The notes under the pieces: model-generated
Database searches by the model: none
Told to the model about the DNA's origin: nothing
Seen by the model: only the letters and a program-made list of their open reading frames with translations
Assembly (NCBI RefSeq): GCF_017948245.1
Contig: NZ_CP072865.1
Span: 2,443,501-2,507,500 of the forward strand
Direction: 5' to 3'
DNA: 64,000 bases
Source: Rhizobium sp. NLR16a
GTDB taxonomy: Bacteria > Pseudomonadota > Alphaproteobacteria > Rhizobiales > Rhizobiaceae
Made by a program: the position numbers and the translations under genes
Part shown: in pieces, positions 1 through 64,000 of the stretch
Layout: each line of letters starts with the position of its first letter
Numbering within the stretch: position 1 is the stretch's first letter

Positions 1-834
1 GCCGCGCAGCGCGTTCGGCGCGCCCATCAGCGTCCAGAGGCCGCGGCGGCGCGCTTCTTCGGCCGCGGGTGCGGTGACCGGAAACTCGCTGATGGTGACG
101 CCGAGATCGTGCATTTCTGCGACCTTCTCGACGCTGTCGTCGTCATGCGAGGCGAGCGACAGCTTGTGCTTCAGCGACAGCGCGACGATCTCCCGCAGCT
201 GGGCCTCGATGTCAGGATTGCTGCGCATGGCGATGCGCTTGGCGACGATCTCAGCGGCCATCTCCTCGGAGATGGCGCGGCGCTCGGAAATGCTGAGGAT
301 ATAGCTCTGCAGGTTGTTGTACTGGCCCTGGCCCGGCGTGTGGTCCGTCAGCGAAACCATGTCGATCTGGTGGGCATTCAGCAGGCGCTCGAGCGCAGGT
401 GCTGCGCCGACATTGGTGATTTCATAGCGGGCGTGAACGCGGTGGTCGATCAGCAGATCGTTACGCAGACGGTTGATGCCCTCGATCACCGCCGAAGTCG
501 TCTCCAGCGAGCGGACATGGCCGTAGACGCTTTCGGTGGCGAAGGAGACCGCGGCAAAGGCGGTGGTCACACCGGCAGCGGCAAGTTTCTTGTCGAGCTC
601 GTGGATGCCGAAATCGATCGGCATCGTCGCGTTCGGCCGCGGCGCGATCTCGCGCTCGATCATGTCGCCGTGCAGGTCGACGAAGCCCGGCATCAGCAGC
701 CGCCCGCCGCCATCGATCGCAGCCCCGGCAACCGGCTCCGGCCGGATTTCGGCGATGGCGCCGTCCTCAACACGCACGGAACCTTCGCTCACCACCTCGT
801 CTGGGAGAACGAGGGTGAAATTGCTGAGCCACAT
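1..834 (-). CDS. phnM: PhnM, phosphonate amidohydrolase (partial, C-terminus off window)
   Basis: The reverse strand reads without a stop from an ATG at 834 to the window edge, giving about 278 residues of an amidohydrolase of the PhnM family (alpha-D-ribose 1-methylphosphonate 5-triphosphate diphosphatase of the C-P lyase pathway). Visible family features are a short N-terminal beta domain, the metal-binding PGFVDLHGD segment near residue 55, the SLTDHTPGQGQ segment near 160 and the ASHDDD segment near 240. A ribosome site AGGAG sits about 10 bases before the ATG. It lies downstream of the NUDIX gene on the same strand with a 146-base gap, so it may have its own promoter. The rest of a phn cluster would lie to the left. 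Confidence 0.88.
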   Translation of the reverse strand, partial: MWLSNFTLVLPDEVVSEGSVRVEDGAIAEIRPEPVAGAAIDGGGRLLMPGFVDLHGDMIEREIAPRPNATMPIDFGIHELDKKLAAAGVTTAFAAVSFATESVYGHVRSLETTSAVIEGINRLRNDLLIDHRVHARYEITNVGAAPALERLLNAHQIDMVSLTDHTPGQGQYNNLQSYILSISERRAISEEMAAEIVAKRIAMRSNPDIEAQLREIVALSLKHKLSLASHDDDSVEKVAEMHDLGVTISEFPVTAPAAEEARRRGLWTLMGAPNALRG

Positions 835-980
835 GGGCTTTCTCCTGACTGCATCCGATGATCGACAAACCGCAGCGGATAGAACCGCTTCGTGACAAAC
901 GTATGAATTTTCGAGCGCTGGCGGCTCAATGCCGGAGCCATCATGGGCAATCGAAAGATCACCCCTGACGGCTCGCCCCA

Positions 981-1571
981 TTATCTGATCCTATCCCGGT
1001 TCAACGCGGCCCATTGCAAAAGCATGATCGTCTTGGCGTCGAAAATCTCGCCGGTCTCTATCATCCGGGCGGCTTCGTCGAGAGGAATTTCCAGAACCTC
1101 GATGTCCTCATGCTCCTCGTCCAGCCCGCCGCCTTCGGCCACGCGGTCGGCGGTGTCGATCAGGGCTGCGAAGACGTGGACGACTTCGCTGATTGCGCCC
1201 GGCGACATGTAGCATTTGAATAGGAAGCGCGCCTCACGCAGGCGATAGCCGGTCTCCTCCATCGCCTCACGGCGGATCGCCTGTTCGGGATGGTCATCGT
1301 CGAGCAGGCCGGCCGGCACTTCGATCACCCAGGCGGGGTCGCCGTTGAGATGCACGGCAAGACGGAACTGACGGACAAGGACGACGAGATCGCGTTTCGG
1401 ATCATAAAGTAGAATGCAGGCGGCCGGCGTGCGGTGGTAGACCTCCCGCTTCAACCGCTGGGTCGCGCCGTTACGGTCGATATAGTCGAGCAGATAGCTG
1501 GCGAGCCGCGTCCACCCATTCGACAGCGTTTCCTCGCTGACAATCCTTACCCGTGATTTCGGCTGCATCAT
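981..1571 (-). CDS. NUDIX hydrolase, ADP-ribose/GDP-mannose pyrophosphatase type
   Basis: A 196-residue NUDIX protein. The Nudix box is complete and sits mid-protein: a Gly in GLLDDDHPEQA followed by REAMEETGY, which supplies the metal-binding glutamates. The preceding VIEVPAGLLD resembles the ADP-ribose/GDP-mannose diphosphatase subfamily (NudF/NudK), which usually has about 190-210 residues. The exact nucleotide-sugar substrate cannot be read from sequence. The start overlaps the stop of the upstream molybdopterin oxidoreductase gene by four bases, so the two are translationally coupled. Confidence 0.85.
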   Translation of the reverse strand: MMQPKSRVRIVSEETLSNGWTRLASYLLDYIDRNGATQRLKREVYHRTPAACILLYDPKRDLVVLVRQFRLAVHLNGDPAWVIEVPAGLLDDDHPEQAIRREAMEETGYRLREARFLFKCYMSPGAISEVVHVFAALIDTADRVAEGGGLDEEHEDIEVLEIPLDEAARMIETGEIFDAKTIMLLQWAALNRDRIR

Positions 1572-3706
1572 GCTGCGTCCTTGCGAAGCCAGACCTTGTT
1601 GTCGTGAACGGCCGCTCCGCCATAGGGCGCGACCGGGTCGGCGCCCGTCAGGACGTTGATGCCCTCGCCGTCGACATGCGCCTTGTTCGGCCAGAGGCCC
1701 TCGGCGATCAGCACGCCCGGCTTCACCTCGGTGGTGATACGGGCATGGATGCGGAGATCACCGCGGCTGTTGCCGATGCGGATGAGATCGCCATGGGCGA
1801 CACCGTTGGCTTCGGCATCGACAGGATTGATCATCACCTCGGGACGGCCTTCTTTCTGACGAGACGTCTTGGTCTCCGAAAAGCTCGAATTCAGGAAGTT
1901 GCGCGCCGGCGACGTGGCGAGACGGAAGGGATGCTCTGGATCGGCAACTTCGATGATATCGACCTGATCGGGGAAGGCCGGCAGTTCGGCATGCGGCCCG
2001 AGCGCGCCGATTGCGGCCGGCGGCTTGTTCGGCGCCGGCTGGTTGATCCAGTCGGGGCGGAAATGGAACCTGCCGTCCGGATGGGCAAAGCCGTTCAGGA
2101 AATGGGCGTCCTCGAAAGCCGGCTGGCGATCGAACCATTTGTGTTCGAGGAAATGGTCGTAGTCCGGCAGGTCGCTCGATTGGAGGATGCGGTCGATCAT
2201 CTCGCGGGCGGTAAGGCCGAAACCGGGGCGATCGGCGACGCCGAGGCGGCTTGCCAGCTCCTCGATCACGAAGAGATTGGTGCGCACGGTCGGTGGCGGC
2301 TCGACCAGCTTCGGTCCCAGCAGAATATGGTTCTGGCCGCCGGCTCGATAGATATCGTCATGCTCGACGAACATGGTCGCCGGGATGACGATATCGGCGA
2401 CCTCGGCCGTTTCGGTGATGAACTGCTCGTGGACGGCGACGAAGAGATCGTCGCGGGCGAACCCGCGCCTGACGAGGCGCTGCTCGGGAGCAATGTTGGC
2501 GGGATTGGTGTTCTGGATCAGCATCGCCGTCACCGGGCCGCGATGGCGTAGCGCCACCGGATCGCCGGTCAGCACGCGGCCGATCTGCGACTGATCGAGC
2601 ATGCGGATATCGCCGTCCTTCATCGACCGGCCGGTCAGTTCCGCATTGTTCATGCGGAAGATATCGCTGTTCGAATGGAAGGCGCCACCGCCCTCATATT
2701 GCCAGGAGCCGAGAACGGTGGCGACCGAGGCGGCCGCATGCATGGCGACCGCGCCGTTGCGCTGGCGGGTGAAACCGTAGCCGAGGCGGAAGAAGGTCTT
2801 CTTCGTCATGCCGACGAGGCGGGCAAAGGCCTCGATCTCCTCGACCGACAGGCCGGTGATGGCAGCGGCCCATTGGGGCGTCTTCGTCTTCAGATGCGCT
2901 TCCAGACCTTCGGGATCGTCGGCATATCTCGCCATGTAGTCACGATCGGCATAGCCGTCGCGGAAGGCGATGTGCATTGTGGCGCAGGCGAGCGCGGCAT
3001 CAGTGCCCGGCTTGACGATCAGAGCCATATCGGCCTGCTTCATAGTCGGGTTGTCGTAGATATCGATGACGACGATTTTGGCGCCGCGCTCCTTGCGCGA
3101 CCTGATGGCATGGGTCATCACGTTGACCTGGGTCGAGACGGCATTGGTGCCCCAAATGACGACGCAATCGGTGCGGCCCATCTCGCGCGGATCAGGCCCG
3201 CGGAGCACGCCGGTCGCCATGGTGAAGCCGGTCCAGGCCGGGTTGGTGCAGATCGACGAGAAAAAGCCGGAATAGCGCTTGGCGTGACGCAGGCGATCGA
3301 TCGAATCGCGCTGCACCCAGCCCATGGTGCCGGCATAGAAATAGGGCCAGACCGCCTCGCTGCCGTCCCTCGCCTCGGCCTTCACGAAGGCTTCGGCGAT
3401 TTCATCCAGCGCATCGTCCCAGGAAATCTGCTGCCACTGCCCTGCCCCCTTGGGGCCAGCGCGGCGCAAGGGGTGCATCAGCCGGTCGGGATGGTAGAGT
3501 CGCTCGGCATACCGGGCGACCTTGGCGCAGATGACGCCCGAGGTGTAGGAATGGTCGCCGGCGCCGCGCACGCGGCCAATGCGGCCGTCCTCCGATATCT
3601 CAACCTCCAGCGCGCAAGTGGAGGGACAGTCGTGCGGACAGGCCGTGTGGCCGATCTTGCTGCCCAGCTTCGGGGATTTGGCGTTGATGGGGGTCGTAAT
3701 GTTCAT
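1568..3706 (-). CDS. Molybdopterin-dependent oxidoreductase, BisC/FdhF-like
   Basis: A large molybdopterin oxidoreductase, 712 residues from the ATG at 3706. The N-terminus carries a [4Fe-4S] motif with Cys23, Cys27, Cys31 and Cys60 (C-x3-C-x3-C-x28-C), followed by the family segment GVICAKVARYAERLYHP. The C-terminal domain has the molydopterin dinucleotide-binding type region (LATSPARNFLNSSF, NPVDAEANGVAHGD). An in-frame ATG at 3772 would add 22 residues, but would leave only 16 bases to the divergent rlmJ; 3706 leaves 82 bases and is preferred, though no strong ribosome site decides it. No signal peptide is seen, so it is probably cytoplasmic. Substrate unknown; formate-dehydrogenase-like or thiosulfate/arsenate-reductase-like annotation by family would be a guess. 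Confidence 0.85.
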   Translation of the reverse strand: MNITTPINAKSPKLGSKIGHTACPHDCPSTCALEVEISEDGRIGRVRGAGDHSYTSGVICAKVARYAERLYHPDRLMHPLRRAGPKGAGQWQQISWDDALDEIAEAFVKAEARDGSEAVWPYFYAGTMGWVQRDSIDRLRHAKRYSGFFSSICTNPAWTGFTMATGVLRGPDPREMGRTDCVVIWGTNAVSTQVNVMTHAIRSRKERGAKIVVIDIYDNPTMKQADMALIVKPGTDAALACATMHIAFRDGYADRDYMARYADDPEGLEAHLKTKTPQWAAAITGLSVEEIEAFARLVGMTKKTFFRLGYGFTRQRNGAVAMHAAASVATVLGSWQYEGGGAFHSNSDIFRMNNAELTGRSMKDGDIRMLDQSQIGRVLTGDPVALRHRGPVTAMLIQNTNPANIAPEQRLVRRGFARDDLFVAVHEQFITETAEVADIVIPATMFVEHDDIYRAGGQNHILLGPKLVEPPPTVRTNLFVIEELASRLGVADRPGFGLTAREMIDRILQSSDLPDYDHFLEHKWFDRQPAFEDAHFLNGFAHPDGRFHFRPDWINQPAPNKPPAAIGALGPHAELPAFPDQVDIIEVADPEHPFRLATSPARNFLNSSFSETKTSRQKEGRPEVMINPVDAEANGVAHGDLIRIGNSRGDLRIHARITTEVKPGVLIAEGLWPNKAHVDGEGINVLTGADPVAPYGGAAVHDNKVWLRKDAA

Positions 3707-3788
3707 GGCATTTGTATATGCCAAGGCCTGCATGGCCAAAAGCCAGAAAAACTCCCCATGATACGAATTCATACGGGCATCAGCGAAA

Positions 3789-4658
3789 ATGAACTACCGC
3801 CATATCTACCACGCGGGCAATTTTGCCGATGTGTTGAAACATGCCGTGCTGGCGCGGCTGATCCGCTACATGCAGAAGAAGGAAGGCGCCTTCCGCGTGC
3901 TCGACACGCATGCCGGCATCGGCCTCTACGACCTCTCCTCCGAGGAAGCGCAGAAAACCGGCGAGTGGCAGGCTGGCATCGGCAAATTAATCGTGGCCGA
4001 ACTCGGGCCTCAGGTCTCCGAGCTGCTGGAGCCCTACCTCTCGGCCATCCGCGAACTCAATCCCGAGGATGGCATCCGCTTCTATCCGGGCTCGCCGAAA
4101 CTTGCGCGCATGCTGTTCCGGCCGCAGGACCGGCTGTCGGCGATGGAGCTGCATCCCGAGGATTACGCCCGCCTGCACCGGCTATTCGAGGGCGATCACC
4201 ATGCCCGCATCACCGAACTCGACGGCTGGCTGGCGCTCGGCGCGCATCTGCCGCCGAAGGAGAAACGCGGCATTGTGCTCATCGATCCGCCCTTCGAGGA
4301 AGAGGACGAATATCAGCGCCTCGCCGCCGGGCTGGAAAAGGCCTATCGCCGCTTTCCCGGCGGCACCTATTGCCTTTGGTACCCGTTGAAGAAGGGCGCG
4401 CCGATCAAGGAATTCCACGAGACTCTGCAGGCGCTCGACATCCCGAAGATGCTTTGCGCCGAACTCAGCGTGCGCAGCGACCGCGGCATTACCGGACTGA
4501 CCGGCTCCGGCCTCGTCATCGTCAATCCGCCCTTTACCTTGAAGGATGAGCTGCACCAGATGCTGCCGGCGCTGAAGGACCATCTGGCGCAGGACCGTTT
4601 CGCCTCGCACCGCGCCTTCTGGTTGCGCGGTGAGAACAAGATGGTCAAGGCCGATTGA
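3789..4658 (+). CDS. rlmJ: RlmJ, 23S rRNA (adenine2030-N6)-methyltransferase
   Basis: A 289-residue protein of the RlmJ (YhiR/ComJ) family, which methylates A2030 of 23S rRNA with S-adenosylmethionine. The diagnostic N-terminus NYRHIYHAGNFADVLKH is intact, the SAM-binding segment is LDTHAGIGLYDL near residue 40, and the catalytic motif IV is IDPPFE near residue 164. The length is usual for the family. It is transcribed divergently from the molybdopterin oxidoreductase and is followed after 60 bases by a GST gene. Confidence 0.93.
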   Translation: MNYRHIYHAGNFADVLKHAVLARLIRYMQKKEGAFRVLDTHAGIGLYDLSSEEAQKTGEWQAGIGKLIVAELGPQVSELLEPYLSAIRELNPEDGIRFYPGSPKLARMLFRPQDRLSAMELHPEDYARLHRLFEGDHHARITELDGWLALGAHLPPKEKRGIVLIDPPFEEEDEYQRLAAGLEKAYRRFPGGTYCLWYPLKKGAPIKEFHETLQALDIPKMLCAELSVRSDRGITGLTGSGLVIVNPPFTLKDELHQMLPALKDHLAQDRFASHRAFWLRGENKMVKAD

Positions 4659-4718
4659 CCGGGCAACCGGCTTCGGAAATAGTCGGCACCGCAGCTCCAC
4701 AGTCTCGCCAGGTGCCCC

Positions 4719-5315
4719 ATGAAACTTCTCTGCTCGCCCGCCTCGCCCTACTCCAGCAAGGTGCGCATGGCCGCGCATTTTCTGAGCATCGAACTGGATG
4801 CCATCCGGGTCGACACCAACACCGGGCCGGCGATCCTCGTGGACAACAATCCGCTCGGCAAGATCCCGACGCTTCTGACCGATGACGGGACCTCGATCTT
4901 CGACAGCGTGGCGATCATGCATTATTTCGACCGGCTGACGGAAGGCGGGCTCTATCCTGCCAAGAAAAGCAAGCGGACGGATGCGGAAGTGCTCGAAGCG
5001 CTCTGCGACGGCATTTGCGACTGCCTGCTCACGATCGTCTACGAGCGCCGCTTCCGTGACGAGGAGAAGGTTCACCAGCCCTGGATCGACCGGCAATGGA
5101 AGAAGGTGACGGCCGGACTCGCCCATCTCGGCGCCAAGCCGCCAAAAACAGGCAAGAAGCTCAATGGCGGACATTTCGCGCTGGCCGCCACGCTCGACTA
5201 TCTCGACCTACGTTTTAAAGACCAGTGGGAAGCCGAGCATGCGCCGCTGATCGACTGGCTGGCTGAGTTCGAAAAGAAATTCCCGGCTCATCGCGAGCTC
5301 AAGGCCAGCGCCTGA
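4719..5315 (+). CDS. Glutathione S-transferase family protein
   Basis: A 198-residue GST-fold protein. The N-terminal thioredoxin-like domain begins KLLCSPASPYSSKVRM, with a Ser/Tyr in the active-site loop, and continues to NPLGKIPTLLTDDG and the glutathione-binding DSVAIMHYFD. The C-terminal all-helical domain has a DYLDLRF segment typical of bacterial GSTs of the YibF/GstB sort. Substrate unknown. An AGGTG ribosome site precedes the ATG. It probably follows rlmJ in transcription and is convergent with the RopB-like gene. Confidence 0.85.
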   Translation: MKLLCSPASPYSSKVRMAAHFLSIELDAIRVDTNTGPAILVDNNPLGKIPTLLTDDGTSIFDSVAIMHYFDRLTEGGLYPAKKSKRTDAEVLEALCDGICDCLLTIVYERRFRDEEKVHQPWIDRQWKKVTAGLAHLGAKPPKTGKKLNGGHFALAATLDYLDLRFKDQWEAEHAPLIDWLAEFEKKFPAHRELKASA

Positions 5316-5356
5316 TCCGGAGCCGAAACGGAGCGCCTGCAAACCATGAGCGGACA

Positions 5357-5386
5357 GCAAAAAGCCGGGCGATGAGCCCGGCTTCT
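5357..5386 (-). terminator. Rho-independent terminator of the RopB-like gene
   Basis: A 9-bp perfect stem (5362-5370 with 5376-5384, AAGCCGGGC and its complement) with a 5-base loop. Read on the minus strand it is followed by a run of five T, so it fits termination of the outer membrane protein gene ending at 5411. It lies between that gene and the convergent GST. Confidence 0.85.
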
Positions 5387-5410
5387 GCATGTTCGGAAGG
5401 GTCAATCGGC

Positions 5411-6046
5411 TTAGAACTTGACGCCGATACCGAGCTTGACGCTGTTCTCGTCGTAACCGCGCGAGAAGCTGCCGGAGTCGAGGTCGTAGTCCTTGCTCTG
5501 GTAGTCGGTGTAGCGATATTCGAGGCGGGTCGTGATGTTGTTGGTCACGAAGGCTTCGACACCGGCGCCGACCGTATAGCCGTAGTTCGTCTTGCTTTCG
5601 TCCGAGGTGCCGTCGGAAACCTTGACATTGCCGAGGGCAAGACCAGCCGTACCGTAGAGCAGGAAGGGATTCATGTCGTAGCCGACTCGGCCGCGGACGG
5701 AGCCGTTCCAACCATACTTGTTCTTGACGCCGCCCGAGGAGACGTCATCGCCGCTGTAGCCAAGATCGGATTCAACGCCGTAAACGATCTGGCCTGCTTG
5801 CCAGTTGTAACCGGTGAAGACCTGGCCGCCGAAACCGTAGGTGTGGCGATCGGAACCGAAGTCACCCATGTTGTAGGTGCCGGCGCCGCCGAGATAGAAG
5901 CCTTCCCAGTTGCCGGCCGGCTTGACCGGGGCGTCCTGGGCGACCGGTGCTTCCGGAACCTGGTCGACGGCATCAGCCGCCTGAGCTGCCGAAACGCCCG
6001 CGATTGCAAAAGCAGAGGCCATGAGGCCAGCAATGAGTACACGCAT
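5411..6046 (-). CDS. ropB: Outer membrane beta-barrel protein, RopB/Omp25-Omp31 family
   Basis: A 211-residue outer membrane protein. Residues 1 to about 23 are a signal peptide (positively charged start, hydrophobic core, AQA cleavage site). The mature protein is an 8-stranded barrel of the Omp25/Omp31 type with GNWEGFYLGGAGTYN, a FGGQVFTGYNWQ strand, YGVESDLGYSG and a terminal aromatic GIGVKF that serves as the barrel-assembly signal. Rhizobial RopB and Brucella Omp25 belong here; the symbol is by family resemblance, and rhizobia carry several paralogues. AGGAG lies 6-7 bases before the ATG and a clear terminator follows. Promoter elements should lie in the AT-rich 364-base gap upstream. 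Confidence 0.8.
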   Translation of the reverse strand: MRVLIAGLMASAFAIAGVSAAQAADAVDQVPEAPVAQDAPVKPAGNWEGFYLGGAGTYNMGDFGSDRHTYGFGGQVFTGYNWQAGQIVYGVESDLGYSGDDVSSGGVKNKYGWNGSVRGRVGYDMNPFLLYGTAGLALGNVKVSDGTSDESKTNYGYTVGAGVEAFVTNNITTRLEYRYTDYQSKDYDLDSGSFSRGYDENSVKLGIGVKF

Positions 6047-6410
6047 ACTTTTCTCCTTTCAGTCCCGCGCCGCTTTCATCTGTCTATCAGCGAAGCATTG
6101 GCGGGGAAATTGCCAGATGTCCCTTCCGGATCGAGACTGAAATTGGAACTGAAATGCGGATTTGAAAGAGCCAAATTGTGATATCATTGTGGCTGCCGGA
6201 TGGCGGAAATTCGATGTTGCTTGAGAGCAACATAGGTTTCATTAACCCTACCTAATGGTTAAACTTAAAATACTTATTTTAAGAAATCACATTATTAAAT
6301 AATACATAGAATATCCCAACCGCAGATGCAACCGTGGCTGCCTATTTATATAATCTCCGCCCGCCCTTATATAGGCTGCACACAGACTCGCGGGATCAGA
6401 AGGCAAGATT
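6047..6410. other. AT-rich intergenic region between ropB-like and folM-like genes
   Basis: This 364-base gap separates divergent genes and is markedly AT-rich between about 6160 and 6360, unlike its surroundings. It contains one perfect inverted repeat (6264-6283) and AT tracts that could serve as promoters for both genes. I see no ORF, tRNA or insertion sequence in it. Confidence 0.7.
6264..6283. promoter_or_regulatory. 9-bp inverted repeat, possible operator
   Basis: CTTAAAATA at 6264-6272 and its exact complement at 6275-6283, separated by two bases. It sits 218 bases upstream of the RopB-like start and 128 bases upstream of the FolM-like start. A dimeric regulator could bind it, but no regulator gene is adjacent, so its role is open. 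Confidence 0.4.
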
Positions 6411-7178
6411 TTGAACCACAAAAGACTTCGCTCAGCCCTGATAACGGGGGCGGCCAAGAGAATAGGCCGGGCAATCGCCGAAGACCTTGCTGCAAATGGC
6501 TTTTCCGTTGCGATCCACGCCAACAGCTCCCTCCGCGAAGCGGAAGAGCTGGCGGCGGAATTGCGGCGAAAGGGACAAAGGGCGGCCGCATTGCAGGCCG
6601 ACCTTACCGATATCGGCGAAGCGGGCGAACTGATCGCGAAGGCGTCGGAAGCGCTCGGGCCTCTCGATCTGCTCGTCAATAATGCGTCGGTCTTCCAGCA
6701 TGATTCCGCACGTAGTTTCAACGCCGACACATGGGCGCTGCACTTCGACCTGCATGTGCGTGCGCCGTCGATCCTTTCGGCAGCCTTCGCGCAGCAGGTG
6801 CCAGCTCAGGCAGCGGGGATGATCGTCAACATCATTGATCAGCGGGTCTGGGCACTGAGGCCCAGCTTCTACTCCTATACGCTCTCCAAGTCCGCGCTGT
6901 GGACGGCAACGCAGACGCTCGCCCAGGCATTGGCGCCACGTATTCGCGTCAATGCGATCGGCCCCGGCCCCTCGATGCCGAGCGAGCGGCAGTCACTGGA
7001 GGACTTCCAAGCGCAGGTCTCAGCCCTTATCCTGCAGCGAGGGCCGGCACTGGAAGAATTCGGACAAACGATTCGCTTCCTTTACGACACGCCCTCGATC
7101 ACCGGCCAGATGATTGCCCTCGACGGCGGCCAGCACCTTGCCTGGCAGACGCCCGATGTGGCGGAGATTAAGGAATGA
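6411..7178 (+). CDS. SDR oxidoreductase, FolM/pteridine-reductase-like
   Basis: A 255-residue short-chain dehydrogenase. It has the cofactor motif [12 protein letters not shown] (TGxxxRIG, as in pteridine reductases and FolM), NNAS, and the catalytic YSYTLSKSA. The C-terminus ends with the family [12 protein letters not shown]. FolM-type enzymes reduce dihydromonapterin or dihydrofolate; that assignment rests on resemblance and the R in TGAAKR. The start is TTG at 6411, supported by AGAAGG seven to eight bases upstream; no upstream ATG is available. The stop overlaps the uvrC start by four bases, so the two genes are translated together. Confidence 0.78.
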
Positions 7179-9214
7179 ACGGACGAAAGCTGCCGGATGG
7201 CGGCGTTCTCTACGACGATACGGATGAGAGCGAAGACGAAATCGAGGTGGAAGGCGAGGTTTCCGCCGCCCCTCTGGCGGCTGCGGTCGACTGGAATGCC
7301 GGCAGCCTCAACGAGACCGGGCTTGTCGGCGCCGAATTGATCGGCGAATTCGTCAAGCGGCTGCCGAACAGCCCCGGCGTCTATCGCATGTTCAACGCCG
7401 AAGGCGATGTGCTCTATGTCGGCAAGGCGCGCAGCCTGAAGAAGCGCGTCGCCAACTACGCCGTCGGCCGTGTGCATTCCAACCGCATCGCCCAGATGGT
7501 CCGCCAGACGGCGAATATGGAATTCGTGACGACGCGCACGGAAACCGAAGCGCTGCTCTTGGAAGCGAATCTGATCAAGCGCTTGCGGCCGCGCTTTAAC
7601 GTGCTGCTGCGCGACGACAAATCGTTTCCCTATATTCTCATTACTGGGGATCACCGGGCGCCGGCCATCTTCAAGCATCGCGGCGCCAGGGCGCGGAAGG
7701 GCGACTATTTCGGGCCTTTCGCTTCGGCCGGCGCGGTCGGACGCACGATCAATTCGTTGCAGCGGGCCTTCCTGATCCGCACCTGCACTGACAGCGTCTT
7801 CGAAACGCGCACGCGGCCGTGCCTGCTCTACCAGATCAAGCGCTGTTCGGGGCCTTGTACGCATGAGGTCAGCGATGCCGGTTACGCCGAGTTGGTGCAG
7901 GAGGCCAAGGATTTCCTGTCCGGGAAGAGCCAGAAGGTGAAGTCGCACATGGCCGAAGCCATGAACCAGGCGGCCGAGGATCTCGATTTTGAGCGGGCGG
8001 CGATCTATCGCGACCGTCTGGCCGCTCTGTCGCATGTGCAAAGCCACCAGGGTATCAATCCGGCCGGTGTCGAAGAGGCCGACGTTTTCGCCATCCATCA
8101 TGAAGGCGGCGTCTCCTGCATCCAGGTTTTCTTCTTCCGCACCGGGCAGAACTGGGGCAACCGCGCCTATTTCCCGAAGGCCGACCCGCAGCTTTCAAGC
8201 GCCGAAGTGCTGAATGCCTTTCTCGCGCAGTTCTATGACGACAAGCCGGTGCCGAAGCAGATCATGCTGTCGGAAACGGTCGAGGAACTGGAACTTCTCG
8301 CCGCGGCCCTCAGCGAAAAGGCCGGCCACAAGGTTTCCATCCTCGTGCCGCAGCGCGGCGAGAAGCGCGATCTCGTCGAGCATGTGGTCGGCAATGCGCG
8401 CGAAGCGCATGGGCGAAAGCTTGCCGAGACGGCGTCGCAGTCGCGGCTGCTCGAAGGATTCAAGGAAACCTTCGGGCTCGCCTATGCGCCGCAGCGCATC
8501 GAGATCTACGACAACTCGCATATCATGGGCACCAACGCCGTCGGCGGCATGGTGGTGGCGGGGCCGGAAGGCTTCGTGAAGAACCAATACCGCAAGTTCA
8601 ACATCAAATCGACCGACATCACTCCCGGCGACGACTTCGGAATGATGAAGGAGGTGATGACGCGGCGCTTCTCGCGGCTGATCAAGGAGGAAGGTATTCC
8701 CGATCGGACGGCGCAGGCAGCAGCTGCCGACGCCGCCGACATGCCCTTCCCCGCCTGGCCGGATGTGATCCTCATCGACGGCGGCCAGGGGCAGATGACG
8801 GCGGTGCGCGCCATCCTGGCCGAGCTCGGCATCACCGACAGCGTGACGGCGATCGGCGTCGCCAAGGGTGTCGACCGCGACGCCGGGCGGGAGCGCTTCT
8901 TTGCGCCGGGACGCGAGAGTTTCACATTGCCGCCGCGCGATCCGGTGCTCTATTTCATCCAGCGCATGCGCGACGAAGCGCACCGGTTCGCGATCGGCTC
9001 GCACCGGGTGCGGCGAAAGAAGGAAATGGTCAAGAACCCACTCGACGAGATCGGCGGCATCGGCCCGTCACGCAAACGCGCGCTGCTCCAGCATTTCGGC
9101 ACGGCGAAGGCGGTTTCGCGTGCCGCTTTGTCCGACCTCATGGCGGTGGAAGGTATTTCGGAAGCCGTGGCAAAGCAGGTCTATAACCATTTCCACGACG
9201 ACGCCGCGAAATAA
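7175..9214 (+). CDS. uvrC: UvrC, excinuclease ABC subunit C
   Basis: A 679-residue UvrC, the endonuclease that makes both incisions in nucleotide excision repair with UvrAB. In order: a nonconserved acidic N-terminal extension of about 50 residues, the GIY-YIG 3'-incision domain ([19 protein letters not shown]), the cysteine pair region [16 protein letters not shown], a UvrB-binding UVR segment ([19 protein letters not shown]), the RNase H-like 5'-incision domain ([23 protein letters not shown]) and a C-terminal helix-hairpin-helix ([17 protein letters not shown]). It overlaps the upstream SDR gene by four bases. Confidence 0.97.
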
Positions 9215-9304
9215 GCGGCGGCCGTCGCAAATTCCACGCAATGGCGGTGAAAAGACAGAAAGAATGTTGACGGTCGCCGGCCAAAGCCGTCATCTACATC
9301 GACC

Positions 9305-9326
9305 CGAAAATCGGAATCGGTTTTCG
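9305..9326. repeat. Short imperfect palindrome upstream of pgsA
   Basis: CGAAAA and TTTTCG flank a 10-base centre; the arms extend with one mismatch. Such CGAAAA...TTTTCG palindromes are common between rhizobial genes and also form the core of the element at 10903-10948. It lies in the 158-base uvrC-pgsA gap. Confidence 0.4.
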
Positions 9327-9372
9327 TAAAGACGCGGCGCGGCAGCGGCGCTTCAATTCAGAGAAACGATCC

Positions 9373-9963
9373 ATGGCATCGCGTGCGTACAGCCTTCCCA
9401 ACCTTTTGACTTACGGCCGCATCCTCGCCGTGCCGCTGATCGTTCTCTGCTTCTTCGTCGAGGGCAGGCTGTCGATCAGCAATACGGCGCGCTGGGTAGC
9501 GCTGTGGATCTTCATCATCGCCTCAATCACCGATTTTCTCGACGGCTATCTCGCGCGCATCTGGAACCAGACGTCGAATATCGGCCGGATGCTCGATCCG
9601 ATCGCCGACAAGCTGCTGGTCGCCTCGATCCTCCTGCTTGTCGCGGCCGACCAGACCATCGCCGGCTGGTCGATCTGGGCGGCAATCATCATTCTCTGCC
9701 GTGAGATCCTGGTTTCCGGCCTGCGTGAATATCTGGCGGCGCTGAAGGTCAGCGTGCCGGTGACACGGATCGCCAAGTGGAAGACGACGCTGCAGCTCGT
9801 CGCCATCGCCTTCCTGCTCGCGGGACCTGCCGGCGACGAGATTTTCCCCTATACGACGCAGACGGGCATCGCGCTCTTGTGGATCGCAGCACTGCTGACC
9901 ATCTATACCGGCTATGACTATTTCCGTGCCGGGCTGAAACATATCGTGGATGACGAGGAATGA
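9373..9963 (+). CDS. pgsA: PgsA, CDP-diacylglycerol-glycerol-3-phosphate 3-phosphatidyltransferase
   Basis: A 196-residue integral membrane CDP-alcohol phosphatidyltransferase making phosphatidylglycerophosphate, the first step to phosphatidylglycerol and cardiolipin. The signature D-G-x2-A-R-x8-G-x3-D-x3-D is visible as DGYLARIWNQTSNIGRMLDPIADK near residues 58-81. About four to five hydrophobic helices follow. The N-terminus SLPNLLTYGRILAVP is typical of PgsA rather than of PssA. Its stop overlaps the moaD start by four bases. Confidence 0.93.
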   Translation: MASRAYSLPNLLTYGRILAVPLIVLCFFVEGRLSISNTARWVALWIFIIASITDFLDGYLARIWNQTSNIGRMLDPIADKLLVASILLLVAADQTIAGWSIWAAIIILCREILVSGLREYLAALKVSVPVTRIAKWKTTLQLVAIAFLLAGPAGDEIFPYTTQTGIALLWIAALLTIYTGYDYFRAGLKHIVDDEE

Positions 9964-10214
9964 CGCGGCTTGTCTATTTCGCCTGGGTGCGTGAGCGCAT
10001 CGGCAAGGGCGAAGAGGAGATCGATCTCCCCTCCTCCGTCGTCACGGTCGCCGATCTTCTGAATCATTTGAAGACGCTGGGCGAGGAATATGAAGCCGCA
10101 CTTCAATATCCTGAGGTGATCCGCGTGGCGCTCGACATGGAGCATGTCGAGCATGACGAGCCGATTGGCGCGCCCCGTGAGATCGGGATTTTTCCGCCGA
10201 TGACGGGGGGATGA
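9960..10214 (+). CDS. moaD: MoaD, molybdopterin synthase sulfur-carrier subunit
   Basis: An 84-residue ubiquitin-fold protein ending in the diagnostic Gly-Gly, which is thiocarboxylated and donates sulfur in molybdopterin synthesis. The N-terminal LVYFAWVRERIG and the FPPMTGG tail match MoaD. It overlaps pgsA by four bases and is followed 222 bases later by moaE, its partner subunit. Confidence 0.95.
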   Translation: MTRLVYFAWVRERIGKGEEEIDLPSSVVTVADLLNHLKTLGEEYEAALQYPEVIRVALDMEHVEHDEPIGAPREIGIFPPMTGG

Positions 10215-10244
10215 GACGGTGACGGTGGTGCCGTGTCGCTATCC

Positions 10245-10290
10245 CCCTCTGCCCCGCCGGGCATCTCCCCCACAAGTAGGGAGATTGGCT
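10245..10290. repeat. Rhizobial-type intergenic repeat (degenerate)
   Basis: A C-rich stretch with a hairpin ATCTCCC (10263-10269) and its complement (10279-10285) around CCACAAGTA. It resembles a repeat of the form CATCTCCCCCACAAGGGGGAGAT that I associate with intergenic regions of Rhizobium and relatives. The copy looks decayed and lies between moaD and moaE. The identification is from memory of the motif, not from a search. Confidence 0.4.
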
Positions 10291-10436
10291 GGGCGCATGG
10301 GCTTCCTCAAACAACCGGCGTTTCAGCCCGGCGAAGCGGTAAATGGTCAAGAAGAGCGTGCCACTTGTGATCTCCCCACACGGCACAGCCTTTCCGCATT
10401 CTTCATAGCGGTTTCAAAGCAGCGGAGGATTTCGCT

Positions 10437-10898
10437 GTGACCATCACCCCCACCATCCGCGTCCAGCGCGAAGACTTCGACCTGCAGGCCGAAGTCGATC
10501 TCCTCTCGAAAGGCAAAGCCGACATCGGCGCCGTCGTTACCTTCTCCGGCCTCTGCCGCGATGAAGGCGGGAGGCTGGCGGCGCTTGAACTCGAGCATTA
10601 TCCCGGCATGGCCGAAGCCGAGATGACTCGCATCGGCGAAGTCGCCATCACCCGTTTCGGGCTGCTCGGGCTGACCGCCATCCACCGCTACGGCAAGATC
10701 GCTCCTGGCGAGAACATCGTGCTCGTCGTTGCAGCCGCCCCGCACCGGCAGGCCGCCTTCGACGGCGCCAATCTCGTCATGGATTTCCTCAAGACCGCAG
10801 CGCCCTTCTGGAAGAAGGAGCACGGCAAGGACGGCGCCAGGGGCGACTGGGTCGCGGCGAAAGACGCCGACGACGCGGCGCGCGACAAGTGGAAATGA
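10437..10898 (+). CDS. moaE: MoaE, molybdopterin synthase catalytic subunit
   Basis: A 153-residue MoaE. The family signatures are GAVVTFSGLCRDE near residue 35, ALELEHYPGMAE, IHRYGKIAPGE and the C-terminal FWKKEHGKDGARGDWVAA with catalytic lysines. With MoaD it converts precursor Z to molybdopterin. The start is GTG at 10437 (no ATG is available in frame nearby; AGCGGAGG lies upstream). A palindromic repeat follows the stop. Confidence 0.95.
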   Translation: MTITPTIRVQREDFDLQAEVDLLSKGKADIGAVVTFSGLCRDEGGRLAALELEHYPGMAEAEMTRIGEVAITRFGLLGLTAIHRYGKIAPGENIVLVVAAAPHRQAAFDGANLVMDFLKTAAPFWKKEHGKDGARGDWVAAKDADDAARDKWK

Positions 10899-10902
10899 TC
10901 AG

Positions 10903-10948
10903 AGCATGATACCGAAAAGTGTGCGCGGTTTTCGGATAACATCATGCG
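10903..10948. repeat. Palindromic intergenic repeat, about 46 bp
   Basis: A nested palindrome: outer arms GCATGAT (10904-10910) and ATCATGC (10941-10947), inner arms CCGAAAA (10912-10918) and TTTTCGG (10929-10935). This design (GCATGAT-x-CCGAAAA-...-TTTTCGG-...-ATCATGC) is one I recognise as recurring between genes of Rhizobium and relatives. Here it lies between the convergent moaE and LivH-like genes, where it may also terminate transcription. Confidence 0.65.
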
Positions 10949-10954
10949 CCATTT

Positions 10955-11851
10955 CTAAAGCACCACACGCTCCCTGCGGCTCATAACCAGAAGCAGGACG
11001 AGCAGCGAGAAGACCACCAGATCTCGCCAGACGAATGCGCCATAGGCGCCCCACAAGGTTTCGACAACGGCAAGCCCGGCAGCGCCGCCAGCCGAACGCA
11101 GCGGATCGGAATAGCCGCCGACGGCTGCGATCAGCAGCACCTTGAGCCCGAACATCAGTCCCGCGCCGAAATCCATCGAACCGTAATAGAAGGTGGCGAG
11201 AATGCCGCAGAGGGTGGCGACGAGAGCAGCTGCCGCATAGGCGACAAGGAAGACACGGCTGGCGCTGGTACCGCAGAGCTCGGCGGCCAGCGGATCATCG
11301 GTGACGGCTCGCCAGAGGCGACCCCAGGCCGTGCGCCTGAGGATCAGCGCACCGAACGCGACGATGGCTGACATCAGCGCCGTGTCGATCAGCTGGATAT
11401 AGGTGAGAGTCACTTTGAACGGACCATCACTCCAGAAGACAACAACCTGGTTCAGGAACGGCGGCAGCCAGATCGCTCTTGTATCGGCGGCAAGGCGGGC
11501 GGTTTCCATCAGCACGATCATGATGCCGAGCGCGGCAACGATGACGGTGTTCGGCGATTTGCTGGCCAGCGGCAGCATGATGGAGCGGCCGATCCAGATG
11601 CCCGCGGCCAGTGAATAGACAAGCGCAGCGCACGCGCCGATCGCAATGGCAGCCGGCAGCACCAGCCAGAACCTGATATAGGCGAGTTCGGTAAAAAGCA
11701 GCAGGATCTGGCCTGAGAAGGCGAAGATCGCCCCATAAGTGATATCGGCCCGCTTGGTCACGCCGAAGGCAACCGCATAACCGAAGGCGAGCGCGGCATA
11801 GAGGGCGGCAAGCGGCACCGCATTCGCCAGTTGTTGCAGAAGATAGGCCAT
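10955..11851 (-). CDS. Orphan LivH-type branched-chain amino acid ABC permease
   Basis: A 298-residue permease of the LivH family (Pfam BPD_transp_2 type). About eight hydrophobic helices are visible, beginning LLQQLANAVPLAALYAALAFGYAVAFG, with the family's TLTYIQLIDTALM and DPLAAELCGTSASRVFLVAYA loop that couples to the ATPase. No binding protein, LivM or ATPases adjoin it, so it must borrow them or act alone. It starts from the minus arm of the palindrome 11872-11911, with TATAAT at 11879-11874 and GGAG about eight bases before the ATG. The divergent CGNR regulator probably controls it. Confidence 0.8.
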   Translation of the reverse strand: MAYLLQQLANAVPLAALYAALAFGYAVAFGVTKRADITYGAIFAFSGQILLLFTELAYIRFWLVLPAAIAIGACAALVYSLAAGIWIGRSIMLPLASKSPNTVIVAALGIMIVLMETARLAADTRAIWLPPFLNQVVVFWSDGPFKVTLTYIQLIDTALMSAIVAFGALILRRTAWGRLWRAVTDDPLAAELCGTSASRVFLVAYAAAALVATLCGILATFYYGSMDFGAGLMFGLKVLLIAAVGGYSDPLRSAGGAAGLAVVETLWGAYGAFVWRDLVVFSLLVLLLVMSRRERVVL

Positions 11852-11871
11852 TCCGAAGACTCCACGTCGGT

Positions 11872-11911
11872 AAATTATAACTGGTAAAACCTATTTCACC
11901 AGTTATAATTT
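11872..11911. promoter_or_regulatory. Palindromic operator with two divergent -10 boxes
   Basis: Perfect 14-bp arms (11872-11885 and 11898-11911) around 12 bases. Each arm contains TATAAT: 11904-11909 on the plus strand, 11879-11874 on the minus strand. The plus -10 ends six bases before the CGNR gene's ATG, which predicts a leaderless transcript; the minus -10 gives the permease a short leader with GGAG. A dimer bound here would hide both promoters, so autoregulation by the CGNR protein is likely. No clear -35 is seen for either. Confidence 0.75.
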
Positions 11912-11915
11912 CCTC

Positions 11916-12461
11916 ATGAGCTTTTCCTGGACCCCTCACCGTTTTGCCGGCGGTGCACTGGCGCTCGATGTCGCCAACAGCGTCGTTCTTCGCGACGACC
12001 CAAAGCGGCGGGTCGACCGCTTCGCGAGCCGCGAGCAGATGCGCAACTTCCCGCGCGCCGCCGCCGAATTCTGCGCCGAACGGGCCTTGTTCGGTGAGAT
12101 CACGCCGGTGGCGCCGCAAGACGAAGTCGGCTTTATCGCGCTGCGCGAGGCGATCGACCGCTACTTCCGCAAGCGTATACTGGATGGCGGCGACGACCAA
12201 TTGCTGGCCGAATTGCTGGAGGCGCTAGCGAAGATCTTGCGTCAGGCAAGCCCGGCAAGCTTGGCGGCGGCGACCGCCCATTCGGTGCTCAGGCTGATTG
12301 CCATGCCGGATCCCGAGCGCATGAAGATCTGCGGCAATTGCGGCTGGCTGTTCATCGACCGCAGCAAGAACAAGAGCCGCGCCTGGTGCGACATGGCGAT
12401 CTGCGGCAACCGCGCCAAGGCGAACCGTCACTATCGCCGTAAGAAGGAGGAGACGCCATGA
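11916..12461 (+). CDS. CGNR zinc-finger transcriptional regulator (ABATE domain)
   Basis: A 181-residue protein of the ABATE/CGNR family. The N-terminal ABATE (stress-induced, putative sensor) domain has the typical GALALDVANSV start. The C-terminal CGNR finger has Cys139, Cys142, Cys158 and Cys163 (CGNCGWLFID...WCDMAICGNRAKANRHY), the last giving the family name, followed by a basic DNA-contacting stretch. The gene begins six bases after a perfect -10 and has no ribosome site, so translation is probably leaderless. It faces the LivH-like permease across a palindrome and overlaps the downstream lipoprotein gene by four bases. Confidence 0.87.
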   Translation: MSFSWTPHRFAGGALALDVANSVVLRDDPKRRVDRFASREQMRNFPRAAAEFCAERALFGEITPVAPQDEVGFIALREAIDRYFRKRILDGGDDQLLAELLEALAKILRQASPASLAAATAHSVLRLIAMPDPERMKICGNCGWLFIDRSKNKSRAWCDMAICGNRAKANRHYRRKKEETP

Positions 12462-12961
12462 GAAAACATCTGATCGTAACAGCGGCGGCAACAAGCCTTC
12501 TGCTGTCCGCCTGCCAGCGGCAGGCCGAAAATCTCGTCGAAATCACCGGCCATCTTTTTGTCTTCAATTATCGCGTCGCGAGCGCCACCTATCTGCTGAC
12601 GCTGAAGAAGACAGGTCCTATCCCCGACGGTTCGGTCATCATCGCCGAATTCGAGAACCCGCAAGGCGGCGACCCGCTGGTGCTGAACCAGAAAATCTAC
12701 CCGATCGACGACAAGATCGCGCTGCAGAGCGAAAACCTGCACTGCGTGCGCAAGGACCGCCCCTATTCGGTGAATGTCCGGCTGGTCGACAAGGACGGCA
12801 AGGTGCTTCAGCAATTGAAGACTGAGTTCCGCTCCGACCTCGACCAAACCGTACTGCCGAGCAAGCCGCTCGTCGTCGGCGCGCTTTATGACAAGAACCC
12901 GGAAGTCTTCAAGCCTGACGGCAGCGTCGATTTCTCGAACACCGACAAGTGTCCATCATAG
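12458..12961 (+). CDS. Conserved lipoprotein of unknown function
   Basis: A 167-residue protein with a lipoprotein signal peptide: MRKHLIVTAAATSLLLSAC, lipobox LSAC with Cys19. The mature part looks like a beta-rich periplasmic domain (SVIIAEFENPQGGDPLVL, ENLHCVRKDRPYSVNVRLVDKDGKVLQQL) and has Cys pairs that could form a disulfide. I do not recognise the family. The start overlaps the CGNR stop by four bases, so the two are coupled and share control from the palindrome upstream. A hairpin follows the stop. Confidence 0.8.
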   Translation: MRKHLIVTAAATSLLLSACQRQAENLVEITGHLFVFNYRVASATYLLTLKKTGPIPDGSVIIAEFENPQGGDPLVLNQKIYPIDDKIALQSENLHCVRKDRPYSVNVRLVDKDGKVLQQLKTEFRSDLDQTVLPSKPLVVGALYDKNPEVFKPDGSVDFSNTDKCPS

Positions 12962-12988
12962 AAAAAGCCGGAGCGACACCCGGCTTTC
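12962..12988 (-). terminator. Terminator hairpin between lipoprotein and ndk
   Basis: Stem AAAGCCGG (12964-12971) with CCGGCTTT (12980-12987) and an 8-base loop. On the minus strand it is followed by TTTTT, fitting termination of ndk; on the plus strand it immediately follows the lipoprotein stop and may act weakly there as well. Confidence 0.8.
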
Positions 12989-13032
12989 AAGAGTCAATTC
13001 AAGGTATTGCGAGGCAATGCCGAAGCGCGGCC

Positions 13033-13455
13033 TCAGCCGACGATTTCGGTGTCGGAGAACCAGTACTTGATTTCCTGGGCAGCCGTTTCCGGGGCATCGG
13101 AGCCGTGCACGGAGTTTTCGCCGATCGACAGCGCATGGACCTTGCGGATCGTGCCTTCGTCAGCGTTGGCCGGGTTGGTCGCGCCCATGATTTCTCGGTT
13201 CTTGAGGATCGCGCCTTCGCCTTCCAGAACCTGGACGACGGTTGGACCGGAGGTCATGCCTTCGACGAGTTCGCCGAAGAAGGGGCGATCCTTGTGAACG
13301 GCGTAGAAGCCTTCAGCTTCGCGGCGGCTCATCCAGACACGCTTGGAGGCGACGACGCGCAGTCCGGCATCTTCGAGCATCTTGGTGATGGCGCCCGTCA
13401 GGTTGCGCTTGGTTGCGTCCGGCTTGATCATCGAGAAGGTGCGTTCAATCGCCAT
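13033..13455 (-). CDS. ndk: Ndk, nucleoside diphosphate kinase
   Basis: A 140-residue nucleoside diphosphate kinase, which balances NTP and dNTP pools. The start [18 protein letters not shown] and the active-site NSVHGSDAP (the His carries the phosphate) are intact, as are [11 protein letters not shown] and the [13 protein letters not shown] segment. Length is exactly usual. It has its own 3' terminator and is followed upstream by a GST gene on the same strand. Confidence 0.97.
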
Positions 13456-13536
13456 AGTCAGATCCTCTGTTTTCTCGGGAAAAGTGGGCGGTCTTTACCC
13501 GCCCCAACGCCCGAAAACAAGGGGTCGGCGGCAATT

Positions 13537-14226
13537 TCACGCCGCTGTCACAGTCCTGCCGCGGCTTTCGTGAAGATCGAGGCAGCGTTCGAACCAGGCG
13601 ACGACGGGATCGTCGGCGGCCAGCATGGCCAGCCCTGCGGACACGCGCAGCCATTGCAGCGCGCCGAAGACGATATAATCGGCAAAGAGCGGCGATTGCC
13701 CGCCGATGAAGGGCTGGAACTTCAGCATGTGACGGAGCGGCTCCAGCTTGGCGCCGAAGGCAGCCTTCTCCGCCTCGCTATCGGCAGCAAAGACTTCCAG
13801 CGGCTTGCCGAGCCTGACCTCGCGGCTCTGACGAAAGTACGCCTTGTCCCCTTCGTCCAGGATCGCGTGGATATCGAGAAGGGCGATCCGCATGATCGCC
13901 GGGTGGATGATCATCTGCGAATAGCCCTCGACCATGCGCGACACCGCCTTGCCGCCCTCGCCATTGAACAGCGACGGCCGCTCCGGATATGCCTCTTCGA
14001 GATAGAGCGCGATGGCAAAACTGTCCGAGATCAGCCGGCCGTTATCGTCGAGCACGGGCAGGGTCGACGAGACGCCGCCGCCGATTTCGCGGATGCGGGC
14101 ATAGGTTGTGGGGAGCTCCTCGAAATCGAGCCTCTTATGCGCGAGCGCCATCACCGCCTTCCAGCAATGGGGCGAAAAGAAGCGCCGTTCGTCGGCGCCG
14201 CAGAGGGAATAGAGGGCTCTGGTCAT
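13537..14226 (-). CDS. Glutathione S-transferase family protein
   Basis: A 229-residue GST-like protein. The N-terminal thioredoxin-like half shows FFSPHCWKAVMALAHKRLDFEELP, then the cis-proline STLPVLDDNGR and the glutathione-binding ISDSFAIALYLEEAYP. The C-terminal half is helical with PFIGGQSPLFADYIVFGALQW (the N-capping box region). It resembles the GST subgroup often annotated with bacterial beta-etherases, but substrate cannot be inferred. It lies 81 bases upstream of ndk on the same strand. Confidence 0.83.
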   Translation of the reverse strand: MTRALYSLCGADERRFFSPHCWKAVMALAHKRLDFEELPTTYARIREIGGGVSSTLPVLDDNGRLISDSFAIALYLEEAYPERPSLFNGEGGKAVSRMVEGYSQMIIHPAIMRIALLDIHAILDEGDKAYFRQSREVRLGKPLEVFAADSEAEKAAFGAKLEPLRHMLKFQPFIGGQSPLFADYIVFGALQWLRVSAGLAMLAADDPVVAWFERCLDLHESRGRTVTAA

Positions 14227-14364
14227 GATAATCCTTTCGAGGTCTGATCTGCCTGCATTCGACGACAGAAAGCGAGCGTGATCAAATCAGGAAATTTCAT
14301 GGCGCCATCACTCGGATTACTTGGGAAACCGGCTAGACTGCTCCAGCAACGTCAGGGGAAATAT

Positions 14365-14874
14365 ATGCTTAGACATTTCAGGATGTTCGCGGCCTATAAC
14401 CGCTGGGCCAATGCCCAAGTCTATGAGGCTGCGGCCGAACTCAGCGAGACGGAATTCCGCAGGGACCGCGGCGCCTTCTTCGGCTCGCTGCATCGCACGC
14501 TCAATCACCTGCTCGTCGCCGACCGGATATGGATGAGGCGTTTCACCGGCATCGGCGAAGCGCCGGCGACTCTCGATGCCGTGCTTTTCGAAGAGCTGGA
14601 TGCGCTTGCCGCCGCGCGCAAGGCGGAGGACGAGCGCATCATTGCCTGGACAAGTACGCTCGATGAGGCGAGCCTTGCCGGTGACTTCACCTATGCCCCG
14701 GTGACGGAGCCGATCCGGATCACTCAGCCACTGTCGAGCGCGCTCGCGCACCTTTTCAATCACCAGACGCATCACCGCGGCCAGTGCCATATGACGCTGA
14801 CGGCGTTGGGCAAACCGAGCCTCGGGCTGGACCTTATCTACTTTCTGCGCGGCGAAGGCCGCGAGTGGATGTGA
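14365..14874 (+). CDS. DinB-family protein
   Basis: A 169-residue DinB/YfiT-like four-helix bundle protein. The family's metal-binding histidines are visible in the pattern TLNHLLVADRIWMRRF (His52 region) and HLFNHQTHHRGQCH (the C-terminal H-x3-H). These proteins bind a divalent metal and many act as thiol-dependent transferases; the role here is unknown. The ATG at 14365 is chosen because AGGGGA lies seven bases upstream; an in-frame ATG at 14278 lacks such a site and would add 29 unconserved-looking residues. Confidence 0.83.
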   Translation: MLRHFRMFAAYNRWANAQVYEAAAELSETEFRRDRGAFFGSLHRTLNHLLVADRIWMRRFTGIGEAPATLDAVLFEELDALAAARKAEDERIIAWTSTLDEASLAGDFTYAPVTEPIRITQPLSSALAHLFNHQTHHRGQCHMTLTALGKPSLGLDLIYFLRGEGREWM

Positions 14875-15021
14875 GGCAGCCGTCTCCATCAAGACTCAAT
14901 TAACCGCCTTTGCCGGTTCCCATCGCCAATCCGGCGCTTCCCTTCGTAAATTCAGCCTCTCTTAAAAGCTTGCGAGCATAGCAGACGTGAGAGTAATGAG
15001 ACCGGGCGCGAGGGGTTCGTC

Positions 15022-16080
15022 ATGCAGAATGCAAGTACAAAGGCACTGGTGGCGCGGGAGCCTGTACGCCCAGGGTCAATGACGGATATCCAGAAGATCG
15101 CCCAGCACATGGCGCGGCTCAACGTCGCCGCACTGCCACGCAACTACGAACTCTTTCATGAGGCGATCATCGGGCACAATCCTGGTCTTGCGCAGGATAT
15201 CGCGGCGCTCGGATCGCAGCCGCAGCAGTCGATGCTCGACGAACTCGGGCTGAAATACCGCCTCGTCGGCCATTGCGGGCTGGCGGGCGAGACGTCGCGC
15301 AACGAGGCCAGCCGGACGCTGCGCGCGGTGGCGGAAAGGCTTGCCGAAGGATTGCGGCACAGAGACGCCTTTGCTCGCGCCTGTGGCACGATCCTGAAAT
15401 CTGTCGGTGGTCACGAGGACCAGAGCCTTGCCGCCTTCATCGGCGAGGTCGATTACCTCTCCGCCTCGCTTGCAACGGTGATGTCGGCGGAGATGGAAAT
15501 CGGCGCCAGACTGCAGGACGACATCAACAGGCTGGAAACGTTGGAGCACGGCATTTCGGCGATGCAATCGGCCACCGTCGCCGACAAGATTACCGGCCTT
15601 GCAAACCGCATCGCGCTGAACCGGCAGATCACCGAACTCTACGAACGTGAAGAGGGTGCCGCCGGCAGCGCGCTGATCATGGTCGATATCGACGATTTCA
15701 CCGAGTTCAACGACAGATACGGCACTCAGGCAGGCAACAAGCTCTTGAAGAAGCTTGCCGCCCTCTTTCGGAAGTCGGTGAAGAAGAACGACTTCGTCGC
15801 CCGCACAGAGGCCGACGAATTCGCCTTGCTGTTTGCCAATGTCGGCATGCAGGATGCGATTGCTATCGCCGAGCGCCTGCGCGCCTCCGTCGAAGAAAAT
15901 CTCGTCTTCGCCACCTCCGACAAGGGTGATAGCGGCAGACTGACCATCTCGGTCGGCCTGGCGCTCAGCGCCGATGCGGCAACACCGGGACAGCTCCAGG
16001 CCAACGCCCGCGTCGCGCTGCTTGCCGCGCAATCGAACCGCCGCCTGCCGGTCCAGGCTTTCGGCCGCTCAGGCGTTTGA
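15022..16080 (+). CDS. GGDEF-domain protein with degenerate active site
   Basis: A 352-residue protein with a helical N-terminal region (about 1-180; ALPRNYELFHEA is a recurring segment in rhizobial GGDEF proteins) and a C-terminal GGDEF domain from about 185. The fold is clear (KITGLANRIALNRQ, IMVDIDDFTEFNDRYG, TISVGLALS), but the signature reads EADEF instead of GGDEF, the conserved GH..GD helix reads GTQAGN, and the RxxD inhibitory site reads KKND. Loss of both glycines predicts little or no diguanylate cyclase activity, so a c-di-GMP-independent or purely regulatory role is likely. No membrane segment or signal peptide. Confidence 0.85.
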   Translation: MQNASTKALVAREPVRPGSMTDIQKIAQHMARLNVAALPRNYELFHEAIIGHNPGLAQDIAALGSQPQQSMLDELGLKYRLVGHCGLAGETSRNEASRTLRAVAERLAEGLRHRDAFARACGTILKSVGGHEDQSLAAFIGEVDYLSASLATVMSAEMEIGARLQDDINRLETLEHGISAMQSATVADKITGLANRIALNRQITELYEREEGAAGSALIMVDIDDFTEFNDRYGTQAGNKLLKKLAALFRKSVKKNDFVARTEADEFALLFANVGMQDAIAIAERLRASVEENLVFATSDKGDSGRLTISVGLALSADAATPGQLQANARVALLAAQSNRRLPVQAFGRSGV

Positions 16081-16092
16081 GTGCTGTCGGCG

Positions 16093-16154
16093 CGGACGAG
16101 CGAGCTCGCCGGGGGACGAGCGTGTTCGCCCGGACGAGCAAGCTCGCCGGGGGA
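16093..16154. repeat. Three imperfect tandem 18-20-bp units, GC-rich
   Basis: Three copies of GGACGAGC-R-x-GCTCGCCGGG-like units start at 16094, 16114 and 16132 between the GGDEF gene and the ABC-F gene. The outer copies differ at one base; the middle copy is shorter and altered (GTGTTCGCC). Two copies contain a GAGCTCG or AGCTCG palindromic core. They may fold into hairpins that end transcription of the GGDEF gene or affect the ABC-F leader. Confidence 0.6.
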
Positions 16155-16199
16155 TAAGCGGTCTTGCCTTGGCGGGCAGTTTCGGCCAAAACGCCGGCC

Positions 16200-18083
16200 A
16201 TGATCACGATTACCGACATTTCCGCCCGCATCGCCGGACGTCTGCTTCTCGACAATGCCAGCGTTTCGTTGCCTTCGGGCACGAAGGCGGGGCTGGTCGG
16301 GCGCAATGGCGCCGGCAAATCCACGCTGTTTCGCGTCATCACCGGCGATCTCGGCTCGGAGACCGGGGCGGTGTCGATCCCGAAGGCGGCGCGTATCGGT
16401 CAGGTGGCCCAGGAAGCGCCGGGAACCGAGGATTCCTTGATCGAGATCGTGCTTGCGGCCGATAAGGAACGGGCGGCCCTGCTTGCCGAAGCTGAAACGG
16501 CAAGCGACCCGCATCGCATCGCTGAAATCCAGATGCGCCTCGTCGATATCGATGCGCATTCGGCCGAAGCGCGGGCTGCGAGCATCCTTGCCGGTCTCGG
16601 CTTTGACCAGGCGGCGCAAGCCCGCCCCGCCTCCTCCTTCTCCGGTGGGTGGCGCATGCGCGTAGCGCTCGCCGCCGTACTGTTTGCCGAGCCGGACCTG
16701 CTTCTGCTCGACGAGCCGACAAACTACCTCGATCTCGAAGGCACGATGTGGCTGGAGGACTATATCCGCCGTTATCCGCATACGGTCATCATCATCAGCC
16801 ACGACCGCGATCTCCTGAACAATGCGGTCAACTCCATCGTTCATCTCGATCAGAAAAAACTCACCTTCTACCGCGGCAACTACGACCAGTTCGAGCGGCA
16901 GAAGGCTGAGGCCGACGAGCTGCAGACGAAGGCAAAGGCAAAAAACGAGGCGGCGCGCAAACATCTGCAGAGCTTCATCGATCGCTTCAAGGCCAAGGCT
17001 TCCAAGGCGCGGCAGGCACAGTCGCGCGTCAAGGCGCTCGAGCGCATGGGAACGGTCGCCGCCGTGATCGAGGACCATGTGCAGCCGATAACCTTCCCCG
17101 AGCCGGAGAAGCAGCCCGCCTCGCCGATCGTCGCAATCCAGGGCGGCGCCGTCGGCTACGAACCCGGCAAGCCGATCCTGAAGAACCTCAACCTGCGCAT
17201 CGACAACGACGATCGCATCGCCCTGCTCGGCTCGAATGGCAACGGCAAGTCGACCTTCGCCAAGTTCATCTCAGGGCGATTGTCGCCGGAGAGTGGCGAA
17301 GTAAAGGTTGCGCCGAGCCTGAAGATCGGTTTTTTCGCCCAGCATCAGCTCGACGACCTGATCCCCGAGCAGTCGGCGGTAGAACATGTGCGCCGGCTGA
17401 TGCCGGCCGAACCGGAGGCCAAGGTGCGCGCCCGCGTTGCGCAGATGGGGCTGGCGACCGAAAAGATGGCTACCGCCGCCAAAGACCTTTCCGGCGGCGA
17501 GAAGGCACGTCTGCTGATGGGGCTTGCCGCCTTCCATGCGCCGAACCTGCTCATTCTCGACGAGCCGACCAACCATCTCGACATCGACAGCCGCCGTGCC
17601 CTCATCGAGGCGCTGAACGATTATGACGGTGCAGTCATCCTGATTTCGCACGACCGCCACCTGATCGAGGCAACCGTCGACCGGCTGTGGCTGGTCAACG
17701 GCGGCACTGTCACCACCTTCGAAGGCGACATGGACGAATACCGCGACCTCATCGTTAGTTCCGGTAAGAAAAAAGAAGAGAGGCCGCAGACCAGCGACGA
17801 TACGACCTCGAAGGCCGACCAGCGCAAGCTCAATGCCGAAAGGCGCGCCTCGCTGACGCCGCTGAAGAAAAAGATCAACGAAATCGAATCCTTGACGGCG
17901 AAGCTGGAGAAACAGATTCAGGCTCTTGATGCGGAGCTTGCGGATCCTGTTCTCTATGAGAAGACGCCTGCCAAAGCCGCGGAAAAGGCAAAACAGCGTG
18001 GCGAGGCAGCGGCAAAACTGACTGCTGCCGAGGAAGAGTGGCTGATGCTGTCAACCGAATATGAAGAGGCAATGGGAGGCTAG
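16200..18083 (+). CDS. ABC-F family ATPase (YheS/Uup-like)
   Basis: A 627-residue ABC-F protein with two ATPase domains and no membrane segment; such proteins act on ribosomes or in DNA/RNA-related roles. Walker A motifs are GRNGAGKST and GSNGNGKST, signatures SGGWRMR and SGGEKARL, and Walker B LLLLDEPTNYLD and LLILDEPTNHLD. The linker between them (about 240-300) is Lys/Arg/Ala-rich and helical, and the C-terminus from about 520 is a charged coiled-coil like that of Uup/YheS. The ATG at 16200 is preferred; a TTG at 16164 would add 12 residues resembling the repeat region. It is not part of an importer. Confidence 0.88.
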   Translation: MITITDISARIAGRLLLDNASVSLPSGTKAGLVGRNGAGKSTLFRVITGDLGSETGAVSIPKAARIGQVAQEAPGTEDSLIEIVLAADKERAALLAEAETASDPHRIAEIQMRLVDIDAHSAEARAASILAGLGFDQAAQARPASSFSGGWRMRVALAAVLFAEPDLLLLDEPTNYLDLEGTMWLEDYIRRYPHTVIIISHDRDLLNNAVNSIVHLDQKKLTFYRGNYDQFERQKAEADELQTKAKAKNEAARKHLQSFIDRFKAKASKARQAQSRVKALERMGTVAAVIEDHVQPITFPEPEKQPASPIVAIQGGAVGYEPGKPILKNLNLRIDNDDRIALLGSNGNGKSTFAKFISGRLSPESGEVKVAPSLKIGFFAQHQLDDLIPEQSAVEHVRRLMPAEPEAKVRARVAQMGLATEKMATAAKDLSGGEKARLLMGLAAFHAPNLLILDEPTNHLDIDSRRALIEALNDYDGAVILISHDRHLIEATVDRLWLVNGGTVTTFEGDMDEYRDLIVSSGKKKEERPQTSDDTTSKADQRKLNAERRASLTPLKKKINEIESLTAKLEKQIQALDAELADPVLYEKTPAKAAEKAKQRGEAAAKLTAAEEEWLMLSTEYEEAMGG

Positions 18084-18208
18084 CCACAGTCTTTTGGGAA
18101 ACGCGGCGGAGCGCGGCGTCACCACAATTTCTGCCGATCTCAACCGATCGTTAACCATAATTCGAAAGGTTGTCTCAACATTCATTACTGATTTGTTGAG
18201 CCCTTTCC

Positions 18209-19057
18209 ATGCATCGATTTTTCGTTCTTTCCTGCATCGCCCTTGCGGCCGCCCTCTCCGCCTGCAGCACGACCAGACAAGCCCCCGACACCTCGATCAA
18301 AACCGCCTCGGTGATTGCGCCGGAGGGACGGACGTTTTCCGGCAAGCGCTCCGAGGATGATGAAGCGCCGCGCATGACCGGTTGGCACCATCTGGCCGGG
18401 CGGACGCTGGAGGTTTCCTCGCTTGCCGATCTCAAGCTGCAGGACAAGGAAGTGATCCTGAGCTTCGACGATGGCCCGATCCTCGGCCGGACGAACAAGG
18501 TGCTGGCGATCCTCGACCAGTTCGGCGTCAAGGGTGCCTTCATGATGGTCGGCGAGATGGCCGAGATGTATCCCGCGCTGGCGCGCAAGGTGGCGATGGA
18601 CGGCAATGCGATCGGCAGTCACACCTATGACCACGCCAACCTGAGTTCGCTCGATTTCGACGCGGCGATGGCCGAGGTGATCAAGGGCGAATTGGCGGTG
18701 ACCAAGGCGACGGGAACCGACGTCGCCTTCTTCCGCTTCCCCTATCTTGCCGAAAGCCACAGACTGCGTGCCGCGATCGCCATGCGCGATATGGTGGTCA
18801 TGGATGTCGATATCGACAGCAAGGACTATTTCGCCACAACGCCGCTCTCCGTGACTCAGCGGACGATGGCCCTGCTGCACAAGCGCGGCCGCGGCATCAT
18901 CCTGATGCACGACATCCATAAACGTACGGTAACCATGCTGCCGACTCTGCTTTCGGATCTCGAAGCCGAGGGCTACAATGTCGTGACGCTGAAATTCAAG
19001 AAGCCGGAGGCGCCAAGCAACCTCGTCGCCTCGGCCGATCTGGTGATGACCCGCTAA
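18209..19057 (+). CDS. Polysaccharide deacetylase lipoprotein (NodB-homology domain)
   Basis: A 282-residue NodB-type deacetylase. The N-terminus MHRFFVLSCIALAAALSAC is a lipoprotein signal with Cys19. The NodB domain follows: motif 1 SFDDGP (catalytic base and metal Asp), motif 2 SHTYDH (metal His pair), motif 3 RFPY, and a C-terminal LMHD with the catalytic His. It probably deacetylates an envelope or extracellular glycan such as peptidoglycan; substrate not determined by sequence. The length and motifs are complete, so it should be active. Confidence 0.87.
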   Translation: MHRFFVLSCIALAAALSACSTTRQAPDTSIKTASVIAPEGRTFSGKRSEDDEAPRMTGWHHLAGRTLEVSSLADLKLQDKEVILSFDDGPILGRTNKVLAILDQFGVKGAFMMVGEMAEMYPALARKVAMDGNAIGSHTYDHANLSSLDFDAAMAEVIKGELAVTKATGTDVAFFRFPYLAESHRLRAAIAMRDMVVMDVDIDSKDYFATTPLSVTQRTMALLHKRGRGIILMHDIHKRTVTMLPTLLSDLEAEGYNVVTLKFKKPEAPSNLVASADLVMTR

Positions 19058-19124
19058 GGCGGCTTGCCAAGCCGGGACCGGCTGCCTAGATCTGGGCGAC
19101 GTCAATGCACGCGGCAGGTCAGCT

Positions 19125-21164
19125 ATGAACCTTCACCTCGAAACGGACGATGATTCGCGCACCCGCCAATTCATCACCGAACACAATGCGCTCTCCGACA
19201 CGGTATTGAGAACGCCGCAATTTGCCGAAGATCGTGAGGCGATCAAGGCGCTGATCGAGCGGCAGGACAGGCTGATCGTGCCGATGCGCCGCGGCGGTTG
19301 GCTGTTCGATTTCCGGCAGAGCAAGGACAATCCGCTCGGGGTCTGGCTGCGCCTGGCAGCCGGCCAGCAGCCGTTGCCGGAGGCCGATTGGGAGCCAGTC
19401 TTCGATCTCGACGCCTTCTGTCTGGACGAAGGCAGGCGCTGGAGCTGGCGCGGCGCTGTCACCTGCCCGTGGGAGCCGACGCGCGTTCTGCTGATGCTTT
19501 CGGACGGCGGCTCAGACCTCATCCGCCTGCTCGAATTCGACGCCGAGGGCAAACAGATCGTGAAGGGCGGTTTCGACACGCCCGCCGCGCGGTCGCATGC
19601 CACCTGGCTGAGCCGCGATGAGATCTGTTATTTCGGCTCGATCGACCGATTTTCGGCCACCCGCTCGGGATGGCCGCGCGTCGGGCGGCGGTTGAAGCGC
19701 GGGCAGCGGCCGGAAGATGCCGCCATCATGTTCGAAGCCGCCGATGAGGATGTGTATGGCTTCAATCTCGTTATCGACCCTGCCCTATTTGGCGCTTCGG
19801 CGAATGCCGGGCTGATCGACATTTTCGTCACCAGCCACGAAATCGGCGTGGCCAGCGCTTTCCTCATTGCCGATGATGGCGGGCAACGGCGCATCGATCT
19901 GCCCAAGGAGGCAGATTTTCAGTTCAATCATAATCATTGCCTCTGGCGGGCAAAGACCGATGAGCGCGTTGCGACCGGCAGCCTCGTGCTGCAATCCTTC
20001 GATCCCGCCTCACGGGCGCTGCTCGGGCCGGAACGGATCCTGTTTCAGCCTGGCGAGGGCCAGTCTATTTCGCAGATGATGCTGATGCGCGAATGGTGCG
20101 TGTTCATCGTTTCCGACCGGCTGCGCCCGCGTCTTCTGGTGCTCGACCTGACAAAGCCCGATGCCGAACAGCGGGAAATCGTGCTGCCGGCGGAGATGCA
20201 GACGGCTTATGTCAGGCCGCTCCATGCGGATCTGCATCTTGGCGACGACACACTCCACATCGTCGGCCAGGGTTTCCTGCAGCCGCCGACCTGCTACCGC
20301 CTCGAACTCTCCGATCGCAGCAGAGAGCCGGAGCCGATCTTCATCGCGGCAGCGCCGAGCTATTTCGATGCGACCGATATGTCGTCGGAACTGCTGGAGG
20401 CTGTGTCCGAGGACGGAACCAGGGTCGTCTACCAACTGGTGCTGCCGCGACAGTGGACCAAGGGAGCGCTGCCGGTGCTGATCTACGGTTATGGTGGCTT
20501 CGATGTCTCGCTATCGCCGAATTACTCCGGTGTAATCGGCCGCTGGCTGGAGCAAGGCGGCGCCTATGTGCAGGCCTATATCCGCGGCGGCGGTGAATTT
20601 GGCCCTGACTGGTATCGCAGCGCCAAGCGGCAGGGGCGAGACCGGGCCTTTGCCGATTTCGTCGCCATCGCCCGCGATCTCGTCGCTCGCGGCTACACCG
20701 TGCCATCGCGGATTGCCTGCCAGGGCGGCAGCAATGGCGGCCTGCTGACGGGTGTGATGCTGACGCGCTACCCGCACGATTTCGGCGCGGTCTGGTGCCA
20801 GGTGCCGGTGCTCGACATGACACGCTTCCACCTGTTCAGCGCCGGCCAGGCGTGGATGGACGAATATGGCGATCCGGAGACGCCAGCGGACCGGGAGTTC
20901 ATGCTCGGCTATTCGCCGCTTCACAATATCAGGCCGGCCGGCGAGGTCACTTATCCGCCGATCTATATTGAAAGCTCCAGCAATGACGATCGCGTGCATC
21001 CCTCGCACGCACGCCGTTTTGCCGCGAGGCTGGAGGAAGAAGGACATCAGCTGCTCTTCCACGAATTCGGCTTGGGCGGGCATGGCGGCGACGGCAGTTC
21101 CGAGGAGCGCGCCGCCCGCGCGGCGATGGGTTACAGCTTCCTTCGCGAGACCATCATGCAATAG
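19125..21164 (+). CDS. Prolyl oligopeptidase family serine peptidase (S9)
   Basis: A 679-residue S9 peptidase. The N-terminal two thirds form a seven-bladed propeller gate; the C-terminal alpha/beta-hydrolase domain carries GGSNGG with Ser536, an Asp in SSNDDRVHP and His in GGHGGDG. IYGYGGFDVSLSPNY marks the oxyanion region. It is cytoplasmic (no signal peptide) and closer to prolyl endopeptidase or oligopeptidase B than to acyl-peptide hydrolase by its length and SYYGYGG-like motif. The oligopeptide substrate preference is not clear. ATG at 19125 follows AGGTC. Confidence 0.85.
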   Translation: MNLHLETDDDSRTRQFITEHNALSDTVLRTPQFAEDREAIKALIERQDRLIVPMRRGGWLFDFRQSKDNPLGVWLRLAAGQQPLPEADWEPVFDLDAFCLDEGRRWSWRGAVTCPWEPTRVLLMLSDGGSDLIRLLEFDAEGKQIVKGGFDTPAARSHATWLSRDEICYFGSIDRFSATRSGWPRVGRRLKRGQRPEDAAIMFEAADEDVYGFNLVIDPALFGASANAGLIDIFVTSHEIGVASAFLIADDGGQRRIDLPKEADFQFNHNHCLWRAKTDERVATGSLVLQSFDPASRALLGPERILFQPGEGQSISQMMLMREWCVFIVSDRLRPRLLVLDLTKPDAEQREIVLPAEMQTAYVRPLHADLHLGDDTLHIVGQGFLQPPTCYRLELSDRSREPEPIFIAAAPSYFDATDMSSELLEAVSEDGTRVVYQLVLPRQWTKGALPVLIYGYGGFDVSLSPNYSGVIGRWLEQGGAYVQAYIRGGGEFGPDWYRSAKRQGRDRAFADFVAIARDLVARGYTVPSRIACQGGSNGGLLTGVMLTRYPHDFGAVWCQVPVLDMTRFHLFSAGQAWMDEYGDPETPADREFMLGYSPLHNIRPAGEVTYPPIYIESSSNDDRVHPSHARRFAARLEEEGHQLLFHEFGLGGHGGDGSSEERAARAAMGYSFLRETIMQ

Positions 21165-21252
21165 GTAGAGGAGCAGAGCTTGTCGGCGCTCTTCTTTCTG
21201 CTACAAGAGGCTTAATAAATCATACTTTTCATACAGACACGAGCGAAACACC

Positions 21253-22179
21253 ATGTCCCCTATCAATCTCGCCATCGTCGGCGTCGGCAAGATCGTCCGC
21301 GACCAGCACCTTCCTTCCATCGCCAAGAACCCGGATTTCAAGCTCGTCGCCACGGCAAGCCGTCACGGCACGGTCGAAGGCATCAACAGTTACATCACGA
21401 TCGACGCGATGCTCGACGCCGAGCCTTCGATCGATGCCGTTTCGCTCTGCATGCCGCCGCAGTACCGCTATGAAGCCGCCTATAAGGCGCTCGTTGCCGG
21501 CAAGCATGTCTTCCTTGAAAAGCCGCCGGGTGCAACACTGAGCGAAGTGGCCGACCTCGAGGCGCTGGCGAACAAGCAAGGGGCGTCGCTCTTTGCCAGC
21601 TGGCATTCACGTTATGCGCCGGCCGTCGAAGCCGCCAAAGCGTTTCTTGCCTCGACGACGATCAAAAGCGTGCATGTGATCTGGAAAGAGGATGTCCGCC
21701 ACTGGCATCCGAACCAGGACTGGATCTGGCAGGCCGGCGGCCTCGGCGTTTTCGATCCCGGCATCAATGCGCTGTCGATCGTCACCCATATCCTGCCGCG
21801 GCAGGTCTTCATCACCGGGGCTGTGCTCGAATTCCCGGAAAATCGTGATGCGCCGATCGCCGCCGACATTCACTTCCGCGATGCCGACGGCCTGCCGGTT
21901 CATGCCGAATTCGACTGGCGCCAGACCGGCAAGCAGAGCTGGGACATCGTCGCGGAAACGGCAGCCGGCCAAATGGTGCTCTCCGAGGGCGGCGCTAAGC
22001 TTTCCATCGACGGTAAGCTGACATTCGCCGAACCGGAACAGGAATATCCCTCGCTCTATCGCCGCTTCGCCGAAATCATCAAGGCGGGCAAATCGGATGT
22101 CGATCTCGCCCCCCTGCGCCACGTCGCCGACGCCTTCATGCTCGGCAAGCGGAAATTTGTTGACGCTTTCCACGACTGA
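21253..22179 (+). CDS. Gfo/Idh/MocA oxidoreductase, D-galactose/L-arabinose 1-dehydrogenase type
   Basis: A 308-residue dehydrogenase. The Rossmann motif is AIVGVGKIVRDQHLPSI, and the EKPPGAT segment with Lys is the NAD(P)-binding/catalytic signature of the Gfo/Idh/MocA family; the PPG variant and overall length match bacterial D-galactose 1-dehydrogenases and the Azospirillum-type L-arabinose 1-dehydrogenase. It would oxidise the sugar at C1 to the lactone. It is monocistronic, convergent with holC. No linked dehydratase or transporter is present, so substrate is inferred. Confidence 0.78.
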   Translation: MSPINLAIVGVGKIVRDQHLPSIAKNPDFKLVATASRHGTVEGINSYITIDAMLDAEPSIDAVSLCMPPQYRYEAAYKALVAGKHVFLEKPPGATLSEVADLEALANKQGASLFASWHSRYAPAVEAAKAFLASTTIKSVHVIWKEDVRHWHPNQDWIWQAGGLGVFDPGINALSIVTHILPRQVFITGAVLEFPENRDAPIAADIHFRDADGLPVHAEFDWRQTGKQSWDIVAETAAGQMVLSEGGAKLSIDGKLTFAEPEQEYPSLYRRFAEIIKAGKSDVDLAPLRHVADAFMLGKRKFVDAFHD

Positions 22180-22225
22180 GTGATTGGGCGGTCCTTGCCT
22201 GTCGGCTCCGACGGCAGGCACCCGC

Positions 22226-22675
22226 TCAGGCCTTCTTCTCCCACCGCCCTTCCGGTGTCTGCTGCCAATAGGTGAGGTTATGCCCCTCGCCTTTCAGTTT
22301 CTTCCATTGTGCGCGGGCAGCTTCCAGTTGCTCCTGGTCGTGGCCGTCGAACATGAAGACGACGCGCTCATAGGCATCGGCCGGCGGCGGCTCGGCGCCG
22401 TCGACAATGAAACGAACCGTCGCCGCATTGGCATTGTCCGACGTGACCGTCAAAAGCACCGGCTGGTTTTCGGCGAAATCAGCCGTGTCGATCCCATGCG
22501 GCAGGAAACTCTCCTCGCGAAACGTCCAAAGATGCGCATCGAGTGCATCGCGCCGCGCGGCCTCGCTCGTCTGGACGACGACGCGCCAGCCGCGCTCGAT
22601 GCTTTTGTCGAGGAGCGGCGGAAGCGCGTCTTCCAGCCTGGTTTCGGTCAGATGATAAAAGAGAATGTCGGTCAT
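22226..22675 (-). CDS. holC: HolC, DNA polymerase III subunit chi
   Basis: A 149-residue chi subunit, which links the clamp loader to SSB. The family's start [20 protein letters not shown], the [10 protein letters not shown] segment, the LTVTSDN strand and [21 protein letters not shown] helix are all recognisable. It overlaps the pepA stop by four bases and is translated after it, the usual order in alphaproteobacteria. It ends convergent with the sugar dehydrogenase gene. Confidence 0.93.
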
Positions 22676-24165
22676 CGGGATTCATGATGGGCGCGAACGA
22701 GCTCGTCGAGCAGGCGCACCCCGAAACCGGAACCCCAGGACTGGTTGATCTCATCCTGCGGCGAACCCATCGCCGTGCCGGCAATGTCGAGGTGCGCCCA
22801 GGGCGTGTCCTGCACGAAGCGTTTGAGGAAATGCGCCGCGGTGATCGAGCCGGCCTGACGGCCGCCGGTGTTCTTCATGTCGGCGAATTTGCTGTCGATC
22901 AGCTTGTCATAATCCTTGCCGAGCGGCATGCGCCAGAGTTTCTCGTTTGTGGAAAGGCCGGCCGCCGTCAGCTGGGCGGAAAGCTGGTCGTCATTGGAGA
23001 ACAGGCCGGCATGCACGTTGCCAAGCGCCACGACGATTGCGCCGGTCAAGGTGGCCAGATTGATCATGAACTGCGGCTTGAAGCGATCATTGCAATACCA
23101 GAGCGCATCGCAAAGGACGAGGCGGCCTTCGGCATCGGTGTTGATCACCTCGATTGTCTGGCCGGACATTGAGGTGACGATGTCGCCCGGACGCTGGGCG
23201 TTGCCATCGGGCATATTCTCGACCAGGCCGATGATGCCGACGGCGTTGACGGCCGCCTTGCGGGAAGCGAGCACGTGCATCAGGCCGGTCACGGCTGCGG
23301 CACCGCCCATATCGCCCTTCATGTCCTCCATGCCGGCGGCCGGCTTGATCGAAATGCCGCCGGTATCGAAGACGACGCCCTTGCCGACGAAGGCGACGGG
23401 ACGGTCCTTGCTCTTGCCACCCTTCCACTGCATGACCGCCAGACGCGGCGGGCGCACGGAGCCCTGAGCGACGCCGAGCAGCGCGCCCATGCCGAGACGG
23501 CGCATTTCCTTCTCGGTCAGGATTTCCACCTCGACGCCGAGCTTTTCCAGCTCCTTCGCCCTGGCGGCGAATTCGACAGGTCCAAGCGCGTTCGGCGGTT
23601 CATTGACAAGGTCACGGGCGAGATTGACGCCGCCGGCGATCGCTTCGGAATCGGAAAACGCCTTTTTGGCGCCGGCCGCATCGGTGGTGATGATCGTCAC
23701 CCTGACCGATTTTGCCGGCTTCTCCTCGTCGTCGTTCTTCTTTGTCTTGTAGGCATCGAAGCTATAGGCGCGCAGCAGCATGCCAAGCGCGAAATCGGCG
23801 GCGGCGCGTGCGTTCGTCTCAAGGCCGGGCACGTCGATGAAGATGGCGGCCTTGTCAGTATTCTTGATTTTCGATGCCGCAGCACCGCCGGCCTTCAGCC
23901 AGTCATGGGCGGCGAGTTCGCCGGCCTTGCCAAGCCCGATGACGACGATGCGATCGACGGGTGCGCCTTCCGGGGCGACAATATCGAGCGCAGCCGTGGA
24001 TTTCGCGGAGAATCGGGCGATCTTCGCAGCCTTGGCGATCACGCCTGCCGGATCAGCCGTTTCGGCGCCTGCGGCGCTGCCGGCCTCGGCAGTCTTCAAC
24101 AGGATCGCCAGCCCGCCATTGAGCTTTGCCGACTTCGAGAATGAAATTTCGAACTTTACTGACAT
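22672..24165 (-). CDS. pepA: PepA, leucyl aminopeptidase (M17)
   Basis: A 497-residue M17 leucyl aminopeptidase. The C-terminal catalytic domain carries [18 protein letters not shown] (Lys and metal Asp), GDMGGAAAV, and [14 protein letters not shown] with metal-binding Asp and Glu. Length matches the family. It is transcribed away from the PAP2 gene, and holC follows with a four-base overlap. In E. coli PepA also binds DNA (XerCD sites); whether this one does is unknown. Confidence 0.96.
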
Positions 24166-24278
24166 GTCTTCTCCGCTGGGATTCTTGAAATCCGTCCCAG
24201 GCGGATAATTTCGCGTTTGGCGGGTCTGTCAATGGCTCGCGACTATTGTTATGGTCGCCCGCGGCTGTCCAGGCCCTC

Positions 24279-25082
24279 ATGTTTTCGTCAGTTTTGCAGA
24301 TATTCGCGTTGACAGTTTTTTCGAAAAATCGATGGCGGAGACCGGTGATCCGCCTGCCGAAAACGACTTTCGGTGCATTCCTGCTTCTGTTCTGGGCGTG
24401 GTGGGCGCTGCTTGCCATCTTTCGCGCCTTCCCTGGAATAGACATTTATTTTTCCCAGCTTTTTTTCGTGGGCGCAGATTGTGACGCGACTGCCGCTGCC
24501 GGGAGTATCTGCGGCGGCTTTCCTTATCGCGACTCGGGGAATTTCGACCTGCTGCGAACCATCTTCTTCCGCCTGCCCTACGTCGTGGCGATCGTCATGG
24601 CGTGGAAATTGATCGAATGTTACCAGCAGCACGGCGCGACCTTCAACGCCGAGCGGGCGCGCAAGCTCAAAGTCGCACTCGGAACGATGCTGATCGGGCC
24701 GGTGCTGCTCGTCAATGTTATCCTGAAGGAACATTGGGGTCGGCCGCGGCCGGTGCAGACGGATATTTTCGGCGGGAGCCTGCATTTTGTCGAGGCAGGC
24801 TCGCTTGCCGGCAAATGCGTGTCGAACTGCTCCTTCGTCTCCGGCGAGGCGGCGAGCGCTGGATGGCTGTTCTGCCTTCTGCTCTTCGTGCCGAAATCGA
24901 TGCGTTATGCGCTGGTTCCGCCCGTCGCCGCGATCTCGATCCTGACGCCAGCCTTGCGGCTATCCTTCGGCGCGCATTATCTTTCCGACGTGACGCTCGG
25001 ATGGCTCTCCTCGCTTGTCGTCTTCGCGGCGCTGCTGGCGTTAACTGAGTCGCAACAGGACCAAAAAAATTCTGAAATTTGA
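24279..25082 (+). CDS. PAP2-family lipid phosphatase
   Basis: A 267-residue membrane phosphatase from the ATG at 24279 (a TTG at 24246 would add 11 residues). It has several hydrophobic helices and the tripartite phosphatase signature: K-x6-RP as KEHWGRPRP, a middle SGEAAS where SGH is usual, and R-x5-H-x3-D as RLSFGAHYLSD. The family includes rhizobial lipid A 1- and 4'-phosphatases (LpxE, LpxF), PgpB and undecaprenyl-diphosphate phosphatases; the lipid substrate cannot be decided. The Glu in place of the middle His is notable. It is divergent from pepA and upstream of lptF. Confidence 0.75.
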   Translation: MFSSVLQIFALTVFSKNRWRRPVIRLPKTTFGAFLLLFWAWWALLAIFRAFPGIDIYFSQLFFVGADCDATAAAGSICGGFPYRDSGNFDLLRTIFFRLPYVVAIVMAWKLIECYQQHGATFNAERARKLKVALGTMLIGPVLLVNVILKEHWGRPRPVQTDIFGGSLHFVEAGSLAGKCVSNCSFVSGEAASAGWLFCLLLFVPKSMRYALVPPVAAISILTPALRLSFGAHYLSDVTLGWLSSLVVFAALLALTESQQDQKNSEI

Positions 25083-25181
25083 ATGAATTTTTGACACCTG
25101 CTTGTCGCAAAAGCGCGACAAAGAGCGTAGAGGGATTCTCCTGCAAGCCGTTTGGGCGTGCAGGTGCTTTCAAGGGCCGGC

Positions 25182-26363
25182 ATGAAACTACTCGAGACAT
25201 ACATATTGCGGCGCGTCGGCCAGATGTTTCTCGTGGCGCTCCTGCCCGTGCTGGCGATCATCTGGACGACACAGGTTTTGCAGCGCATTAACCTCGTCAC
25301 CGACAGCGGCCAGTCGATCGGCTCGTTCGCCAAGCTCGCGACGATGATCCTGCCGTCGATCATTCCCGTGGTGCTGCCCTTCGCCCTCGTCATCGCCATC
25401 ACCCAGACGCTGACGACGATGAACAACGATTCCGAGCTAACCGTCATCGACGCAGCCGGCGCACGGCGCAGCATTCTGGTCCGGCCGATCCTGCTGCTTG
25501 CCGCCATCATCAGCGTCTTTTCCTTCTTCGTCGACAATATCGTCGAGCCACGGGCAAAGACCGTGGCGCGTCAGATGATCGCCGAAACCTACGCCGATCT
25601 CCTCTCCTCGGTCATCGAGGAAAAGACCTTCCGCAAGCTCGACGAGGGTCTCTATGTGCAGATCTCGCAGCGCCTGGCCGGGCGCATGCTGAAGGGCCTG
25701 TTCGTCGCCGACGAGCGGGACCCGGCCTACGAGCTCATCTATTACGCCAAGGAAGGCGCTGTCGACGATACCGGCACGACGCTGATCATGCACGACGGCG
25801 AGGTGCATCGCAAAACGCCCGACGGCAACGTCTCGGTCATCAATTTCGATTCCTATTCTTTCGACCTCTCCGACATGACGGAGAGCCGCGGGCAGGCGAC
25901 GCTGAAAGCCAGCGACCGTGACCTGTGGTTCCTGTTCAATCCGGATCCGAACGACAAGGACTATACGATCCGCCCGCAGAGCTACCGCGCCGAACTGCAT
26001 CGACGGCTGACGGACTGGATCCTGCCCGTCGTCTTTGCATTGTTCTCACTGGCGATCGCCGGCGATGCGCGCTCGCACCGGGAAGCGCGGCTGCATCCAA
26101 TGGTGAGCGCGCTCGGCTATGCTTTTGCGCTACGATGGGCTGCCTTCTACGCCGCGAACCAAATCGACACCGATCCGGAATATATCGCAGTTCTCTACGC
26201 CATTCCGATCGTCAGCAGCCTCGTCTCGATCATCTTCCTCGGCCTACACAAGCGGCTGGTCATGCCTTCGTTCGTCTGGGACCGGATATCGGCTTCCTGG
26301 AGACGGATGCAAGAAAGACTGCTTACCGCGACCAGCAGGTCCGGCGGGGGCACGGCCCAATGA
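25182..26363 (+). CDS. lptF: LptF, LPS export permease
   Basis: A 393-residue inner membrane permease of the LptFG family, which with LptB and LptG extracts LPS from the inner membrane. The start METYILRR-like N-terminus (KLLETYILRRVGQMF), three N-terminal helices, a large periplasmic beta-jellyroll-type segment (about 100-270), and three C-terminal helices are visible. The ATG at 25182 is chosen over a TTG at 25152, since the sequence from 25182 starts with the conserved motif. It overlaps lptG by four bases (26360-26363). Confidence 0.92.
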   Translation: MKLLETYILRRVGQMFLVALLPVLAIIWTTQVLQRINLVTDSGQSIGSFAKLATMILPSIIPVVLPFALVIAITQTLTTMNNDSELTVIDAAGARRSILVRPILLLAAIISVFSFFVDNIVEPRAKTVARQMIAETYADLLSSVIEEKTFRKLDEGLYVQISQRLAGRMLKGLFVADERDPAYELIYYAKEGAVDDTGTTLIMHDGEVHRKTPDGNVSVINFDSYSFDLSDMTESRGQATLKASDRDLWFLFNPDPNDKDYTIRPQSYRAELHRRLTDWILPVVFALFSLAIAGDARSHREARLHPMVSALGYAFALRWAAFYAANQIDTDPEYIAVLYAIPIVSSLVSIIFLGLHKRLVMPSFVWDRISASWRRMQERLLTATSRSGGGTAQ

Positions 26364-27448
26364 TGTTCGGGACATTGTCGCGTTATTTCTTTCGCCGTTA
26401 CCTGGCGACGACCTGCTGGTTTCTGATCGGCGTGTCGGCGATCGCCTTCCTCCTTGATTTCAGCGAGACGGCGGGACGCATGTCCGGCCTGCCTGGCTAC
26501 ACGATCGGCGGCGGCATCGTGATGACCGCCGTGCGCCTGCCGCTCATCCTGCAGCAGACAATCCCCTTCGTCGCCCTCTTCGTCGGCATGACGGTGCTGA
26601 TCGGGCTCAATCGGAAATATGAGCTCGTGGTCACGCGTGCGGCAGGCATCTCTGTCTGGCAATTCATGTTTCCCTTCATCGCCGGCTCAATTGCGCTCGG
26701 CGTGCTGACGATGACGGCGCTCAACCCGCTTGCCGCCTGGGGACAGCGCCAGGCGCTGCTGGTCGAGTCCGACTGGCGTGGCGAAAACGCAGTTCTGCGC
26801 AAGGCGCCGCAGATCCCATGGCTGCGCCAGATCAGCGGCCGCGACGATGTCATCATTGGCGCCCAGACGGTCCAGGAGAACGGAACCAAGCTGGTCGACG
26901 CCGTATTGATCCATTTCGATTCAAGCGGCCGAGTCATTCTGAGACAGGATGCCGCCACGGCAAAGTTGGAAGATGGTTACTGGCAGCTTAACGGCGTCGT
27001 CGAGCGCAAGCCTGGCGAAATCCCGCTGCGCAAAGCTTCGGTCCAACTTCGCACCAATCTGAAACAGGATTTCGTTCAGGAGCGGCTGACAGCGCCGGAA
27101 ACAATTGGTTTCTTTGACCTTTCCAATCGCATTGCAGCGGCAAAGTCATTCGGCATCTCGACCAAGGCATTGGAGACGCAATTCAACTCTCTGTTGTCTC
27201 AGCCATTGCTGCTGGTGGCCATGACTCTCATTGCTGCAACAGTGTCCCTAAAATTTAGCCGGTTCAACCAATCCCGCTCCGTGATTCTGGGTGGAATCCT
27301 GTCAGGCTTCATGCTTTATGTCATCACCGTGCTTGTTAAAGCATTCGGAAGCAGTGGAGTCGTGCCTCCCTTCGTGGCGACGTGGATACCGGTCGTCGTC
27401 GCGTTGGCCTTGGGCGCGACTATTTTGCTTCATCAGGAGGACGGCTAG
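26360..27448 (+). CDS. lptG: LptG, LPS export permease
   Basis: A 362-residue permease, partner of LptF in the LptB2FG exporter. Start LSRYFFRRYLATTCWFLIGV, helices around 15-110, a periplasmic domain with RISGRDDVIIGAQ-like strands, then C-terminal helices VILGGILSGFMLYVITVLVKAFG. The ATG at 26360 overlaps the lptF stop by four bases (a second ATG follows directly at 26363). Its stop shares one base with the GTG start of lptD, so lptFGD are tightly coupled. Confidence 0.93.
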   Translation: MMFGTLSRYFFRRYLATTCWFLIGVSAIAFLLDFSETAGRMSGLPGYTIGGGIVMTAVRLPLILQQTIPFVALFVGMTVLIGLNRKYELVVTRAAGISVWQFMFPFIAGSIALGVLTMTALNPLAAWGQRQALLVESDWRGENAVLRKAPQIPWLRQISGRDDVIIGAQTVQENGTKLVDAVLIHFDSSGRVILRQDAATAKLEDGYWQLNGVVERKPGEIPLRKASVQLRTNLKQDFVQERLTAPETIGFFDLSNRIAAAKSFGISTKALETQFNSLLSQPLLLVAMTLIAATVSLKFSRFNQSRSVILGGILSGFMLYVITVLVKAFGSSGVVPPFVATWIPVVVALALGATILLHQEDG

Positions 27449-29778
27449 TGGCGGTAGGCGACCGCAAGTACTTTAGTAAACAGTTGGTTGCCCTGCTTGT
27501 CGGTGCGGCTCTATGTTCCTATTTCGGCAGTGCCCCGGCCTCCTATGGCCAGGCCAGCACGCCTGAACAAAATATCGAGAATAAGATTCCCGAAGGGGCC
27601 AAGCTTCTGCTTTCGGCCAATGAACTCGTCTATAACCGTGACGCCGAACTCGTGTCGGCGATCGGCGGCGTGCAGATCAACTATGGCGGCTATAAAATGG
27701 TCGCACAGAAGGTCGAGTACAACCAGAAGACTGGCCGGATGATGGCGCTCGGCAATGTCGAACTCGTCAGTCCGGACGGCAACCGCATCTATGCCGACAA
27801 CCTAGACGTGACCGACAATTTCGCCGACGGGTTCCTGAACTCGCTGCGCATCGAAACCGCCGACAATACGCGTATCGTCGCCGAAAGCGGCGAGCGGGTC
27901 GGCGGCACGAAGATGATTCTCAACAAGGGCGTCTATACCGCCTGCCTTCCCTGCGCCGAAGATCCGAAGCGCGCACCGTTCTGGCAGGTCAAGGCAAAGC
28001 GCGTGATCCAGAACGGCGAGACCCATACGATCCGTCTGGAGCGGGCGCGTTTCGAGCTGCTCGGCTACCCGATTGCCTTCGTGCCGTTCATCGAGGTTCC
28101 CGACAATACGGTGAAGCGTAAGTCCGGCTTCCTGTTCCCGACGATGAGCCTGTCGCAGAACCTCGGCTTCGGTCTTTCCATTCCTTATTATTATGTGATC
28201 TCGCCGAGCATGGATGCGACGGTCACGGCGACCGGCTACACGGCCCAGGGCTTCCTCGTCGAAGGCGAATTCCGTCAGCGCTTCGAGAACGGCACGCATA
28301 TCCTGCGCGTCGCCGGCATCAACCAGGCAAAGCCGGGCAATTTCAGCTCGGGCACCAGCGATGCCGAAGCCGAGCAGCGCGCCATGGTGGCGTCAAAGGC
28401 GGAATTCCGCATCAATCCGCGCTGGACGTTCGGCTGGGACGTCATGGTGCAGAGCGACAATAATTTCTCGAAGACCTACAAACTGCGCGGCTTGAGCGGC
28501 ACGGATCGCACGAACCAGATCTACCTGACGGGGCTCGGGAAACGGAATTATTTCGACATGCGGGCGTTTTATTTCGACGTCCAGGATGCCGACCGGACGA
28601 ACACGGCCGAAAAACAGCAGGCCATCGTCTATCCCGCGCTTGATTATCACTATGTCGCGCCTCAGCCGCTTGCAGGCGGCGAACTTTCTGCGGACGTCAA
28701 TTTGACGAATATTTCGCGCACACACGACGACTTCTATACTGTCGACGGATTCGACCGCTTCCGCGGCCTGAAGGGCCAGACTTCGCGCCTGACCGCCGAA
28801 CTTCAATGGAAACGCACCTATGTCACGCCGACCGGTCTGGTGATCACGCCGCTTCTGGCCGCGCGCGGCGACGCTTTCGCGCTGAACATGAACGACCCGA
28901 CCGGTTACGCCGGCAATTATCTTGACGACGAATCCGCCACCCGCTCGATGCTCACCGCCGGGCTGGAGATGCGGTATCCGATCCTGATGACGACTGATAA
29001 CAGCACGCATATTCTGGAGCCGATCGTCCAAATCTATGCACGCCCCGACGAGCAGCTCGCCGGCCGGCTGCCGAACGAGGATGCACAAAGTTTCGTTTTC
29101 GATGCCACCTCGCTCTTCGACCGCGATAAATTCTCAGGTTACGACCGCGTCGAGGGCGGCACTCGCGCCAATGTCGGCTTCCAATATACCGGGACGTTTG
29201 ACAGCGGTTACAAGCTGCACGGCATTTTTGGCCAGTCTTATCAGATTGCCGGCCAGAATTCGTTCGCGACCGATGACCTCGTCAATGTCGGCGCGGATTC
29301 GGGCCTCGAAACCGATCGCTCCGACTATGTCGGCCTCGGCGGCGTCGAAACACCCTATGGTGTTTCCGTTGCGGCCTCCTACCGGCTCGACGAGAAGGAT
29401 TTCGAGTTTCGCCGTGGCGACCTGACGACAGGCTACCAGAACGACACCTTCCAGACGCAGGTGACCTACACGCATCTCAGCGCCCAGCCGGCCTATGGCT
29501 TCGCCGAGGACAACGACGAGATCCAGACCAGCAGCAGAGTCAAGTTCAAGGACTATTGGTCGATCTTCGGCGGCATCGCGTGGGATCTGAACAACGATGT
29601 GATCAGCCGCCGGACGCTCGGCCTTTCCTATGAGGACGAATGCACGATCTTCACGATCGCCTATACGGATAGCAGGGATTCCGACGACGAGTCGGCAAGC
29701 GACTGGACGATTGGCGCGCGGCTGACGTTCCGCACGCTCGGCGACATCAAGATCGGCTCCGACACTCTCTCCAACTAG
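27448..29778 (+). CDS. lptD: LptD, LPS-assembly outer membrane protein
   Basis: A 776-residue LptD. The start is GTG at 27448, whose G is the last base of the lptG TAG; AGGAGG lies five bases upstream. A signal peptide with GAALCSYFGSAPASYGQA comes first. An N-terminal OstA/LptA-like domain (LVYNRDAELVSAIGGVQINYGG) follows, then the C-terminal 26-strand barrel with repeated aromatic strands and DDESASDWTIGARLTFRTLGD. Two Cys (ACLPCAED) in the N-terminal part may form a disulfide needed for plug closure. It works with LptE at the outer membrane. Confidence 0.93.
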   Translation: MAVGDRKYFSKQLVALLVGAALCSYFGSAPASYGQASTPEQNIENKIPEGAKLLLSANELVYNRDAELVSAIGGVQINYGGYKMVAQKVEYNQKTGRMMALGNVELVSPDGNRIYADNLDVTDNFADGFLNSLRIETADNTRIVAESGERVGGTKMILNKGVYTACLPCAEDPKRAPFWQVKAKRVIQNGETHTIRLERARFELLGYPIAFVPFIEVPDNTVKRKSGFLFPTMSLSQNLGFGLSIPYYYVISPSMDATVTATGYTAQGFLVEGEFRQRFENGTHILRVAGINQAKPGNFSSGTSDAEAEQRAMVASKAEFRINPRWTFGWDVMVQSDNNFSKTYKLRGLSGTDRTNQIYLTGLGKRNYFDMRAFYFDVQDADRTNTAEKQQAIVYPALDYHYVAPQPLAGGELSADVNLTNISRTHDDFYTVDGFDRFRGLKGQTSRLTAELQWKRTYVTPTGLVITPLLAARGDAFALNMNDPTGYAGNYLDDESATRSMLTAGLEMRYPILMTTDNSTHILEPIVQIYARPDEQLAGRLPNEDAQSFVFDATSLFDRDKFSGYDRVEGGTRANVGFQYTGTFDSGYKLHGIFGQSYQIAGQNSFATDDLVNVGADSGLETDRSDYVGLGGVETPYGVSVAASYRLDEKDFEFRRGDLTTGYQNDTFQTQVTYTHLSAQPAYGFAEDNDEIQTSSRVKFKDYWSIFGGIAWDLNNDVISRRTLGLSYEDECTIFTIAYTDSRDSDDESASDWTIGARLTFRTLGDIKIGSDTLSN

Positions 29779-29962
29779 CGGGCGGACGGCGTAATCATGG
29801 CCTCAAGTCATTCTTTCGCCGTAAGCCTGTGCAGGACATTGCCGCCAGTCGATATCAGAGGCATAGGAGTTTCGCGCCGCCACGGAAGCGATTTCCGCGT
29901 GTCTCGCACTGTGGTAAGGACGCCGCGATCAACCTCTCGCGGCGCAATTGGGAGGTCAACAG

Positions 29963-30907
29963 ATGATTGACGCAAAAAAAGCCATAACCGCCTTTCTCGC
30001 CGGCGCAGCGATTGCCTTGCTGACGGGCCTTGCTGGCCCGGCGCTTGCAGCAAGCGGAGTCCAGGCCGTGGTGAACGGCACAGCCATCACCAGCGGCGAT
30101 GTCGCCAAGCGTCAGGCCTTCCTGCGCCTGCAGCATACCAAGGCCGACGCCAAGACCGCCACGGAGCAATTGATCGACGAGACGCTCAAGCGCCAGGAGG
30201 TCGCCCGCGTCCATATGTCGGTTTCGCAGCAAGACGTCGATGCGTCTTTCGCGCGCTTTTCGGCCGGCAACAAACTTTCCGTGGAACAGATGTCGCAGAT
30301 TCTCGATCGCGCCGGCGTCGGCGTCGACCATTTCAAAGGCTTCATCGCCGTGCAGATGAGCTGGCCGCGCGTCGTCAATGCGCGCTACGGCTCGACCTCG
30401 CGGCTGTCGAACTATGATCTCGTCTCGCGCATGATGCAGAACAACAAGCAAAAGCCGGTAACAACGGAATATATGCTGCAGCAGATCATCTTCGTCATTC
30501 CCGAGGCCAAGCGCGGCGCCGTCACCGGCAAGCGCAAGGGCGAGGCCGAGGCATCGCGCTCAAAATTTCCTGGCTGTGATCAGGCAAAGACCTTTGCCGC
30601 GACAATGCGCGATGTTTCCGTGCGTGACCTCGGCCGCATGCTCGCTCCCGAGATCCCGCCGGACTGGAAACCTCTGGTCGAGCAGGCCAAGGGCAACACC
30701 ACAGGCACCCGCGTCACCGAGAAGGGCGTCGAATATCTGGCGATCTGCAGCCAGCGCCAGGTCTCCGACGACCAGGCCGCCGAAATGGTCTTCCGCCAGG
30801 AGGACCTCGACAAGTCCAAGGCCGGCAAGAATGGCCCGCCGGAAAACGAAAACAGCAAGAAATACCTGGACGAACTGCGCAAGAAGGCGCAGATCGCCTA
30901 TCGCTGA
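29963..30907 (+). CDS. surA: SurA-like periplasmic peptidyl-prolyl isomerase/chaperone
   Basis: A 314-residue periplasmic protein. Signal peptide MIDAKKAITAFLAGAAIALLTGLAGPALA, then a SurA-type N-terminal chaperone region (VNGTAITSGDVAKRQAFLRLQ, LIDETLKRQEV) and a parvulin-like region. The usual SurA rotamase motifs look weak, so a mainly chaperone role is likely. Start at 29963 follows GGGAGG; the TTG at 29948 is not supported by a site. It sits between lptD and pdxA, the conserved order for outer membrane biogenesis genes. Confidence 0.85.
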   Translation: MIDAKKAITAFLAGAAIALLTGLAGPALAASGVQAVVNGTAITSGDVAKRQAFLRLQHTKADAKTATEQLIDETLKRQEVARVHMSVSQQDVDASFARFSAGNKLSVEQMSQILDRAGVGVDHFKGFIAVQMSWPRVVNARYGSTSRLSNYDLVSRMMQNNKQKPVTTEYMLQQIIFVIPEAKRGAVTGKRKGEAEASRSKFPGCDQAKTFAATMRDVSVRDLGRMLAPEIPPDWKPLVEQAKGNTTGTRVTEKGVEYLAICSQRQVSDDQAAEMVFRQEDLDKSKAGKNGPPENENSKKYLDELRKKAQIAYR

Positions 30908-30913
30908 CCGACG

Positions 30914-31942
30914 ATGGCGATACCCTTTTCACGACCGCTTGCGCTGAGCCAGGGCGATCCCGCCGGCATCGGACCGGATATCACCCTGATGGCTTGGCTC
31001 CGGCGGCGTGAAATCGGGCTTCCGCCTTTTTTCCTTATCGGCGATCCGGATGTCTTGGCTCTGCGGGCCCGCCAGCTCAATCTGGCGGTTTCCATTCGTG
31101 AGATCGACACGGCCGGCGAGGCCACCGGCATATTTGCCGATGCGCTGCCCGTCATGAGCGTCCCGGCCGGCATTGAGGTGGTGCCCGGCGAGCCGCATGC
31201 GGCAACGGCGAAGGGCACGATCGCGGCGATCGAGAAAGCAGTCTCGCTTGTCATCGGCGGCGAGGCACTCGCAGTCGTCACCAATCCGATCGCCAAGGCC
31301 GTGCTCTACGAGGCGGGTTTCCGGTTTCCCGGCCATACCGAATTTCTCGCCGATCTTGCCGCCAGGGCGACCGGCAGTCCGGTGACGCCGGTCATGATGT
31401 TGTCGGGACCGAAAGTCAGGGCCATTCCCGTTACCATCCACATTCCTGTCCGCGATGTGCCGCAAGCACTGACCGGCGAACTGATCATCGAAACCTGCCG
31501 GATTGCCGATGTGGATCTCAGGCAGCGTTTCGGAATCGACGCGCCGCGGCTTGCCGTCGCCGGCCTCAACCCGCATGCCGGTGAAGGCGGAGCGATCGGC
31601 TCGGAGGATGAGGACATCATCCGCCCGTCGATCGAGCAGCTGCGTGACGAGGGTATCGATGCGATCGGCCCCCTGCCCGCCGATACGATGTTCCATGACG
31701 AGGCGCGGGCGCGATATGATGTCGCCATCTGCATGTATCACGATCAGGCGCTGATCCCCGCCAAGGCCCTCGGTTTCGATGACAGCGTCAACGTCACGCT
31801 CGGACTTCCCTTCGTGCGAACCTCGCCGGATCACGGCACCGCTTTCGGCATCGCCGGCAAGGGACTGGCGCGTGAGCAGAGCTTGGTTGCGGCACTGAAG
31901 CTTGCCGCCCAGCTCGGCCGCACCGCCGAAGGCCGCCGCTGA
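30914..31942 (+). CDS. pdxA: PdxA, 4-hydroxythreonine-4-phosphate dehydrogenase
   Basis: A 342-residue PdxA of pyridoxal-phosphate synthesis. Family features: [12 protein letters not shown] at the start, [28 protein letters not shown], the metal-binding [18 protein letters not shown], and [13 protein letters not shown] with metal His. All are intact. It starts six bases after surA stops, and its stop overlaps the rsmA start by one base. Confidence 0.96.
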
Positions 31943-32769
31943 TGGCAGCACTCGATGGCCTGCCGCCGCTTCGCGACGTCATTCAGCGTCACGGCCTCGA
32001 TGCGCGCAAGGCGCTCGGGCAGAACTTCCTGCTCGACCTCAACCTTACGCAGAAGGTCGCCCGCACGGCAGGCGCGCTCGAAGAGACCACCGTTTTCGAG
32101 GTCGGCCCCGGTCCCGGCGGGCTGACCCGCGCGATTCTGGCGCTCGGCGCCAAGAAGGTCATTGCCATCGAGCGGGACGCGCGCTGCCTGCCGGCGCTTG
32201 CCGAGATCGCCGATCGCTATCCCGGCCGCCTGGACGTCATCGAAGGCGATGCGCTGAAGACGGATTTCGAATCATTGGCGCCGGAAGGCCCCGTCAAGAT
32301 CATCGCCAACCTACCTTATAATGTCGGGACGCAACTGCTGGTCAACTGGCTGCTGCCGAGGGCCTGGCCGCCATTCTGGCAGTCGCTGACGCTGATGTTT
32401 CAGAAGGAAGTCGGCGCGCGGATCGTCGCCGGCGAGGACGACGACCATTACGGCCGTCTCGGCGTGCTTTGTGGCTGGCGAACGGAGGCACGCATGGCCT
32501 TCGACGTACCGCCGCAAGCCTTCACGCCGCCGCCGAAGGTAACTTCGACAGTGGTGCATCTTGTTCCCAGGGCGAACCCCATCCCCTGCGCTGTCGCCAA
32601 TCTGGAAAAAGTAACGCAGGCCGCCTTCGGCCAGCGCCGCAAGATGCTGCGCCAGAGCCTGAAGCCACTCGGCGGCGAAAGCCTGCTCATCAAGGCGGGA
32701 ATCGATCCGGCGCGACGGGCGGAGACCCTTTCAGTCGAAGAATTCTGCCTTCTCGCAAATAGCCTTTAG
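31942..32769 (+). CDS. rsmA: RsmA (KsgA), 16S rRNA dimethyladenosine transferase
   Basis: A 275-residue RsmA which dimethylates A1518 and A1519 of 16S rRNA. Seen: [17 protein letters not shown], the SAM motif [33 protein letters not shown] (motif IV), and a C-terminal helical domain with [17 protein letters not shown]. Its start overlaps the pdxA stop by one base. It is the last gene of the lpt-surA-pdxA-rsmA operon; the calB-like fragment follows. Confidence 0.97.
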
Positions 32770-33082
32770 CGCCACATCTGCTGTTGGATGCAGAAGGACG
32801 CGCCCTTAGGTCTAAGGCCGCCTTCCGCACTGGCGATCGGACGCCAGGCTTGATGAGGCGCACTTTGCTTGCAGATCGCCTGGGCAAGAAAGCCGCGCAT
32901 CGCATCGCCGAAGGGCGGGCCGCATCATATGCTTCGCCTCCACCATCTTACTCTGGTGATAAACGGCGCGCGGATGCGAGAAGGCGAGGAAACCGCGGTC
33001 TGGGCGACTCCTCCTCAAACACAGAAGTCAGTTCTTTCAGCGACCTATACACCAACTCTCTTCGCGATATTACCGCAGAAAG
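32770..33082. other. Intergenic region after rsmA holding a calB fragment
   Basis: This 313-base gap contains the truncated calB-like fragment at 32847-32995 and nothing else that I can support. 32770-32846 and 32996-33082 show no ORF or hairpin of note. The region marks the left edge of the accessory block. Confidence 0.7.
32847..32995 (-). pseudogene. Fragment of coniferyl aldehyde dehydrogenase 3' end
   Basis: A 149-base segment matches the 3' end of calB at 38203-38350 with about 16 mismatches and one inserted base (roughly 89% identity). Read on the minus strand it encodes AFSHPRAVYHQSKMVEAKHMM, then shifts frame because of the extra base and lacks the calB stop. It has no start and is non-functional. 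Both copies lie in the same orientation, so 32847-38350 is bounded by a direct repeat. Confidence 0.85.
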
Positions 33083-33961
33083 TTACTCTGCAACGTTGCG
33101 CTTTGCCTGATGTCCCGACGCGCGACACTGTCTGAAAGTCTTGCCAGAGCCGCAGGGGCAAAGGTCGCTGGTACGCCGTTGCAGCCGACCGATCAGCGGC
33201 AACAGAATGGTCTTAGGCAAAAATGTGGCAATTGCTATTGTTACCTTCGCCGAAAACCCGGGAACCACGAACCCGCGGCCGGCCTTAAATCCGTGCCAGG
33301 CCTTTTCCGCGACGTATTCCGCGCTGACCTTAGGTAAAATCTTGAACAAGGCGGCGCGGCCTGCACCTGAGCTACGGAGAAACTCAGTCGCCACAGGGCC
33401 TGGGGTAACGCAAGTCACGGTGACGCCCGTTCCGCGAAGCTCTTCATTCAGCGATGTTGAAAAGGAACGCACGAAGCTCTTGCTGGCATAATAAAGCGCC
33501 ATGTTTGGGCCCGGCAAATAGCCGGCGACAGACCCGAGGTTGATCACTCCGCCCCTTCCTCTCGCCGCCATCGCAGGCAGAAATCGCAGTGTCAGTTCTG
33601 TCAATGCGCGAATATTGAGATCCACGATGCCCAACTGGTCGGATCTCGGGATGATCGTCGCCGCGCCACGTACGCCGTAGCCAGCGTTATTGACGAGCAC
33701 ATCACAAAACAAACCGCTCTCGTCAAGAAACATTTCCAGCCGCTGGGATGCCCCAGGTGCGGCAAGGTCCAGCTCGAGTGTGACAGCGTTACCGCCGGCT
33801 GCTCGTACGTCCGCCGCTGCCGCCGCCAATCCTTCACCTGAGCGGGCAAGAAGAACAACGGTGGCGCTCTCGCCTGCTGCGATCTTCGCTATCGCGCGAC
33901 CTATACCTCGCGACGCGCCAGTGACAACGACGCTTGGTTGAGGATTTTTATCCACTTTCAT
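33083..33961 (-). CDS. SDR oxidoreductase with C-terminal SEC-C-like motif
   Basis: A 292-residue short-chain dehydrogenase from the ATG at 33961. Seen: TGASRGIGRAIA, NNAGYG, the catalytic Ser in NLGSVAGYLPG and YYASKSF with Tyr and Lys. After the SDR domain (to about 255) the chain continues with a hydrophobic IAIATFLPKTILLPLIG and a short zinc-motif tail CPCGSGKTFRQCR (C-x-C-x8-C), which resembles SEC-C but lacks the fourth ligand next to the third Cys. The start overlaps the upstream acyltransferase gene by 14 bases. It is the last gene of a three-gene minus-strand operon; substrate unknown, an acyl or fatty substrate is possible. Confidence 0.75.
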   Translation of the reverse strand: MKVDKNPQPSVVVTGASRGIGRAIAKIAAGESATVVLLARSGEGLAAAAADVRAAGGNAVTLELDLAAPGASQRLEMFLDESGLFCDVLVNNAGYGVRGAATIIPRSDQLGIVDLNIRALTELTLRFLPAMAARGRGGVINLGSVAGYLPGPNMALYYASKSFVRSFSTSLNEELRGTGVTVTCVTPGPVATEFLRSSGAGRAALFKILPKVSAEYVAEKAWHGFKAGRGFVVPGFSAKVTIAIATFLPKTILLPLIGRLQRRTSDLCPCGSGKTFRQCRASGHQAKRNVAE

Positions 33962-34748
33962 TGTTATTCCCGCGAGGATTCGTTGACACATCCGCGTCTT
34001 GAGCAGGTGCGCTTACCTCGTTAGCGATCTCCCCATTGAGGATCGCCTCGAAGCGTTGCAAAGCTCGTGCGACGATCGCGCCATCCATGACCCGGTGATC
34101 GTAAAGGATGCGGACTGTGACGGTTGCGTCCTCGCTGATCGGCCCATAATTGAGTAAGGTGGTCAACGGCGTCAGGGGATTTAATGATTCCGCTCCCAGC
34201 CCTGAATAGACCGAAAACTGAAAAGTGCCGAAAAAGCGCGGCCGCTGCCGACCGAGATTGAGCCCGATCCACATAATAAACCAGCGAAGCGGCGCTGGAA
34301 GCCGAGCGAATTTCAGACTGCGGCGGAATTGCTTGATCTCCGTGACTGGTCGTGTACGTGCGTCCCGGATCAGTGCATCGAGTTCGGCGATGGACTTGCG
34401 TTCGGGGCGCCGGATGGGACACAAAAGGACGATACGCTCACCCTCGTATTCGCGCTCATGGGCCACCGACGCCACACTTTCGGGATATTCGTAGAACTGA
34501 GGCCGTGGGAGCTTCACATAGGCGCGGCGGAATTCGGGAACTTCAAGGGCAAGAAGCCCATAACCTTTTATGAAGAGCGCCGTCCATGAGGGACGCTCCG
34601 GCCGAGCTCGCCGTGCTGCCACCAATGGAGCAAGGTTCATTTGCCGCTGTACGGTCACCCTCGGCACGCGAATCGAGAATCGCATCAGGTCTCCGACAAG
34701 ACGCCTAGCTGCCGAAAGCTTGATCGGTTTGCCCCGCATGAAGTTCAC
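33948..34748 (-). CDS. Stand-alone 2-oxoacid dehydrogenase-type acyltransferase (E2-like)
   Basis: A 266-residue protein resembling the catalytic domain of E2 acyltransferases (CAT-like fold) without lipoyl or E1/E3-binding domains. The signature DHRVMDGA is the catalytic His and Asp-Gly motif of that fold. It starts with GTG at 34748 directly after the ICMT-like stop (the ATG at 34739 is an alternative) and overlaps the SDR gene by 14 bases. Because the lipoyl domain is absent, its acyl acceptor is probably not a lipoyl-lysine; it may transfer acyl groups from CoA to a small molecule. Function unknown. Confidence 0.65.
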   Translation of the reverse strand: MNFMRGKPIKLSAARRLVGDLMRFSIRVPRVTVQRQMNLAPLVAARRARPERPSWTALFIKGYGLLALEVPEFRRAYVKLPRPQFYEYPESVASVAHEREYEGERIVLLCPIRRPERKSIAELDALIRDARTRPVTEIKQFRRSLKFARLPAPLRWFIMWIGLNLGRQRPRFFGTFQFSVYSGLGAESLNPLTPLTTLLNYGPISEDATVTVRILYDHRVMDGAIVARALQRFEAILNGEIANEVSAPAQDADVSTNPRGNNNESG

Positions 34749-35351
34749 TCAATAGAGATAGGGGATGATGCGCTTGGTCCTGTCCATGTAATCGCGATAC
34801 TGCGGGCCGAAGAATTCGATCATCATCTTCTCTTCTCTATGCACTCTCAGGAAGAACAGGAATGCGAAACCGATCAGTCCCGCCATTCCGACAAACCAAT
34901 TTGCCAGCAAGCATGCTTGGCCGAGCGCCATCAGCAGGAATGACGTGTACATCGGGTGGCGTATGACGCTGTATGGGCCAGTCGATATCAGCTTGTGCTC
35001 CTCGCGGATCTCCAGCGAAATCGACCAGTTTCTGCCAAGTTCCTTATGCGTTCGGCGGAAAATCCATATCCCCGCGGCGTAGACGATTGTGCCCAGCGCA
35101 AGGACCCAGCCGGCCAATGGATAGTCAAAGTGAGCTGGAAATCCCGAAAAGACATATATGCCTGGAATGACTGCGAGACCGATGATAGCGGCGACAAGAC
35201 CAAAGCTGTCCCGCGCGGACCGTCTATTGTTGACTATCGCATTGCGCTTGGCGCGCCTCGCGGCCGGCCGGCGGACGAAGTACCAAGCGATGATTCCCAG
35301 TACCCAAATCGTCTTACCAAGCGTAATCAGCGAAAGGCTCACAGGGATCAC
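34749..35351 (-). CDS. ICMT/PEMT-family membrane methyltransferase
   Basis: A 200-residue integral membrane protein with about four to five hydrophobic helices. The C-terminal half shows the isoprenylcysteine O-methyltransferase/phospholipid methyltransferase signature GPYSVIRHPMYTSFLLM, followed by HREEKMMIEFFGPQYRDY with the conserved Glu/Arg that bind SAM. Bacterial members methylate diverse lipophilic compounds. The start is GTG at 35351. It is the first gene of a three-gene operon with the E2-like acyltransferase and the SDR, which suggests a shared lipophilic substrate. Confidence 0.75.
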   Translation of the reverse strand: MIPVSLSLITLGKTIWVLGIIAWYFVRRPAARRAKRNAIVNNRRSARDSFGLVAAIIGLAVIPGIYVFSGFPAHFDYPLAGWVLALGTIVYAAGIWIFRRTHKELGRNWSISLEIREEHKLISTGPYSVIRHPMYTSFLLMALGQACLLANWFVGMAGLIGFAFLFFLRVHREEKMMIEFFGPQYRDYMDRTKRIIPYLY

Positions 35352-35478
35352 CCACTACGTTGCGGGCCGCTGATCGCAGAAAACGTGTCGGGCAAACAGC
35401 CCAATCGCCCATACGCCAACGAGCAAACAGAACGCAAGCTTACCCAGCGCAGGCGACCTAGGCAAGACGCCGACGCGC

Positions 35479-36060
35479 TCAGCCCGTATTCATTTCTCTA
35501 AGCTGAGTAATGTATTGTTGTGGTCTGAGCCAAATGCCGGGAGTTTTGTATCCCATATGGCGAGCGATTTGCCCGGTCCAGGCGTTGCAATTATTGACGG
35601 TCGCCTCCCAGGTTTTGGACGTAGCCTGTAGCTTGCGAATGTAGGCGACAACATTGCTGTATTCCACCGGGCTGAGCAGCACACGCCAACTTGCAGATCG
35701 ATATTGCTCTTCAAGATCCCCATCGGTCCACCCGGTCGAAGCCGGGACGGGCACGAAATGGCCAAGCACATAGTCGGCCGGACTGTGAGAAGCCGGGGCA
35801 AGTCCTGCCACCTCTGGATTGATCATGTTGCCGCTCTGGTCCAACTTGCCGAAAACCACATAAGTGTGGCCGTAACTCAACGCATATCTCGAGCGAAATT
35901 CGATGAAATACTGATTCCCGACAACCCTACCGGTTGTTGCGGCAGCGTTCTTACTGACGGATGTAAAGCGCGGTTGTTGAGGCTTATCTGTTCCTTGGCA
36001 AGAGACCAGCACACCTACCATCAGAATCGCCAGCCACGAGCGACCATTTCCAAAGAGCAT
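35479..36060 (-). CDS. Lipoprotein with His...Cys pair, possible papain-like hydrolase
   Basis: A 193-residue protein from the ATG at 36060 (an ATG at 36129 adds a leader with a second basic stretch). A lipoprotein signal is visible, LAILMVGVLVSC, Cys21-like. Later come GHTYVVFGKL and NNCNAWTGQIARHMGY: a His that precedes a Cys, with a third acidic residue possibly between, as in permuted papain-like folds (NlpC/P60/LRAT clan). I do not recognise the exact family. It is followed by YkuD and lipoprotein genes on the same strand, so an envelope role is likely. Confidence 0.6.
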   Translation of the reverse strand: MLFGNGRSWLAILMVGVLVSCQGTDKPQQPRFTSVSKNAAATTGRVVGNQYFIEFRSRYALSYGHTYVVFGKLDQSGNMINPEVAGLAPASHSPADYVLGHFVPVPASTGWTDGDLEEQYRSASWRVLLSPVEYSNVVAYIRKLQATSKTWEATVNNCNAWTGQIARHMGYKTPGIWLRPQQYITQLREMNTG

Positions 36061-36204
36061 CAATACGCTCCATTTGCTTGCCCTGCCACGCAGGCCGGAA
36101 ATTACCGACCACTCTTGAACGTCGAGCATCGAAAACCGACGAGCAAGCCTGACGGATGTAAAGGAGGGAAGGACTATGTCAGCCCTCCCCTACTTAAATC
36201 GCAT

Positions 36205-36324
36205 TTACTTATAGACAGCCGCAGCGGGCGGCGGCGCCTTACCTTTTCCCTTGCCAATGGTCCCGCAGGCACTCAGATTGGCAACAGCAAGCACTGCAAA
36301 GATCACGACTACGATTCTGCTCAT
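36205..36324 (-). CDS. 39-residue lipoprotein
   Basis: A short reading frame on the minus strand: ATG at 36324, stop TAA at 36205. It encodes a lipoprotein signal ending ANLSAC with Cys18, then GTIGKGKGKAPPPAAAVYK. Short lipoproteins of this type (a GTxGKGK core and proline-alanine tail) are abundant in rhizobia. AGAGG lies about eight bases before the ATG. Function unknown; it would be anchored in the membrane with a basic, Pro/Ala-rich tail that could meet peptidoglycan. Confidence 0.6.
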   Translation of the reverse strand: MSRIVVVIFAVLAVANLSACGTIGKGKGKAPPPAAAVYK

Positions 36325-36487
36325 CAAGAAGTCCTCTGCTAGTCTGGAGTGGCTATCAACAAAACGAATCAAAGTTTAGCGGCAAACCGGTTCCTGACTA
36401 GTGCATAAAGAACACAATCTGCAACTTCGCTACATTAGCAGCTTGAAATGCGAATAGCCAACCCTTCAGTTCAGATGGTTAACGTCG

Positions 36488-37075
36488 TCAAATTACCACT
36501 ACCCGAGTACCCACCGGGACGCGATTGAAGAGATCAACGATGTTTGCGTTGGTCATCCGTATGCAACCATTTGAAACAGCCTGACCGATCGACCAGGGCT
36601 CGTTCGTCCCGTGCACGCGGAACAAGGTGTCTTGCCCGCCCTGATAAAGATATAGCGCCGCAGCGCCAAGCGGATTAAGCGGTCCACCGGGAACGCCGTT
36701 GGCATATTGTGCCAGTCGCGGCTTGCGCCGCATCATGTCCTCGGTCGGCCTCCAAGATGGCCACTCCGCTTTCCGCCCAATGATTGCTTCGCCCTTGAAG
36801 CTTAAACCTTCCTGACCGACAGCAATACCATAGCGTGTCGCCCGTCCGCCGGACTCTACGTAGTAGAGAAATCGTTCCCTGGTGTTAACTATGACAGTAC
36901 CTGGCGCTTCCCACCCGTAGTAAGCTACCTCCTGTTTGCGATAGCGCGGATCTTGATCGGGATTACCAGCGAAGACTGACCTTATCGTCCAATCTTCCGG
37001 AGCGCCACATCCAGAAACTATAGTTGCCAGTCCACCCAAGATGATTGCCCGGCGCGTAATGTGGTCTATCCCCAT
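36488..37075 (-). CDS. L,D-transpeptidase (YkuD domain), lipoprotein or Tat-type
   Basis: A 195-residue YkuD L,D-transpeptidase from the ATG at 37075, which builds 3-3 peptidoglycan crosslinks or attaches proteins to peptidoglycan. A basic start TRRAIILGGLATIVSGC suggests a lipoprotein signal (IVSGC), with twin arginines that may also direct Tat export. The catalytic region HGTNEPWSIGQAVSNGCIRM carries His and Cys in the family spacing. The in-frame ATG at 37162 adds an unlikely leader. Low G+C compared with the flanking core genes. Confidence 0.8.
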   Translation of the reverse strand: MGIDHITRRAIILGGLATIVSGCGAPEDWTIRSVFAGNPDQDPRYRKQEVAYYGWEAPGTVIVNTRERFLYYVESGGRATRYGIAVGQEGLSFKGEAIIGRKAEWPSWRPTEDMMRRKPRLAQYANGVPGGPLNPLGAAALYLYQGGQDTLFRVHGTNEPWSIGQAVSNGCIRMTNANIVDLFNRVPVGTRVVVI

Positions 37076-37253
37076 TTCCACCTGCTGCCTTCTTATTCTC
37101 TCTCCGCAAGCTATCATTGCAGAATACAGTGGCCATGCCAAGTGATGGTCCTGTAACAGCATTTTGAGAATTATAGGTTATTCGCTTGCGATGTGTTGTT
37201 ATCTTCTCAAGGAAGTGCGATGAGCCTCACGTCGCGGTGACAAGGACCAGCAG

Positions 37254-38009
37254 ATGAAACTTGGCCTTCAGGGAAAGATTGCGGTTGTGACCGGCGGAGC
37301 TTCAGGAATAGGGGCCGCAATATGCCGGCAGCTTGGCAGCGAAGGTGTGGCCGTGGTGATCGCCGATATCAACCTGGCTGGGGCAAGCCGCGTTGCACAA
37401 GAGGTTCGCTTGGAAGGTGGCATCGCCTTCCCCTTCTTTGCCGACGTCACCGATCCCCTTTCGGTGGAGCAATTGATGGCCTTCGCTGAAGCGGAAGGCG
37501 GCGGGATCGATCTGGCCGTCAACAACGCGGGAATTCGCGGCCCCCACAAAGCGACGAGAGACTATCCGATAGAGGAGTGGCATCGGGTGATCAAGGTCAA
37601 TCTCGATGGGGTCTTTTACTGCATGAAAAGCGAGATCGCAGCGATGATGGCGCGCGGCGGCGGAGCAATTGTCAATGTTTCATCCATTTTAGGCGCTGTT
37701 GGCTTACCGTTAACATCAGCTTACACAGCCGCCAAACACGGCGTACTCGGACTGACAAAAGCCGCAGCCCTTGAATATGCCAGGTTTGGAATCCGCCTGA
37801 ACGTTGTCGGGCCGGGCTGGATCGAAACGCCGTTGCTGACAGAACAACAGGAACTTCCGATGCAGAAAAAAATCGAGTCCCTCCAACCGATGGGTCGGCG
37901 CGGCAAACCCGAGGAGGTTGCAGCCCTCGTCTGCTTCCTTCTCTCCGAGCAGGCGAGTTTCATCACAGGTAGCTACCATGCGGTCGATGGAGCCTACACC
38001 GCGCACTAA
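37254..38009 (+). CDS. SDR family oxidoreductase
   Basis: A 251-residue short-chain dehydrogenase of the classical type: TGGASGIGAAI at the start, NNAGIRGP, NVSSILGAVG with the catalytic Ser, YTAAKHG with Tyr and Lys, and a C-terminal ITGSYHAVDGAYTAH (substrate loop). FabG-like or sugar/alcohol dehydrogenase; substrate not clear. It stands alone on the plus strand inside the lower-G+C segment, ahead of calB. The ATG at 37254 lies 91 bases from the divergent YkuD gene. Confidence 0.82.
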   Translation: MKLGLQGKIAVVTGGASGIGAAICRQLGSEGVAVVIADINLAGASRVAQEVRLEGGIAFPFFADVTDPLSVEQLMAFAEAEGGGIDLAVNNAGIRGPHKATRDYPIEEWHRVIKVNLDGVFYCMKSEIAAMMARGGGAIVNVSSILGAVGLPLTSAYTAAKHGVLGLTKAAALEYARFGIRLNVVGPGWIETPLLTEQQELPMQKKIESLQPMGRRGKPEEVAALVCFLLSEQASFITGSYHAVDGAYTAH

Positions 38010-38202
38010 GTGCAAAGGCCGCTAGCAACAGCCTCGGCCACAACCTGATTGTTGGGCCGTAGGGGCCGCGACGGCTGTTGAATCGATCGCCCAGGCCTAC
38101 TGCGATGTTTCGGGCCGTCGGTGCAACGCCGCACGCATTCCAGGGTCGATCTGCGGGAGGAAGAAGGATACTCATGTCAGGCCGAAGGCATTCCTTTCTG
38201 CT

Positions 38203-38350
38203 GGCTTGATGAGAAGCGCTTTACTTGCGGATCGCTTCGGCCAGAAAGCGGCGCATCGCCTCGCCGAAGGGTGGCCGCATCATATGTTCCGCCTCAACCA
38301 TCTTGCTCTGGTGATAGACGGCGCGCGGATGCGAGAAGGCGAGGAAACCG
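38203..38350. repeat. Intact copy of the direct repeat (calB 3' end)
   Basis: The segment covers the last codons of calB and 18 bases beyond its stop, and is repeated with about 89% identity at 32847-32995. Both copies have the same orientation, and the intervening 5.2 kb contains the SDR, acyltransferase, lipoprotein and YkuD genes. Confidence 0.85.
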
Positions 38351-39660
38351 AACTTGCCATGATAGGCGCCCATGCCGGAATGACCGACGCCACCGAACGG
38401 CAGGCCTTCAGCCGTAACATGGCTCATGCAATCGTTTATGGTCACGCCGCCGGAGGTCGTATTGTCAAGCACACGACGCTCCTCTTCGCCATCCTGGCTG
38501 AAGTAATAAAGGGCGAGCGGCCGCGGCCGGGCGTTGATGCGATCGATAACGTCGGCGACATCGCGATAGGGAAGAACCGGCAGAACCGGCCCGAAGATTT
38601 CCTCCTGCAGCGCGCGCATGTCGTCGCTGGGCTCGAGGATCAGGGTCGGCGGCATGCGGTAGGCCGGTTGCTGGGAGAGGTTCTCTCCTGCCGGATTGAT
38701 TTCGACGACGCGGGCGCCCTTGGCCCTGGCGTCGTCGACCAGGCCCTGCACGCGGTCATAATGACGGGCATTGACGATCGAAGTGTAATCAGGATTGTCC
38801 TTCAGCGTCGGATACATCGCACCGACCGCCGCGACCGCATGTTCGACAAAGGCTTCGACGCTTTCCTCAGGCACGTAGACATGATCCGGAGCCAGGCAGA
38901 TCTGGCCGGCGTTCAGCGTCTTGACGGTCATGACACGGCGCGCCGCGTCTGCGATATTGGCCGAACGGCCGACGATGACGGGCGACTTGCCGCCGAGTTC
39001 GAGCGTCAGAGGCGTGAGGTTTTCCGCCGCGGCCCGCATGACCTGATGGGCAATCGCCGTGCCGCCGGTGAAGATCAGATGGTCGAAGGCGAGCGAGGTG
39101 AAAGCGGTGCCGGTCGCCGGTCCGCCCTGCACCACCGCAATTTCCGTTTCGTCGAAGGAGCGGGCAACGAGTTCGGCCATCAGCGCGGCCGAAGCCGGCG
39201 TCACCTCCGACGGCTTGATCATGGCTCGGTTGCCGGCGGCGAGAATGCCCGCAAGCGGGGCAAGGGCGAGCTGATACGGGAAATTCCAGGGGCTCAGGAT
39301 GCCGACCACCCCCTTCGGCTGATAGACTACCTCGGCAACAGCGTCCGGGAACAATGCCTCGTGCTGCTCGGGTCTCAGCCATTCTGCAAGATGAGCCTTG
39401 GCATATTTGAGCGAACCGACGCAGGTGAAGACGTCGAGAAGCAGGCTCGCCTCGACGCTGCGACTTCCGAAATCCTCCGAGAGAGCCGCCGCAATCGCAT
39501 CCTTATGATCGACGAGAAGGGCGACGACACGGTCGATGCGATTAATGCGGGTCCCGATATCAGGCGGCCCCTCCTTGAGGAAGGACGCCCGTTGCCGGGC
39601 AAGCAGCGCCTTCATGGCGTCAGCACTGTTATCGGTGGCGATTGGGGTGACGGTGTTCAT
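38221..39660 (-). CDS. calB: CalB-like coniferyl aldehyde dehydrogenase
   Basis: A 479-residue aldehyde dehydrogenase of the coniferyl-aldehyde type: the motif GVVGILSPWNFPYQL, LELGGKSPVIV, and the catalytic cysteine in NAGQICLAPDHV, with VTAEGLPFGGVGHSGMGAYHGK at the C-terminus. It would oxidise coniferyl aldehyde to ferulate (or 4-coumaraldehyde to 4-coumarate). It is the last gene of the minus-strand operon fcs-ech-adh-calB and starts 22 bases after the adh stop. Its 3' end is duplicated at 32847-32995. Confidence 0.85.
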   Translation of the reverse strand: MNTVTPIATDNSADAMKALLARQRASFLKEGPPDIGTRINRIDRVVALLVDHKDAIAAALSEDFGSRSVEASLLLDVFTCVGSLKYAKAHLAEWLRPEQHEALFPDAVAEVVYQPKGVVGILSPWNFPYQLALAPLAGILAAGNRAMIKPSEVTPASAALMAELVARSFDETEIAVVQGGPATGTAFTSLAFDHLIFTGGTAIAHQVMRAAAENLTPLTLELGGKSPVIVGRSANIADAARRVMTVKTLNAGQICLAPDHVYVPEESVEAFVEHAVAAVGAMYPTLKDNPDYTSIVNARHYDRVQGLVDDARAKGARVVEINPAGENLSQQPAYRMPPTLILEPSDDMRALQEEIFGPVLPVLPYRDVADVIDRINARPRPLALYYFSQDGEEERRVLDNTTSGGVTINDCMSHVTAEGLPFGGVGHSGMGAYHGKFGFLAFSHPRAVYHQSKMVEAEHMMRPPFGEAMRRFLAEAIRK

Positions 39661-39682
39661 TGGTTCCTCCCTTAAAACGATG

Positions 39683-40789
39683 TCAGGCGGCCGGCTGGCG
39701 CACGACCGGTTTCAGCACAACGCCTCTTTCCGAGTCCTCCACCGCGCGGTTGATGTCGGCGAAATCGTAGAAGCTGACGAGCCTGTCGAACGGGAAGCGC
39801 CCTTGGCGATGAAGGTCGATCAACAAGGGGATCAGCACGTCGGGATTGGAATCGCCCTCGACGATGCCGCGCACCCGGCGTCCGCCGGACAGGATATGGG
39901 TGAGATCGAGCGTCAACGTTGCACCGTGAGGCGAGGCCCCGACGATGCCGCATGTGCCGCGCGGCGCCAACACCCGCACGCACTGGTCGATGACGGCGGG
40001 CACACCAGAGGCATCGATCGAATAGTCGACGCCAGCACCGGTCAGCGCCATGATCGCGGCGGCCGCGTCGCACGCCTTGCCATTGACGATGTCGGTCGCC
40101 CCGAGTTCCGCTGCAAGCGCCAGCCGCGTCTCGTTGACGTCGACGGCGATGATCCGTGACGCACCGACGACCCGCGCCGCCATCACGGCAGCCAGACCAA
40201 CAGAGCCCATGCCGAAAACTGCAAGTATTTTTCCAGGCTTGACGCTGAGGGCATTCATCACCGCGCCGGCGCCGGTCTGGATACCGCAGGCGAGCGGGCC
40301 AAGCAGCGCCAGATCCGCATCTTTCGGCACTTTCACGATATTGCGTTCATGGCAGAGTGCGTGGCTTGCGAAGGACGATTGTCCGAAAATGTTGCCATGA
40401 ATACGCTCTCCTTCGCGTGAGAGCCCGCTCGAACCGTCGGCGCGCGCACCGAAGAAGTTGCGCGGGAAGAACTCGTGGCAGTAGGTTTCTTCATGATCGT
40501 TGCAGCTCGGGCAATGACCGCAGGAATTGAAGGTCATAACCACGTGATCGCCCGGGACCACCTTGGCAACGCCCGGCCCGACACGTTCGACGATGCCGGC
40601 GCCCTCGTGGCCGAGCACGACCGGCTGCGGCACCGGCAGATGCTGGTCCCGCATGACGATATCGGTATGGCAAACGCCGGTCGCTATGACGCGAACCAGG
40701 ATTTCCCCCTCGCGCGGCTCCTCCAGATCGAGACTTTCCAATGAAAACGGCATATGCGGCGCACGCGCCACCGCGGCATGAATCTTCAT
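39683..40789 (-). CDS. Zinc-dependent aryl/benzyl alcohol dehydrogenase
   Basis: A 368-residue zinc MDR enzyme. Catalytic zinc ligands are in GVCHTD and GHEGAG, the structural zinc in [15 protein letters not shown] (four Cys), and the nucleotide-binding [20 protein letters not shown]. It resembles benzyl or aryl alcohol dehydrogenases (XylB type). In this operon it probably interconverts aromatic alcohol and aldehyde, such as vanillyl alcohol, or covers 4-coumaryl or sinapyl alcohols beside CalA. It lies between ech (31 bases) and calB (22 bases). Confidence 0.85.
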
Positions 40790-40820
40790 TCTATCCCCCT
40801 CCCGAGATCAATCCGCGCCC

Positions 40821-41642
40821 TCAGCCGCGCTTGTAGGCGCCGAGCCCCGGCTGATAGGTCTTGTCGTCGAGGAACTGCTTCAGCCCCTCATCGCGCCCTT
40901 TGGTCTTGTCGAGAAACAGCATCTGCTCCAACTTGGCGTAGATGTAATCGTCGGCGAGATCCCACGGCAGGTTGCGCACCCGCTTATAGGTGTCCTTGGC
41001 GGCCTTCAGCGTCACCGGGTTCTTTTCGAGCAGGCTCGCGCAAATCTTGCGAACCCGGTTTTCGAGCTCGGCGAGCGGCACGGCCTCGTTGACGAGACCC
41101 ATTTCGGCAGCCTTGCGCCCGCCGAAGAGTTCGCCGGTCATGATGTAGTAGAGGGCGTCGCGATGGCGCATCACCTCGGCCACCGCACGGGTGACATTGC
41201 CACCCGGCAAGATGCCCCAATTAATCTCGGAAAGGCCGAAATTCGCCTCCTCGGCGGCGATGGCAAGGTCGCAGGAAACGAGCGGTGTGAAGGCGCCGCC
41301 GAAGCACCAGCCATTGACCATGGCGATCGTCGGCTTTTCGAAATACATCAGCCGACCCCACCAGCCGCCGGATTGGCGCCGCGCCTTCAATGTGGCATCG
41401 CGCGGCTTGTCGTCATTGTCGCGAAAGTATTCCTTGAGATCCATTCCGGCGGACCAGGACTCGCCGGCGCCGCGCAGGACGAGCACGCCGCAGCGCTCAT
41501 CGCCCTCGAGCTCATCGAGCACCTCCAGCATCCGTGCATTCAAGGCCGGGTTCATCGCATTGCGCTTTTCCGGTCGGTTGAGAGTCACGAAAGCGATGCC
41601 GTTATCGAACTCGACCAGAACCGGCGATTGGTCTTCAGTCAT
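40821..41642 (-). CDS. ech: Ech, hydroxycinnamoyl-CoA hydratase-lyase
   Basis: A 273-residue crotonase-fold enzyme that hydrates feruloyl-CoA and cleaves it to vanillin and acetyl-CoA. The pattern LNRPEKRNAMNP, the SAGMDLKEYF region with Tyr72, and the FGLSEINWGI with Glu139 match the HCHL group, where Tyr and Glu act on the substrate; a later YAKLEQ Tyr also fits. The residue choice argues for hydroxycinnamoyl substrates rather than fatty enoyl-CoA. It starts 45 bases after fcs and continues to adh. Confidence 0.87.
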   Translation of the reverse strand: MTEDQSPVLVEFDNGIAFVTLNRPEKRNAMNPALNARMLEVLDELEGDERCGVLVLRGAGESWSAGMDLKEYFRDNDDKPRDATLKARRQSGGWWGRLMYFEKPTIAMVNGWCFGGAFTPLVSCDLAIAAEEANFGLSEINWGILPGGNVTRAVAEVMRHRDALYYIMTGELFGGRKAAEMGLVNEAVPLAELENRVRKICASLLEKNPVTLKAAKDTYKRVRNLPWDLADDYIYAKLEQMLFLDKTKGRDEGLKQFLDDKTYQPGLGAYKRG

Positions 41643-41687
41643 GAGGTCACTCCATTGGTTTCAGCGTGATTGCCGAGGGCCGTTTCA

Positions 41688-43265
41688 TCAGGCCTGTCGT
41701 TGACGGGTTTCGTCGGCATGAAGCTGGCGCAGAACATGTTTCTGCACCTTGCCGGAGGCGGTGCGGGGAACGGCTTCGACGAAGAGGATGTGCGCCGGGC
41801 GCTTGAAGGCGGCGAGCTTCGCCGCGCAATGGCCGGCAATCGCCTCGCCCGTCACCACGGCACCCGGCCGCAGTACGACATAGGCAACGCCGCATTCCCC
41901 CCACCTGTTGTCGGGAAAGCCGACGACCGCGACGTCGAGGATATCGGGATGGCTTGCGAGTACGGCCTCGACTTCGGCCGGATAGACATTCTCACCGCCG
42001 CTGATATACATATCCTTCAGCCGGTCGACGATGCGATAGAAGCCGTTTGCTTCGCACCGGCCGAGATCGCCGGTACGGTACCAGCCATCGGTGAAGGCGG
42101 CGGCGGTTTCCGCAGGCTTGTTCCAGTAGCCCGGCGTCACCGCCGGTCCACGCAGCCAGAGTTCGCCGATCTCGCCGCGACCAACGTCGTGGCCACCCTC
42201 GCCGACAATGCGGATGTCGACCAATGGTGCGGGAAGACCGACGCTGCCAAGATTGTCCTGCACCGCGCGCCGGTCGATCGGCACATGCAGCACCGTTCCG
42301 GCCTCGCTCATGCCGTAACCGTTGACCAGTACAACGCCGTCATCGAGATAGCTTTCGATCAGCGCCTGCGTCAGCGGCGCGCCGCCGACGAAGAGCGCCT
42401 GCAGGCCAGAGAGAGCCGCGGCGCTATAGGCGGGATCGTTGCGCAGAGCGAGGGCGATCTGCGGCACGGCGAAATAATGGGTGACGGCACGCTCACGCAA
42501 GACGGCCAGCGTGCGCGCCGGAGTGAAGCGGTCGCAGATGACGAGCGTACCACCCAGCATCAATGTGGTTCGAGCCACGGCAATGAGCCCGATCGTGTGG
42601 AAGAACGGCAGATCGCACAAAGCGACCGATGCCGGCCCGATCTCTCCGACGAAGGAAAAATTGATGGCGGCAAAGAAAGCATTGCGGCCGGTGATGACGA
42701 CGCCCTTCGGCCGCCCTGTCGTGCCCGAGGTGTAGAGAAGGACACACGCCCGATCGGCATCTCCGGACACCGGATCGGCGGAGGCGCTCGCCTCGATGCG
42801 GGCCGCAAGCCCGGCTGGGCCATCTGCCGTCGAGATCACCGCCATGTCAGGATCGGTATCGGCAAGGGTCGCCGCAACAGCCGAAAACTCCTCGTCGCAG
42901 ACCAGGAGCGCCGGCGCGCAATCGGCAAGGATCGGCAGCAGTTCGGCGGCGCCGAGACGCCAGTTGAGCGGCACATAAACGGCGCCGACGCGCTGGCAGG
43001 CAAAAGCCAGCACGATCGAATCGATCGAGTTGCGCGCCAGCATGGCGATCCGCGCCCCGTCCCGGCGCGCTCCGAGCATATCATCGAGGAAACCGGCGCA
43101 TCGGGCGATCCGCATATCGAGCTCGGCATAGGTAAGCTCTCGGCCGGTCGCGATCTCGAACAGGGCCTGTCGATCCGGCGCGACACGGGCGCGGTAAAGG
43201 ATGGGATCATCCGCCACCAGTCCGCAATCGACGGACGAAGACTTTCCGGAAAGGCAATGCGCCAT
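41688..43265 (-). CDS. fcs: Feruloyl-CoA synthetase-like AMP-dependent ligase
   Basis: A 525-residue acyl-CoA synthetase of the ANL superfamily. Seen: LLYTSGTTGRPKGVV (P-loop), the GYGMSEAG motif, WYRTGDLG and the C-terminal domain with YISGGENVYPAEVE and PRTASGKVQKH (catalytic Lys). It would make feruloyl- or coumaroyl-CoA from the acid. The ATG at 43265 is preferred since GGGAGG lies six bases upstream; longer in-frame starts run into the promoter palindrome. It is the first gene of the operon to ech, adh and calB. Confidence 0.83.
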   Translation of the reverse strand: MAHCLSGKSSSVDCGLVADDPILYRARVAPDRQALFEIATGRELTYAELDMRIARCAGFLDDMLGARRDGARIAMLARNSIDSIVLAFACQRVGAVYVPLNWRLGAAELLPILADCAPALLVCDEEFSAVAATLADTDPDMAVISTADGPAGLAARIEASASADPVSGDADRACVLLYTSGTTGRPKGVVITGRNAFFAAINFSFVGEIGPASVALCDLPFFHTIGLIAVARTTLMLGGTLVICDRFTPARTLAVLRERAVTHYFAVPQIALALRNDPAYSAAALSGLQALFVGGAPLTQALIESYLDDGVVLVNGYGMSEAGTVLHVPIDRRAVQDNLGSVGLPAPLVDIRIVGEGGHDVGRGEIGELWLRGPAVTPGYWNKPAETAAAFTDGWYRTGDLGRCEANGFYRIVDRLKDMYISGGENVYPAEVEAVLASHPDILDVAVVGFPDNRWGECGVAYVVLRPGAVVTGEAIAGHCAAKLAAFKRPAHILFVEAVPRTASGKVQKHVLRQLHADETRQRQA

Positions 43266-43307
43266 TTTTCCTCCCATGCCAGCCGCTCCTCCGCGGCCGA
43301 CAATTTT

Positions 43308-43322
43308 GTATGTAACACATAC
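43308..43322. promoter_or_regulatory. GTATGT-x3-ACATAC palindrome, likely MarR operator
   Basis: A perfect 6-bp inverted repeat with a three-base spacer, 43 bases upstream of the fcs ATG, in AT-rich DNA on the minus-strand promoter side. The divergent marR gene starts 142 bases away. MarR proteins that sense hydroxycinnamoyl-CoA bind palindromes of this size in fcs/ech promoters of other bacteria, so this is a plausible operator for 43464-43949; binding is inferred. Confidence 0.6.
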
Positions 43323-43463
43323 TAATATTTTTTTAGGAGGATGCAAGAGGCTGCTCGCCGCAAATCCATCCACTCCGACAAGCTCTGGGAAATCTTCGGG
43401 GCGGATATTGACTAACCTGCTGATTTTGATGGTTATGGCGCCTTGACTGGGCGAGAATGAATA

Positions 43464-43949
43464 ATGGCCGGAAAACCACCGCAGGATGATTTTGAGAGCG
43501 AGGATGTTCCGGCGACCCCGTCACTCGACGTCGGCCGGCTTGGCAATCTCCTCGGTTTTCATCTGCGTATGGCGCACGTCGCGATCTACCGCGACTTCGC
43601 TGAAACCATGGAGGAGCTGGGGCTGACGCAAAAACAGCTCGCGGTGATGGAACTGCTTGCAGTCAATGCCGGTGCATCGCAGATCGACCTTGCCAATACG
43701 CTCGGCACCGACCGCGCGACCATGATGGCCCTCGTCAACCGGCTCGCAGGCCGCGACCTCATCGAGCGCCGCCCTTCAGCTACGGACCGGCGCCGCCAGG
43801 AACTGCATCTGACGATGGCCGGTCACGCCATGCTCGCGCGGGCGCGCAAGCTGATCGATGCGCACGAACAGCGTTTCATCGACCGGTTTTCGCAAGATGA
43901 AATGGATGCTCTGCTGGCTGCGCTGAAGCGGATATATAAGCGCGACTGA
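43464..43949 (+). CDS. MarR-family regulator of hydroxycinnamate genes
   Basis: A 161-residue MarR protein. The winged helix is visible from LGLTQKQLAVMELLAVNAGASQIDLANTLGTDRATMMALVNRLAGRDLIERR, with the wing SATDRRRQELHLT. It faces fcs across the palindrome 43308-43322, the usual arrangement for repressors of ferulate/coumarate degradation that respond to the CoA thioester. The N-terminal DDFESEDVPATP is a flexible extension. Target and ligand are inferred from neighbours. Confidence 0.85.
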   Translation: MAGKPPQDDFESEDVPATPSLDVGRLGNLLGFHLRMAHVAIYRDFAETMEELGLTQKQLAVMELLAVNAGASQIDLANTLGTDRATMMALVNRLAGRDLIERRPSATDRRRQELHLTMAGHAMLARARKLIDAHEQRFIDRFSQDEMDALLAALKRIYKRD

Positions 43950-44027
43950 AACCCGCTTCCGCCCTTTGCCGGCTTGCCAGAGCAGAACAGGAGCCTTGGC
44001 AACTCCGGCGAAGCAATGCGCGCAGAC

Positions 44028-44927
44028 CTAAGGCCAGTCCGCATAACCCGAGGAGAGCATACTGTTTTCCGAGCCGGCGGAAGCGCGGGCGATCTCTCTG
44101 TAGCCCGCAGGGGAAAGGCCGGTCCTGCGCTTGAAGAAATGGCTGAAATAGGTCGGGTCGCGGAAGCCGAGGCTGTCGGAGATTTCCTGGATGTTGCGGG
44201 CCGAGCGCTCCAATCTCAGCTTTGCCTCCTGCACCACGCGCTCGTGCAGAAGCTGGATCGGCGAGCGGCCGAGCGTCCTTTGACAGATCGAATGCAGCCG
44301 GTCGGCGGTGACGCCCAATTCCGCGGCATAGTCGCTGATCGGCCGGTGCTGGCGGAAACCGGCCTCGACCAGCTGGCGATAGCGCTGCAGGATCGATCCA
44401 GTTTCGCCCTGCCCACGCGGCTCACTTCTTTCGCCGTCGCTGCCGCGCCACAGCGTCATCAGGATCAGCCTGAGATAGGCCGAGACCACCATCCAGGAGG
44501 CCCGGGAGGGATCGCCGAGTTCCCGCACGAAGCCCGAAATCAATGGACCGATTTCGGCCACCAGCAAGGGATCCCGTGCCTCGACCAGCTTGCGCTGCTC
44601 GATGAGGAGGCGCAGCGAGTAGGATTCCACCTTGTCGCCGATCGCGTCGACCATGATCTGCGCCGAGGCGCCGATGAGATGGGCGGCACTCCCGGCAGCA
44701 ATCGACAGATCGCAGCGTGCCTGCGGCGGTAGGAAGGCAAGCAGCGGCCCGTGCAGCGGCCGATCTTCGCCGCTCTCGAAATGAAGCTCGGCGGCGCCTT
44801 CGCCGAGAAGCAGGAAATGATGGAAATCGGCATAGAGCCCTTTTTGCAGACGGATGCGCCGATGCGACAGCGACGGCGCGTGCCAATCGCCCCTGGCATA
44901 GTGATGAATGCCTCCGTCCGTGGCCAA
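44028..44927 (-). CDS. AraC-family transcriptional regulator
   Basis: A 299-residue AraC-type regulator. An N-terminal cupin-like ligand domain (FHHFLLLGEGAAELHFESGE) precedes a C-terminal double helix-turn-helix with ISDYAAELGVTADRLHSICQRTLGRSP and IQEISDSLGFRDPTYFSHFFKRRTGLSPAGYR. The start is TTG at 44927, supported by GGAGGAG eight bases upstream. It is divergent from the vdh1-liv operon, which it probably activates in response to an aromatic inducer; similarity to regulators of vanillate, benzoate or 4-hydroxybenzoate genes is plausible. Confidence 0.85.
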   Translation of the reverse strand: MATDGGIHHYARGDWHAPSLSHRRIRLQKGLYADFHHFLLLGEGAAELHFESGEDRPLHGPLLAFLPPQARCDLSIAAGSAAHLIGASAQIMVDAIGDKVESYSLRLLIEQRKLVEARDPLLVAEIGPLISGFVRELGDPSRASWMVVSAYLRLILMTLWRGSDGERSEPRGQGETGSILQRYRQLVEAGFRQHRPISDYAAELGVTADRLHSICQRTLGRSPIQLLHERVVQEAKLRLERSARNIQEISDSLGFRDPTYFSHFFKRRTGLSPAGYREIARASAGSENSMLSSGYADWP

Positions 44928-45162
44928 AGCCGCTCCTCCGCTTCTGTCAAATAGTGCCGCAATCGCCAGATAATGACAATATTAACCCAATAAATCGCAT
45001 TCCATCCGCCATCGATCGGCGTAACCTTCTCGTCATCAGCCTTTGGGAGGAGGCATTTCATCAGACGCACGAACGCTTAAGCGGCCTCTAGGCCGTCGCG
45101 TCCGCTCGTCTTTTCCCGTGGCAATAATGCAGGCGTCAGCACTTGGCGCCAGCATGTGACGA
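44928..45162. promoter_or_regulatory. AraC-vdh1 divergent promoter region
   Basis: A 235-base gap. It contains AT-rich stretches (44981-45000) and a short palindrome CGGCCT-CT-AGGCCG at 45082-45095, which is about 68 bases before the vdh1 start and could be a regulatory site. No other motif is certain. Confidence 0.4.
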
Positions 45163-46626
45163 ATGGGTGAAACCGTGTTTTCGGCAAAGCTGATGATCAA
45201 CAACGAGGCAATGGATGCGTCCGAGGGGGCCACCTTCGAACGCATCGATCCGCTGACCGGCGACGTCGCGACGATCGCTTCGGCAGGATCCGTCGCCGAC
45301 ATGAGGCGGGCTGCCAATGCCGCCGCTGCCGCCTTTCCCGATTGGTCGCAGACCGGCCCGGGCGAACGGCGCAGACTGCTCAACGCCGCCGCCGAACTTC
45401 TCGATGCCCGTTCGCCGGAACTGATTGCCGCCATGACCGGCGAAACCGGCGCCACGAGGCAATGGGCGGCGATCAATTGCCGGCTCGGCGCCGATATTTT
45501 CCGCGAGGCGGCGGCGATGACCACGCAAATTTCGGGTGAACTCATTCCATCGGGCATTCCCGGAAACCTTGCCATGGCGGTGCGCCAGCCGGCCGGCGTC
45601 TGCGTCGGCATCGCGCCCTGGAACGCGCCCATTATTCTCGGCACCCGCGCCGTCGCCATGCCGCTTGCCTGTGGCAACACTGTCATCCTGAAAGCCTCCG
45701 AACTCTGCCCGAAGACCCACGGCCTGATCGGCGACATCCTCCGCGACGCCGGCTTTCCCCGCGGCGTCGTCAACGTCGTCTCCAATGCGCCGAGCGATGC
45801 CGCCGCCGTCGTTGATGCCCTGATCGCCCATCCGGCTGTGCGCCGCATCAACTTCACCGGCTCCACCCGTGTCGGCAGGATCATCGCGGAAAGCGCGGCA
45901 CGGCATCTGAAGCGCTGCCTGCTCGAACTCGGCGGCAAGGCACCATTCATCGTTCTTGCCGACGCCGATATCGACGAGGCAGTGGGTGCCGCCGCCTTCG
46001 GCGCCTTCATGAACCAGGGCCAGATCTGCATGTCCACAGAGCGGATCATCCTGATGGACGAGATCGCCGATAATTTCGTCGGCAAATTCCGGGCGAAGGC
46101 CGAGACCCTCGTCGCGGGCCATCCCGGGGACGGCAATACGCCGCTCGGCACGCTGATCAACGCCGAAGCGGCGCGCCGCGTGAAGTCGCTCGTTGAGGAT
46201 GCCATGCAGAAGGGCGCGGCGCTCGTCTGCGGCGGCCGGCCCAACGGCACGCTGATGGATGCGACCGTCATCGATCACGTGACGCCTGCCATGCGCATCT
46301 ACCGCGAGGAAAGTTTTGGGCCGGTCGCGGCGATCGTCCGGGTCGGCAGCGTCGACGAGGCGGTGACGGTTGCCAACGACAATGAATACGGGCTCTCGGC
46401 GGCGGTTTTCAGCGCCGACATCAATGCGGCGATGGCTGTTGCCATGCGGCTTGAATCCGGCATCTGCCACATCAACGAGGCCACGGTTTCCGACGAGCCG
46501 CAAATGCCGTTCGGGGGCGTCAAATCAAGCGGCTACGGCCGCTTCGGCGGCAAGGCCGCAATCGATGAATTCACCGAGCTCAGATGGATCACCATGGCAT
46601 CGGGAAAACGACACTACCCGATCTGA
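45163..46626 (+). CDS. Vanillin/aromatic aldehyde dehydrogenase (paralogue 1)
   Basis: A 487-residue aldehyde dehydrogenase. Seen: GVCVGIAPWNAPIILGTRA, NFTGSTRVG, LELGGKAPFIVL, active-site Cys in NQGQICMST and PFGGVKSSGYGRFGG. It belongs to the vanillin/salicylaldehyde/4-hydroxybenzaldehyde dehydrogenase group (Vdh type) rather than to retinal or betaine types. It is very similar to the gene at 52292-53737. It is first in the vdh1-livKGFHM-calA-vdh2 operon. The ATG at 45163 is used; a GTG at 45175 is an alternative. Confidence 0.83.
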   Translation: MGETVFSAKLMINNEAMDASEGATFERIDPLTGDVATIASAGSVADMRRAANAAAAAFPDWSQTGPGERRRLLNAAAELLDARSPELIAAMTGETGATRQWAAINCRLGADIFREAAAMTTQISGELIPSGIPGNLAMAVRQPAGVCVGIAPWNAPIILGTRAVAMPLACGNTVILKASELCPKTHGLIGDILRDAGFPRGVVNVVSNAPSDAAAVVDALIAHPAVRRINFTGSTRVGRIIAESAARHLKRCLLELGGKAPFIVLADADIDEAVGAAAFGAFMNQGQICMSTERIILMDEIADNFVGKFRAKAETLVAGHPGDGNTPLGTLINAEAARRVKSLVEDAMQKGAALVCGGRPNGTLMDATVIDHVTPAMRIYREESFGPVAAIVRVGSVDEAVTVANDNEYGLSAAVFSADINAAMAVAMRLESGICHINEATVSDEPQMPFGGVKSSGYGRFGGKAAIDEFTELRWITMASGKRHYPI

Positions 46627-46690
46627 CTTCAGATCGGGATGAACACAGGGAACGGGCTGGGAGGCCCGCATCAGGAGGAGGAACGATTTC

Positions 46691-48007
46691 ATGAACGGCA
46701 TTTTCCGCAACGGCAAACTCAACGCGGCAACTCTCACCCGCCGCTCTTTCATCGCATCGGCTGCCGCAGGCGGTGCGGCGCTGGCGCTTTCCGGCCGCAC
46801 GGCTTTTGCCCAAGGCGGTACGCTGAAGGTCGGCTTCATCAGCCCGCGCACCGGCCCTCTCGGCGGCTTCGGCGAGACCGACGGCTATGTGCTGGAACTG
46901 GCGCGCAAGGCGCTGGCGAACGGCCTGCAGGCGGGCGGCAAGACCTGGAAGGTGGAGATACTCGACCAGGACACCCAGTCAGATCCCTCCCGCGCCGGGC
47001 AACTGGCGAAAGACCTGATCAACAATGAGGCGATCGACCTGATGCTCGCCGTCTCGACGCCCGAAACCATCAATCCGGTGGCCGATGCCTGCGAGGCGGC
47101 AGGCATTCCCTGCCTTTCCACGGTCATGCCCTGGGAAGCCTGGTATTTCGGCCGCGGCGCCAAGCCCGGCGCGCCCTCGCCCTTCAAATGGACCTATCAT
47201 TTCGGCTTCGGCGTCGAAGAGTTCCACAAGGCCTATGTCTCGCAGTGGAGCCTGATCGAGACCAACAAGAAGGTCGGCGTCATGTATCCGAACGATGCCG
47301 ACGGCAATGCGATCCGCGCCCATCTGGCTCCGGCACTTGCCAAGGCGGGCTTCACCATTGTCGACCCAGGCGCCTATGAAACCGGAACCACCGATTTTTC
47401 GGCGCAGATCGCTCTCTTCCGGCAGGAGGGTGTGGAGATCTTCAACTCCTTTCCGATCCCGCCCGATTTCGCCGCCTTCTGGCGTCAGGCGGCACAGCAG
47501 GGCCTGACCCAGCAGATCAAGATCTGCCAGGTCGCGAAAACCGGCCTCTTTCCATCCGACATCGAGGCGCTCGGCGATCTCGGCCTCAACATCGGCAGCG
47601 CCGCCTACTGGCACAAGGCCTTCCCTTACAAATCGACGCTGACCGGCGTCTCCGGAACCAAACTTGCCGACGGCTATGAAACGGCCAGCGGCAAGCAGTG
47701 GACGCAGCAGCTCGGCGCCAGCCTGGCGCTGCTCGATGCCGGCTTCGATGCGCTGAAGGCGAGCACCGACGTCAAGAGCAAGGAGGCGGTCGCCAAGGCG
47801 CTCGCCACGCTGAAAACCACGACGATCGCCGGCAAGGTCGACTTCACTAGCGGTCCCGTCGCCAATGTTTCTCCCGGGCCGATCATCGGTACGCAGTGGG
47901 TGAAGGCGCCGGAGGGCTCGAAATTCGCGCTCGACTACGTCGTCACCGAAAACGCCACCGATCCCAATGTCCCGGTCGGCGCCAAGCTGACCGCCTACAA
48001 CGGATAA
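46691..48007 (+). CDS. LivK-type ABC substrate-binding protein for aromatics
   Basis: A 438-residue periplasmic binding protein of the branched-chain amino acid type. The N-terminus TRRSFIASAAAGGAAL is a Tat-type signal, then two lobes: LKVGFISPRTGPLGGFGETDGY and VGVMYPNDADGNAIRAHLAP. Binding proteins of this class that bind phenylpropanoids and aromatic acids (CouP type) are known in Rhodopseudomonas, and the gene context points the same way. GGAGGAGG precedes the ATG. Substrate inferred from context. Confidence 0.83.
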   Translation: MNGIFRNGKLNAATLTRRSFIASAAAGGAALALSGRTAFAQGGTLKVGFISPRTGPLGGFGETDGYVLELARKALANGLQAGGKTWKVEILDQDTQSDPSRAGQLAKDLINNEAIDLMLAVSTPETINPVADACEAAGIPCLSTVMPWEAWYFGRGAKPGAPSPFKWTYHFGFGVEEFHKAYVSQWSLIETNKKVGVMYPNDADGNAIRAHLAPALAKAGFTIVDPGAYETGTTDFSAQIALFRQEGVEIFNSFPIPPDFAAFWRQAAQQGLTQQIKICQVAKTGLFPSDIEALGDLGLNIGSAAYWHKAFPYKSTLTGVSGTKLADGYETASGKQWTQQLGASLALLDAGFDALKASTDVKSKEAVAKALATLKTTTIAGKVDFTSGPVANVSPGPIIGTQWVKAPEGSKFALDYVVTENATDPNVPVGAKLTAYNG

Positions 48008-48012
48008 CAGCA

Positions 48013-48768
48013 GTGCAGAGGCAAGAAGCGCAAAGACGGCCGGGGGAAGCTTTTCTCTCGGCCAAGGGGATCCACAAGCGGTTCGGCGCGCTTGTCGTGC
48101 TGGAGAACCTGGATTTCTCCATGGGCGACGGCGAGGCGGTCGGCATCGTCGGGCCGAACGGCGCGGGCAAGACGACGTTGCTCAGCGTGCTCGCCGGCGC
48201 CTCCCCGCCGAGTGCGGGAACCGTCGTCTTCGACGGCGCCGACGTCACCAACCGGACGGCGGCGGAGCGCTGCCGTTCCGGGCTCGTGCGGACGCATCAG
48301 ATTCCCAAGCCCTTTGGCGGCATGACCACCTTCGAAAATGTCTTCGTCGCCGCCTCGCACGGCAATGCGGCAAGCCGGGACGAGGCCTATGAGCGTGTGG
48401 TGGATTCGCTGTCGCTCTGCGGCATGCTCGGCGTGGCTAACCGTTCCGCCGACACGCTCGGCCTGCTCGACCGCAAACGCCTGGAGCTTGCCCGTGCGCT
48501 CGCCACGCAGCCGAGGCTGCTGTTGCTCGACGAGATCGGCGGCGGCCTGACCGATGGCGAGGCGAGCGAACTCGTCGAAACCATCCTGGAATTGCGCCGC
48601 CGTGGCATCGGCATCGTCTGGATCGAGCATATCGTCCATATCCTGCTGCAGGTGGCGGAACGGCTGATCTGCATGGATGCCGGCCGGATCATCGCCGACG
48701 GCGAACCGAAGACTGTCATGAGCGATGCGGAAGTGGTCAAGGCCTATCTTGGAGGGGCGCCCGCATGA
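48013..48768 (+). CDS. LivG-type ABC ATPase
   Basis: A 251-residue ATPase of the LivG group. Walker A is GPNGAGKTT; the usual signature position reads LGLLDRKRLELA, a variant of the LSGGQ helix, and Walker B is LLLLDEI with a Glu-Ile. The start is GTG at 48013, five bases after livK, chosen because the LivG fold begins about 12 residues on. Its stop overlaps livF by four bases. The absent LSGGQ is discussed in the findings. Confidence 0.8.
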   Translation: MQRQEAQRRPGEAFLSAKGIHKRFGALVVLENLDFSMGDGEAVGIVGPNGAGKTTLLSVLAGASPPSAGTVVFDGADVTNRTAAERCRSGLVRTHQIPKPFGGMTTFENVFVAASHGNAASRDEAYERVVDSLSLCGMLGVANRSADTLGLLDRKRLELARALATQPRLLLLDEIGGGLTDGEASELVETILELRRRGIGIVWIEHIVHILLQVAERLICMDAGRIIADGEPKTVMSDAEVVKAYLGGAPA

Positions 48769-49493
48769 GCCTGCTTTCCATCGACAATCTCGACGTCCGC
48801 CACGGCCTGCTGCAGGCGGTGCGCGGGGTCAGTTTCGACCTGGCCAAGGGCGAGGTGCTGGCGCTGGTCGGCGCCAATGGCGCCGGCAAGACGACGCTGC
48901 TGAGATCGATCGCCGGCGCCCACCTGCCCGCCGCCGGCCGCGTTCTTCTCGGCGATGAAGACCTGGCTGCAGTCCCCTCCCACAAGCGGATCGCCAAGGG
49001 CATCGCCCTGGTCCCGGAAGGCCGGCGCCTGTTTGCGCAGATGACCGTCGAAGAGAACCTGCTTCTCGGCAAGAGCTGCGGGCGCAAGGGCGAGTGGAAC
49101 ATCGACCGTGTGCTCGACGCTTTTCCGAACCTGAAACCCCGCCGGCACGCCAAGACCGGGCACCTCTCCGGCGGGGAGCAGCAGGCGACCGCCATCGGCC
49201 GGGCGCTGATGAGCAATCCCGATATTCTTCTCTTGGACGAGGTCTCGCTAGGGCTTTCGCCTCTCGTCGTTGACCGCGTCTATACCCAGCTGCAGGCGCT
49301 CCTGACTTCGGGAACAACGATCGTGCTGGTCGAGCAGGATCTTGGCCGCGCCATGAGGGTCGCCGGCCGGGTCATCTGCATGCTGGAAGGCCGCATCGTG
49401 CTCGACAGGCCGGCAGCCGCCGTCACCCGCGACGAAGTCACCAAGGCCTATTTCGGACTGCACCGGACAGCCGGCGAAAGGAGCGCATCATGA
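48765..49493 (+). CDS. LivF-type ABC ATPase
   Basis: A 242-residue ATPase of the LivF group. Walker A GANGAGKTT, signature LSGGEQQ, Walker B LLLDEVSLGLSP, and the family segment IALVPEGRRLFAQMTVEENL. It pairs with the LivG-type ATPase. It overlaps its neighbours by four bases on both sides. Confidence 0.9.
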   Translation: MSLLSIDNLDVRHGLLQAVRGVSFDLAKGEVLALVGANGAGKTTLLRSIAGAHLPAAGRVLLGDEDLAAVPSHKRIAKGIALVPEGRRLFAQMTVEENLLLGKSCGRKGEWNIDRVLDAFPNLKPRRHAKTGHLSGGEQQATAIGRALMSNPDILLLDEVSLGLSPLVVDRVYTQLQALLTSGTTIVLVEQDLGRAMRVAGRVICMLEGRIVLDRPAAAVTRDEVTKAYFGLHRTAGERSAS

Positions 49494-50422
49494 TCAACAC
49501 CCTGATCCAGGGCCTCCTGCTCGGCGGTTATTACGCCGTCATCGCCTGCGGCCTGTCCTTCATGTTCTCCGTCATGCGGATCATCAATCTCGCCCATGGC
49601 AGCCTGGCGGTCGCCGCCGCCTACGGGCTGTGGCTGCTCGCCGCCAAAGCCGGCATCCCGCCTTTTGCCGGCCTGCTGATCGTGCTGCCCGTCATGGCGG
49701 TGATCGGTTGGCTGCTGCAGCGCTTCATCCTCGAACGCAGCGCCCGCGGCGGCGCGCTGCTGCCGATTCTCACGACCTTCGGCCTGTCGATCGTCATCGA
49801 CAATCTGCTGTTCGAACAGTTCGGCGCCGACACACGCTCGCTCGCGCCCTTCATCGGTAATCTCTCCTACGCATCCTGGCAGCTGCCCGGCCACATCTTC
49901 GTCGGCGAGCTTGCCGTGATGATGATGGTTACGGCGATCCTCATTCTCGGCGGGCTGCAGTTCTTCCTCGGCCGCTTTGCGCTCGGCCGCGCCATTCGCG
50001 CCACCGCCGAAGATCCCGATACGGCAGGGCTCGTCGGCATCGATGCGCGCAGGGTGAATGCGGTCGCCACCGCCATTACCATGGTCACGATCGGCATCGC
50101 CGGCGCCTTTCTCGGCATGCGGGCGACCTTCAGTCCCTATGCCGGCGGCCCGCAGCTGCTCTTTGCCTTCGAGGCCGCGGTCATCGGCGGAGCGGGATCG
50201 CTCTGGGGCACGCTTGCCGGCGGCATCGTCCTCGGCCTTGCCCAATCGCTCGGCGCGCAATTGCATCCCCAGGGCTTCCTGATCGGCGGCCATGCCGTGT
50301 TCCTGCTGGTGCTTTTCATCCGGCTGTCCCGCTCCCGCCCGCTGGTTCTCGACAAGATCGCAGCGCTTCTGAAACCCCGCGCCCTCCTCAACCCTCGCGC
50401 ACGCCATCGGAGCCCGACATGA
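49490..50422 (+). CDS. LivH-type ABC permease
   Basis: A 310-residue membrane permease of the LivH type with about eight helices, starting LIQGLLLGGYYAVIACGLSFMFSVMRIINLAHG, the canonical N-terminus. It has the EDPDTAGLVGIDARRVNAVA cytoplasmic coupling loop. Belongs to the vdh1-liv operon; it overlaps livF and livM by four bases. Confidence 0.92.
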   Translation: MINTLIQGLLLGGYYAVIACGLSFMFSVMRIINLAHGSLAVAAAYGLWLLAAKAGIPPFAGLLIVLPVMAVIGWLLQRFILERSARGGALLPILTTFGLSIVIDNLLFEQFGADTRSLAPFIGNLSYASWQLPGHIFVGELAVMMMVTAILILGGLQFFLGRFALGRAIRATAEDPDTAGLVGIDARRVNAVATAITMVTIGIAGAFLGMRATFSPYAGGPQLLFAFEAAVIGGAGSLWGTLAGGIVLGLAQSLGAQLHPQGFLIGGHAVFLLVLFIRLSRSRPLVLDKIAALLKPRALLNPRARHRSPT

Positions 50423-51444
50423 CATTCGTCGCCAACGGAATATCGATCGAGCGCTGGACGACCTCGTCGCGGGTGGCGCTTGGCTCCATGGCCGCGGTGT
50501 TTGCGCTGCTGATCCTCGCCCCCGCCGTGCTTGGTGCCGGTGCGATCGACCGGATGACCGCCCTGTTCATCTATGTGATCCTGGCCGCCATGTGGAATGC
50601 GCTTGCCGGTTTCGGCGGGCTGGTCTCGGTCGGCCAGCAGGTGTTTTTCGGCCTCGGCGCCTATTTCACCATTCGGCTCGCCGATGCGGGGCTCGATCCC
50701 TTCGTCTCGGTCTTTGCCGCGGCGATCGTGATCGGCGCGCTGTCGATCCCGCTTTCGCTGTTCATGCTGCGGCTGAAGGGCGGCGAGTTTGCGATCGGCA
50801 TGTGGGTCGTGGCCGAACTCGCGCATCTGCTCGTCAATCTCGACCGGCTGATCCAGGGGGAAACGGGAACCTCGCTGATTTCGCTCAACGTCTATGACAG
50901 CGGCACGCGGCGGGCGGCGATCTATTGGCTTGCCCTCACGTCCATGGCTGCCTTGCTCGGCGCGCTCTTCATGCTGATGCGCAGCCGCGCGGGTGCGGCG
51001 ATGCAGGCGACCCGCGACAATGAGGAGGCGGCGGCCTCGGTCGGCGTGCGGGTGACCGCCACCAAGCGGCTGCTCTTCGTACTCGCCGCCTTCGGCATCG
51101 CCATCGCCGGCGGCTTGTGGCTGGCGACCGCCACGACCTTCCAGCCGAAAACCTATTTCAGCGTCCAGTGGACGGCCTACATGATCTTCATGGTGCTGGT
51201 CGGCGGGATCGGCAGGTTCGAGGGCGCGATCCTCGGCGCCATCCTGTTCTTCGTCATCGAGACTTTCTTCGGCAGCGCCGGCGTCTGGTATCTGATCGGG
51301 CTTGGCGCCACCGCGCTGATCTTCTCGCTCTATCTGCCGCGCGGCCTTTGGGGCGAAGTCGAGCGCCGCTTCGATTTCCAGCTTCTGCCCGTCGGCTACC
51401 GGCTGAAACTGCCCGGGCCGACGAAAATCAAATGGGAAGAATGA
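50419..51444 (+). CDS. LivM-type ABC permease
   Basis: A 341-residue LivM permease with about nine helices. Signature GFGGLVSVGQQVFFGLGAYFTIRL and the coupling loop TRDNEEAAASVGVRVTATKRLLFVLAAF are present. It completes the liv-type importer, which with the binding protein probably imports phenylpropanoid acids or related aromatics. It is followed by calA after 39 bases. Confidence 0.92.
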   Translation: MTFVANGISIERWTTSSRVALGSMAAVFALLILAPAVLGAGAIDRMTALFIYVILAAMWNALAGFGGLVSVGQQVFFGLGAYFTIRLADAGLDPFVSVFAAAIVIGALSIPLSLFMLRLKGGEFAIGMWVVAELAHLLVNLDRLIQGETGTSLISLNVYDSGTRRAAIYWLALTSMAALLGALFMLMRSRAGAAMQATRDNEEAAASVGVRVTATKRLLFVLAAFGIAIAGGLWLATATTFQPKTYFSVQWTAYMIFMVLVGGIGRFEGAILGAILFFVIETFFGSAGVWYLIGLGATALIFSLYLPRGLWGEVERRFDFQLLPVGYRLKLPGPTKIKWEE

Positions 51445-51483
51445 ACCTACCTGCTTCCCGTTTTCTTGCGAAAGGTGAAATCC

Positions 51484-52269
51484 ATGCTTTTTGGTAAAAC
51501 AATCCTGGTGACCGGCGTCGCCTCCGGCATCGGCGCCCGGACGGCGGAACTGGCCGGCCAGATGGGCGCCGAGGTCATCGGCGTCGATGTGCGCGAACCG
51601 GCAAATGCAAGTGCCGCCTTCATCAAAGGCGATCTCTCCACGCCATCGGGCGTTGCCGAGATTGTCGCGCAGCTGCCGTCGCGTCTCGATGCGCTCGCCA
51701 ATGTCGCCGGCCTTTCCGGCAATACCGGCGTCGTCTCGACGCTCGCCGTCAATTTCTACGGGCTGCGCGCCCTGTCGGAAGCCGTGGCACCCCGCCTGCG
51801 CGAAGGCGGCGCCATCGTCAACGTCGCCTCGATCGCCGGTTACGGCTGGCGCGCCAATCTCGAGCGGGCCAAATCGCTGACCTCGATCGAAGGCTTTCCA
51901 GATGTGGCGGCCGTTGCCGCCGAACATGGCCTCAAGGACGAGCAGGGTTATCCGCTCTCCAAGGAGCTGCTGCTGCTCTGGACCATGCGCGCCGCCCACC
52001 AGCCCCTGTTCAAGAACCGCGGCATCCGCGTCAATGCGGTGAGCCCCGGGCCGGTGGAAACGCCGATCCTCAAGCAGTTCCGCGCCGTGCTCGGCGACGC
52101 CAGGGTCGACAGCGACATCACCCGCGTCGGCCGCGCCGGCACATCAGCCGATATCGCGCCCGCCGTGCTCTTCCTCTGCTCGGATGGCGGACGCTGGATC
52201 AATGGCGCCAATCTTGCCGCCGACGGCGGCCTCGAAGCATCGATCAATGCCGAGGTTCTCGGCTTCTAG
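51484..52269 (+). CDS. calA: CalA-like coniferyl alcohol dehydrogenase (SDR)
   Basis: A 261-residue SDR close to the Pseudomonas CalA group: VTGVASGIGARTAELAG, GDLSTPSGVAEIVAQLPSRLDALANVAG, NVASIAGYGW, YPLSKEL with Tyr and Lys, and the C-terminal RWINGANLAADGGLEAS, each resembling CalA. It would oxidise coniferyl alcohol to coniferyl aldehyde, the substrate of CalB. The ATG at 51484 follows AAAGGTGAAA. It sits in the other operon from calB, between livM and vdh2. Confidence 0.83.
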   Translation: MLFGKTILVTGVASGIGARTAELAGQMGAEVIGVDVREPANASAAFIKGDLSTPSGVAEIVAQLPSRLDALANVAGLSGNTGVVSTLAVNFYGLRALSEAVAPRLREGGAIVNVASIAGYGWRANLERAKSLTSIEGFPDVAAVAAEHGLKDEQGYPLSKELLLLWTMRAAHQPLFKNRGIRVNAVSPGPVETPILKQFRAVLGDARVDSDITRVGRAGTSADIAPAVLFLCSDGGRWINGANLAADGGLEASINAEVLGF

Positions 52270-52291
52270 TTCTTTCTCAAGGAGACACACG

Positions 52292-53737
52292 ATGAATATT
52301 TCCCTGCTCATAAACGGCGCCGACCGGGCCGCCACCAGCGGCCGGACCTATGACCGGATCGACCCCTTCACCGAAAAGCTTGCGAGCCGCGCGGCCGCCG
52401 CGAGCCTCGAGGATGTCGCTGCGGCCGTCGACGCCGCTTCCGCCGCCTTCGGCGCCTGGTCGAAGACCGGGCCCGGCCAGCGCCGCGCCATCCTGATGAA
52501 GGCCGCCGACATCATGGATTCGAAAGCGGCCGAATTTACCCGGCTGATGATCGAGGAAACCGGCGCCACCGCGCCCTGGGCCGGCTTCAACGTCATGCTC
52601 GCCGCCAACATTCTGCGCGAGGCGGGCGCCATGACGACGCAAATTTCAGGCGAAATCATCCCGTCCGACAAACCCGGATCGCTTTCCATGGGCGTTCGCC
52701 AGGCGGCCGGCGTGTGCCTCGCAATCGCGCCGTGGAATGCGCCCGTCATCCTCGCCACCCGCGCCATCGCCATGCCGATCGCCTGCGGCAACACCGTCAT
52801 CCTCAAGGCATCCGAACAATGCCCGGGCACGCACCGGCTGATCGCCACGGCGCTGACCGAAGCCGGCCTGCCGGCCGGCGTCATCAATGTTCTGACCAAT
52901 GCGCCGGAGGATGCGCCTGAGATCGTCAACGCACTGATCGCCCATCCGGCCGTCAGGCGCGTCAACTTCACCGGCTCGACCAAGGTCGGCAGGATCATTG
53001 CCGAGACCTGCGGCAAATATCTCAAGCCCGCCTTGCTCGAGCTCGGCGGCAAGGCGCCGCTGGTCATTCTCGACGACGCCGATATCGACGGCGCCGTCAA
53101 TGCCGCGATCTTCGGCGCCTTCATGCATCAGGGCCAGATCTGCATGTCGACCGAGCGGATCATCGTCGACACGGCGATCGCCGATCAGTTCGTCGCCAAA
53201 CTGGTCGCCCGCGCCAGCCAGCTGCCGGCCGGCGACCCGCGCGGCCATGTCGTTCTCGGTTCACTGATCAGCCTCGACGTCGCCAGGAAAATGGAGGAGC
53301 TGATCACCGATGCCACCGCCAAGGGCGCAAAACTCGTGGCCGGCGGCAAGCGCTCCGGCACCGTGGTCGAGGCGACGCTGCTCGATCACGTCACCCCCGA
53401 CATGCGCGTCTATGCGGAGGAATCCTTCGGCCCGGTCAAGCCGATCATTCGCGTCGCCGGCGAGGAGGAAGCAATCCGCATCGCCAACGACACAGAATAC
53501 GGCCTGTCATCCGCCGTCTTCAGCCGCAACATCCAGCGGGCGATGGCGGTTGCAGCCCGCATCGAATCCGGTATCTGCCACATCAACGGCCCGACGCTGC
53601 ACGATGAAGCGCAAATGCCCTTCGGCGGCGTCAAGGGCAGCGGCTACGGCCGCTTCGGCGGCAAGGCAGCGATTGCCGAATTCACCGACCTACGCTGGAT
53701 CACGGTGGAGGATTCTGCCCAGCACTATCCCTTCTGA
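52292..53737 (+). CDS. Vanillin/aromatic aldehyde dehydrogenase (paralogue 2)
   Basis: A 481-residue aldehyde dehydrogenase very similar to 45163-46626: GVCLAIAPWNAPVILATRA, NFTGSTKVG, LELGGKAPLVIL, HQGQICMST active-site Cys and PFGGVKGSGYGRFGG. AAGGAG lies about eight bases before the ATG at 52292. The two copies bracket the importer and CalA; one may act on vanillin and the other on 4-hydroxybenzaldehyde or another aldehyde. It is the last gene of the operon before the gmk border. Confidence 0.83.
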   Translation: MNISLLINGADRAATSGRTYDRIDPFTEKLASRAAAASLEDVAAAVDAASAAFGAWSKTGPGQRRAILMKAADIMDSKAAEFTRLMIEETGATAPWAGFNVMLAANILREAGAMTTQISGEIIPSDKPGSLSMGVRQAAGVCLAIAPWNAPVILATRAIAMPIACGNTVILKASEQCPGTHRLIATALTEAGLPAGVINVLTNAPEDAPEIVNALIAHPAVRRVNFTGSTKVGRIIAETCGKYLKPALLELGGKAPLVILDDADIDGAVNAAIFGAFMHQGQICMSTERIIVDTAIADQFVAKLVARASQLPAGDPRGHVVLGSLISLDVARKMEELITDATAKGAKLVAGGKRSGTVVEATLLDHVTPDMRVYAEESFGPVKPIIRVAGEEEAIRIANDTEYGLSSAVFSRNIQRAMAVAARIESGICHINGPTLHDEAQMPFGGVKGSGYGRFGGKAAIAEFTDLRWITVEDSAQHYPF

Positions 53738-53784
53738 GGGGGCAGGCGCGCCCAGCGAATTTTCCGAGGTAGCGAGCGCGCCAT

Positions 53785-53908
53785 TTCAATGCCGTGGTAG
53801 GTGACCTGGCGCGATGCTGTCTCAAACCTGATGTCAGCGAATTCCAGTGTCGACCTGGCTGTCACCGGCGAGCGCCGCATCAGGACACGAACTCGCGCAA
53901 TCGGCTCG
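53785..53908 (-). pseudogene. Remnant of an OmpR/PhoB-type response regulator
   Basis: Directly after the gmk stop, the minus strand reads PIARVRVLMRRS and then LEFADIRFETASRQVTYHGIEM. This matches the end of a receiver linker (ELLARVRALLRR) and the start of the winged-helix domain (L-x-F-x-DL-x-L-D-x2-S-R-x-V-x3-G) of OmpR-type regulators. The frame then loses the expected LT-x-x-EF and runs to a stop inside the vdh2 gene end. No receiver domain or start is present. It is a broken fragment, and its boundary may mark the right edge of the accessory block. Confidence 0.6.
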
Positions 53909-54571
53909 CTAGAGCGACGGCGTCTCTTCCAGCAATTCGCGGACGAAATCGAACATGCCGTGGCGGCGGTCACGGCGCAGGCGTTCGGCCTTGACGATCG
54001 ACTGGACGGCGTCGAAGGCGGTGTTGAGATCGTCATTGACGATGACATAATCATATTCGCGCCAGTGGGCAATCTCGGCGCGGCTGTTGGCCAGACGCGT
54101 CTGAATGACCGCCTCGGAATCCTCGGCACGGCGATGCAGTCGCGACTGGAGCTCCGTCATGGTCGGCGGCAGCACGAAGATCGAGACGACGTCGGCCGAC
54201 ATCTTCTCCTGTAACTGCTGGGCGCCCTGCCAATCGATATCGAAGAGCATATCGCGACCTTCGGCCATGGCCTGCTCGACCGGCTCGCGCGGCGTACCGT
54301 AGAAATTGCCATGCACTTCGGCCCATTCGAGCAGTGCGTCGCTATCGCGCAACCGCTCGAACTCGCGCACGCTTTTAAAATGGTAATGCACGCCTTCGAC
54401 CTCGCTCGGGCGGCGTTGGCGCGTGGTGACGCTGACGGAGAGGCCGATATGCTTGTCGGTCTCCAGAAGCGTGCGCGCAATTGTGGACTTGCCGGCGCCG
54501 GATGGCGACGAAATTACAAGCATCAAACCGCGACGGGCGATCTGTACGGGCGAGGATTTCGCCGGTTTCAT
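53909..54571 (-). CDS. gmk: Gmk, guanylate kinase
   Basis: A 220-residue guanylate kinase converting GMP to GDP. P-loop [31 protein letters not shown] (GMP-binding), the GNFYGTP motif and [12 protein letters not shown] are present. Starts three bases after the yicC stop. It closes the fab-acp-mltG-yicC-gmk series. Confidence 0.97.
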
Positions 54572-54574
54572 GTC

Positions 54575-55462
54575 CTACTCCAAATTCTGGACCTGCTCGC
54601 GGAACTGGTCGATCACGACTTTCAGTTCGATGCCGGCGGCAGTGACCGCCGAGGCATTCGACTTGGAGCAGATGGTATTCGATTCTCGGTTAAATTCCTG
54701 TGCAAGGAAGTCCAGCCGGCGCCCGGCAGGCCCGCCTTTCTCCAGGAGATCGCGCGCGGCGGCGATATGTGCCTTCAGGCGATCGATTTCTTCGCGCAGA
54801 TCCGCCTTCGTCGCCAATAAAGCGGCCTCGGCGTGAAGCCGGTCACGGTCGAGGGCGGCCATGCCGTCCATCAGCAAGGCGACCTGTGCCGCAAGCCTAG
54901 CCGCGATCTCAGCCGGCGAACGTGAGGAATCCATCTCGATCGTCCGGGTCAGACCCTCGATCGTCGCGACGTGATCGAGAAGGATGCGGGAAAGCGCCGC
55001 CCCTTCCTGTGCGCGCATTGCCTTGAGATCGGAAAGCGCGGCGAGCAGGCCGGCAATAATTTCTGCGTCACGGGCGGCAAGCGCCTCCTCGCCATCCTCG
55101 CCTTCACGGAACTCCACGATGCCGCGCACGAGAAGCAGCGTATCGAGCTTCAACGGCGCAGGATCGATCACGTCAACCAGTTGTTCGCGCATGGCAAGCA
55201 CGGCAGCGAGCGCCTCTTTGTTCAGCACCGCCTCGAAACGGTTCTCGTCGGCAGTGACCGATAGGGATGCCTGCAGGTTGCCGCGGCTGAAGGTTTCGCC
55301 GGCAAGGCGGCGGACCTCCGCCTCCATGCGTTCGAGGCCGGGCGGCAGGCGCAGGCGCAGGTCGAAACCCTTGCCATTCACCGAGCGCAGCTCCCATGCC
55401 CAGCGCCAGCGGCCGCTCGTTCCCTCGCGCCGCGCAAAACCGGTCATGGACTGCAAAGCCAT
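54575..55462 (-). CDS. YicC-family endoribonuclease
   Basis: A 295-residue YicC protein: the start LQSMTGFARREG is diagnostic, with VNGKGFDLRLRLP and the C-terminal EFNRESNTICSKSNASAVTAAGIELKVVIDQFREQVQN. YicC proteins are endoribonucleases acting on RNA in other bacteria. The ATG at 55462 follows GGGAGG. It precedes gmk by three bases and mltG lies 19 bases upstream. Confidence 0.9.
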   Translation of the reverse strand: MALQSMTGFARREGTSGRWRWAWELRSVNGKGFDLRLRLPPGLERMEAEVRRLAGETFSRGNLQASLSVTADENRFEAVLNKEALAAVLAMREQLVDVIDPAPLKLDTLLLVRGIVEFREGEDGEEALAARDAEIIAGLLAALSDLKAMRAQEGAALSRILLDHVATIEGLTRTIEMDSSRSPAEIAARLAAQVALLMDGMAALDRDRLHAEAALLATKADLREEIDRLKAHIAAARDLLEKGGPAGRRLDFLAQEFNRESNTICSKSNASAVTAAGIELKVVIDQFREQVQNLE

Positions 55463-55481
55463 CCGAGCCTCCCGAAAACTG

Positions 55482-56699
55482 TCAGTTGATCTTCTTTTTC
55501 TTCGGCGGCACGACAGTCGCGCCGTTGTCGCCCGGCTGCTCTTCCGGCTGGCCGTCGACGGCGATGTTCGGATCCGAACCCTTGTCAGCCTCGAGCTTGC
55601 GCCAGCGCTTGACGTTGGCATTGTGCTCCTCGAGCGTCGCGGCAAAGACGTGGCCGCCGGTGCCGTCGGCGACGAAATAGAGATCCTGGGTCTTCCAAGG
55701 GTTGGCAACGGCTTCCAGCGCATCCTTGCCGGGATTGGCGATCGGCGTCGGCGGCAGGCCCTTGATGACATAGGTATTGTAAGGCGTGTCCCGCTTCAGG
55801 TCCGACTGGTAGATCGGCCGGTCGGCTGGTTTTCCCTGCCCACCGAACAGCCCATAGATGATCGTCGGATCCGACTGCAGACGCATGCCCTTGCCAAGCC
55901 GGTTCAGGAAAACGGAGGCGACATGGGCACGTTCGTCTGGAATACCGGTCTCCTTTTCGACGATCGAAGCGAGGGTCACGAATTCCTCTTTTGATCGCAG
56001 CGGCAGCGAGGCGTCGCGCTTATCCCAGATCTGATCGACGAGCTTCTGCTGCGCAGCCGCCATTTGCTCGATGATTTCCGAGCGCTTGGTGCCGCGCGAG
56101 AATTTGTAGGTGTCCGGACGCAGGCTGCCTTCTGCCGGCAACGCGGCCGGCAGGTCGCCCTCCAGGACCGGATCCTGCAGCATGCGGTCGAACATCTGAC
56201 GGACCGTCAGGCCTTCCGGAAAGGACACCGAATAGAGGATGGACTTGCCCGATTTCAGCAGCTCCATGATATCGCTCATGGAGGCTCTCGCCTTGATCTC
56301 ATATTCGCCGGCCTTCAGGCTCTCGCCGGCGGAAAGATGAGTCGCCGTCAGATATCGGAAAATACGGGCGTCGGAGATGATCGCGTTGCGCTCGAGGTTC
56401 GTGGCGATTTCCGCCAGACCCGCACCGTTGCGGACGATGAAATTGGTGTTGGTCTGCAGCGGGCCCGGGCTCTGATAGGTCGAGGTCGCGTAGTAGAAGC
56501 CGATGACGGCGAGGACGCAGACCAGCACCGTCATCGTCATGATGAAGTTCAGGAAAAGAACGATCTGGCTGCGGGCGTTCCTGGAGCGTTTCGGCGGCTC
56601 CGGAACACGTTCCGGACGCAGGGCTTCGCTCGGCGACTTCGGGATGATCGGTCCCTTCTGCGCCTGGGTGTCGTTGCTCTGGTTCGTCGTATCGCTCAC
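55482..56699 (-). CDS. mltG: MltG, endolytic transglycosylase
   Basis: A 405-residue MltG, which cleaves nascent peptidoglycan and helps set glycan length. One membrane segment at about 48-70 (FLNFIMTMTVLVCVLAVIGFYY), then the YceG domain: the catalytic Glu lies in LASIVEKETGIPDERAHVASVFLNRL, followed by LQSDPTIIYGL and PYNTYVIKGLPPTPIANPG. The GTG at 56699 is preferred; AGAGGA lies six bases upstream, whereas the TTG at 56705 overlaps that site. Confidence 0.93.
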   Translation of the reverse strand: MSDTTNQSNDTQAQKGPIIPKSPSEALRPERVPEPPKRSRNARSQIVLFLNFIMTMTVLVCVLAVIGFYYATSTYQSPGPLQTNTNFIVRNGAGLAEIATNLERNAIISDARIFRYLTATHLSAGESLKAGEYEIKARASMSDIMELLKSGKSILYSVSFPEGLTVRQMFDRMLQDPVLEGDLPAALPAEGSLRPDTYKFSRGTKRSEIIEQMAAAQQKLVDQIWDKRDASLPLRSKEEFVTLASIVEKETGIPDERAHVASVFLNRLGKGMRLQSDPTIIYGLFGGQGKPADRPIYQSDLKRDTPYNTYVIKGLPPTPIANPGKDALEAVANPWKTQDLYFVADGTGGHVFAATLEEHNANVKRWRKLEADKGSDPNIAVDGQPEEQPGDNGATVVPPKKKKIN

Positions 56700-56830
56700 C
56701 GGCAATCCTCTATAACTCAGCCCTCATTCCGCTATTTCGCGAAGCAATGCGGCAAAAGCAGGTTCTGCCGCCGTTCAACGAAGCCGCTGCCGGTCGTTGT
56801 GCTTTCACCCGGCCTGCTATGACGGTACCC

Positions 56831-58093
56831 TTATTGTGCGTATCGGCGCAGCACGAGCGATGCATTTGTGCCACCGAATCCGAACGAGTTGGACAGCGCC
56901 ACATTGATTTCTCGCTCACGCGCCTTGTGCGGAACAAGATCGATCGCCGTTTCGCGTTCGGGATTGTCGAGATTGAGCGTCGGCGGCGCGATATTGTCAC
57001 GGATGGCAAGTGTCGCGAAGATCGCCTCGATCGCGCCGGCAGCACCGAGAAGGTGTCCCGTCGCCGACTTGGTCGAGGACATGGAGATCTTCGACGCCGC
57101 GTTGCCGACCAGGCGCTCGACCGCGCCGAGCTCGATCGTGTCGGCCATGGTCGAAGTACCGTGGGCGTTGATGTAATCGATGTCGGCCGGCGTCAGCCCG
57201 GCGCGCTTCAGCGCCATCGCCATGCAGCGGCCGGCACCCTCGCCGTCTTCGGAAGGCGCGGTAATGTGATAGGCGTCACCCGATAGGCCGTAGCCGACGA
57301 TCTCGGCGTAGATCTTGGCGCCGCGGGCTGTGGCATGCTCCAGCTCTTCGAGCACGACGATGCCGGCGCCCTCGCCCATGACGAAGCCGTCGCGATCGCG
57401 GTCATAGGGGCGCGAAGCCTTCTGCGGCTCGTCATTGTGCTGGGTCGACAGCGCCTTGCAGGCGGCAAATCCCGCCAGCGAAATGCGGCTGACGGGAGAT
57501 TCCGTGCCGCCGGCGACCATGACGTCGGCGTCACCAAGCGCGATCAGCCGCGCGGCATCGCCGATCGCATGCGCGCCCGTCGAGCAGGCGGTGACGACCG
57601 AATGATTGGGTCCGCGCAGCTTGTGGCGGATTGAAACCTGGCCGGAAACGAGGTTGATCAGGCGGCCGGGAATGAAGAAGGGGGAGATGCGGCGCGGGCC
57701 CTTGTCACGCAAGGTGTAACCCGCCTCGACGATGCCTTCGATGCCGCCGATGCCGGAGCCGATCAACACGCCGGTGGCAATCTGATCCTCATCGGTTTCG
57801 GGATGCCACCCGGCATCGGCGAGCGCCATATCGGCGGCGGCCATGCCGAAGATGATGAAGGGATCGACTTTGCGCTGCTCCTTCGGCTCCATCCACTGAT
57901 CGGCACTGAAGGTGCCGTCGGTACCGTCACCGATCGGGATACGGCAGGCGATCTTGGCGGGAAGGTCGTCGACTTCGAATTCGGTTACCAGACGAGCGCC
58001 GTTCTGGCCGGCAAGCAGCCGCGACCACGCCACCTCAGTTCCGCATCCCAAGGGTGATACCATGCCGGTACCGGTGATGACGACACGTCTCAT
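56831..58093 (-). CDS. fabF: FabF, beta-ketoacyl-ACP synthase II
   Basis: A 420-residue elongating condensing enzyme of fatty acid synthesis. VVITGTGMVSPLG at the start, catalytic Cys170 in VTACSTGAHA, HGTSTMADTIEL and SATGHLLGAAGAIE with the two catalytic His, and the C-terminal NSFGFGGTNASLVL. It follows acpP on the minus strand after 93 bases that contain a terminator-like hairpin, so acpP can be made in excess. Confidence 0.97.
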   Translation of the reverse strand: MRRVVITGTGMVSPLGCGTEVAWSRLLAGQNGARLVTEFEVDDLPAKIACRIPIGDGTDGTFSADQWMEPKEQRKVDPFIIFGMAAADMALADAGWHPETDEDQIATGVLIGSGIGGIEGIVEAGYTLRDKGPRRISPFFIPGRLINLVSGQVSIRHKLRGPNHSVVTACSTGAHAIGDAARLIALGDADVMVAGGTESPVSRISLAGFAACKALSTQHNDEPQKASRPYDRDRDGFVMGEGAGIVVLEELEHATARGAKIYAEIVGYGLSGDAYHITAPSEDGEGAGRCMAMALKRAGLTPADIDYINAHGTSTMADTIELGAVERLVGNAASKISMSSTKSATGHLLGAAGAIEAIFATLAIRDNIAPPTLNLDNPERETAIDLVPHKAREREINVALSNSFGFGGTNASLVLRRYAQ

Positions 58094-58144
58094 CGCGTGC
58101 TTTCCCCCGTCTCTTATGTTCTATGGAGAAATATGCCGAAAAGA

Positions 58145-58171
58145 AAAGGGCGGACTCCAGGCCCGCCCTTT
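58145..58171 (-). terminator. Hairpin terminator after acpP
   Basis: Stem AAAGGGCGG (58145-58153) and its complement (58163-58171) with a 9-base loop. On the minus strand it is followed by a T-rich run, so it fits partial termination of the acpP transcript before fabF. Confidence 0.8.
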
Positions 58172-58186
58172 CTCAAATATATAGGA

Positions 58187-58423
58187 TCAGGCCTGGGCCT
58201 TCTCAATAAACTTCACTGCATCACCGACCGTCAGGATCGAGTCGGCAGCGTCGTCAGGAATTTCGACGCCGAATTCTTCTTCGAATGCCATGACAAGTTC
58301 GACCGTGTCGAGCGAGTCAGCGCCCAGATCGTCGATAAAGCTGGCGCTCTCGACGACCTTGTCGGCATCAACGCCAAGATGATCAATAACAATTTTCTTT
58401 ACGCGTTCTGCGATATCGCTCAT
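58187..58423 (-). CDS. acpP: AcpP, acyl carrier protein
   Basis: A 78-residue acyl carrier protein. [19 protein letters not shown] carries Ser37, the attachment site of the phosphopantetheine arm. It sits between fabG (287-base gap with its own promoter likely) and fabF. Highly acidic, exact family length. Confidence 0.98.
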
Positions 58424-58710
58424 GTCGGTTTCCTCGACCTTATGTCCTGATCGGAATGCCGTTGCGGCATCCCTACCTTGTTTCAGCCTGCGATGTTTTC
58501 AGACATCCTCGGCAAACTCGTTCACCCGGCTTCAGAGATGTCCCAGGCTTGCGAAAAGCCCGCCGGTCCGTCTGCTTTCTCGGGACGACTGTTCACAGTC
58601 ATTGGCCCGCTTAACATGGTTTAAGCCTGCCGCAAAGCCAGAAAATCAACGCTTCGTGATTGCTCAACATGCTATTGCGGGAAATATCCCCGTGCCAACA
58701 GTTTGTCGTT

Positions 58711-59448
58711 TCAGATCATCGCCATGCCGCCGTTTACGTGCAGCGTCTGGCCTGTCATGTAGGCGGCTTCGGAGGATGCAAGGTAGGCAACAGCCGAAGC
58801 GACCTCGCCGCCGGTGCCCATGCGCTTCATCGGGATCGCCCCCATAATCGCTTCCTTCTGCTTGTCGTTCAGCTTGCCGGTCATGGCGCTTTCGATGAAG
58901 CCGGGCGCGACGCAGTTGACCGTCACGTTACGGGTGGCAATTTCCTGCGCCAAGGACTTGGTGAAACCGATCATGCCAGCCTTGGAGGCGCAGTAATTGG
59001 CCTGGCCCGGATTGCCGGTGACGCCGACGACGGAGGTGATGTTGATGATACGGCCATAGCGGCGGCGCATCATCGGATGCGTCAACTCGCGCGTCAGGCG
59101 GAATGTCGCCGTCAGATTAATCTCGATAACCGCATCCCAGTCCTCGTCGCTCATGCGCACGAACAGGCCGTCCTTCGTGATGCCGGCATTGTTGACGAGG
59201 ATATCGACACCTTCGAGCTCGGCCTCGGCCTTCTGGCCGAGCGCCTTCACCTCGTCACGGTCCGACAAGTTGGCCGGGAAGATCTTCACGCGCTCGCCGA
59301 GCTCGGCCGCCAGCGCTTCCAGCTTCTCGACACGGGTGCCGTGCAGACCGACGATGGCGCCCTGCTTATGAAGAAGGCGAGCGATTTCCTCGCCGATACC
59401 GCCCGATGCGCCGGTGACGAGAGCCTTGCGGCCGGAAAGATCGAACAT
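58711..59448 (-). CDS. fabG: FabG, 3-oxoacyl-ACP reductase
   Basis: A 245-residue FabG: TGASGGIGEEIA, NNAGITKDGLFVRM, the catalytic Ser in NITSVVGVTGNPGQANYCASKAG and GQTLHVNGGMAMI. It reduces 3-oxoacyl-ACP with NADPH. The ATG at 59448 is chosen because FDLSGRKALVTG begins the fold; an ATG at 59478 has no good ribosome site. It follows fabD after 30 bases. Confidence 0.96.
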   Translation of the reverse strand: MFDLSGRKALVTGASGGIGEEIARLLHKQGAIVGLHGTRVEKLEALAAELGERVKIFPANLSDRDEVKALGQKAEAELEGVDILVNNAGITKDGLFVRMSDEDWDAVIEINLTATFRLTRELTHPMMRRRYGRIINITSVVGVTGNPGQANYCASKAGMIGFTKSLAQEIATRNVTVNCVAPGFIESAMTGKLNDKQKEAIMGAIPMKRMGTGGEVASAVAYLASSEAAYMTGQTLHVNGGMAMI

Positions 59449-59478
59449 GGAAAGGTTCCTTATATCTGGAGATATCAA

Positions 59479-60423
59479 TCAGGCCATGAGGGCGGCGACG
59501 GTCGTGTCGATATCCGAGGGACCATTGACCGAGACGCCGTTGATTGTCTTGTCGATGCGGCGGGCAAGGCCGGTCAGCACTTTGCCGGAACCGAGCTCGT
59601 AAAGCGTCGTGACGCCGTTTGCGGCGAACCATTCCACCGTCTCGCGCCAGCGGACCTGGCCGGTCACCTGCTCGACCAGGAGGCTGGCGATCTCGTCGGC
59701 GCCGGTCACCGGCGCGGCGCGGACATTGGCGATCAGCGGCACGACCGGATCGGACTTGGCGACCGTTACCAGCGCCGCGCGCATGGCCTCGGCCGCAGGC
59801 GCCATCAGCTTGGAATGGAAGGGAGCGGAGACCGGCAGCAGGATGGCGCGCTTGGCGCCCTTGTCGGTCGCAAGCCCGGCGGCCTTTTCGACAGCTGCCT
59901 TCTCGCCCGAGATGACGATCTGGCCGCCGCCATTGTCGTTGGCGATCTGGCAGGCGCCGATGGCGGCCGCCTCCTCGCAGGCGGCAACGACATCGGCATG
60001 TTCGAGGCCGATGATCGCGGCCATGGCGCCGACGCCGACGGGGACGGCCGCCTGCATGGCATTGCCGCGAATACGCAGCAGCCGCGCCGTATCGGCGAGC
60101 GAAAAAGTGCCGGCGGCGCAGAGTGCCGAATATTCGCCGAGCGAGTGGCCGGCGACGTAGGCAACATTGGACTTCAGATCCAGCCCCCTGGCCTGCAGAA
60201 CACGGACGACGGCGATCGATACCGCCATCAGCGCCGGCTGGGCGTTCGCCGTCAAGGTCAACGTGTCCTCAGGCCCGTTGAACATGACATCGGAAAGCTT
60301 TTCACCAAGTGCCTCGTCAACCTCTTCGAAAACGGCGCGGGCTTCGGCGAAATTCTCGGCGAGATCCTTGCCCATGCCGACGGCCTGGCTGCCCTGGCCG
60401 GGAAAAGTGAAAGCGATGGTCAT
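59479..60423 (-). CDS. fabD: FabD, malonyl-CoA:ACP transacylase
   Basis: A 314-residue FabD that charges ACP with malonyl. FTFPGQGSQAVGMGK at the start and the catalytic GHSLGEYSAL with Ser94; the later SAPFHSKLM carries the catalytic His. The ATG at 60423 is preferred: AGGGA lies seven to eight bases upstream, whereas the ATG at 60429 sits too close to it. First gene of the fab group on the minus strand. Confidence 0.96.
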   Translation of the reverse strand: MTIAFTFPGQGSQAVGMGKDLAENFAEARAVFEEVDEALGEKLSDVMFNGPEDTLTLTANAQPALMAVSIAVVRVLQARGLDLKSNVAYVAGHSLGEYSALCAAGTFSLADTARLLRIRGNAMQAAVPVGVGAMAAIIGLEHADVVAACEEAAAIGACQIANDNGGGQIVISGEKAAVEKAAGLATDKGAKRAILLPVSAPFHSKLMAPAAEAMRAALVTVAKSDPVVPLIANVRAAPVTGADEIASLLVEQVTGQVRWRETVEWFAANGVTTLYELGSGKVLTGLARRIDKTINGVSVNGPSDIDTTVAALMA

Positions 60424-60624
60424 GTTCATGTCCCTGACTGTGCCCCTCAAGGCTGTTTTGCCTCCAATTGACATTCTTTCCGGCAGAGTCAAGTGGCGCG
60501 CCATTCTCCGCAAAGCCTTTCGCGCCCGCGCAAAAGCCCGGATTTTGCTCTTGCGCTCCGTCAAATCCGGCCTAGATTTGCCCAGACCCTTCCAAGGCTT
60601 CCCTCTCTCTCCCAAGGTTTTTCC

Positions 60625-61668
60625 ATGAAGTACAATTCCCTAGGCCGAACCGACATTTCCGTCTCAGAAATCTGCCTCGGCACCATGACCTGGGGCTCGC
60701 AGAACAGCGAAGCCGACGCTCATGCGCAGATGGACTACGCCGTCGAGAAGGGCGTGAATTTCTTCGATACCGCCGAACTCTACCCAACCACACCGGTTTC
60801 GCCCGAAACACAGGGCTGGACCGAAGACTATATCGGCAGCTGGTTCAGCAAATCGGGCAAGCGTCGAAATATCGTGCTTGCGACCAAGGTCGCCGGCCGC
60901 GGCCGCGATTATCTGCGCGGCGGCGAAGGCGCGGATGCAAAGAACATCCGCCAGGCGCTCGAGGCCAGCCTGAAACGGCTGAGGACGGATTACGTCGACC
61001 TCTACCAGATCCACTGGCCGAACCGCGGCCATTTCCACTTCCGTCAGAACTGGAGCTACAATCCCTTCACCCAAGATCGAGACAAGGCTGTCGCCAATAT
61101 GGTCGAGATCCTGGAAACACTGGGCGCGCTGGTGAAGGAAGGCAAGATTCGCGCGATCGGCCTTTCGAACGAAACCACCTGGGGCATCCAGAAATATCTG
61201 ACGCTCTCAGAACAGAAGGGTCTACCGCGCGTCGCCAGCGTACAGAACGAGTACAATCTGCTCTACCGCCATTTCGACCTCGATCTCGCCGAACTCTCGC
61301 ATCACGAGGATGTCGGGCTGCTTGCCTATTCGCCGCTCGCCGGCGGTATCCTGACCGGCAAATATGTCGATGGTCTGAGACCGAAGGGTTCGCGCGCGTC
61401 GATCAACCCCGATATCGGCGGCCGGTTGCAGCCGCTGCAGGAGCCGGCGACCAAGGCCTATGTGGCGCTCGCAGCCCGGTACGGCCTCAATCCGACAGCC
61501 ATGGCGCTTGCCTTCTGCCGATCAAGGCCCTTCATGACGTCGGTCATCATCGGCGCGACGTCGATGGAGCAGCTCGATACTGACCTGTGTTCCGTCAATC
61601 TCAAGCTGTCGATCGAGGTTTTGGCTGAAATCGAAAAGGTTCACCGCCAGTACCCGATGCCGATGTGA
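60625..61668 (+). CDS. Aldo/keto reductase, Tas-like
   Basis: A 347-residue aldo/keto reductase. NSLGRTDISVSEICLGTMTWG at the start, FFDTAELYP with catalytic Asp and Tyr, TKVAGRGRDY with Lys, and the later IHWPNRG with His; the C-terminal VIIGATSMEQL binds NADPH. The long insertion after the catalytic Tyr matches E. coli Tas. Substrate unknown. It is divergent from fabD; the ATG at 60625 starts the conserved fold. Confidence 0.86.
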   Translation: MKYNSLGRTDISVSEICLGTMTWGSQNSEADAHAQMDYAVEKGVNFFDTAELYPTTPVSPETQGWTEDYIGSWFSKSGKRRNIVLATKVAGRGRDYLRGGEGADAKNIRQALEASLKRLRTDYVDLYQIHWPNRGHFHFRQNWSYNPFTQDRDKAVANMVEILETLGALVKEGKIRAIGLSNETTWGIQKYLTLSEQKGLPRVASVQNEYNLLYRHFDLDLAELSHHEDVGLLAYSPLAGGILTGKYVDGLRPKGSRASINPDIGGRLQPLQEPATKAYVALAARYGLNPTAMALAFCRSRPFMTSVIIGATSMEQLDTDLCSVNLKLSIEVLAEIEKVHRQYPMPM

Positions 61669-61860
61669 GGCAAACGGACATCCCACAATCGATGCGGCCA
61701 TTCGTGGTCGGATCCGCTCCCGGCGGAGCGTACATCGCCTGGCCCTCGCACCACGCACTGCAACGACGAGGTCAAGCTCCGGAGGCGATTTCGCTTCTCC
61801 GTTCTCGGCATTTCAGCTAGATTTATATAGTGCCGGCAGCGCCGCAGGAGCGCTCACCCC

Positions 61861-63636
61861 GTGGAACGAAAGCTCGCAGTGATACTTGCCGGCGACGTTG
61901 CCGGTTACAGTCGCCTTGTTGCAGCCAACGAGGAAGACGCCCTTGCGACACTCAGTGTCTATGGCGCCACCATCGGTGATCTGGTGCGCGAGCATGGCGG
62001 GCGGATTTTCGGCAGCGCCGGAGATAGCATGGTCGCCGAATTCCACAGCGCAGTGCAAGGCGTCCGTGCAGCCGTCGCGATCCAGCGCGCCCTCCATCGC
62101 CGAAATGCGGACCTGCCTGTGGATCGACGCATGGAGTTCCGCCTTGGGCTCAACCTCGGCGATGTCGTCGTCTCCGGAGATAACTTGCTTGGCGACGGCG
62201 TGAACGTCGCCGCCCGCCTTCAAGAAGTGGCGCTGCCTTCAGGTATCTGTGTTTCCGGTGCTTTGCGGGAGCAGATCGAGGGCAAGCTGGACTTTCCGCT
62301 CGTGTCGATGGGCGATCGCACACTGAAAAACATTCCCCGCCCGGTGCCCGTGCATCGGGTTGACTGGAGCCGCGAGGACCCTGTTGAAGCGGGGGTGCTC
62401 GGCGGACCACTCAGACTGCCTGACAAACCCTCGATCGCCGTATTACCCTTCGTCAACATGTCCGATGACCCGGAGCAGGAGTTCTTCGCCGATGGCTTGA
62501 CCGAAGACATCATCACGGCGCTCTCGCTTTATCGCTGGTTTTTCGTCATCGCTCAGAACTCGTCCTTTGTGTTTAAGGGACGCGCGGTTGATGTGAAGCA
62601 AATCGGGCGCGATCTCGGCGTGCGCTATATCGTAGAAGGCAGCGTGCGCAGGGTCGGGATGCGTATTCGCGTCACAGGCCAGCTGATCGAGGCGGAAAGC
62701 GGCGTGCACCTCTGGGCACAACGCTACGACCGTGAAATCGCCGATATCTTCGCCATTCAGGACGAACTTACCCAAAACGTCGTCGGTGCCATCGAGCCTG
62801 AAATCCTTATCGGCGAAAGCCGCCGTGCGTTGCTGCGAACCACGGACAACCTCGATGCCTACGAGAGCCACATGCGCGGCACCTGGCTGCATAACGCACA
62901 GGATACGGCCGAGCATTTCAGCGAGGCCATCATCTGGCATCGGCGAGCCATCGAACTCGATCCCAGCTTTGCGCGCGCCCACATGATGTTGGCCCGCTCG
63001 CTCTACGCCCGCTGTCTCCGCGGCTTCAGCGACGACGTCGACAGGGACAGTACTGAACTTCGCCTCGAGGCAGAACGTGCTGTCGCGCTCGACCCGCGCG
63101 ATCCCTACTCTCATTATGTTATGTGCCTCGGCCATTTTGCGGCTCATAACGCTCCAGCCGCGGTCGAGGCGTCCCAGCAGGCGATCGATCTCAACCCCAA
63201 TTTTGCACTCGCGCACATGGCGCTCGGATGGGCTCGCATTTTCGCCGGCCATTTCGCCGAAGCCTGCGACCCGCTGCACATGGCCCTGCGGCTTAGTCCG
63301 CATGACCCCTTTACCTATCTCTTTTTCGACCGACTAGCGTTGTCCCATTACCATCTCAGCAACTACGAGGAGGCTACTCACTATTCCGAACGCGGACTGT
63401 CGCTCCGCCGTGCTTATTTCAACCGACTCGTGCTCCTCGCGAGTCTAGGACAGCTCGATCGCCACGACGAAGCGCGGCGGCTAATACCGGAAATTCTAGC
63501 ACACGCACCGACGGACCTCGAACACTACTGGAAGTTTCTGACACCCTATGTCGCCACCAACCACTACGACCATTTCGTCGACGGTTTACGCAAAGCAGGA
63601 CTACCTTTGTTGAACTCGCCGCGAGAACAATGCTGA
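61861..63636 (+). CDS. Class III adenylate/guanylate cyclase with TolB-like and TPR domains
   Basis: A 591-residue multidomain protein. Residues 1 to about 170 form a class III nucleotide cyclase domain: LAGDVAGYSRLV and GSAGDSMVAEF carry the two metal-binding Asp and GVNVAARLQ the transition-state Asn and Arg. About 180-300 is a TolB/FlgO-like domain (SIAVLPFVNMSDDPEQEFFADGLTEDI). Residues 320-580 contain several TPR repeats (DPSFARAHMML, NPNFALAHMAL). No membrane segment. GTG start at 61861. Such genes are numerous in rhizobia; signal unknown. All catalytic residues appear to be present, so cAMP formation is likely. Confidence 0.85.
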   Translation: MERKLAVILAGDVAGYSRLVAANEEDALATLSVYGATIGDLVREHGGRIFGSAGDSMVAEFHSAVQGVRAAVAIQRALHRRNADLPVDRRMEFRLGLNLGDVVVSGDNLLGDGVNVAARLQEVALPSGICVSGALREQIEGKLDFPLVSMGDRTLKNIPRPVPVHRVDWSREDPVEAGVLGGPLRLPDKPSIAVLPFVNMSDDPEQEFFADGLTEDIITALSLYRWFFVIAQNSSFVFKGRAVDVKQIGRDLGVRYIVEGSVRRVGMRIRVTGQLIEAESGVHLWAQRYDREIADIFAIQDELTQNVVGAIEPEILIGESRRALLRTTDNLDAYESHMRGTWLHNAQDTAEHFSEAIIWHRRAIELDPSFARAHMMLARSLYARCLRGFSDDVDRDSTELRLEAERAVALDPRDPYSHYVMCLGHFAAHNAPAAVEASQQAIDLNPNFALAHMALGWARIFAGHFAEACDPLHMALRLSPHDPFTYLFFDRLALSHYHLSNYEEATHYSERGLSLRRAYFNRLVLLASLGQLDRHDEARRLIPEILAHAPTDLEHYWKFLTPYVATNHYDHFVDGLRKAGLPLLNSPREQC

Positions 63637-63891
63637 CTGTCCCTTGCGTTTCGCGCAAAAATCCGTATAAGCCGCGCTGTTCGTTAACCCGGTCTTCTGG
63701 CTGGTGGCTGAACGGAGGGCCGGTTTCCGCTTGGAAATCGTTCGGAACGGAAGCGTTCCAGCCTCCCGTGTCTCCGCTCTCGACCGTCTCGGAAACGCTT
63801 TTCTTGCCTGGGCCCGCCCAATCAGGAGCAGTCGTTGAGGCTTAGCCGCCGAATATCGGGTTGAACCAAACGCAAGAAAGGCAAAGCTGTC
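63637..63891. promoter_or_regulatory. rpsF leader/promoter region
   Basis: A 255-base gap before rpsF. Near the gene it has a short CCG-AATAT-CGG hairpin at about 63849-63859, which could be part of an r-protein S6:S18-binding leader; this is weak. I see no ORF with coding character here. Confidence 0.4.
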
Positions 63892-64000
63892 ATGGCTCTT
63901 TATGAACATGTATTCCTTGCCCGGCAGGATATTTCCGCTCAGCAGGTCGATGCCCTCGTAGAACAGTACAAGGGTGTGATCGAAGCTAACGGCGGCAAGG
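63892..64000 (+). CDS. rpsF: RpsF, 30S ribosomal protein S6 (partial)
   Basis: The reading frame from the ATG at 63892 begins [20 protein letters not shown], the alphaproteobacterial S6 start, and continues to the window edge (36 residues). S6 binds 16S rRNA with S18; rpsR normally follows. AGAAAGG lies about eleven bases upstream. The C-terminal part is missing because the window ends. Confidence 0.93.

Follow-up and report, generated by a model that had tools for sequence, protein, structure and literature searches.

A putative module for the side-chain catabolism of 4-hydroxycinnamyl alcohols and 4-hydroxycinnamates on the chromosome of Rhizobium sp. NLR16a

In Pseudomonas, the genes fcs, ech and vdh have established roles in the route from coniferyl alcohol to vanillate. 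The locus of Rhizobium sp. NLR16a that we describe here has the same reaction order as the Pseudomonas calA/calB/fcs/ech/vdh route given in the excerpts of PMC7054097, with strain HR199 being likened by its reactions, not by its sequence. The couAB/CouR system of R. palustris likewise combines a CoA ligase and a hydratase/lyase with a MarR repressor and has an ABC importer close by; the excerpts of PMC3223731 and PMC10458429 describe no cinnamyl alcohol branch for it. The SpG8-1b region of Agrobacterium fabrum has a Rhizobiaceae host, a MarR repressor and a feruloyl-CoA synthase in common with NLR16a. However, the excerpted account of that region describes a beta-oxidative route with its own vanillate demethylase, Atu1420 (PMC7797058), whereas the NLR16a locus has neither a thiolase nor a demethylase. 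We rejected an Agrobacterium-type beta-oxidation for NLR16a because its 14 genes include no 3-hydroxyacyl-CoA dehydrogenase and no beta-ketothiolase.

Within Rhizobium itself, calA, calB, fcs and ech of R. phaseoli Ch24-10 are raised in maize root exudate (PMC8581550, excerpts). These four gene names are shared with the NLR16a cluster, a likeness by name alone, and the same excerpts do not mention the importer and Vdh genes found in NLR16a. In the excerpts available from the open-licence literature this was the only source found to name these four genes in Rhizobium; those of PMC11103875, PMC5789663 and PMC5739047 make no mention of the cluster. The same 14 genes are present on plasmid pRL12 of Rhizobium johnstonii 3841, where the names assigned by NCBI include coniferyl aldehyde dehydrogenase, p-hydroxycinnamoyl CoA hydratase/lyase and coniferyl-alcohol dehydrogenase. 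That cluster differs in being plasmid-borne, in having TRAP transporter and cyclase genes between marR and araC, and in its Fcs, which is 86% identical.

The window that we analysed is a stretch of 64,000 nucleotides of the NLR16a chromosome, and the features of the cluster are collected in Table 1. One run consists of the calB-like aldehyde dehydrogenase, the zinc alcohol dehydrogenase, ech and fcs, with intergenic gaps of 22-45 bp; the other is vdh1-livKGFHM-SDR-vdh2, with gaps of -4 to 64 bp; marR and araC lie between the two. Gene content, order and families, the conserved linkage and the palindrome are direct observations. An earlier note had proposed a coniferyl alcohol to vanillate route at this locus. 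Its ORFs are real and lie where it placed them, with families backed by profile models, domains and closest solved structures; its order LivK-G-F-H-M for the importer is correct, and the two regulators that it reported are a MarR and an AraC protein. The identical gene set and order in relatives argues that the set is more than a chance assembly.

Table 1. Features of the NLR16a cluster, in window positions.
Feature	Position	Strand	Remarks
Whole cluster	38221-53737		14 genes; both coordinates are exact gene ends
calB-like aldehyde dehydrogenase, candidate for coniferyl aldehyde dehydrogenase	38221..39660	-	Aldedh 301 bits
Zinc-dependent aryl-alcohol dehydrogenase	39683..40789	-	ADH_N, ADH_zinc_N; zinc motifs
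ech, p-hydroxycinnamoyl-CoA hydratase/lyase	40821..41642	-	NF006588; HCHL structures
fcs-like hydroxycinnamate-CoA ligase	41688..43274	-	AMP-binding domains; closest solved chains
Palindrome GTATGT-N3-ACATAC, proposed MarR operator	43308..43322	.	Upstream of fcs
MarR regulator, CouR/FerC-like	43464..43949	+	Divergent from fcs
AraC-family regulator	44028..44927	-	HTH_18 73 bits; divergent from vdh1
vdh1, aromatic aldehyde dehydrogenase	45163..46626	+	Aldedh 504 bits
livK-like solute-binding protein	46691..48007	+	Peripla_BP_6 142 bits; RRxF motif near N terminus
livG-like ATPase	48046..48768	+	Start uncertain
livF-like ATPase	48765..49493	+	
livH-like permease	49490..50422	+	
livM-like permease	50419..51444	+	
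SDR, coniferyl-alcohol dehydrogenase (CalA) family	51466..52269	+	NF009092
vdh2, vanillin/aromatic aldehyde dehydrogenase	52292..53737	+	Closest solved chains
21.1-kb insertion versus near relatives	32770..53908	.	Holds the cluster and a further 5.4 kb or so with other genes

We estimate a probability of about 85% that the locus encodes a module by which the side chains of 4-hydroxycinnamyl alcohols and 4-hydroxycinnamates are broken down in a CoA-dependent, non-beta-oxidative manner. From the sequence we infer all of the enzymatic and regulatory steps in strain NLR16a, as follows. LivKGFHM would import hydroxycinnamyl alcohols or hydroxycinnamates, the CalA-type SDR and/or the zinc alcohol dehydrogenase would convert the alcohols to aldehydes, and CalB would carry these on to ferulate or p-coumarate. 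Fcs would form the CoA thioester, which Ech would hydrate with the splitting off of acetyl-CoA, giving vanillin or 4-hydroxybenzaldehyde, and Vdh1 and Vdh2 would turn these into vanillate or 4-hydroxybenzoate. The 4-hydroxybenzoate would then pass through PobA to protocatechuate dioxygenase, encoded elsewhere in the genome. MarR probably represses fcs-ech-ADH-calB from the palindrome until hydroxycinnamoyl-CoA binds, and AraC probably controls the vdh1-liv-calA-vdh2 run. For the whole side-chain route claimed in the earlier note, the best reading is one from alcohol to benzoic acid, of which coniferyl alcohol to vanillate is one branch only. If correct, this is a compact and testable gene set for the handling of monolignols and hydroxycinnamates by a root-associated Rhizobium.

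Ech exceeds the cut-off of the curated equivalog model NF006588 (469 bits vs 276) and matches the HCHL structures 6l3o and 2j5i. Its motifs KEYF (70), SEINWG (138) and DYIYAK (232) align with 6l3o and keep the active-site Tyr, Glu and Tyr of the P. fluorescens enzyme; a Ser of 6l3o (GGFSPLV) is replaced by Thr, as in 6p5u. The closest solved chains to Fcs are 8weu, named a fatty-acyl-CoA synthase (331 bits), and 8wev, a feruloyl-CoA synthetase (329 bits), the next being at 289. The ANL fold and these relatives point to feruloyl-CoA synthetase as the predicted specificity; no equivalog is over its cut-off among the best 25 NCBIfam models. Vdh2 belongs with the salicylaldehyde/vanillin dehydrogenase group by its solved matches (salicylaldehyde dehydrogenase 6qhn, 593 bits; vanillin dehydrogenase 9ihb, 577; 4jz6, 551; next 348), and its gene is found near marR-fcs-ech in relatives. 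Vdh1 is placed in this group solely by its 62% identity to Vdh2, and neither protein passes a specific curated cut-off among its best 25 NCBIfam models.

The MarR protein has R. palustris CouR as its best solved chain (6c28), although the similarity is only moderate (88 bits, next best 47), and it is below the cut-off of NF053777, the model for the Saro_0803 family regulator (156 bits vs 200). In the manner of CouR/FerC-type regulators, its gene diverges from that of a CoA ligase, and a palindromic operator-like site lies in the spacer between them. This palindrome is the sole match in the window at up to two mismatches, with no second copy at that tolerance, and at least one match also occurs in 26 of 100 shuffled windows. 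At the same tolerance it is found in 58 of 59 fcs-marR spacers, which include close relatives and are not independent, versus 20 of 2950 base-shuffled spacers. It precedes just one of the two runs, which, like the shuffled-window matches and the relatedness of the spacers, counts against the module reading. The araC-vdh1 spacer has conserved blocks across the 8 compared sequences. The analysis offers an explicit operator prediction.

For the gene called CalA in the earlier note there are two candidates. The SDR is over the cut-off of the NCBI subfamily model NF009092, 'coniferyl-alcohol dehydrogenase' (366 bits vs 242), but among solved structures it comes closest to a 3-alpha-hydroxysteroid dehydrogenase, with no more than 78 bits, which counts against this assignment. 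The zinc enzyme is nearest to 5tnx (440 bits) and to the benzyl alcohol dehydrogenase 1f8f (383 bits). CalB has the motifs ELGGKSP (221) and GQIC (252), and its pRL12 ortholog is the one named coniferyl aldehyde dehydrogenase; against its assignment, the closest solved chain is a steroid aldehyde dehydrogenase (9nxl, 419 bits), and no curated model is over its cut-off among the best 25 NCBIfam models. We rejected a steroid or bile-acid side-chain reading, prompted by the CalB and SDR structure matches, on the grounds that Ech is clearly an HCHL and that the nearest relative of Fcs is a feruloyl-CoA synthetase. Instead, both alcohol dehydrogenases and CalB might be attached to a ferulate/p-coumarate module for a broad detoxification of aryl alcohols and aldehydes, with some of them acting as reductases. 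The relatives of the zinc enzyme fit this idea, and calB and the zinc enzyme gene are optional, being seen in only 26 of 61 named fcs loci (at least 45% identity), where marR is seen in 58 and ech in 51. Furthermore, the excerpts of PMC7054097 report that the zinc-type 'CalA' of P. putida KT2440, PP_2426, is a vanillin reductase, whole cells being inactive on coniferyl alcohol, although its cell extracts have some activity on this alcohol in vitro and another zinc enzyme, PP_3839, oxidises it. We consider the detoxification idea unlikely; the SDR passes its model cut-off, and even in Devosia its gene remains part of the liv-vdh2 run. It is more improbable still that the Liv-type importer is linked by chance and has another cargo, e.g. 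a different aromatic acid or the branched-chain amino acids. The best solved relative of LivK is distant (4q6w, E 4e-13), therefore its ligand cannot be read from the sequence, and no specific curated cut-off is passed among its best 25 NCBIfam models. However, in 6 of the 10 fetched relatives, those with a stretch reaching both sides, the liv genes are flanked by vdh1 and the SDR gene, and they directly follow ech on a Devosia contig, where marR is followed by fcs-ech-livKGFHM-calA-vdh2 running in one direction. In addition, R. palustris has a binding protein for p-coumarate and ferulate whose gene is close to those for a p-coumarate-CoA ligase and a hydratase/lyase (PMC3223731, excerpts). 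The uptake system claimed earlier as dedicated is tied to the route by its conserved neighbourhood.

A more serious contender leaves every enzyme in place and makes the p-coumaryl/p-coumarate series the main substrate, with coniferyl alcohol and ferulate turnover a side activity ending at vanillate; we judge this quite possible, at somewhat below even odds. The genome encodes pobA (678 bits, cut-off 539) and pcaH (358 bits, cut-off 296), so that no step appears to be missing from the p-coumar(yl) branch. Searches for the LigM and VanA types gave no convincing vanillate demethylase. The best LigM score is 66 bits (NF047885 cut-off 580), and a GcvT-like stand-alone protein on C3 was rejected as LigM (35 bits vs 580), being nearest to a trimethylamine N-oxide demethylase model. 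One Rieske gene matches VanA_C at 72 bits, over a Pfam cut-off of 23.5 so lenient that Synechococcus and Thermotoga controls also pass it; two other Rhizobium genomes score 159 and 162 bits. The neighbours of the 72-bit gene resemble, by eye, amidohydrolase and GST genes, and it has no NCBIfam match. The ten cluster-bearing relatives all have pobA, a count that shows no association since it covers carriers only. LigM is over the cut-off in just three of them, but these three and a fourth at 521 bits suggest that the guaiacyl branch is probably in use in some of the carriers. Lignin-monomer use, as claimed in the earlier note, has pobA and pcaH behind it for the p-coumaryl branch, whereas for growth on guaiacyl monomers no convincing demethylase of the LigM or VanA type was found. 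The guaiacyl branch may end with vanillate, which may accumulate or leave the cell, and the clear prediction for NLR16a is that guaiacyl compounds end at vanillate. A more speculative and rather doubtful extension is a split purpose, in which PobA and protocatechuate dioxygenase allow p-hydroxyphenyl units to be consumed completely, and guaiacyl units are only trimmed to vanillate and released, such that plant phenylpropanoid signals or toxins are removed without growth, the module having moved from plasmid to chromosome.

Returning to the side-chain module as a whole, the cluster is a set of already named enzyme types known from many Rhizobium strains. It is not special to NLR16a: many Rhizobium plasmids carry it. 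All 14 genes are present in 4 of the 10 fetched same-genus relatives and 5 have the same order up to the end of the stretch; calB and the zinc alcohol dehydrogenase gene were not seen in the remaining one. The module is patchy across the genus and located on different replicons, with an Fcs ortholog in 11 of the 37 same-genus genomes examined, our own included. The usual replicon is a plasmid; in NLR16a it is the chromosome, and this site is what is new. The insertion lies between rsmA/ksgA and gmk, whose ends are adjacent (0 to 75 bp) in all 6 compared relatives. Among the ORFs of 7 relatives, no vanillate demethylase was recognised by eye between marR and araC. This interval holds cyclase, sulfite-oxidase-like, hydrolase, LysR, desaturase-like and SDR-like ORFs in relatives.

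The fourteen-gene cluster is real, well conserved and mostly ordinary, and is a chromosomal representative of a gene set already known from Rhizobium. The earlier note had proposed a compact route from coniferyl alcohol to vanillate with a dedicated LivKGFHM importer, and fourteen genes were found within the coordinates it gave. A minus-strand run consists of fcs, ech, a zinc alcohol dehydrogenase and a calB-like aldehyde dehydrogenase (intergenic gaps of 45, 31 and 22 bp), and a plus-strand run of vdh1, livK, livG, livF, livH, livM, a short-chain dehydrogenase (SDR) and vdh2 (gaps of -4 to 64 bp). The MarR gene is divergent to fcs and the AraC gene to vdh1.

The same gene set, bearing these NCBI names, is carried by pRL12 of R. 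johnstonii 3841. In R. phaseoli Ch24-10, calA, calB, fcs and ech are described as up in maize exudate in the available text of PMC8581550. The pRL12 copy has a three-gene TRAP system between araC and marR. We infer that this is pRL120498-500, the protocatechuate TRAP importer described for 3841 in the accessible part of PMC3333776.

The identity of Ech is firm at the sequence level, with 469 bits to NF006588 (cut-off 276) and matches to the HCHL structures 6l3o and 2j5i. The closest solved structures to Fcs are 8weu and 8wev, the latter labelled feruloyl-CoA synthetase. Vdh2 falls within the salicylaldehyde/vanillin dehydrogenase group in the solved-structure comparison, and Vdh1 is 62% identical to it. 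CalB is supported at the domain level only, plus the NCBI name given to its ortholog. The expected motifs were recovered in the seven enzymes checked.

There are two candidates for CalA. The SDR exceeds the cut-off of the coniferyl-alcohol dehydrogenase subfamily model (366 versus 242), and the zinc enzyme is closest to 5tnx and the benzyl alcohol dehydrogenase 1f8f. As the zinc-type "CalA" of P. putida KT2440 is described as a vanillin reductase, with a different zinc enzyme oxidising coniferyl alcohol (PMC7054097, in the portion available), either candidate could act at the alcohol step, and in either direction.

An Fcs ortholog of at least 60% identity occurs in 11 of 37 same-genus genomes, counting the window's own. 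All fourteen genes are present in 4 of the 10 relatives fetched, and gene order is identical as far as the stretch end in 5. In one further arrangement (1/10; the same-genus genome G010), marR-fcs-ech adjoins vdh2-calA-livMHFGK-vdh1, and neither calB nor the zinc dehydrogenase was found in that stretch. Among 61 named loci from the genome scan, matches of at least 45% identity were found for marR in 58, ech in 51, vdh2 in 27, and calB and the zinc dehydrogenase in 26; liv-gene counts there are lower bounds, many stretches stopping short of these genes. The importer, SDR and Vdh appear to belong with fcs-ech, the best evidence being a Devosia metagenome contig that carries marR followed by fcs-ech-livKGFHM-calA-vdh2, all in one direction.

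Five of the named loci (L111, L113, L114, L115 and L117) have Fcs and MarR orthologs and the conserved palindrome of the fcs-marR spacer, yet no ech match inside the stretch; these possibly use a different side-chain route. The marR-araC gap, 78 bp in the window, is a hot spot in relatives L047, L048, L050, L051, L054, L055 and L075, where the cargo varies and measures roughly 2 to 10 kb. The cargo types, assigned mostly by eye, include a cyclase, a sulfite-oxidase-like protein, a LysR, a hydrolase and a TRAP importer.

The cluster lies in a 21.1-kb insertion that separates rsmA/ksgA from gmk at their 3′ ends. All six relatives compared by DNA lack it, their rsmA/ksgA and gmk ends being 0 to 75 bp apart. 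These six belong to a set of 8 gmk regions from relatives, and all 8 were without any match to the cluster genes. G+C is 64% in the cluster and 56% in the 5.4 kb that open the insert, and no integrase or transposase was found among the proteins searched. The best Fcs match reaches at least 60% identity in 99 plasmid records, 98 of them at 80-90%; every one of the 30 listed is Rhizobium. The 25 plasmid records listed for the region cover 72-73% of it, approximately the cluster's share. These comparisons suggest that the cluster probably reached the chromosome from a plasmid.

Coordinates of the cluster, its insertion and flanking features (window positions)
Feature	Position	Description
rsmA/ksgA	31942-32769	flanking gene
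Insertion	32770-53908
Lower-G+C insert part	32770-38220	SDR with SEC-C motif
Lower-G+C insert part	32770-38220	protein with weak 2-oxoacid dehydrogenase acyltransferase match
Lower-G+C insert part	32770-38220	isoprenylcysteine methyltransferase-like protein, above NCBIfam cut-off
Lower-G+C insert part	32770-38220	L,D-transpeptidase domain protein
Lower-G+C insert part	32770-38220	second SDR
Cluster	38221-53737	fourteen genes
Zinc alcohol dehydrogenase	39683-40789	CalA candidate
Palindrome	43308-43322	proposed MarR operator
araC-vdh1 spacer	44928-45162
SDR	51466-52269	CalA candidate
gmk	53909-54571	flanking gene

The top solved match of the MarR protein is R. palustris CouR (88 bits; the next scores 47), described in the available parts of PMC9594313 and PMC10458429 as a repressor released by p-coumaroyl-CoA. 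Among NCBI's specific regulator models the protein resembles one, whose cut-off it does not reach. The fcs-marR spacer contains GTATGT-N3-ACATAC. Across 59 spacers (58 loci and the window), this palindrome occurs with no mismatch in 15, one in 36 and two in 7, the genomes being related so that these are not independent events. The sole exception is the Devosia contig, where the start assignment used trims the spacer to 15 bp. Base-shuffled spacers matched at up to two mismatches in 20 of 2950 cases. Since 26 of 100 shuffled windows also yield such a match, the weight of the palindrome rests on its conservation and position. With no second copy at up to two mismatches found across the window, AraC is the probable regulator of the vdh1 run. 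Long blocks of the araC-vdh1 spacer are conserved across the 8 sequences compared. These include a ribosome-binding-like GGGAGGAGG about 110 bp upstream of the vdh1 start used, which may point to a leader or an alternative start.

Elsewhere in the genome we found pobA (678 bits) and pcaH (358 bits), the latter adjacent to a weaker 110-bit match that is probably pcaG. The best LigM match scores 66 bits against a cut-off of 580. The single VanA_C match, at 72 bits, is above the lenient Pfam cut-off and less than half of what VanA-like genes score in two further Rhizobium genomes (159 and 162 bits); its neighbours are amidohydrolase-like and GST-like ORFs (families by eye). The proposed route thus gains a p-coumar(yl) branch that looks complete from its gene content, whereas the coniferyl branch may end at vanillate. 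This guaiacyl stopping point is a testable prediction from the cluster. LigM is over the cut-off in 3 of 10 cluster-bearing relatives, with a fourth scoring 521. All 10 have pobA, which shows no association, as only cluster-bearing genomes were counted. In another locus, L059, a Rieske oxygenase-like gene (9963-11557) adjoins an amidohydrolase-like ORF and reads as two ORFs that overlap and differ in frame.
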